From positions 1 to 20,461 of IMG/VR virus record IMGVR_UViG_3300021432_000041: a DNA stretch of 20,461 nucleotides. One strand, given 5' to 3'. Numbering within the stretch: position 1 is the stretch's first letter; each line of letters opens with the position of its first letter. This document shows, in pieces, positions 1 to 20,461 of the stretch. This DNA is from a virus. Position numbers and translations under genes: made by a program. A model generated the notes under the pieces. It did not search any database. It was not told where the DNA came from and saw only the letters and a program-made list of their open reading frames with translations.

Positions 1-1633
1 TAGCCTTGCTAGCGGTTCCTTGACCTCCACCTCGTTGCACCCCCTGCCCCTGGAAGGTCTGGAGCGTGCGCTGCGCCTCGGGCGTCAGGAAGCGCTGCTG
101 GAAATCGTCGCGCTTCATCGCCTGCTTGTACTGGTTCTCGGTGGCCCCGATCTTGCTCCTTAATAGCTGGGCCGTGACCGCCGCGTTCTGCTTAATCGTC
201 TGCGGTGGCAGGTTCGCGTCGAAGTCCGCCTCCGTCGTTCCGCGCTCCTTCTCGCCGCCGCCGCCCTCGATGTAGGCGCTGGCAAGCTCGGGCCCCACGC
301 GGTGCACGATGGTCTTGAACGTGGCCGCGGCAGTTTGACCGGTCTCCAAGCCAAAGCGGTTGGCGATCGAGTTCAGCACCCGCACGTTCCCGTTGTTAAG
401 AGCGTCGACCGCGTCGTTCAGGACCCCGATGTGGCCGAGGGCCGTGTTCGTGGCGTTCAGCTGCTTGCCGAGGGGGCCTCCCACCATGCTGGACATCAGC
501 TTGTTCCTGGCCGGGTACTCGGTCTCGTCGTGCTGGGGGTCCAGCTCGTTGACCCAGTAGCGAATGGCCTGGTTCTGCGGGTTGGACCTCCCCTGCGGGG
601 GCAGCTTGTCACGGTAGTCGATGATCGCCTGCACGGTGGGCCGGAGGGTAGCCGGCACGCTGCCGATGGCCTTCGGGGCCTCGGTCGCGGGGCCCGCGCC
701 GCCGGGGTTCTGGGAGCCCGCGGCCCCGGGGATCAGCGGGTTGTAGGTGGCTTGGACGTTCGTCCGGTTGATCGCCTCCTGCTTCGCGACCTGGATCTTG
801 TTGGCCTGTACCTGCGGGTTAACTTCTTTTTGAATACCTGCCACGAACTGCCCGGCCTGGTCGATGGCCTTGTTCGCCTCCTCGACGTCCCCGCGCTTCA
901 GGGCGAAGTTCACGCGGCCCTTGGCCTGTACGTTCATCGCCGCGTTCTCCTTGCCCGGCAGCATCTGGTCGATCAGGTCGTCGAAGTCGCCGGGCTTCGA
1001 GCTCTCGGTGAGCTTCGCCTTGATCTCGTTCATCTTGGCGGCCGCGTTCTCGGCCCGGGCCTTGGCGCTGGCCTCGGCCGCGTCGCTGATGGTCTTGTTC
1101 TGCGCGAGCACCTGCGAGTGCGACTGGAAGCCCTTCTCGAGCAGGTCCAGCTGGTCAGGGCCCTGGTACTTGAGCCCCTGCGCCGCCTGGGGGTCCATGT
1201 AGCCCTTCTGCACGAGGTCCTGCTTCGCAGCCTCGAAGGCCGCTGGCTGCTGTTCTGGTGGCAGCGACTTTACGTTGTCGATGTGCTGCACGACGTAGTC
1301 GTTCTTTGTTTGCTCTAAGGCCAGCTGGTCCTTCGTGAGGTTCATCACCCCCTGGTGGTAGTCAAGGATCCCCTTCTTAGCCGCGATTACCGCGTTAGCG
1401 CTCCCACCGTGCTTGCCGATCAGGTCGGGCAGGGTGTTCCCGTTCGGGTCCTTGGCGTTGTCCCACTCCTTCATGGCGGCCATGCCCGCCTGCTGGTCCT
1501 GGATGGCCTGTTGCTTGAGCTGGTAGTCCTGTTGGCCGGCCTGCAGGGCCTGGACCGACTGGGCCGTCGCCAGGAGGTTCGGGGCCTGCTCGGGCGGTTT
1601 GACTGAGAGCGCTGGTAGAGGTATCGAGGCCAT
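1..1633 (-). CDS. Putative DNA-ejection / internal virion protein (partial, C-terminus outside window)
   Basis: An open frame of 544 codons starts at an ATG at 1633 and has no stop before the left edge. The protein is hydrophilic and helical, rich in Gln, Ala, Lys and Asp, with no signal peptide or membrane segment. Residues about 190-300 look like long amphipathic helices. A Pro/Gly-rich linker lies near 305-325, followed by a more conserved-looking part with the motif FKTIVHRVGPELASAYIEGG near residue 445-465. It is the last visible gene of a P22-like morphogenesis order, directly after a gp7-like gene, which is where P22 encodes its ejection proteins gp20 and gp16. From that position and composition I infer a protein packaged in the head and injected with the DNA. 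No lysozyme or transglycosylase motif is visible in this part, but one could lie in the missing end. The Shine-Dalgarno sequence is weak; the start is 8 nt past the previous stop. Confidence 0.6.
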   Translation of the reverse strand, partial: MASIPLPALSVKPPEQAPNLLATAQSVQALQAGQQDYQLKQQAIQDQQAGMAAMKEWDNAKDPNGNTLPDLIGKHGGSANAVIAAKKGILDYHQGVMNLTKDQLALEQTKNDYVVQHIDNVKSLPPEQQPAAFEAAKQDLVQKGYMDPQAAQGLKYQGPDQLDLLEKGFQSHSQVLAQNKTISDAAEASAKARAENAAAKMNEIKAKLTESSKPGDFDDLIDQMLPGKENAAMNVQAKGRVNFALKRGDVEEANKAIDQAGQFVAGIQKEVNPQVQANKIQVAKQEAINRTNVQATYNPLIPGAAGSQNPGGAGPATEAPKAIGSVPATLRPTVQAIIDYRDKLPPQGRSNPQNQAIRYWVNELDPQHDETEYPARNKLMSSMVGGPLGKQLNATNTALGHIGVLNDAVDALNNGNVRVLNSIANRFGLETGQTAAATFKTIVHRVGPELASAYIEGGGGEKERGTTEADFDANLPPQTIKQNAAVTAQLLRSKIGATENQYKQAMKRDDFQQRFLTPEAQRTLQTFQGQGVQRGGGQGTASKA

Positions 1634-1641
1634 AAGTTATT

Positions 1642-2799
1642 TTATCCCGCCGACGCTAGGTCGGCCGTGCTGATCACGCCCTGGCTAGGCGACGGGATGT
1701 TGTACCCGTTGCCGGGGCTTTGGTAGGGGGCACCACCCCCGCCGTACTGGCTCATCAGGGCATACTGCCCGGCGAGGCCCCCGAGGTTCTGCACGGCGCC
1801 GCCGTAGGCGTTGGCAGCGCCAACGTAGCCGCTGGCGGTGGCCGCCCCCGCGTTGTTAAGCTGTTGGCCGATCTGCCCGGCCGACGTCAGGAGCGTGTTC
1901 CCCACTTGTCCCGCGGACTGCAGGCCCGTCTGGCCTAGCTGCTGGGCCGAGACCTGCGCGGTGCCCGCGAGGGCCGCGAGGCGGTTGTACTCGTTCGCCT
2001 GCTGCTGCTGGAACTGGTTGTAGCTCTGCTGGTATTGGCCTAAAGCCCGGTTGTACACGTTCTGGTACTCGTTCGACGCGTAGTCCTGCCCGTACCGCTG
2101 GATGCCCGCGGCCGTGCCCCCGGTGAGTAGGGTTCCTTGGGCGGCCGCCGAGTTCTGCAGCGCCTGCATCCCTTGCTGGAGGCGGAACTGGTAGCCCGGG
2201 TCGTTCACCTCGGTGGCGGCGGTGGGCGCCACGAAGGGGCCTCCCTGCCAGCCTTGGGACAAAGACCCCGGAGCGCCAAGCCCTGGGTTCACCAAGGAGG
2301 ACAGCGGGACCGTTCGGCCGTTGGCTTGCGCCGGGGCCGTAGGGCCACCGAGGCGGACGCCGGACACCGGCTGCCTGGCCCCCGCGGGGAGGTCAAAGAT
2401 CTGGTTGCCCTTGCCTTGCGCTAGGGCCGTGGCCGGGTTCGCGAAGGCCGGGTTCTGGTACGCGGCCATGGGGCCCGTGATAGCCAGCTGACCGGTCTGG
2501 GGATTGATAGTGGTGGGCTGGAACTCGTTCCCTTGCACCGGGACCCCGAGCAGGCTCTCGAGGTTGGCCAAAGCGCCCTCCTCCCCCTGGAGGATCGGGG
2601 CCTGGGTCTGCTGCGTTTGGTTGTAGACCTGCTCCTGAAAGTTTAGGGCTTGTTGAGCCGATTGAGCCTGCAACTCGGCGGCCGTCGTAGCAGCGGCTGC
2701 CTGGGTAGATGCCGCGGACGTCGCGGCCGAGCCCCCGATGAGGGCCCCGCCGATGGAGCCCGCGGCGGCAAGACCTCCGGCGATCGCTAGTGGTGGCAT
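1642..2799 (-). CDS. DNA transfer/ejection-type protein (P22 gp7-like position), Gly/Ala/Gln-rich
   Basis: This is a 385-residue protein. The N-terminus is a Gly/Ala-rich hydrophobic stretch (residues about 5-35) without a basic n-region, unlike a Sec signal. It is followed by a Gln/Ala-rich helical zone, then the motif DPGYQFRLQQGMQALQN and a long Tyr/Gln/Asn-rich helical segment (YNQFQQQQANEYN). This layout, with a glycine-zipper-like N-terminus and a GYQFRLQQG core, is one I associate with podoviral proteins annotated as DNA transfer or internal virion proteins. Its place between the tail genes and the large ejection protein fits. The ATG at 2799 overlaps the upstream stop as TAATG and has a good AAGGAG 6 nt upstream, so translation is probably coupled. 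The mechanism is inferred: such proteins are thought to leave the capsid and help form the trans-envelope DNA channel. Confidence 0.65.
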   Translation of the reverse strand: MPPLAIAGGLAAAGSIGGALIGGSAATSAASTQAAAATTAAELQAQSAQQALNFQEQVYNQTQQTQAPILQGEEGALANLESLLGVPVQGNEFQPTTINPQTGQLAITGPMAAYQNPAFANPATALAQGKGNQIFDLPAGARQPVSGVRLGGPTAPAQANGRTVPLSSLVNPGLGAPGSLSQGWQGGPFVAPTAATEVNDPGYQFRLQQGMQALQNSAAAQGTLLTGGTAAGIQRYGQDYASNEYQNVYNRALGQYQQSYNQFQQQQANEYNRLAALAGTAQVSAQQLGQTGLQSAGQVGNTLLTSAGQIGQQLNNAGAATASGYVGAANAYGGAVQNLGGLAGQYALMSQYGGGGAPYQSPGNGYNIPSPSQGVISTADLASAG

Positions 2800-3137
2800 T
2801 ATAGCTCCTTGGACCAGACTTCAAGGTCCGTCTTCGTGCAGCCTAGGCGCCTAAAGTAGCGGCCCATAGCCTCGTTGACCGCGTAGCCGAACAGCTTAGT
2901 ACAGCCGAACTTCTTCGCTTCGGTGCCCGCAGCCTCGATTAGCTTAGCCCCTAGACCGATGTGTCCCGGCGCCTCCCAAACTCCCTCAGCGTGGAGAGGC
3001 TGGGCTAAAAAGATACACCCAACGATGCGGCCATTGTCACGGGCCACTAAAGCTATGCTGTTCGCCGGGCTAAGGCAGCCAATCTCCATCGGCGGCAGCT
3101 CCCCATACCGCTCCGGGGGTAGGACCTCAATCTTCAT
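2799..3137 (-). CDS. Small GNAT-like acetyltransferase-fold protein
   Basis: This 112-residue protein resembles the GNAT fold. A beta strand with NGRIVGCIFL (residues 35-44) is followed by GHIGLGAKLIEAAG (58-71), which matches the acetyl-CoA pyrophosphate-binding loop and its helix. The segment MGRYFRRLGCT near 91-101 resembles the conserved late-GNAT helix with a bulky residue and LG. The protein is shorter than typical GNATs (about 140-180 residues), so the N-terminal part is reduced. The ATG overlaps the upstream stop as ATGA, and the gene sits between tail and ejection genes. As far as I recall, T7 gp13, an internal virion protein, has also been related to the acetyltransferase fold, so a structural rather than catalytic role is possible. 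The substrate is unknown. Confidence 0.6.
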   Translation of the reverse strand: MKIEVLPPERYGELPPMEIGCLSPANSIALVARDNGRIVGCIFLAQPLHAEGVWEAPGHIGLGAKLIEAAGTEAKKFGCTKLFGYAVNEAMGRYFRRLGCTKTDLEVWSKEL

Positions 3138-3439
3138 ACGGCCACCGGCTGGTCAGTCGAGTAAACGCGCCAAAAGCCATTCGAAAAGTACACCGGGACA
3201 CCCGTTCCGGCCCCTGGTCCCTCGCCCACCTTGCGGCCGTTGGTCGCGAAGGCGATCGAACCTTCCGTGATCGGGGGCCCCATCGGCAAGTTGACCCTCG
3301 TGTAGCTGGTCAGGGTCACGATCTTAAACTCCAGGTTCTGGAGGTACTTCAAAAAGGGCCATGTAATCAGCCGCTTCTCGTCGGTGATCGGGCCCCGGAG
3401 GTAGCCGGAGGGTGAGACGGGTTGTGATAGGCTAGGCAT
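3134..3439 (-). CDS. Small phage tail/structural protein, unknown function
   Basis: This 101-residue protein has no signal peptide or membrane segment. Two parts look familiar from small phage structural proteins: an early ITWPFLKYLQNLE helix (residues about 25-37), and a late Gly-rich segment with GRKVGEGPGAGTGVPVYF (about 69-86) followed by a YFSNGFWRVYS beta hairpin. Together they suggest a helical base with a small beta tip. The ATG lies two nucleotides after the stop of the fibre-like gene and lacks a clear Shine-Dalgarno, so it probably depends on translational coupling. The stop overlaps the next start (ATGA). By position it could attach or cap the tail needle or fibre. I do not recognise a named family. 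Confidence 0.55.
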   Translation of the reverse strand: MPSLSQPVSPSGYLRGPITDEKRLITWPFLKYLQNLEFKIVTLTSYTRVNLPMGPPITEGSIAFATNGRKVGEGPGAGTGVPVYFSNGFWRVYSTDQPVAV

Positions 3440-3441
3440 TG

Positions 3442-5445
3442 TCAGTAAAGGATCATAACCGGGGTATACGGCGGTGCCCCGAACCCCGTCGCAGCCGCGC
3501 TCTCCACCACCGTTATGCTGCCCGGAAGAACCCCGGCGGTCGACGTCGACGCCGTGGTGTAGTTAAAGTATAAGCCCGCCTGATTGTTTACCTGAATGGC
3601 GCCCGTAGTAGAGCCACTGCCCCCGGTGGTGCCAGTGAAGGCTAGGAGATATTCCCCGGCGGGGAAAGTCACGGTGCCCTGTAAGAACGCCGCGTCTAGG
3701 GCCCCGGTCGGGCTCCAGGTGATCGCCCCCAGGTTCGCCTTTAAGACCCCGGCCTTGGTATAGATGCCTACGTCGTACTTGTGCCCGGCAACTACGTCGT
3801 TAATGGCGACGTCTACGACGATCCGCGAAAAACTAGCGGCGGGCAGGGAGAACGGTACCAGGACGATAACGTCGGTGGTACCCGTGTTGTTGAGGCTCGT
3901 CTGGCTGGCATAGATTGAATACGGAAGAAACTTACCACCTGAAAAGGTCCCGGCGTTTGCCAGGACGAACGCGGTGGTCGCGAGCTGCGTGGTGTTCGTT
4001 CCCGGCGCCGCCGTCGGGGCCGTGGGTACGCCGGTAAAGTTTGGTGAGGCGATGGGCGCGACCTGCACCCAGCCGGAGGCCCCCACGCCGCTGACCTTCA
4101 TCCACAGGGCCGGGGCACCACCCGCATCCAGCTGGGAGTAGAAGCTGCCCACCTGCGCGGTTATCACCCCAGCTGGGGATCCGATGTCCTGGTACCAGCA
4201 TGGAACGCCGTTTGCCCCAACTAGGTTCGCGCAAATGCGGCCGCCCGCGCTTAAGTTGCCCGCGCCGTCGTCGAGCGTGCTGTTGCCGGTAATCAGCGAG
4301 GACCCGGCGACCAAGATGGCAACGTGGCCTGCTCCGTCGTCGGTCATGCTGCCGTTGCCCAGCGTATTAACACCGGTGGCCACCGGCACTTTACCGGGGG
4401 TCAACGTGCCGCTAAGGTTACCCCCGCCACCCCCACCTGACCCCATGCCTCGTTCCGTAAAGTACTCGGAGCCGTCCGAGGTCACGTACAAGCCCTGGTT
4501 TTGAGCAAGGGTAACATTGGAGAACGAGTTATCGACGTCCAGCCCGTTGCCCGAAACGGTCAGGTTCGAGGCGCTTAAGTTCTCGATGAAGACCGTCCAT
4601 TGGTTGTAAGGCGCCACCATCGGCAAGGTCGTCGTGCAGGTGGCCGGGCAGTTCATCGAGATCAGCTTGCCGATGTCGTTGGTCATCACCAGGTACGACT
4701 GCGTCTGCTCGTTGACCCCGCCTAGCGGGATGAATGTGTGCTGCACCGGGGGAGGCACCGTGCCCGCGGGGGCGGGAGCCCCTTCCATGACGGCGAGGCC
4801 CATCACGACGCCGTTCGAGCTGGTGTTCGTCCACGTAGGCGCCGTTCCGGAGGCCGTGTTGATGGCGCCGGCGACCCCCGCGTTGACTGAGAAGTCGGCG
4901 GGGCTAGAGTAGGGGGCGGTGATGCCCGAGACCGTCCCCGAGGCCCCAATTGCCTGCACGATCACGTCGTTCGCCCCCGTTAGAGCCAAGGGCGTCCCGG
5001 GGAAGTTGGTCTGGGCTGAGGCTACCTGGCGGCTGCCACTTGAGTCGAAGTTGACGACCGGGTTCGTGTGGCTGTACTCCAAGACCTCGACCGTCCCGGA
5101 GTTGACCGCCTGGCTCCAGGTCACGACGACCGGGCCGGCCGTCGCCATGCTGTTCAGGGTGTAGGCCGCGTCAACCGACCCGTTCAGCGTGTTGTCGAAC
5201 TGGTTACAGTTCACGCAGTGGGTAAAGCTCCCGCCCGGCGTCACGCTGGAGATGGCGGTCAGCGACGGCAAGTTCGGCAGGCCCACGACGATGACCACGT
5301 CCCCCGGCAAGATCGGCTGGATCAGGGTCACCGAGCACTGGGTGGTGTTCGGGCAAGTGGTGTTCTGCGGGTGCTGGACGAGGGTCCAGCTGGCCCAGGC
5401 CTGGGAGCAGAGCAAAATCGGGATCAGCCAAAGTAATCTCTTCAT
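3442..5445 (-). CDS. Exported tail-fibre-like chimera: Sec signal + secreted beta-sandwich + phage fibre repeat + C-terminal beta head
   Basis: This 667-residue protein starts with a clear Sec signal peptide: MKR, a hydrophobic LLWLIPILL core and likely cleavage after AWA (residue 19). Residues 20-222 form a beta-rich domain (ISSVTPGGSFTHC, VVVTW, VEVLEYS) of a kind I associate with bacterial surface proteins. A second beta domain (about 235-330) ends in a poly-Gly linker. Residues 468-495 hold a typical phage fibre repeat (NFTGVPTAPTAAPGTNTTQ, then LATTAFV). The last 170 residues look like a jelly-roll receptor-binding head. The mature part has eight cysteines in four close pairs (31/37, 77/80, 266/270, 405/416). 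I chose the ATG at 5445, which overlaps the gp10-like stop as TGATG with GGGAG 4 nt upstream; a GTG one codon earlier is the alternative. It stands where P22 encodes its tail needle. Whether it is a virion fibre or a cell-surface protein is open. Confidence 0.7.
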   Translation of the reverse strand: MKRLLWLIPILLCSQAWASWTLVQHPQNTTCPNTTQCSVTLIQPILPGDVVIVVGLPNLPSLTAISSVTPGGSFTHCVNCNQFDNTLNGSVDAAYTLNSMATAGPVVVTWSQAVNSGTVEVLEYSHTNPVVNFDSSGSRQVASAQTNFPGTPLALTGANDVIVQAIGASGTVSGITAPYSSPADFSVNAGVAGAINTASGTAPTWTNTSSNGVVMGLAVMEGAPAPAGTVPPPVQHTFIPLGGVNEQTQSYLVMTNDIGKLISMNCPATCTTTLPMVAPYNQWTVFIENLSASNLTVSGNGLDVDNSFSNVTLAQNQGLYVTSDGSEYFTERGMGSGGGGGGNLSGTLTPGKVPVATGVNTLGNGSMTDDGAGHVAILVAGSSLITGNSTLDDGAGNLSAGGRICANLVGANGVPCWYQDIGSPAGVITAQVGSFYSQLDAGGAPALWMKVSGVGASGWVQVAPIASPNFTGVPTAPTAAPGTNTTQLATTAFVLANAGTFSGGKFLPYSIYASQTSLNNTGTTDVIVLVPFSLPAASFSRIVVDVAINDVVAGHKYDVGIYTKAGVLKANLGAITWSPTGALDAAFLQGTVTFPAGEYLLAFTGTTGGSGSTTGAIQVNNQAGLYFNYTTASTSTAGVLPGSITVVESAAATGFGAPPYTPVMILY

Positions 5446-7253
5446 CACGCTCCCTTTCGCACTTGGTGCGGTAATCGCTCGGTCGGTTGGAACCCGGGCG
5501 TCGCCTTCAAATAAGCGTCCACGATCCGGAAGGGCACTGGGTCGGACATCGTGATCTCATAGGTCCTCAGCCGGGACCTGCCTAGGCGGCGCCAGATGAC
5601 CCTAGTTTTAAACTTGCCCGCCTGCCCGAAGCCCAGCGCGTAGAAGTTAGACCAGGTATGGCCCCCGTCGTCCGACCAGCGGAGGCTGACCAGCGGGTCC
5701 CGCCCTAACTGGAAGGGGTTTCCTGGGGTCAAGACGAGGTTTCCGTTCACCGTCACCTGCAGGAGCCAGACCAGGCTTCCCGAGGGGCTCGAGATTAACT
5801 GCACGCTCTGCGGCAGGTTCGGCAAGAACGGCACCTGGGTCGTGGTCAGGTTCCCGAAAGTGTCCACGCCGACCTTCCAGGAAGTAGTCGCGGGCGTTGA
5901 ATTATTGTCGTCAAGCACGAGCGAGCCCACGACGCCGAAACCTACCGGGGTAGTCGTTAGAAGCCCGGTGTCCGTCGCCCCCAGCTGCCAGACCTGCCCG
6001 TTCGAGTCCTGCAGGTTGATCACCGTGGGGGCCTGGTTCCCGGGCAACGGGGGCATCGGGCCCACGCCGGTCTCAAGGTCCAGCTGCAGCTGGTGGTGGA
6101 ACACCCACTCCGCCTCGGTGGCGACATGCGGCGCCCGCCGCAGCCGACGGATGGGGTGCCCGAAGTCGTCGAAGAAGCTGATGTCCATCTGGTAGACGGT
6201 GCCAGTCTTCCAATCGCCCACGAGGTGCTTGCCGAAGGCGTAGCAGTGGCACTGGCTGCGGTGGGCAATGGGCCCAAGTGATGGGTCTAAAAAGTCCCAC
6301 TCGTGCCACATGCCGGTGGCGACATCGTAGACCCAGGTGACGGACTGGGTCGGAAAGTACAGAACGACGAACGTGTGGCCCTGGTCCTGAAACGAGTAAG
6401 CGATGAGGTCCTGGGTCACCGGGTACCGGCTCCACGCGAACTCCACCGCGTGGTTCGACACGCGGGTCGGGGTATATCCGTTGTTCCGCCAAAAGATCAG
6501 GGCACCGCGCTCGTCCTGCCCGCTCCAAAAAACTGAGTTGTCGGCCCGGACCATGCCCGCCAGGGCGTTCGAGCCCTGCTCAATGTAGGCGCCCGAAATC
6601 GGCACGAAGGGCGACTGCTGGGCCCCCGAGTTGTAGTAGACCACCCCCGCCTTCGACCCCATCAGGGCCAGCTCGCGGTGCGCCACGATCGCCGACACGA
6701 TGTTGTCCGTGAAGACCGAGACCTGCTCTGCGTTCACCGCCTGCCAGGTGCTGCCGTCCAGCAGGTTCGACACGTAAAACACCTGCGAGTTCGCCTGCAG
6801 GGCCAGGAAGAAGCCGTCGGAAAACCCCACCCAGGTGATGGGCCCGTTGAACTGGGCCATGTTTACCGGGGTCACGACGTTGGTCATCAAGTTCATCAGG
6901 TAGAGGTTCCCGTTCGACACGATCAGCAGCTGCACCTGGTTGGCGGTGATGAAGATGGGCCCACTCTCCACCGGGTTCAGGTTCCCGCGCTTCACGACCG
7001 TGCCGTTGGCGAACACCTCCCAGAGGAATAGGCCCGCCGCGAAGACGCGCCCGTTCTGGGCGAAGAGCTGCGGCACTGAAGGCTCGCCGGCGAGGGTCGC
7101 GAACGCCTTGAGCCCCGGCCTGGGGTAGAGCGCGAACAGGCTCTTGCCCTGCTGGGACTCCACGAGTTCCGGGTACATGTTCACGCACCGCTCGTCGTCG
7201 ACGTTCGGGGCCTGCGAGGTATAGCTGGGACCAACAAACGCAAACCGGCTCAT
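5445..7253 (-). CDS. Packaged DNA stabilisation protein, P22 gp10-like tail factor
   Basis: This 602-residue protein has no signal peptide. The N-terminus (FVGPSYTSQAPNVDDERCVN) and the central segment ISGAYIEQGSNALAG plus WSGQDERGALIFW (residues 219-255), followed by GYTPTRVSNHAVE, are the pattern I know from P22 gp10-type tail proteins. The C-terminal part (LRWSDDGGHTWSNF, then FKTRVIWRRLGRSRLRTYEI) is also typical. In P22, gp10 forms a hexameric ring below the gp4 ring and helps seal the packaged DNA. P22 gp10 has 472 residues; here most of the extra length is a three-fold repeat module at residues 411-521. The ATG at 7253 lies just after the stop of the small exported gene with only a weak GGTGG upstream. 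The stop overlaps the next gene. Confidence 0.85.
   Translation of the reverse strand: MSRFAFVGPSYTSQAPNVDDERCVNMYPELVESQQGKSLFALYPRPGLKAFATLAGEPSVPQLFAQNGRVFAAGLFLWEVFANGTVVKRGNLNPVESGPIFITANQVQLLIVSNGNLYLMNLMTNVVTPVNMAQFNGPITWVGFSDGFFLALQANSQVFYVSNLLDGSTWQAVNAEQVSVFTDNIVSAIVAHRELALMGSKAGVVYYNSGAQQSPFVPISGAYIEQGSNALAGMVRADNSVFWSGQDERGALIFWRNNGYTPTRVSNHAVEFAWSRYPVTQDLIAYSFQDQGHTFVVLYFPTQSVTWVYDVATGMWHEWDFLDPSLGPIAHRSQCHCYAFGKHLVGDWKTGTVYQMDISFFDDFGHPIRRLRRAPHVATEAEWVFHHQLQLDLETGVGPMPPLPGNQAPTVINLQDSNGQVWQLGATDTGLLTTTPVGFGVVGSLVLDDNNSTPATTSWKVGVDTFGNLTTTQVPFLPNLPQSVQLISSPSGSLVWLLQVTVNGNLVLTPGNPFQLGRDPLVSLRWSDDGGHTWSNFYALGFGQAGKFKTRVIWRRLGRSRLRTYEITMSDPVPFRIVDAYLKATPGFQPTERLPHQVRKGA
5691..6023 (-). 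repeat. Three tandem 37-residue beta repeats inside the gp10-like protein
   Basis: Residues 411-521 of the gp10-like protein contain three copies of a 37-residue unit. Tryptophans at 422, 459 and 496 are spaced exactly 37 apart, each followed by Gly at +8 and Leu at +10 (W-x7-G-x-L), with TTT following in the first two copies. The module accounts for most of the extra length over P22 gp10, so it looks like an inserted beta-repeat domain exposed on the tail hub. Confidence 0.75.
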
Positions 7254-7257
7254 TTGA

Positions 7258-7680
7258 TTACCACGCCACCTGGGTGCCCGCGATGATCGCGTTGTTTACC
7301 GCGAAGGTCTCGTCCGTGTTGCGAAGCCCCTTCAGGGAGGTCAGCAGGGTGGTTAAGTTAGCCCCGGAAAGAACTCCCGACGGGCCATTCGTCGACGCCC
7401 AGGCCCCGGTCGTCAGGTTGACAGAGACGGTGACCGGAGTTGCGCTCGTGACCGTGCCGGGCACGAGGGTGACGCCCGAGACGGTGCCCTGCTTGAACGT
7501 GACCACCATGATCGGCTGCGCCGCCTGAAAGTCGATGGCAATGGACATCACGGCCGCAGCGGCGTCGTTCTCGATGGTTGAGCCTCCCTGGCTAACGGTG
7601 GTGGTGTTGGTCAACGTGATCGAGGCGTAAGCAACTGCCGCCAGTAGTGCAACTGTTAAAAGGGGAGCGAACTTTCTCAT
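7258..7680 (-). CDS. Small exported protein, unknown function
   Basis: This 140-residue protein starts with a textbook Sec signal peptide (MRKFAPLLTVALLAAVAYA, cleavage predicted after residue 19). The mature part is rich in Thr, Val, Ala and Ser, has no cysteines, and looks like a small beta domain (TLTNTTTVSQGG, then PIMVVTFKQGTVSGVTLVPG), ending in a helical LTTLLTSLKGLRNTDETF segment. The start has a good AAGGAAGG about 7 nt upstream. It lies between an exported fibre-like gene and the gp10-like gene, with gaps of 12 and 4 nt, so it is in the same transcript. I do not recognise the family. By position it could pair with the exported fibre encoded just before it. Confidence 0.6.
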   Translation of the reverse strand: MRKFAPLLTVALLAAVAYASITLTNTTTVSQGGSTIENDAAAAVMSIAIDFQAAQPIMVVTFKQGTVSGVTLVPGTVTSATPVTVSVNLTTGAWASTNGPSGVLSGANLTTLLTSLKGLRNTDETFAVNNAIIAGTQVAW

Positions 7681-7692
7681 GGCAAACCTTCC

Positions 7693-9576
7693 TTAGTTGA
7701 TAATGTGGTAACTGAAGCAGTCCGGATTCGTCACCGGAGCGGTCAGCGCGAACGAAAAGCTGGTGCCCGCGACCACCGCCGTGATCGCGTTCGCGTTCAC
7801 GGTCGAGGGCGTTACGTTGCAGGTCACGCCCAAGCGCGTGCCGGTCGTCGTGTCCTCCCGCTGGGAGATGAAGATCTCGCTGTTCGCCGTCACCCCCGTG
7901 GTGTTGACCGTGCAGGTGGTGGCACCCGTGGCGCAGGAGACCGAACCGGCGGTCGCCGACGTACAGGAGGCCACAGAGGGGTTCGCCGCCGTGCCGACCG
8001 CCGCGCAGTTGACCACCGTCGCGTAGTTGGAAGCCGAGAACGTGCCGCCCGCCGTACCGTCCGCCAGTTGGGCCGTGATCGTGGTGCCGCTGAACCCGAA
8101 CGCGGGGAAGGTGCTGGTGATACCGCCAAAGTCAAGGCGAGTGAAGCTGGTGGAAGCTTGATTAGTAAGATTAATCACTCCGTCAACAGGGCTTGTTATC
8201 CTGCTTCGACCAGTCCAGAGAAAGGTGTTAGACGCGCCTATGTTCAACGCGTTGTTGTTTACAACGAATCCGGACACGGTCCCGTTTACATGCAGATCAA
8301 TAAAGTTTCCAACAAAACCAGACGGAGCATTAACGCCAATGAAGGTGCCGGATGTGCTCCAGGTGGTGGGCGCGGTAGCCCCGGTGGTGTTCTGGTAGAA
8401 CAGCGGGAACGTCGTGGTCCCCGTGCCCCCGGTAAACGGCGCCCCGCTCACGGTCACGGCCGACGAAGAGGCCACCGGGGCGTAAGAGAACGTGCTGGGG
8501 CCCGTGGCCAGTGCCCCGCCGTTGACGCCTACACTAAACACCGTGGCATTATTCACCTGCAAGTTCTCGAGCAGCGAGGCCGCCGCCGAGCTGGTGTTCG
8601 TCACGTTGAAAAAGATCCCTTGCCCCGTCAAACCAGCGTTGTTCCAGGTGGTTTCAATTTGTATCGCGGGGAAGGCCACCGTGCCGGTGACGCTGCCCTG
8701 TTGAATCTCCAGGGGTGTTTCGGTGGACCCGGCTAGCGTACTAATGGAATTAAGCGCCTGGTTCGCCAGGCCGTTGGTCAAAGTGCCCCCGGTGGCGGCG
8801 GCGCTCTCACCAAAGGCCAACCCATCCTGCGCGTCGGTCGTCTGTGCCCAGTTCCAGGTGATCGGGAAGTTCAGGTTGTTGATCGTGGCCGTGCCGTTCG
8901 CCGACGAGACCCCGTTCAGCGGGACCGAGGTGGCCGCGATGGTGCCGGTGCCGGTGGCCGAGATCGACGTCCCGCTAGGTACTGTCAAGGTACCAGGAAG
9001 GACGATCGTGCTCGACAGGGAGAGCACCGGGGCCGTGCCCCCCGTCGAGTTGATCTGGTTGGCCGTCCCCGAGACGCTGGTCACACAGGTCGGGCAGGCG
9101 ATGTTAGGTGCGGTCCCCCCTGAGGACGTGATCGGGCTGGAGGCCGTCACGGCGGTCACCGTGCCCCCGCCGCCCGCCCCGGCGAAGAAGCCGGCGTTCA
9201 CCGCGTTCGACCCCTGCAGGTAGACGACCACGGTGCCCGAGCTGAGCGTAGTGGCGCAGACCTGGAAGGTCGACATCGCCGCCACCTGCGCCGAGTAGAT
9301 GCCGTTCGCGGTGATGGTGGCCTGTGAGGTATTAGAACCTACCGGGAAGACCACCGTGTTGACCGGCGGGTTCGGGTAGATCGTCACCTGCGGCGTCAGG
9401 GTCCCCGTCCAGGTGCCCGTGACCGAGATCGAGATGGTAGCGTCCTGCCCCACTGAGATTTGGGCGCAGCTAGCCCCGTTAGTGCCCGCCACCGAAATGT
9501 AAAACGGGCCCTGGGCTTGCGCCCGGGCTAAGTGGCTCGCCATAAGTAGCAAGAGAGCCAGGATTAACTTTCGCAC
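7693..9576 (-). CDS. Exported tail-fibre-like protein
   Basis: I place the start at a GTG at 9576, because AAAGGAGG ends 6 nt upstream and the product then begins with a Sec signal (MRKLILALLLLMASHLA, cleavage near ARAQA). An upstream in-frame start would add 13 polar residues and ignore the ribosome site. The 627-residue product has a beta-rich N-terminal domain, a Gly linker (about 133-139) and two copies of an S-S/T-GGTAP motif 26 residues apart (151-159 and 177-185), a repeat I know from environmental phage fibres. A region near 409-476 (IDLHVNG, ITSPVDGVINLTNQA) is typical of fibre shafts. The C-terminus is rich in cysteine, with ten Cys in the mature protein in total, including a CPTC. 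The gene follows the homing endonuclease gene by a few nucleotides. Role: receptor binding or a secreted appendage, not resolvable from sequence. Confidence 0.65.
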   Translation of the reverse strand: MRKLILALLLLMASHLARAQAQGPFYISVAGTNGASCAQISVGQDATISISVTGTWTGTLTPQVTIYPNPPVNTVVFPVGSNTSQATITANGIYSAQVAAMSTFQVCATTLSSGTVVVYLQGSNAVNAGFFAGAGGGGTVTAVTASSPITSSGGTAPNIACPTCVTSVSGTANQINSTGGTAPVLSLSSTIVLPGTLTVPSGTSISATGTGTIAATSVPLNGVSSANGTATINNLNFPITWNWAQTTDAQDGLAFGESAAATGGTLTNGLANQALNSISTLAGSTETPLEIQQGSVTGTVAFPAIQIETTWNNAGLTGQGIFFNVTNTSSAAASLLENLQVNNATVFSVGVNGGALATGPSTFSYAPVASSSAVTVSGAPFTGGTGTTTFPLFYQNTTGATAPTTWSTSGTFIGVNAPSGFVGNFIDLHVNGTVSGFVVNNNALNIGASNTFLWTGRSRITSPVDGVINLTNQASTSFTRLDFGGITSTFPAFGFSGTTITAQLADGTAGGTFSASNYATVVNCAAVGTAANPSVASCTSATAGSVSCATGATTCTVNTTGVTANSEIFISQREDTTTGTRLGVTCNVTPSTVNANAITAVVAGTSFSFALTAPVTNPDCFSYHIIN

Positions 9577-9589
9577 ATCGTGCCTCCTT

Positions 9590-10381
9590 TCAATTTGTCC
9601 CCCAGCGTGATTCATACCACGCTGCCTTACCTTCTTCGGTTGAAAAACGTTTCAAGGCCGCTGCGGCCTGGTTTTCCCGCCGCTCGGCCGAATGCTTCCT
9701 GCCGAGGAGCGCGATGCGGATCTTCTCCTTTACCTCCGGAGAGCGAGGGCCGCGCTTCGCGCCGAGATTATGTTTGTTGCCTTTTGAGGCAGCACCGATC
9801 TTTGCCTTAGCTTCCTCAGTGTGATGACGTCCAGTCAGCTTTTCACTAAGAACTTTCTTGGTCTCTTCGGACATAGGCTTGCGCTCACGGGCAGCTGAAG
9901 CGAGACCTACCTTTCGCTTAGCCTCATCTGAAAGCTTTCGACCAATAGAAGTAGCACGAATTTTCTCGCAAGTTTCAGCGCTACGTTCTTGGCCGGTGTT
10001 ACTTTCACTGATCTTTCTCTTCACCTCTTCGGGGTGACGGAAACCGGGTTTACGTCGAGCCAGAATATCTAAGCCTCCAGTGTTTCCGTTAAAACCAAAA
10101 CCATAATAGGTCCCAAACTGTTTAATGTGAAACTTCTCCTTTTGATTAAGGTCATTTCGATCCGTGGCCTCATCAATCACTTCCACCGTGAAATGCTCTC
10201 GACCAAATGCTTGGACTGCACACCAAAGTTTCCTGCCATGGCGTACATCATGGCAATGCTGCTCCCAACGGCCGTTGACTGTTTGTTTTTTGCCATGAAC
10301 CTGGCCCACGTAGCATGGTTTCCCGTCCAGGCGTACCAGGTAAATAAAGAGCTTTCCGAATTGTTGTTTTTTGTCGTCCAT
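9590..10381 (-). CDS. Free-standing GIY-YIG homing endonuclease with NUMOD3-type repeats
   Basis: This 263-residue protein begins with a GIY-YIG nuclease domain. The two signature strands are IYLV (residues 13-16) and YVGQV (24-28). Arg38 and His42 lie in VNGRWEQHC, Glu82 in LNQKEKFH matches the metal-binding glutamate, and asparagines lie near 98-100. Residues about 108-250 are a string of NUMOD3-like DNA-binding repeats of the form G-x-x-x-S/T-x-E-x-x-x-K-x-x. The gene is an obvious insert: one 60-nt line inside it (10081-10140) is 35% GC and the region upstream is 22%, while neighbours reach 65-75%. It separates the gp4-like gene from the exported fibre gene. No interrupted exon is visible on either side, so it looks free-standing rather than intron-borne. 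Its target is probably nearby. Confidence 0.9.
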   Translation of the reverse strand: MDDKKQQFGKLFIYLVRLDGKPCYVGQVHGKKQTVNGRWEQHCHDVRHGRKLWCAVQAFGREHFTVEVIDEATDRNDLNQKEKFHIKQFGTYYGFGFNGNTGGLDILARRKPGFRHPEEVKRKISESNTGQERSAETCEKIRATSIGRKLSDEAKRKVGLASAARERKPMSEETKKVLSEKLTGRHHTEEAKAKIGAASKGNKHNLGAKRGPRSPEVKEKIRIALLGRKHSAERRENQAAAALKRFSTEEGKAAWYESRWGTN

Positions 10382-10388
10382 GCTCTTT

Positions 10389-10416
10389 ATTATACCATAA
10401 CTAATACTTATGGAAA
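10389..10416 (-). promoter_or_regulatory. Extended -10 promoter for the homing endonuclease gene
   Basis: A perfect TATAAT lies at 10389-10394 (minus strand), preceded by TGG, giving an extended -10. A TTTCCA at 10411-10416 (4 of 6 match to TTGACA) is 16 nt upstream. Transcription would start almost at the ATG at 10381, so the message may be leaderless or nearly so; no strong Shine-Dalgarno is present. The surrounding DNA is very AT-rich, so a chance match is possible. Confidence 0.55.
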
Positions 10417-10422
10417 TTAGTT
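10399..10422. repeat. 7-bp inverted repeat overlapping the endonuclease promoter
   Basis: AACTAAT at 10399-10405 pairs perfectly with ATTAGTT at 10416-10422 across a 10-nt loop. The loop contains most of the predicted -35 box. It could be an operator or a weak hairpin in read-through RNA from the gp4-like gene. There is no T-run that would make it a convincing terminator. Confidence 0.4.
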
Positions 10423-10439
10423 TAATTTTGCTTTACTAA

Positions 10440-11201
10440 TTATCCGCGGAACGACCGTCCATACCCATCAGTTATCCAGTTGTACACCTGCTGCCTTGGA
10501 CTTACCAAAGCCGGGTCACACCTCAAATCCAGGTTCGGCGCGTTGATGGCCTCGATCTTCGCCTTCGACGAGGTCGCGACCGCCGCCACCTCCGGCGGCA
10601 CCTGCGTCCCGAACTCGGGCGCCAGGTCCACCGCTAGGTTGTAACGGATCGCCTTAAAGTAGCCCGGTGGGAACTCAAGGTCAGTCGCTAGGTCCGGGAA
10701 CGACATCAGGGCCGTCCAGCTGTAGACCGCGATCGACACCGGGAGCCCGCCGTCCGGCACGCACCAGAACGTAAAGGTTCTCAATGGGAACCCGAGGTCG
10801 TCCCACACCTTCAGGGGCAGGCTCGACGTGATGTCCTTCACGGGGATCGCCGCGTACTGGTCGGTCGTCAAATATTCAAGTGGCAGTTCCAGCGGTTGAA
10901 TCGGGTTGGCTTTGCTGATGATGCCGATCCGGTCGATGTACGCGGGCCGCGGCACGTTGAAGAAGCCCCCGGGCCCGTAGGTGTAGGCCTTCTGCCCGGG
11001 CACCAGGTTGAAGAAGTTCCCGAGCGCGTCCTGCACCACGCGCTGCACGGTGAACACCGTCAGGCGGTCGGCTGACCACTCCTCCATCATGAGGTTCAGG
11101 GTGGCAAGCGCGTCCTGGCTCTCGGCGGCGGTCGGGACCTCGCCCGAGGCCAGCACGTTGATCAGCCTGAGGGCCGAGTTGATGACGTCGTTCCCGGTCA
11201 C
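10440..11201 (-). CDS. Head-to-tail adaptor, P22 gp4-like tail accessory factor
   Basis: This 253-residue protein has the N-terminal helical pattern of P22 gp4-type adaptors (NDVINSALRLINVLASGE, then ALATLNLMMEEWSAD), followed by a segment typical of the family (FNLVPGQKAYTYGPGG) and PRPAYIDRIGI. In P22, twelve gp4 subunits bind below the portal and provide the platform for gp10. The position after the coat gene and upstream of gp10 matches P22 order, apart from inserted genes. P22 gp4 has 166 residues, so this is one of the longer members, with an added C-terminal half (FPPGYFKAIRYNLAVDLAPEFG) common in relatives outside the enterobacteria. The GTG start overlaps the upstream stop as GTGA, indicating coupling. 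Confidence 0.82.
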   Translation of the reverse strand: MTGNDVINSALRLINVLASGEVPTAAESQDALATLNLMMEEWSADRLTVFTVQRVVQDALGNFFNLVPGQKAYTYGPGGFFNVPRPAYIDRIGIISKANPIQPLELPLEYLTTDQYAAIPVKDITSSLPLKVWDDLGFPLRTFTFWCVPDGGLPVSIAVYSWTALMSFPDLATDLEFPPGYFKAIRYNLAVDLAPEFGTQVPPEVAAVATSSKAKIEAINAPNLDLRCDPALVSPRQQVYNWITDGYGRSFRG

Positions 11202-11410
11202 TTGCTAGCCTTGCGAAGCTTCTTGAAGGCCGCGACGTCGAAGTCCTTGTTGAACTTCAAATCGTCCTCGTCGCTGGCCAGGGGCGGGATGACCGCCGGG
11301 CTTTCCGGGAACTCCGGCGCCAGCGGCTTGCGCGGCACGTAGGTCCCGTTCACAAAGTCGTGCGGGCCCATCAGGATCTTCCGCATCTCTTGGGGGTTCT
11401 CGATGATCAC
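11198..11410 (-). CDS. Small protein with GPHDFVNGTY motif, unknown function
   Basis: This 70-residue protein starts at a GTG that overlaps the previous stop as GTGA, with AGGAGG inside the preceding coding sequence about 5 nt upstream. The N-terminal half carries LMGPHDFVNGTYVPRKPL (residues about 14-31), which closely matches LAGPHEYVNGSYR in the tiny gene just upstream, so the two appear to be paralogues. The C-terminal half is charged (DEDDLKFNKDFDVAAFKKLRK), with an amphipathic helix near the end. No signal peptide or membrane segment. Function unknown; position suggests a connector or head-completion accessory. Confidence 0.5.
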   Translation of the reverse strand: MIIENPQEMRKILMGPHDFVNGTYVPRKPLAPEFPESPAVIPPLASDEDDLKFNKDFDVAAFKKLRKASK

Positions 11411-11541
11411 AGTTCCTCCTCGGCCTTTTCGACCTCGGCCTCTACCTCGGTCTTGACCTCCTCGACCTTCCGCTCAACGGCCCGGTAGCTGCCGTTGACG
11501 TACTCGTGGGGCCCGGCTAGAACGTCCTTCAAGTCCACCAT
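11407..11541 (-). CDS. Very small protein with GPHEYVNGSY motif and acidic coiled tail, unknown function
   Basis: This 44-residue reading frame begins at an ATG at 11541 preceded by AAGGAGG with ideal spacing; the longer in-frame extension would cross the terminator hairpin and part of the previous gene, so I reject it. The N-terminus (VLAGPHEYVNGSYR) matches the motif of the next gene. The rest is a Glu/Lys/Val heptad-like helix (VEEVKTEVEAEVEKAEEEL). The stop overlaps the next GTG start. It is the first gene after the terminator-like hairpin, so its expression depends on read-through. Confidence 0.55.
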   Translation of the reverse strand: MVDLKDVLAGPHEYVNGSYRAVERKVEEVKTEVEAEVEKAEEEL

Positions 11542-11555
11542 AATTTCCTCCTTAT

Positions 11556-11596
11556 AAAAGTCAGGACGGGGAGGGCCAGGTTCGACCCTCCCGTCC
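11556..11596 (-). terminator. Strong hairpin terminator behind the coat-protein unit
   Basis: GGACGGGAGGG on the minus strand (11586-11596) pairs with CCCTCCCCGTCC (11564-11575), an 11-bp stem with one bulged base and a 10-nt loop, followed by TGAC and a T4 run at 11556-11559. It lies between the stop at 11610 and the ribosome site of the next gene. The short T-run suggests partial termination, which would lower expression of connector and tail genes relative to coat. Confidence 0.65.
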
Positions 11597-11609
11597 AAAT
11601 CTGTAAACC

Positions 11610-12419
11610 TCAATATGAGGCCACAAATTTTAACTGCGTAGCGTCCCAAGTCTCGCAAAGCACCTGCCCAACCACCGCCGTCGAGGCCTTGGCGATGTTG
11701 TTCGTCGCCGTGGTCGTGAAAGCGCCGGTTGGGATCATGCAAAACTGCCCGCCGCCTACTGCCGTGGCGTTGAAGCCGACCGGGATGCCGAACGCGGTGA
11801 TCGCGGTCGTGCCGGAGACTTCAAACAATGGCCCTGACGGGGTTAACGTGGCCGCCGAGGCAACCGCGGTCGTGAGGCGTGAGGTGTCCACAGCCCACGG
11901 GTTCGAGAAGTACGACGTCCAGGTGGAGGTCACCGTGGAGCACACCCACTGCATGGACGTAAGTACGTTGACCCAAGGGGTCGCTAGCACCGCCGAGCAC
12001 GCCCCGTTGAAGGGCGGATCATTGGCCTGGAAGCCCCCGGAGCCCGAGAAGCCCCCGAACTGCGGGGAGACGATCTCGGCGAGCACCATGTCACCCGAAG
12101 CATGCGAATGCTCCTTCGTGCCGAGCTGTCCCCTCAACACGTTGAAGATCGTTGTCTGCCCCGGCACCACCGACAGGATGCCCTCGGCCTCCTGGTCGAT
12201 GTAGATGTAGGTGACTGGCTGCCCGTTGCTAGCCACTTGGATGCCGGTCGCCGAGGCGAGCGACACCGTAGTGTCCGTGTTCTGGGTGACGCCCGCGCCG
12301 GAGGCAAGCTGCGCCGTGGCGAGGGTCGTCTGGGTGAGCGGGGTGCCGACCTGGGCGAAGCCCAGGCTTGCTACGAGCACCAGCCCAAGGACCGCTGCGA
12401 TTTTGTTGATTTTGGTCAT
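11610..12419 (-). CDS. Exported protein encoded directly behind the coat gene, unknown function
   Basis: I place the start at the ATG at 12419, which gives a clean Sec signal peptide (MTKINKIAAVLGLVLVASL, cleavage after GFA at residue 21) with AGGA upstream; a GTG 10 codons earlier has no ribosome site and would spoil the n-region. The 269-residue product continues with a Thr/Ala/Ser-rich beta segment, then YIYIDQEAEGILSVVPGQTT and VLRGQLGTKEHSHASGD, a RGxxGTxxxxHxxG motif that I know from phage baseplate and fibre-like proteins. The C-terminal half has four cysteines and a beta-rich end. It lies 35 nt behind the coat stop and before a terminator, so it should be expressed as strongly as coat. 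A decoration role would conflict with export; that tension is unresolved. Confidence 0.65.
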   Translation of the reverse strand: MTKINKIAAVLGLVLVASLGFAQVGTPLTQTTLATAQLASGAGVTQNTDTTVSLASATGIQVASNGQPVTYIYIDQEAEGILSVVPGQTTIFNVLRGQLGTKEHSHASGDMVLAEIVSPQFGGFSGSGGFQANDPPFNGACSAVLATPWVNVLTSMQWVCSTVTSTWTSYFSNPWAVDTSRLTTAVASAATLTPSGPLFEVSGTTAITAFGIPVGFNATAVGGGQFCMIPTGAFTTTATNNIAKASTAVVGQVLCETWDATQLKFVASY

Positions 12420-12454
12420 GGTAGTTGTCCTTTTAACCTGAATTTTCACTCAGA

Positions 12455-13672
12455 TTAGCTGGCGACTCTCACCGCCAATTCCGGATAGAGTGTGGTCCAC
12501 CCGTACAGGATGTCCAGCCTGCAGGGGAAACGATCCGTGTTTATATCATAAGCTCGCACGAGCCTGATACTCATCCCGAGCTGCTTGTCAGCCACGCGCG
12601 CGGCCATGTCGACGCCGCCCGGGAGGGGCAGGTCGGCTGACGCGAACGCGAAGGCGTCTTTGTGGAACGCCAGGCCGCGGGGGGTTGGCCCGGTGCCTGA
12701 GGCGCCGCTGATGGTGATCACCGCCGCGGCCGCTGGGGAGTTCGTGACGGTCTGGAATGGCCCAGCCGTGATGATTCCCAGGCCGCCGGGGCCCGCGATT
12801 GGGAGCGTTGCCAGGCCGCCGGCCGAGACCACGTTGGCCGTGATCACGAACTGGCGGAGGGCGCCGGTCGACTGGTGGTTCTGCGGGTTAACGGCGAATA
12901 CGCCCGCGAAGGTGACGATGTCACCGCGGTTGAGCACCTGCCCAGCCGCCCAGCCGGAGGTTAGGATCGAGTTGCCGGTCTGGCCCGCGACCGTGACGAT
13001 CGGGGTCGAGCCGGCGTACGCGCCCACTTGCTGGGTGCGCACGTTCTGATCCATGCTCCACTTGAAGCCGATGGTCAGGCCCATGGTGCCCTTCTCGTAC
13101 TGCTCGGCGATGTCCTGTGAGCTCTGGAAGAGGCCCTTCAAGGCGTCGACGATCGTGGCCTGCATGGCGGGTGAGATAACGAGCGCTCGCGCGTTGTCGC
13201 GCGGGGCCGCCTCTTCGTCCAGCCGCTGGCCAGCCTGCAGGTAGGTCAGCAACGCGTTTGGCACCGTGCCAGGGGTACCGATCTCGTTGTACACGTTGAG
13301 GTACTGCCCGAGGCCGTCGAAGTCGATGAAGTTGGCGACGTTCGCGATGGCCGGCTTTACGAACCGGTCGCTGAAGTCATCAATCGACAACGCCAAGTCT
13401 TGGCTAGTGAACGCGATGTCAACGCCGCGCTGCGTGTTGAGGGTCAACGGGACTGAAGTCTCGGTCGCGTCCTCGATCTGCAGGCCTTGTCCAACGCGGC
13501 CTACGTATCGAGGTGGCTTCCTGATATTCAGTACCGTGCCGATTTTCGCTCCGGCTCTCCCGTAGGAGTCATCGAAGTCGCGGCGGACGTACTTGGTGAA
13601 CGTAAGGTTGTTCTCCAAGATACGGAGCGCCTCTCGGGTGATCATGCTGATGGTTAACAGTGTGTTAGCCAA
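12455..13672 (-). CDS. Major capsid (coat) protein, P22 gp5-like
   Basis: This 405-residue protein resembles P22-type coat proteins: an N-terminal MITREALRILENNLTF arm, the KPPRYVGRVGQGLQ region, VPLTLNTQRGVDIAFTSQDL, and a central segment with LNRGDIVTFAGVFAVNPQNH and QSTGALRQFVIT (about residues 235-275), which matches the region of P22 coat that holds the inserted I-domain. It ends with GMSIRLVRAYDINTDRFPCR plus LDILYGWTTLYPELAVR. P22 coat has 430 residues, so the length fits. The start is a TTG at 13672 with AAGGAG about 7 nt upstream. The gene follows the scaffold after a 151-nt leader and is followed by an exported protein. P22 coat is a known GroEL/ES substrate, which links it to the GroES gene in this window. 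Confidence 0.88.
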   Translation of the reverse strand: MANTLLTISMITREALRILENNLTFTKYVRRDFDDSYGRAGAKIGTVLNIRKPPRYVGRVGQGLQIEDATETSVPLTLNTQRGVDIAFTSQDLALSIDDFSDRFVKPAIANVANFIDFDGLGQYLNVYNEIGTPGTVPNALLTYLQAGQRLDEEAAPRDNARALVISPAMQATIVDALKGLFQSSQDIAEQYEKGTMGLTIGFKWSMDQNVRTQQVGAYAGSTPIVTVAGQTGNSILTSGWAAGQVLNRGDIVTFAGVFAVNPQNHQSTGALRQFVITANVVSAGGLATLPIAGPGGLGIITAGPFQTVTNSPAAAAVITISGASGTGPTPRGLAFHKDAFAFASADLPLPGGVDMAARVADKQLGMSIRLVRAYDINTDRFPCRLDILYGWTTLYPELAVRVAS

Positions 13673-13823
13673 TTGAAGCTCCTTCCAAGTCGAAAAAAGT
13701 CTTGCTTGCTACCGTTTCCGAGTCGGTTAGAAGTTCTGGCTAGTTCGCCACCAGCCTACGGAAGACCACCGCTTGTAAACCAAGGCGCTTGAGCCGCGCC
13801 TAGAAGGCTTTTACTAAAGTCTA
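13673..13823 (-). promoter_or_regulatory. Coat-gene leader with small hairpins
   Basis: This 151-nt gap is the longest non-coding stretch here. Bases 13783-13788 and 13796-13801 form a 6-bp GC-rich stem with a 7-nt loop, and an AAGGAG ribosome site lies at its downstream end. I see no convincing -35/-10 pair, and the T6 run near the coat start has no hairpin directly before it. It may stabilise the coat message or hold a promoter I cannot recognise. Confidence 0.3.
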
Positions 13824-14744
13824 TTATCGCCTAAACCTCGCGCGCTCCTGCTCGGCCCGCACGCGCCGATAGGTCTGATAGTCAACGTCGTCCAACGGTA
13901 TCGAGCTGCGCGTCGGGGAGCTACCGACTGGCTTGATCGGCCGTGGGGCCCGCGACACCGGGGCCTTGACCACGCGTTCCTCGACCGGCTGTGAGAGCTG
14001 CCGAACCCAGCCGCCGAACTCCACGAGGGCCGCGGCGTCGCCTTCCTGCCGCATGATCTCGACCAGCTGGTCGCAAAAGTCGGGGTCCTGGGCGATGCGG
14101 TACGCGACCTCCGGCCCCTGGTCCCGCATCTGGATGATCGCTATCTGCACGGACTTGGGGATCTGGGGCCCGTTCTTGATGACCTCGTCGAAGTCCTCGT
14201 ACTCGGCCCGTGCCTCGGACACCGCGTGGTTGTAGCTTTGGAAGGTCTCCTGCTGCCGCTGTTGCAGCTGGACCTGTTGCTGCTCAGCCTGTTTGGCCGC
14301 CCACTTTTCTTCAGCCTTCCAGTCGGCCAGGGCCTCGACATACTCATCGTAGGTCTTGAACGCGTCGGCCGTGGGCTTTGGCTTGCCGGTCACGGACTGG
14401 ACCTCAGCGTGCACTACGGCCGGCGGCTTGCCGGCTTGTGCCCGCTCAACGGCCTCAAGGCGCTTCTGCAGCTCGGCGTTCGTCTCCTCGAGCTCATAGT
14501 TGCGCGCGGTCAGCTTGTCAAAGCGCCGTTGCACTTTCGACTTTGGGGGCCGCGGGGCCTCCTCTTCGACCTCTTCCTTAGCCTCGACCTTCTCCTCAGG
14601 TTGCTCCTCGGTTTTTTCCTCAGCTTGAGGCGCCTTCGCCTCGACCTCCTCGGTTACGACCTCGGTTTCTCCCGCGTCAACCCCGGCCGCGTGCTGCACG
14701 TCCTCGAGGTCGTCGGTGGTGCTTGACACAATCACGTCCGCCAT
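13824..14744 (-). CDS. Scaffolding protein (P22 gp8-like position)
   Basis: This 306-residue protein is very acidic in its first 65 residues (Glu/Ala/Val/Lys repeats). It then has a basic PKSKVQRRFDKLTARNYELE stretch leading into a coiled coil (residues about 70-105, ELEETNAELQKRLEAVE), a Gln-rich helical centre (about 155-180) and a C-terminal basic end (VRAEQERARFRR). Length and composition match P22-type scaffolding proteins (303 residues in P22), whose basic C-terminal helix-turn-helix binds coat. It lies between portal and coat, as in P22. The ATG has AGGAG 7 nt upstream. No protease site or fusion is evident. Confidence 0.8.
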   Translation of the reverse strand: MADVIVSSTTDDLEDVQHAAGVDAGETEVVTEEVEAKAPQAEEKTEEQPEEKVEAKEEVEEEAPRPPKSKVQRRFDKLTARNYELEETNAELQKRLEAVERAQAGKPPAVVHAEVQSVTGKPKPTADAFKTYDEYVEALADWKAEEKWAAKQAEQQQVQLQQRQQETFQSYNHAVSEARAEYEDFDEVIKNGPQIPKSVQIAIIQMRDQGPEVAYRIAQDPDFCDQLVEIMRQEGDAAALVEFGGWVRQLSQPVEERVVKAPVSRAPRPIKPVGSSPTRSSIPLDDVDYQTYRRVRAEQERARFRR

Positions 14745-14856
14745 AGGGTTCTCCTAAGTTCTCTGCTCGGCCTTTACCCGCCGTGGGGAATTAAACTTTG
14801 AGCGTGACCAGGCATGCGCTCCCCGCCCTAAACGCCCCGTAGTCAGGGCAACTTGG

Positions 14857-15102
14857 TTACCGGTGCTCCGGGGGCACGTTCGCCGGAGTGTGGTGCGTGT
14901 CGTTCGAAACGTCGCCCGGGTTATCCGGCATGTCTTGATACAGCTGCGATGGCCTGGCTAACTCGGCCATGCCCGCCTGCTCGCGGGGAGAGCTAGAGTC
15001 CCGCGGTCCCTGGTTGAACTCCGTGTTGTTTCCGCAATCGTTGATGTCCGCCGTCCGCTCCCGGTACAGCGCGTCCTGCGCCTTCTCAGAATGCCGTGCC
15101 AT
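14857..15102 (-). CDS. Small hydrophilic protein, unknown function
   Basis: This 81-residue protein is hydrophilic and rich in Asp, Asn, Pro, Ser and His, with probable disorder throughout (for example NDTHHTPANVPPEHR at the end). There is no signal peptide, membrane segment or recognisable domain. The ATG at 15102 has AGGAGG 5 nt upstream, made partly from the stop codon of the preceding small gene. A 112-nt gap without visible signals separates it from the scaffold gene. By position, between portal and scaffold, it may be a head-assembly accessory. Confidence 0.5.
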   Translation of the reverse strand: MARHSEKAQDALYRERTADINDCGNNTEFNQGPRDSSSPREQAGMAELARPSQLYQDMPDNPGDVSNDTHHTPANVPPEHR

Positions 15103-15110
15103 AAACCCTC

Positions 15111-15281
15111 CTAGATTTTGTCGAACTGGCTCCCGGGCGCTGGCAGCTGGTCCGGTGCCTGGACGTTCGGTTGGATTTTAGGCATCGCCGGCGCCGGGGG
15201 CATCGTGCCTTGCCGCTCGGGGTGGTTGCCGTATGCCTTGTCGATCTGGTGCGTATGCCTCGGTGACTCGTGGCCCTTCAT
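15111..15281 (-). CDS. 56-residue Pro/His/Gln-rich protein, unknown function
   Basis: This short frame starts with an ATG that overlaps the portal stop as ATGA and has AGGAGG 6-7 nt upstream, so translation is well supported. The protein is Pro-, His-, Gln- and Met-rich (HTHQIDKAYGNHPERQ, then PPAPAMPKIQPNVQAPDQ) and probably disordered. Its end (PGSQFDKI) places the stop TAG inside the ribosome site of the next gene. Function unknown. Confidence 0.55.
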   Translation of the reverse strand: MKGHESPRHTHQIDKAYGNHPERQGTMPPAPAMPKIQPNVQAPDQLPAPGSQFDKI

Positions 15282-17422
15282 TGTGCCCCTCCTGGTTGCG
15301 CTGCCCCGTTGGTAGGCGGGGGCGCCGTTGCCTGCATCGCCTGCTCATGTGCCGCTGAGTGCAGCTCTACCCAAATGTCGTGAAACATTTGCGCTCGTTC
15401 ACTAGCATTTTGCGCCTTCGTGTTGATTTCGGCGATGGCGACCTGCGCGTCGATCTTCATCTTCTCGATGTCTGCCCGGCCCTTGGTCTCAACCTGCTTG
15501 GTCTGGATCGTCAAGTTTGCCTGTTGCAGCGCCTGCACGAGCTGGTCATGCTGCTGACCTAGCTGCTGGAGCTTGGCGTGGGCAGCCGTAAGCTGCGCCT
15601 CGGGCGACTGGTCGTTCTGGTCTAGTACCTCGGGTGGTAGGGTCCGCTTAAGCCGCTTCGAGATCTCCTGCGCGTACGGCCAGTCCATGTTCGCGACCAA
15701 GAGGTCACCGGCCATCTGCATCAGCTGCGGGTAGGCCTGAACTAAGCTCATGATCGAGGCCACGGCCTCCTGCCGCTTCGACTGGTAGTTTGGCCCCTGC
15801 GACACGACCACGTCGTAGGTGCCCACGCCCACGTCGTGCAGCTCGGTGACTGCGGGCTTCTGCTTCGCGAGCAGGATCTGCGCCTCTTCCGGCGAGTACT
15901 CCTGCTGGCTGTTGAACACGCCCACGTACTTTACGCTCTGGTCCGGGTTTACGATCCGCTGGATGCGCGGCGTGTCGTACACGTAAGGGATCCAATTCAC
16001 CAAGATCCGGCCGGTGTGCCGGATGGACCTCGCTAGGTTGTCAGAGAAGTTTAAGGTGGCGAGGTCCCCCTGCTTCTGACGCGCTAGGATCGCGCGACCG
16101 CTCTGGTCGGGGCCCGCCTGCCCGAGACTGGCATCGTAAATGCCTAGGCTGGCCTTGATGTCGTTGCCCGCCTGCCGAATCATGAGGCTCATGGCCTGGA
16201 TCGGGGGCTCGGTCTGCACGCGCTCGGGAGCCCCAGCCGGAGTTCCATTGATTGAAACCGGGTCGTACTCGATGTACGGGAAGTTCCGCTGGTTCATCTG
16301 CTTCCACTGGGTCTCGCTCGACTTAAACTGCCCCTTGACGCCTACAAATGGGGCCTTGGGGGCGAGCGCGATCGTCTCGGTGGCTGCACTGTTCCAGTAG
16401 TTGTACATCCGCTGGGGATCCTTCGCGTTGCGCGTCAGGCCCGCCAGGTACCGCTTGCCGTCGATGTCCAGGTCGGTGCCAAGCACCGGGACCACCGGGA
16501 TGTACTTCCCCGGCAGCTCGCGCTGGTCTAGCACCTCGACGCCGTTGATCTTCTCCCAGATGACCTTGCGGTCCACTACCTCGCGGTGGTCCACGACGAC
16601 GTCATCCTGTTCAAGGTCTTCCTCGTCCTTGACGGTGCCGTCCTCGAGGCGCACGATGTCGCGGGTGCTCTCCTCAATGTAGAAGTACTCAGCTACCCGG
16701 ATAGTCTCCTTCGTGGCCCAGGTGGCGGCGTTGTCGCCGATCGAGGAGTAGTCCGGCAGGCCTAAAGCGGTCGAGTCGCCGTAGAGCAGCTTGTACTCAC
16801 TCCTGGGCACGTCCTCGATGATGAACTTAAAGCGCGCGTCCGACTGGTCGGGCAGCATGGCCGCGGGGTCGCAGTAGACGGTGAAGGGGTTCTTAATGAG
16901 GTCGATCTTGAGCTCTTGGTCGAACGTGTCGCCCGGCAGGTACTCGGTGCTGACCCGCCAATAGCCAAAGCCGAACCGCACCATGTGCTCGAAGGCGGTG
17001 TCGTAGGCGATCTCGGCCTCCGAGTTAACCTCGATGTGCCGGACCATCCCCTGCAGGGCCTCGGCGACCTCCCGGGTGGCGCCGTCGCCCACCGGGTTGA
17101 TCTGCACGGAGGGCCTTTGCTGTCGCTGCTCGTTGCAAACTTGCTTGATGCTCTGGTTAAGCTGGTCCATCGTGAGGCAAGGACGGCCATCGGCAACGCG
17201 CTGTGCCTCGATGTCCGCGGGCCACTGCTCGCCGATCGAGAACTTGAGGTCGTCGAGGGCGTCGCGCCGGGCGCGGGCCTCGGCCTCGTCGCAGAGGCGA
17301 AAGCGCTGCTGCGCCTGCGCCAGGTGCTGCCGCAGCTCCTCCTTCTTGCGGAGCCGGTCGGCGTCCTCGGTGGATACCGCGGTCTTTACCTCGCTGACGT
17401 CGATCTGGGGGTCAGTGGCCAT
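15278..17422 (-). CDS. Portal protein, P22 gp1-like
   Basis: This 714-residue protein is close in length to P22 portal (725). Family-typical parts include an N-terminal helical arm, DDLKFSIGEQWPADIEAQR (about 57-75), RPCLTMDQLNQSIKQVCNEQ (84-103), the wing and core with FGYWRVSTEYLPGDTFDQEL, and IKNPFTVYCDPAAMLPDQSD (about 176-195). A further conserved zone is DASLGQAGPDQSGRAILARQ near 430-450. The last 120 residues are a Gln/Ala/Lys-rich helix (QLTAAHAKLQQLGQQHDQL), matching the portal barrel, and a Pro/Gly-rich tail. The ATG at 17422 overlaps the GroES stop as TGATG. The portal forms the dodecameric DNA gate at one vertex and binds the gp4-like adaptor. The neighbouring GroES gene is an unusual companion. 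Confidence 0.87.
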   Translation of the reverse strand: MATDPQIDVSEVKTAVSTEDADRLRKKEELRQHLAQAQQRFRLCDEAEARARRDALDDLKFSIGEQWPADIEAQRVADGRPCLTMDQLNQSIKQVCNEQRQQRPSVQINPVGDGATREVAEALQGMVRHIEVNSEAEIAYDTAFEHMVRFGFGYWRVSTEYLPGDTFDQELKIDLIKNPFTVYCDPAAMLPDQSDARFKFIIEDVPRSEYKLLYGDSTALGLPDYSSIGDNAATWATKETIRVAEYFYIEESTRDIVRLEDGTVKDEEDLEQDDVVVDHREVVDRKVIWEKINGVEVLDQRELPGKYIPVVPVLGTDLDIDGKRYLAGLTRNAKDPQRMYNYWNSAATETIALAPKAPFVGVKGQFKSSETQWKQMNQRNFPYIEYDPVSINGTPAGAPERVQTEPPIQAMSLMIRQAGNDIKASLGIYDASLGQAGPDQSGRAILARQKQGDLATLNFSDNLARSIRHTGRILVNWIPYVYDTPRIQRIVNPDQSVKYVGVFNSQQEYSPEEAQILLAKQKPAVTELHDVGVGTYDVVVSQGPNYQSKRQEAVASIMSLVQAYPQLMQMAGDLLVANMDWPYAQEISKRLKRTLPPEVLDQNDQSPEAQLTAAHAKLQQLGQQHDQLVQALQQANLTIQTKQVETKGRADIEKMKIDAQVAIAEINTKAQNASERAQMFHDIWVELHSAAHEQAMQATAPPPTNGAAQPGGAQ

Positions 17423-17715
17423 CAGTTAACTTTTCCATCCTGCTGTACGATCACACCGATATCGGCTTCCTGAATCAGGAACTCGTCGCCCTTTTTCCAG
17501 TCGGGGCGCGAAGCCGCGATCCCAGGGAGCATGACCACGTCCCCCGGCTTTACCTGCAGGGGGATGCGGTGACCGGACTTAGTTCGGCGCCCTGGACCCA
17601 CCGCTAAGACCTCAGCGAAGGTCGACGCCCCACGGTCCGTTAAAATGATGCAACTGCTATAAGGCTCTTCGAGCTGTCGCACCAAGAGGCGGTCGTCAAG
17701 CGGTTGGACCCTCAC
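17422..17715 (-). CDS. groES: Phage-encoded GroES-type co-chaperonin
   Basis: This 97-residue protein matches GroES in length and along its whole course: MRVQPLDDRLLVRQLEEP corresponds to the conserved N-terminal strand, SSCIILTDRGASTFAEVLAV corresponds to the mobile loop with its hydrophobic tripeptide and to GEVLAVG, then VKPGDVVMLPG and EFLIQEADIGVIVQ match the core and C-terminal strand. The mobile loop is a few residues shorter than in E. coli GroES and has CIIL in place of GIVL. It starts at a GTG overlapping the previous stop as GTGA, with GGAGG 6 nt upstream. No GroEL gene is in the window, so it would act with the host GroEL, like T4 gp31. Its place next to portal and upstream of coat suggests help in folding capsid subunits. 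Confidence 0.85.
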   Translation of the reverse strand: MRVQPLDDRLLVRQLEEPYSSCIILTDRGASTFAEVLAVGPGRRTKSGHRIPLQVKPGDVVMLPGIAASRPDWKKGDEFLIQEADIGVIVQQDGKVN

Positions 17716-17936
17716 TCGGCCCTCCGCAGGGAGCTAGTCTTAACGAGTCCGGGATAAAGCTTGTGAGCCTTGGCCCGGACTCGGGCCTCGACCGGTTTGC
17801 CAGAGGCACGGGCCATCGCGTTGACAGCGTGCGAGCGGTCCGGCATCGGGTATGAGCCCCCACCCGGCGCCTTTGCGGGGACGCCAAACTTGGACTTTGA
17901 GATGTGCTTTCGGGCGTTAGTCGTCAGCTTTGCCAA
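17712..17936 (-). CDS. Small basic phage protein with YPMPDRSHAVNAMARAS motif (DUF6582-like)
   Basis: I choose a TTG start at 17936 (product MAKLTTNARKHISKSKFGVP), because GGAGG lies 7 nt upstream; an earlier TTG has no site. The 74-residue product is basic. It carries FGVPAKAPGGGSYPMPDRSH followed by AVNAMARASGKPVEARVRAK and HKLYP, a pattern I associate with small phage proteins of the DUF6582 type, whose function is unknown. Its 5' end overlaps the preceding small gene by 20 nt and its stop overlaps the GroES start. Frame assignment is firm, the family name less so. Confidence 0.55.
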   Translation of the reverse strand: MAKLTTNARKHISKSKFGVPAKAPGGGSYPMPDRSHAVNAMARASGKPVEARVRAKAHKLYPGLVKTSSLRRAE

Positions 17937-18096
17937 TTTTATCCTCCGCAATCAACGTGATCTCCTCGTTGATAAAGCTTCTCATGAACTCGTAGAACAC
18001 GATCGCGCTTTCCTTGTCCGGGAACTGGATCGTAACCTCGTTGACCTCGTTCGGCTCAAAGAAGTTAGTGCCTGGCGGGAAGATGGTCAAGTCCAT
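17917..18096 (-). CDS. 59-residue acidic protein, unknown function
   Basis: This short frame runs from an ATG at 18096, one nucleotide behind the upstream stop, to a TAA at 17917 inside the next gene. The product begins MDLTIFPPGTNFFEPNE and continues with VTIQFPDKESAIVFYEFMRS and a helical INEEITLIAED end. It looks like a small alpha/beta domain with no signal peptide. The purine-rich GGCGGGCGGG before the start may serve as a weak ribosome site. The tight packing and in-frame codon use support a real gene. Function unknown. Confidence 0.5.
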   Translation of the reverse strand: MDLTIFPPGTNFFEPNEVNEVTIQFPDKESAIVFYEFMRSFINEEITLIAEDKIGKADD

Positions 18097-18097
18097 C

Positions 18098-18289
18098 TCA
18101 GCCCGCCCGCCTTAACGAGGCCGTCGAGGTGGTGCCCTCCGGGTACCGACCGCCGTGCGCCTTTTCCTTGCGGCGCTCGCTCATCATGATAGCGATGGCT
18201 TGCTGGCGGTTCTTCACCTTGGGGCCTTTGGGGCCTCCGGAGCGAAGCACACCACGCTTGAACTTTCCCATCACAGCCGATGACGGCAT
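18098..18289 (-). CDS. Small basic protein, DUF6496-like
   Basis: From the ATG at 18289 the product has 63 residues. The core GKFKRGVLRSG followed by KVKNRQQAIAIMMSERRK (about residues 8-42) is the pattern I know from DUF6496-type small phage and bacterial proteins of unknown role. The C-terminus ends SLRRAG, much like SLRRAE in a nearby gene; in both, the Arg codons form the ribosome site for the next gene. The start codon is uncertain: an ATG six codons further in (18271) is possible, and neither has a strong Shine-Dalgarno. The upstream stop lies 4 nt away. Confidence 0.6.
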   Translation of the reverse strand: MPSSAVMGKFKRGVLRSGGPKGPKVKNRQQAIAIMMSERRKEKAHGGRYPEGTTSTASLRRAG

Positions 18290-18293
18290 AGGC

Positions 18294-18461
18294 TTATACT
18301 TTCTTTTGTATATCGCTCGCAAGCTTGGTTGCCTGCAGGGCAAGCTCGTAGCCCTTCTTCAGGTCGGCGAGCATCTTCTGTTCCATCCGGCGCCCGTACA
18401 TGGCGCCCGCGACGAAGCTGGCGACGGCGGTGACGAGAACAGCTATGGCGAGGGCGTGCAT
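18294..18461 (-). CDS. 55-residue single-span membrane protein
   Basis: The ATG at 18461 overlaps the previous stop as TAATG and has GAGGAC upstream. The product has a hydrophobic N-terminal segment (LAIAVLVTAVASFVAGAMY, residues 4-22) without a signal peptidase site, then RR and an amphipathic Lys/Leu-rich helix (MLADLKKGYELALQATKLAS). This is the layout of a small membrane-anchored protein with a cytoplasmic or periplasmic helical tail. Holin- or spanin-like roles cannot be excluded, but the gene sits in a head cluster rather than with lysis genes. Function unknown. Confidence 0.55.
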   Translation of the reverse strand: MHALAIAVLVTAVASFVAGAMYGRRMEQKMLADLKKGYELALQATKLASDIQKKV

Positions 18462-18832
18462 TAGTCCTCGCCCCGCTCTTCTGACCTGGTCGACTTGTAG
18501 TGCTTGTACTTCGGTTCCTTGTCGGCCTCTTCGTGGTCCGGCTTGCCGCCCGGTTCCTCGGTGTCGAACTCCTCGTCCATGCCCTGGAGGTGCGAGATCA
18601 TCTCATTCTCCTTTACGCCCAGGTGGTCCATCAGGTGGTGGACGGTCTCGGGGCCCTCGCCGAAGGCATAGACGTCCGGCTGGTGGAAGGCGGTGTCCGA
18701 CGGGTGGTAGTGGTGGGTGACGGTGTGCCCCTCGTTCTTGGCAGGGCGCACCTCGATGTGGGACAGCTTCTTCTTGCCGCCCCTGCTTGTGCTGCGCACC
18801 TCGTGGTAGGTGTCGACCTTATGCTTTGCCAT
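18461..18832 (-). CDS. His-rich small phage protein, unknown function
   Basis: I place the start at the ATG at 18832 because it overlaps the upstream stop as TAATG and is preceded by a GGAGAGGG run; an earlier in-frame start overlaps the neighbour without support. The 123-residue product begins with a basic segment, then LSHIEVRPAKNEGHTVTHHY and a His-rich part (HHYHPSDTAFHQPD), followed by EGPETVHHLMDHLGVKENE. This is a pattern I loosely associate with recurrent small proteins in phage head clusters. The C-terminal 40 residues are strongly charged (Glu, Asp, Lys) and likely disordered. The histidines could bind metal, but no fixed site is evident. Confidence 0.55.
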   Translation of the reverse strand: MAKHKVDTYHEVRSTSRGGKKKLSHIEVRPAKNEGHTVTHHYHPSDTAFHQPDVYAFGEGPETVHHLMDHLGVKENEMISHLQGMDEEFDTEEPGGKPDHEEADKEPKYKHYKSTRSEERGED

Positions 18833-19029
18833 TATTCCCTCTCCTCTTCCTTCTTGGGTGAAAAGATCACGCACCAGCCCTCGGGGTAGATCGGGCCCTT
18901 GACGTGGGTGCAGGCCGGGGCCTTACCCTCGACGTACATCCAGCAGTCGTCGCAGTCGTCCGGCTGGTGCCGGCTCTTCTTCTCGTAACGAACCGAGGCC
19001 TGCTCGCGCTTGTAGATCAACTCGTGCAC
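18832..19029 (-). CDS. Four-cysteine HiPIP-like (iron-sulfur or zinc) small protein
   Basis: This 65-residue protein starts at a GTG with AAGGAGG 5 nt upstream. Its cysteines lie at 26, 29, 40 and 53 in the order C-x2-C-x10-C-x12-C, and the last lies in PEGWCVIF. The C-x2-C start and GWC end resemble high-potential iron-sulfur proteins, although the second spacing is shorter than the usual 14-16 residues. Unlike true HiPIPs there is no Tat or Sec signal, so a cytoplasmic metal site, possibly zinc, is as likely. The N-terminus is basic and the C-terminus is KKEEERE. It lies in a run of small head-region genes. Confidence 0.6.
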   Translation of the reverse strand: MHELIYKREQASVRYEKKSRHQPDDCDDCWMYVEGKAPACTHVKGPIYPEGWCVIFSPKKEEERE

Positions 19030-19039
19030 AAACGCCTCC

Positions 19040-19528
19040 TTAGGTCAGGGTCACGTTGTTCTGAGCTTCGACGTACCAGATGCCTTGGAAGGCGACGAGC
19101 CGCAGGTAGGCGCCGGCGAAGGCCGCGAAGGTGGCGGTCGTCACGGAGGACGAGCCGTTGCGGAAATTGCCCGCCGGAATCGTGGTGAACACGTGCGCAA
19201 AGGCCGTCAGCGACAGGAACGAGATGATCTTCCCGTCGTCTGGGCTGCCTAGGCCCGAGGCGGTCGCCGGCGAGGGGGCCGCGATGGTGTCAGTGAGAAC
19301 CCCGGCCTTCGTGATGACGAAGAGCTGCGGCAGGATGGGGCCACTGGCCCCCATGATCGCCGAGGGGCTGAGCGGCACGGCGCCGTTCACCAGCAACTGC
19401 ACGGGAAACTGGTTGTTTAGGTTAACGTCCAGGAGGGCCGACTGGTCGTAGGCCCCTTGGTGGGAGTTCGGGGGCATGTAGCCCCTGAGCAAGTCACGGA
19501 TAATTCGGCGAAGCTTGAGGTCAGTCAT
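19040..19528 (-). CDS. Putative capsid decoration or head structural protein
   Basis: I take the ATG at 19528, with AGGAG 10 nt upstream, rather than a start 11 codons earlier that would fall inside the predicted promoter. The 162-residue product has a basic N-terminal helix (LKLRRIIRDLLRGYMPPN), then a beta-rich domain: a GKIISFLSLTAFAHVFTTIP stretch, FRNGSSSVTTATFAAFAGAY, and a GIWYVEAQNNVTL end. This beta signature (TAxxH, NG, TATFxAxxG, G-x-W-Y-V) is one I associate with small phage head-decoration or tail-tip domains. It is the first gene after the promoter and so probably abundant. No signal peptide. Exact family not identified. Confidence 0.55.
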   Translation of the reverse strand: MTDLKLRRIIRDLLRGYMPPNSHQGAYDQSALLDVNLNNQFPVQLLVNGAVPLSPSAIMGASGPILPQLFVITKAGVLTDTIAAPSPATASGLGSPDDGKIISFLSLTAFAHVFTTIPAGNFRNGSSSVTTATFAAFAGAYLRLVAFQGIWYVEAQNNVTLT

Positions 19529-19552
19529 CGGGGGAGAGCTCCTAAACTTAGA

Positions 19553-19582
19553 ATTGTACACCTAACTTTGGTAACCTGTAAA
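19553..19582 (-). promoter_or_regulatory. Sigma70-like promoter for the head-gene operon
   Basis: TTTACA at 19577-19582 (5 of 6) and TACAAT at 19553-19558 (5 of 6) on the minus strand are 18 nt apart. Start of transcription would be near 19546, only about 18 nt before the ATG at 19528, with the ribosome site AGGAG at 19539-19543 in between. It lies in one of the few real intergenic gaps, which supports it. Confidence 0.6.
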
Positions 19583-19601
19583 CGCCTAGCTTTCGCAAAT
19601 G

Positions 19602-19630
19602 GGAAACTATTCTTATAGGAAAGTTTTCCT
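19602..19630. repeat. Inverted repeat at the end of the protease gene
   Basis: GGAAACT at 19602-19608 pairs with AGTTTTCC at 19622-19629 with one bulge and a 13-nt loop. A second, mutually exclusive palindrome covers 19617-19630. It overlaps the protease stop and precedes the promoter. It might be a weak terminator insulating the two units, but it is AT-rich and has no T-run. Confidence 0.35.
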
Positions 19631-20387
19631 AGTCCTGGTCCTCGGCCTTCCAGTACTTATAGGTTTTAGAATCAACCTCCTGCCGGAACTTCACGAGCCG
19701 CGAGGCCGGGATGGCCACGATCTGCGTGTCATCGATAATGCCCACGAGGAAGGCGCAGATGGCCCGCTGCTCCAAGCACACGACCGCCGACCCGGAGCTG
19801 CCCCCGTCCGTGCCCGGCAGCTGCAAGAGCACGGTGTGCTGCCAGTTGATGTCGTTCACCCGCACGTCCCGGTCCAGGTCCGGGCTTGAGACCGTGCCCC
19901 TGAACACTTGCTTGCCGAGGCCTAAGGGCGACGCCACGTTGGCGATGGCCTCGCCCGAGTACCGCACGGGGTCCTTGCCCACCGGCATCACCGGGATCTG
20001 GGCCTGGGAGTCTACCTGGAAGAGGCAGAAGTCGTCGCCCGCGTGCTGGTAGCCGCAAGCCAAAAGTTTAGCCTTGACGAAGGTCTTGTCCTTGCGCTCA
20101 TCGAAGGTGACGAAGAAGAACTTCTTGACGTCGGCCTGCACGCGCTTCTTCTCGACGTCGTCCTCCGAGGCACAGTGCGCGGCCGTCACGAAGACGTAGC
20201 CAGCAGGGTTCTTCTCGATGGCCGTGGCCGTGCAGTGCATCTTCATCGAACCCGTCTCGTCCTGGCTGTAGAGCAAGACGACTGCTGGGTAGACCTGATT
20301 AGTGATGAAGGCGGAGTCAGAGACCGCCTGGGAGTATGCCCAAGGCGACAAAAGTATACTTAGCAGCAGTGTAATTATAGTCCTCAT
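19629..20387 (-). CDS. Secreted trypsin/V8-like serine protease
   Basis: I choose the ATG at 20387 because it overlaps the upstream stop as ATGA; a GTG three codons earlier is possible. The 252-residue product has a Sec signal peptide (MRTIITLLLSILLSPWAYS, cleavage near SQA). The catalytic triad is visible: His71 in VTAAHC, Asp119 in GDDFCLFQV, and Ser198 in GTDGGSSGSAVV. The GSSGSA form resembles glutamyl endopeptidase/V8 and HtrA-type proteases rather than GDSGG trypsins. Six cysteines include one just before and one just after the active-site His (CTATA and AAHC), as in a classical disulfide. Being exported, it is not a usual cytoplasmic prohead protease. It may process or mature the other exported proteins of this cluster, or degrade surface proteins; both are inference. 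Confidence 0.82.
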   Translation of the reverse strand: MRTIITLLLSILLSPWAYSQAVSDSAFITNQVYPAVVLLYSQDETGSMKMHCTATAIEKNPAGYVFVTAAHCASEDDVEKKRVQADVKKFFFVTFDERKDKTFVKAKLLACGYQHAGDDFCLFQVDSQAQIPVMPVGKDPVRYSGEAIANVASPLGLGKQVFRGTVSSPDLDRDVRVNDINWQHTVLLQLPGTDGGSSGSAVVCLEQRAICAFLVGIIDDTQIVAIPASRLVKFRQEVDSKTYKYWKAEDQD

Positions 20388-20461
20388 CCCATCCACCCCT
20401 GGTTGGTCTGCCCCGCGTACCGGTATTCGGTCACCACCTTGTTCACCGGCATCTTCGAGCT
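20384..20461 (-). CDS. C-terminal end of an unidentified gene (partial)
   Basis: The last 25 codons of a frame entering from the right edge end in a TGA that overlaps the protease start as ATGA. The visible residues include VNKVVTEYRYAGQTNQGWMG. This is too short to identify. In a P22-like order a terminase gene would be expected further upstream, but nothing here proves it. Confidence 0.45.
   Translation of the reverse strand, partial: SSKMPVNKVVTEYRYAGQTNQGWMG

Follow-up and report, generated by a model that had tools for sequence, protein, structure and literature searches.

A predicted exported, PDZ-less HtrA-fold serine protease encoded between the terminase and portal genes of a podovirus-like phage

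We analyzed an IMG/VR record of 20,461 bp from a podovirus-like phage, and the whole of this stretch is referred to below as the window. The gene under study (19629–20387, minus strand) encodes a serine protease of 252 aa with an HtrA/trypsin fold and no PDZ domain, which is predicted to be exported; the assignment is based on the Pfam family Trypsin_2, family alignments, and a structural model with its fold match. The open reading frame (ORF) was listed as 20396–19629 (minus strand), with 255 codons counting from a GTG at 20396. The ATG at 20387, which gives the 252-aa product, is the likelier start; it is preceded by AGGGG, and it overlaps the TGA of the upstream gene for the terminase large subunit (terL) as ATGA. 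Only the 3′ end of terL lies in the window (20384–20461, minus strand), and the whole gene is found on L001 (6635–8107; phrog_2, E = 3.6e-37), a second contig of the same phage. This contig is 99.98% identical to the window across 9,739 bp, covers both gene junctions, and reaches 8 kb past the window end, so the protease gene is not an artefact of an assembly edge. The gene order on L001 is terL, protease, small genes, GroES-like gene, and portal gene. In the window, the GroES/Cpn10-like gene occupies 17422–17715 (minus strand; Pfam Cpn10, E = 4.4e-13) and has homologues at 13 loci of relatives, and the gene for a P22-type portal protein occupies 15278–17422 (minus strand; PF16510, E = 4.2e-174). 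The coat protein is also of the P22 type (PF11651), and a gene in the scaffold position is present. The first-pass annotation had placed the protease beside the head genes, and its position between terL and portal agrees with this.

Several other genes of this phage were recorded. Upstream of terL, L001 encodes a small cysteine-rich protein of 90 aa (5686–5958) that overlaps the end of a terS-like gene; its start is signal-like with a score of only 2.47, and it could be exported. A GIY-YIG/NUMOD3 homing-endonuclease-like gene lies between tail genes (window 9590–10381, minus strand), and a GNAT acetyltransferase-like gene with homologues at eight loci of relatives lies between the fibre and DNA-ejection genes (2799–3137, minus strand). 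The gene directly after the coat gene (11610–12449, minus strand) has a signal-like start in 11 of 15 homologous loci (L009, L041–L046, L055, L056, L064, and L108, the signal-less loci being L050, L051, L053, and L065), and this virion-region protein appears to have gained or lost an export signal. The only match to the coat in cellular genome contigs, 55% identical, was on an Acidobacteria MAG contig (L126, 1788–2996), which is a weak hint that the host may be acidobacterial.

ORF length by itself is little proof of a gene at the G+C content of the window, where many spurious antisense ORFs were listed. A chance ORF was ruled out by the Trypsin_2 match (E = 1.4e-11; 45.7 bits against a curated cut-off of 27.6) and by six viral homologues that are 44–56% identical to the window protein, and the protease gene is confirmed as real. 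Trypsin_2 also matched all five family members scanned, and sequence searches of NCBIfam and the PDB gave weak matches to HtrA/DegS. The catalytic residues, numbered from the ATG, are His71 in a TAAHC motif (codon 20175–20177), Asp119 in GDDFCLFQVD (20031–20033), and Ser198 in GGSSGSA (19794–19796), all on the minus strand. Each aligns with its HtrA counterpart, falls in the catalytic H, D, or S column of 30 HtrA-type ORFs, and is invariant in the seven members of the family. The serine motif is not GDSGG or GNSGG, and GGSSGS is likewise invariant (7/7). No PDZ domain was found in the Pfam scan of the window protein, and 252 aa leave no room for one. A structural model from the single sequence was unusable (pLDDT 36) and was replaced by one built from a seven-sequence family alignment (pLDDT 79.8, pTM 0.83). 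The best solved matches of this model in Foldseek were HtrA/Deg protease domains (9.5e-12), and VIA-align gave Deg1 (Z 23.1) and HtrA1 (Z 22.9) over approximately 197 residues; the top rows of both searches were HtrA/Deg. Fold, triad, family, and gene position were established by computation, and the protein is a trypsin-type serine protease that is predicted from its triad to be active. The complete His-Asp-Ser triad that had been read from the sequence was borne out, with no triad residue out of order or register.

A Sec signal peptide is predicted for residues 1–19 (20331–20387, minus strand), with cleavage after AYS and a rule-based score of 4.0; it reads MRTIITLLLSILLSPWAYS and is followed by the mature start QAVSDS. 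The score is home-made, and the rule was passed by the starts of all seven family members and by 1 of 928 internal start-like positions in the phage's own proteins, which served as a control. An extra-membrane filter in this rule loses true positives: it missed the proteases of the window, G485, G487, and G489, all of which pass without it. As for the cysteines, C52 and C72 are invariant in the family (7/7), whereas C204 and C211 are both present in five members and both absent in two. Because C111 shows the same split, the mature part holds an even number of cysteines in all seven members. These features, together with the gene position, strongly suggest export and late expression, and the exported serine protease with a signal peptide described in the first-pass annotation is upheld.

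The family was collected from viral contigs by several searches. A DNA pattern for FVTAAHC found 30 stretches, among which blastp identified seven clear relatives besides L198 (the window phage's second contig), and a five-sequence alignment widened the family to 11 IMG/VR contigs; the sole find of a protein-pattern scan was the second contig of the window phage. The scans required an exact FVTAAHC or [PNM]A[VT]..LY[SA]Q, and the family is therefore surely under-counted. By near-identity of contigs, the 11 contigs represent seven distinct phages (window/L001; L209; L210/L211; L212/L213; L214; L215/L216/L218; and L217), which span at least three terminase types. The family profile scored 348–458 bits in the 11 phage records; in 396 Acidobacteriota genomes, its maximum was 41.3 bits, in HtrA-like ORFs of 390–757 aa. 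Distant HtrA-type ORFs occurred in 64 of these 396 genomes at E ≤ 0.01, and the family profile matched 37 at E ≤ 1e-8. No homologue was matched among 50,697 phage records, 72,556 plasmids, or the cellular genome contigs searched. A genome search with PF13365 gave 0 of 39 and missed even the gene of the window, so its zeros were not counted as absence. In PHROG, the window protein matched only phrog_11383 (E = 0.13) and phrog_21147 (E = 0.52); phrog_11383, for which no function is named, matched five of five family members, with a best value of 5.6e-8. As far as searched, with Acidobacteriota as the cellular comparison for the profile, the family appears to be phage-specific.

In five of the seven phages, the protease gene and terL share a strand and are no more than 5 kb apart. 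In L209, terL (phrog_38) is 1.45 kb downstream of the protease gene and is followed by the portal gene. In L210, the protease gene is flanked by two endonuclease-like genes, and an ORF of approximately 1,070 aa bearing a signal is followed by a terL fragment 5.0 kb downstream of the protease. L214 has the order endolysin, weak Rz-like match, GroEL, GroES, protease, terL (2.5 kb downstream), and portal; its GroEL and GroES genes (7644–9565) are immediately upstream of the protease, and the endolysin (phrog_181, E = 1.3e-27) and the Rz-like match are on the strand of the protease gene, approximately 3 kb upstream of it. No lysis genes were identified near the protease in the window phage, L209, L210, or L217, and L214 is the single case. 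In L217, genes for T4-like Hc2 and a tail-sheath stabiliser precede the protease, with terS 73 bp and terL 0.5 kb downstream. The protease gene of L216 is near a DNA ligase gene, with terL approximately 38 kb away and 41% identical to that of L217, and no terL was found in L212. Because the terminases of L209, L210, and L214 are related (31–39% identical), the terminase-side position rests on about three independent lineages. In L004, the slot after terL is held by a different ORF of 145 aa that is HNH-like by eye.

The first-pass annotation had also linked the protease to the processing of the other exported proteins of the phage, and this link failed in both directions of co-occurrence. All nine relatives scanned (G002, G438, G442, G448, G450, G452, G473, G437, and G440) have fibre-like ORFs with a signal-like start and at least 400 aa, and none of their ORFs matched a trypsin/HtrA profile better than E = 0.48; the same profile gave 1.5e-51 for the window gene, which is itself part of the profile. 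By tblastn, the protease was present in 1 of 50 whole records, namely the window phage's own L001. These protease-negative genomes were chosen as coat or terL relatives and are no random sample. Conversely, signal-like ORFs of at least 300 aa were absent in four of the six distinct carriers with more than 20 kb (G482, G485, G487, and G489), absences that are soft because the extra-membrane filter also removes genuine signals; a single signal-like ORF is present in G482 (292 aa) and in G489 (261 aa), with doubtful calls either among these or in addition. The scan left out the last 364 bp of G450, 1,264 of G452, 2,848 of G437, 630 of G440, and 6,512 of G483; G488 was covered from 1 to 20,000 only (its locus is identical to that of G489), G491 was left out, and G490 (5 kb) was left out of the fibre comparison. 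Fibre maturation as the main role was rejected on this failed co-occurrence. That the protease matures the phage's own exported fibre-like proteins or controls their quality is accordingly judged unlikely, even though HtrA enzymes in general act on exported proteins, at least five proteins of the window phage bear signal peptides, and the carriers G483/G484 have exported-looking ORFs of 1067, 768, and 1120 aa. Among these phages, canonical signal peptides, frequently with A as the last residue before a mature Q, are pervasive on large fibre-like ORFs, which occur in nine of nine relatives scanned (window 3442–5448, 7258–7680, and 7693–9615, minus strand; L001, 3468–4637; G473, G452, G440, and others). 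The reason for which tailed phages would export fibre-like proteins may be of greater interest than the protease itself.

Two further readings were considered. A prohead or scaffold protease would suit a gene between terL and portal, but the predicted signal peptide and the HtrA/trypsin fold, in a phage with a P22-type coat, portal, and scaffold-position gene, contradict it, and the protease gene was not detected among the records of relatives whose coats are up to 91% identical, several of these records being fragments; we regard this role as highly improbable, as had been argued from the sequence. The unusual GGSSGS in place of GNSGG might suggest an HtrA relative that is catalytically dead or acts mainly as a chaperone. 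This too seems very unlikely, if slightly less so, since the triad is invariant in seven divergent members and the bacterial S1 ORFs L143 and L154 share GSSGS. A stronger competitor, unlikely in itself but not far behind the best reading, is that the gene is cargo (a moron) whose protease alters the cell surface by removing a receptor or surface protein, blocking superinfection, or countering an envelope-level defence. The patchy spread across unrelated phages, the other gene in the post-terL slot of L004, and a single-domain, PDZ-less enzyme with predicted export are consistent with it, although in five of the seven phages the protease gene sits in the late packaging region and not in an early or lysogeny-expressed locus.

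The reading that we prefer, with a probability of roughly 0.42, is that of a late-made, PDZ-less HtrA-type protease whose target is the host envelope and whose action probably falls around the time of lysis and release. Because the gene is usually beside the terminase or portal gene, the protease would be made while virions assemble. It would be exported late in infection by its own Sec signal, most likely to the periplasm, and would fold there with disulfides. The PDZ domain regulates cellular HtrAs, and since this regulating domain is missing, the enzyme is probably always on. It may then cleave host envelope proteins, either misfolded or surface proteins, and this cleavage could ease lysis and release or keep progeny off debris; both the choice of envelope substrates and the connection with lysis are our inference. 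A bolder and rather doubtful proposal is that a viral periplasmic protease was taken up independently by several unrelated tailed-phage lineages, namely the window family and, at minimum, two further phage proteases that are short, exported, trypsin-like, and encoded close to lysis genes, as an extra release step beside holin, endolysin, and spanin, in which envelope or surface proteolysis frees progeny or prevents them from sticking to debris. The exported proteases of tailed phages are little discussed. If the envelope is attacked at release, the protease would add a testable component to the lysis of environmental hosts that have been little studied, and the family could supply envelope-active proteases.

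In a search of the mostly open-access literature, we found no paper whose subject is an exported, trypsin-like protease encoded by a phage. PMC11924767 contains neither “signal peptide” nor “protease” as words, such a protease is not discussed in PMC4047441, and a word search of PMC10386132 gave none. PMC13236601 describes a CARD-NLR-like system with trypsin-like proteases that are required for lysis, which is a different thing.

Among known systems, the closest are the HtrA/Deg proteases DegP, DegS, and HtrA1, which are members of MEROPS S1C. The window protease has in common with them the S1 fold (Z ~20–23), the triad, a PLGLG...G.VSS segment, and a predicted export signal, but it lacks a PDZ domain, carries GGSSGS where they have GNSGG, is ~15–20% identical to them, and belongs to a family that appears to be phage-specific. 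For comparison with named phages, 3 of 30 records were inspected; the third holds a full-length HtrA on a contig that looks bacterial and was not comparable. The “protease” of Sulfitobacter phage pCB2047-C (YP_007675277.1, 222 aa) is also a short, exported trypsin-like protein with no room for a PDZ domain, but it barely aligns with the window family profile (3.9 bits); its gene follows endolysin, holin, and two small genes. The trypsin-like peptidase of Rhizobium phage RHph_TM3_3_14B (QIG68660.1, 236 aa) is similarly short and scores 1.3 bits; it is encoded 2.5 kb downstream of lysozyme and endopeptidase genes, with the terminase more than 20 kb away. Both proteins have signal-peptide-like starts, and their position near lysis genes would support the lysis link by analogy, not homology. 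The HtrA-like protein of Rhizobium phage AF3 (A0A7G7WW26, 229 aa), a BFVD fold match, has a PDZ-less length and is 16% identical to the window protease. HtrA-fold proteases as a kind are already known, since some phages and giant viruses carry annotated examples. What appears to be new, unmatched in the annotated phage collection searched, is a family that combines the GGSSGS motif, the PDZ-less form, and a repeated place at the side of the terminase gene.
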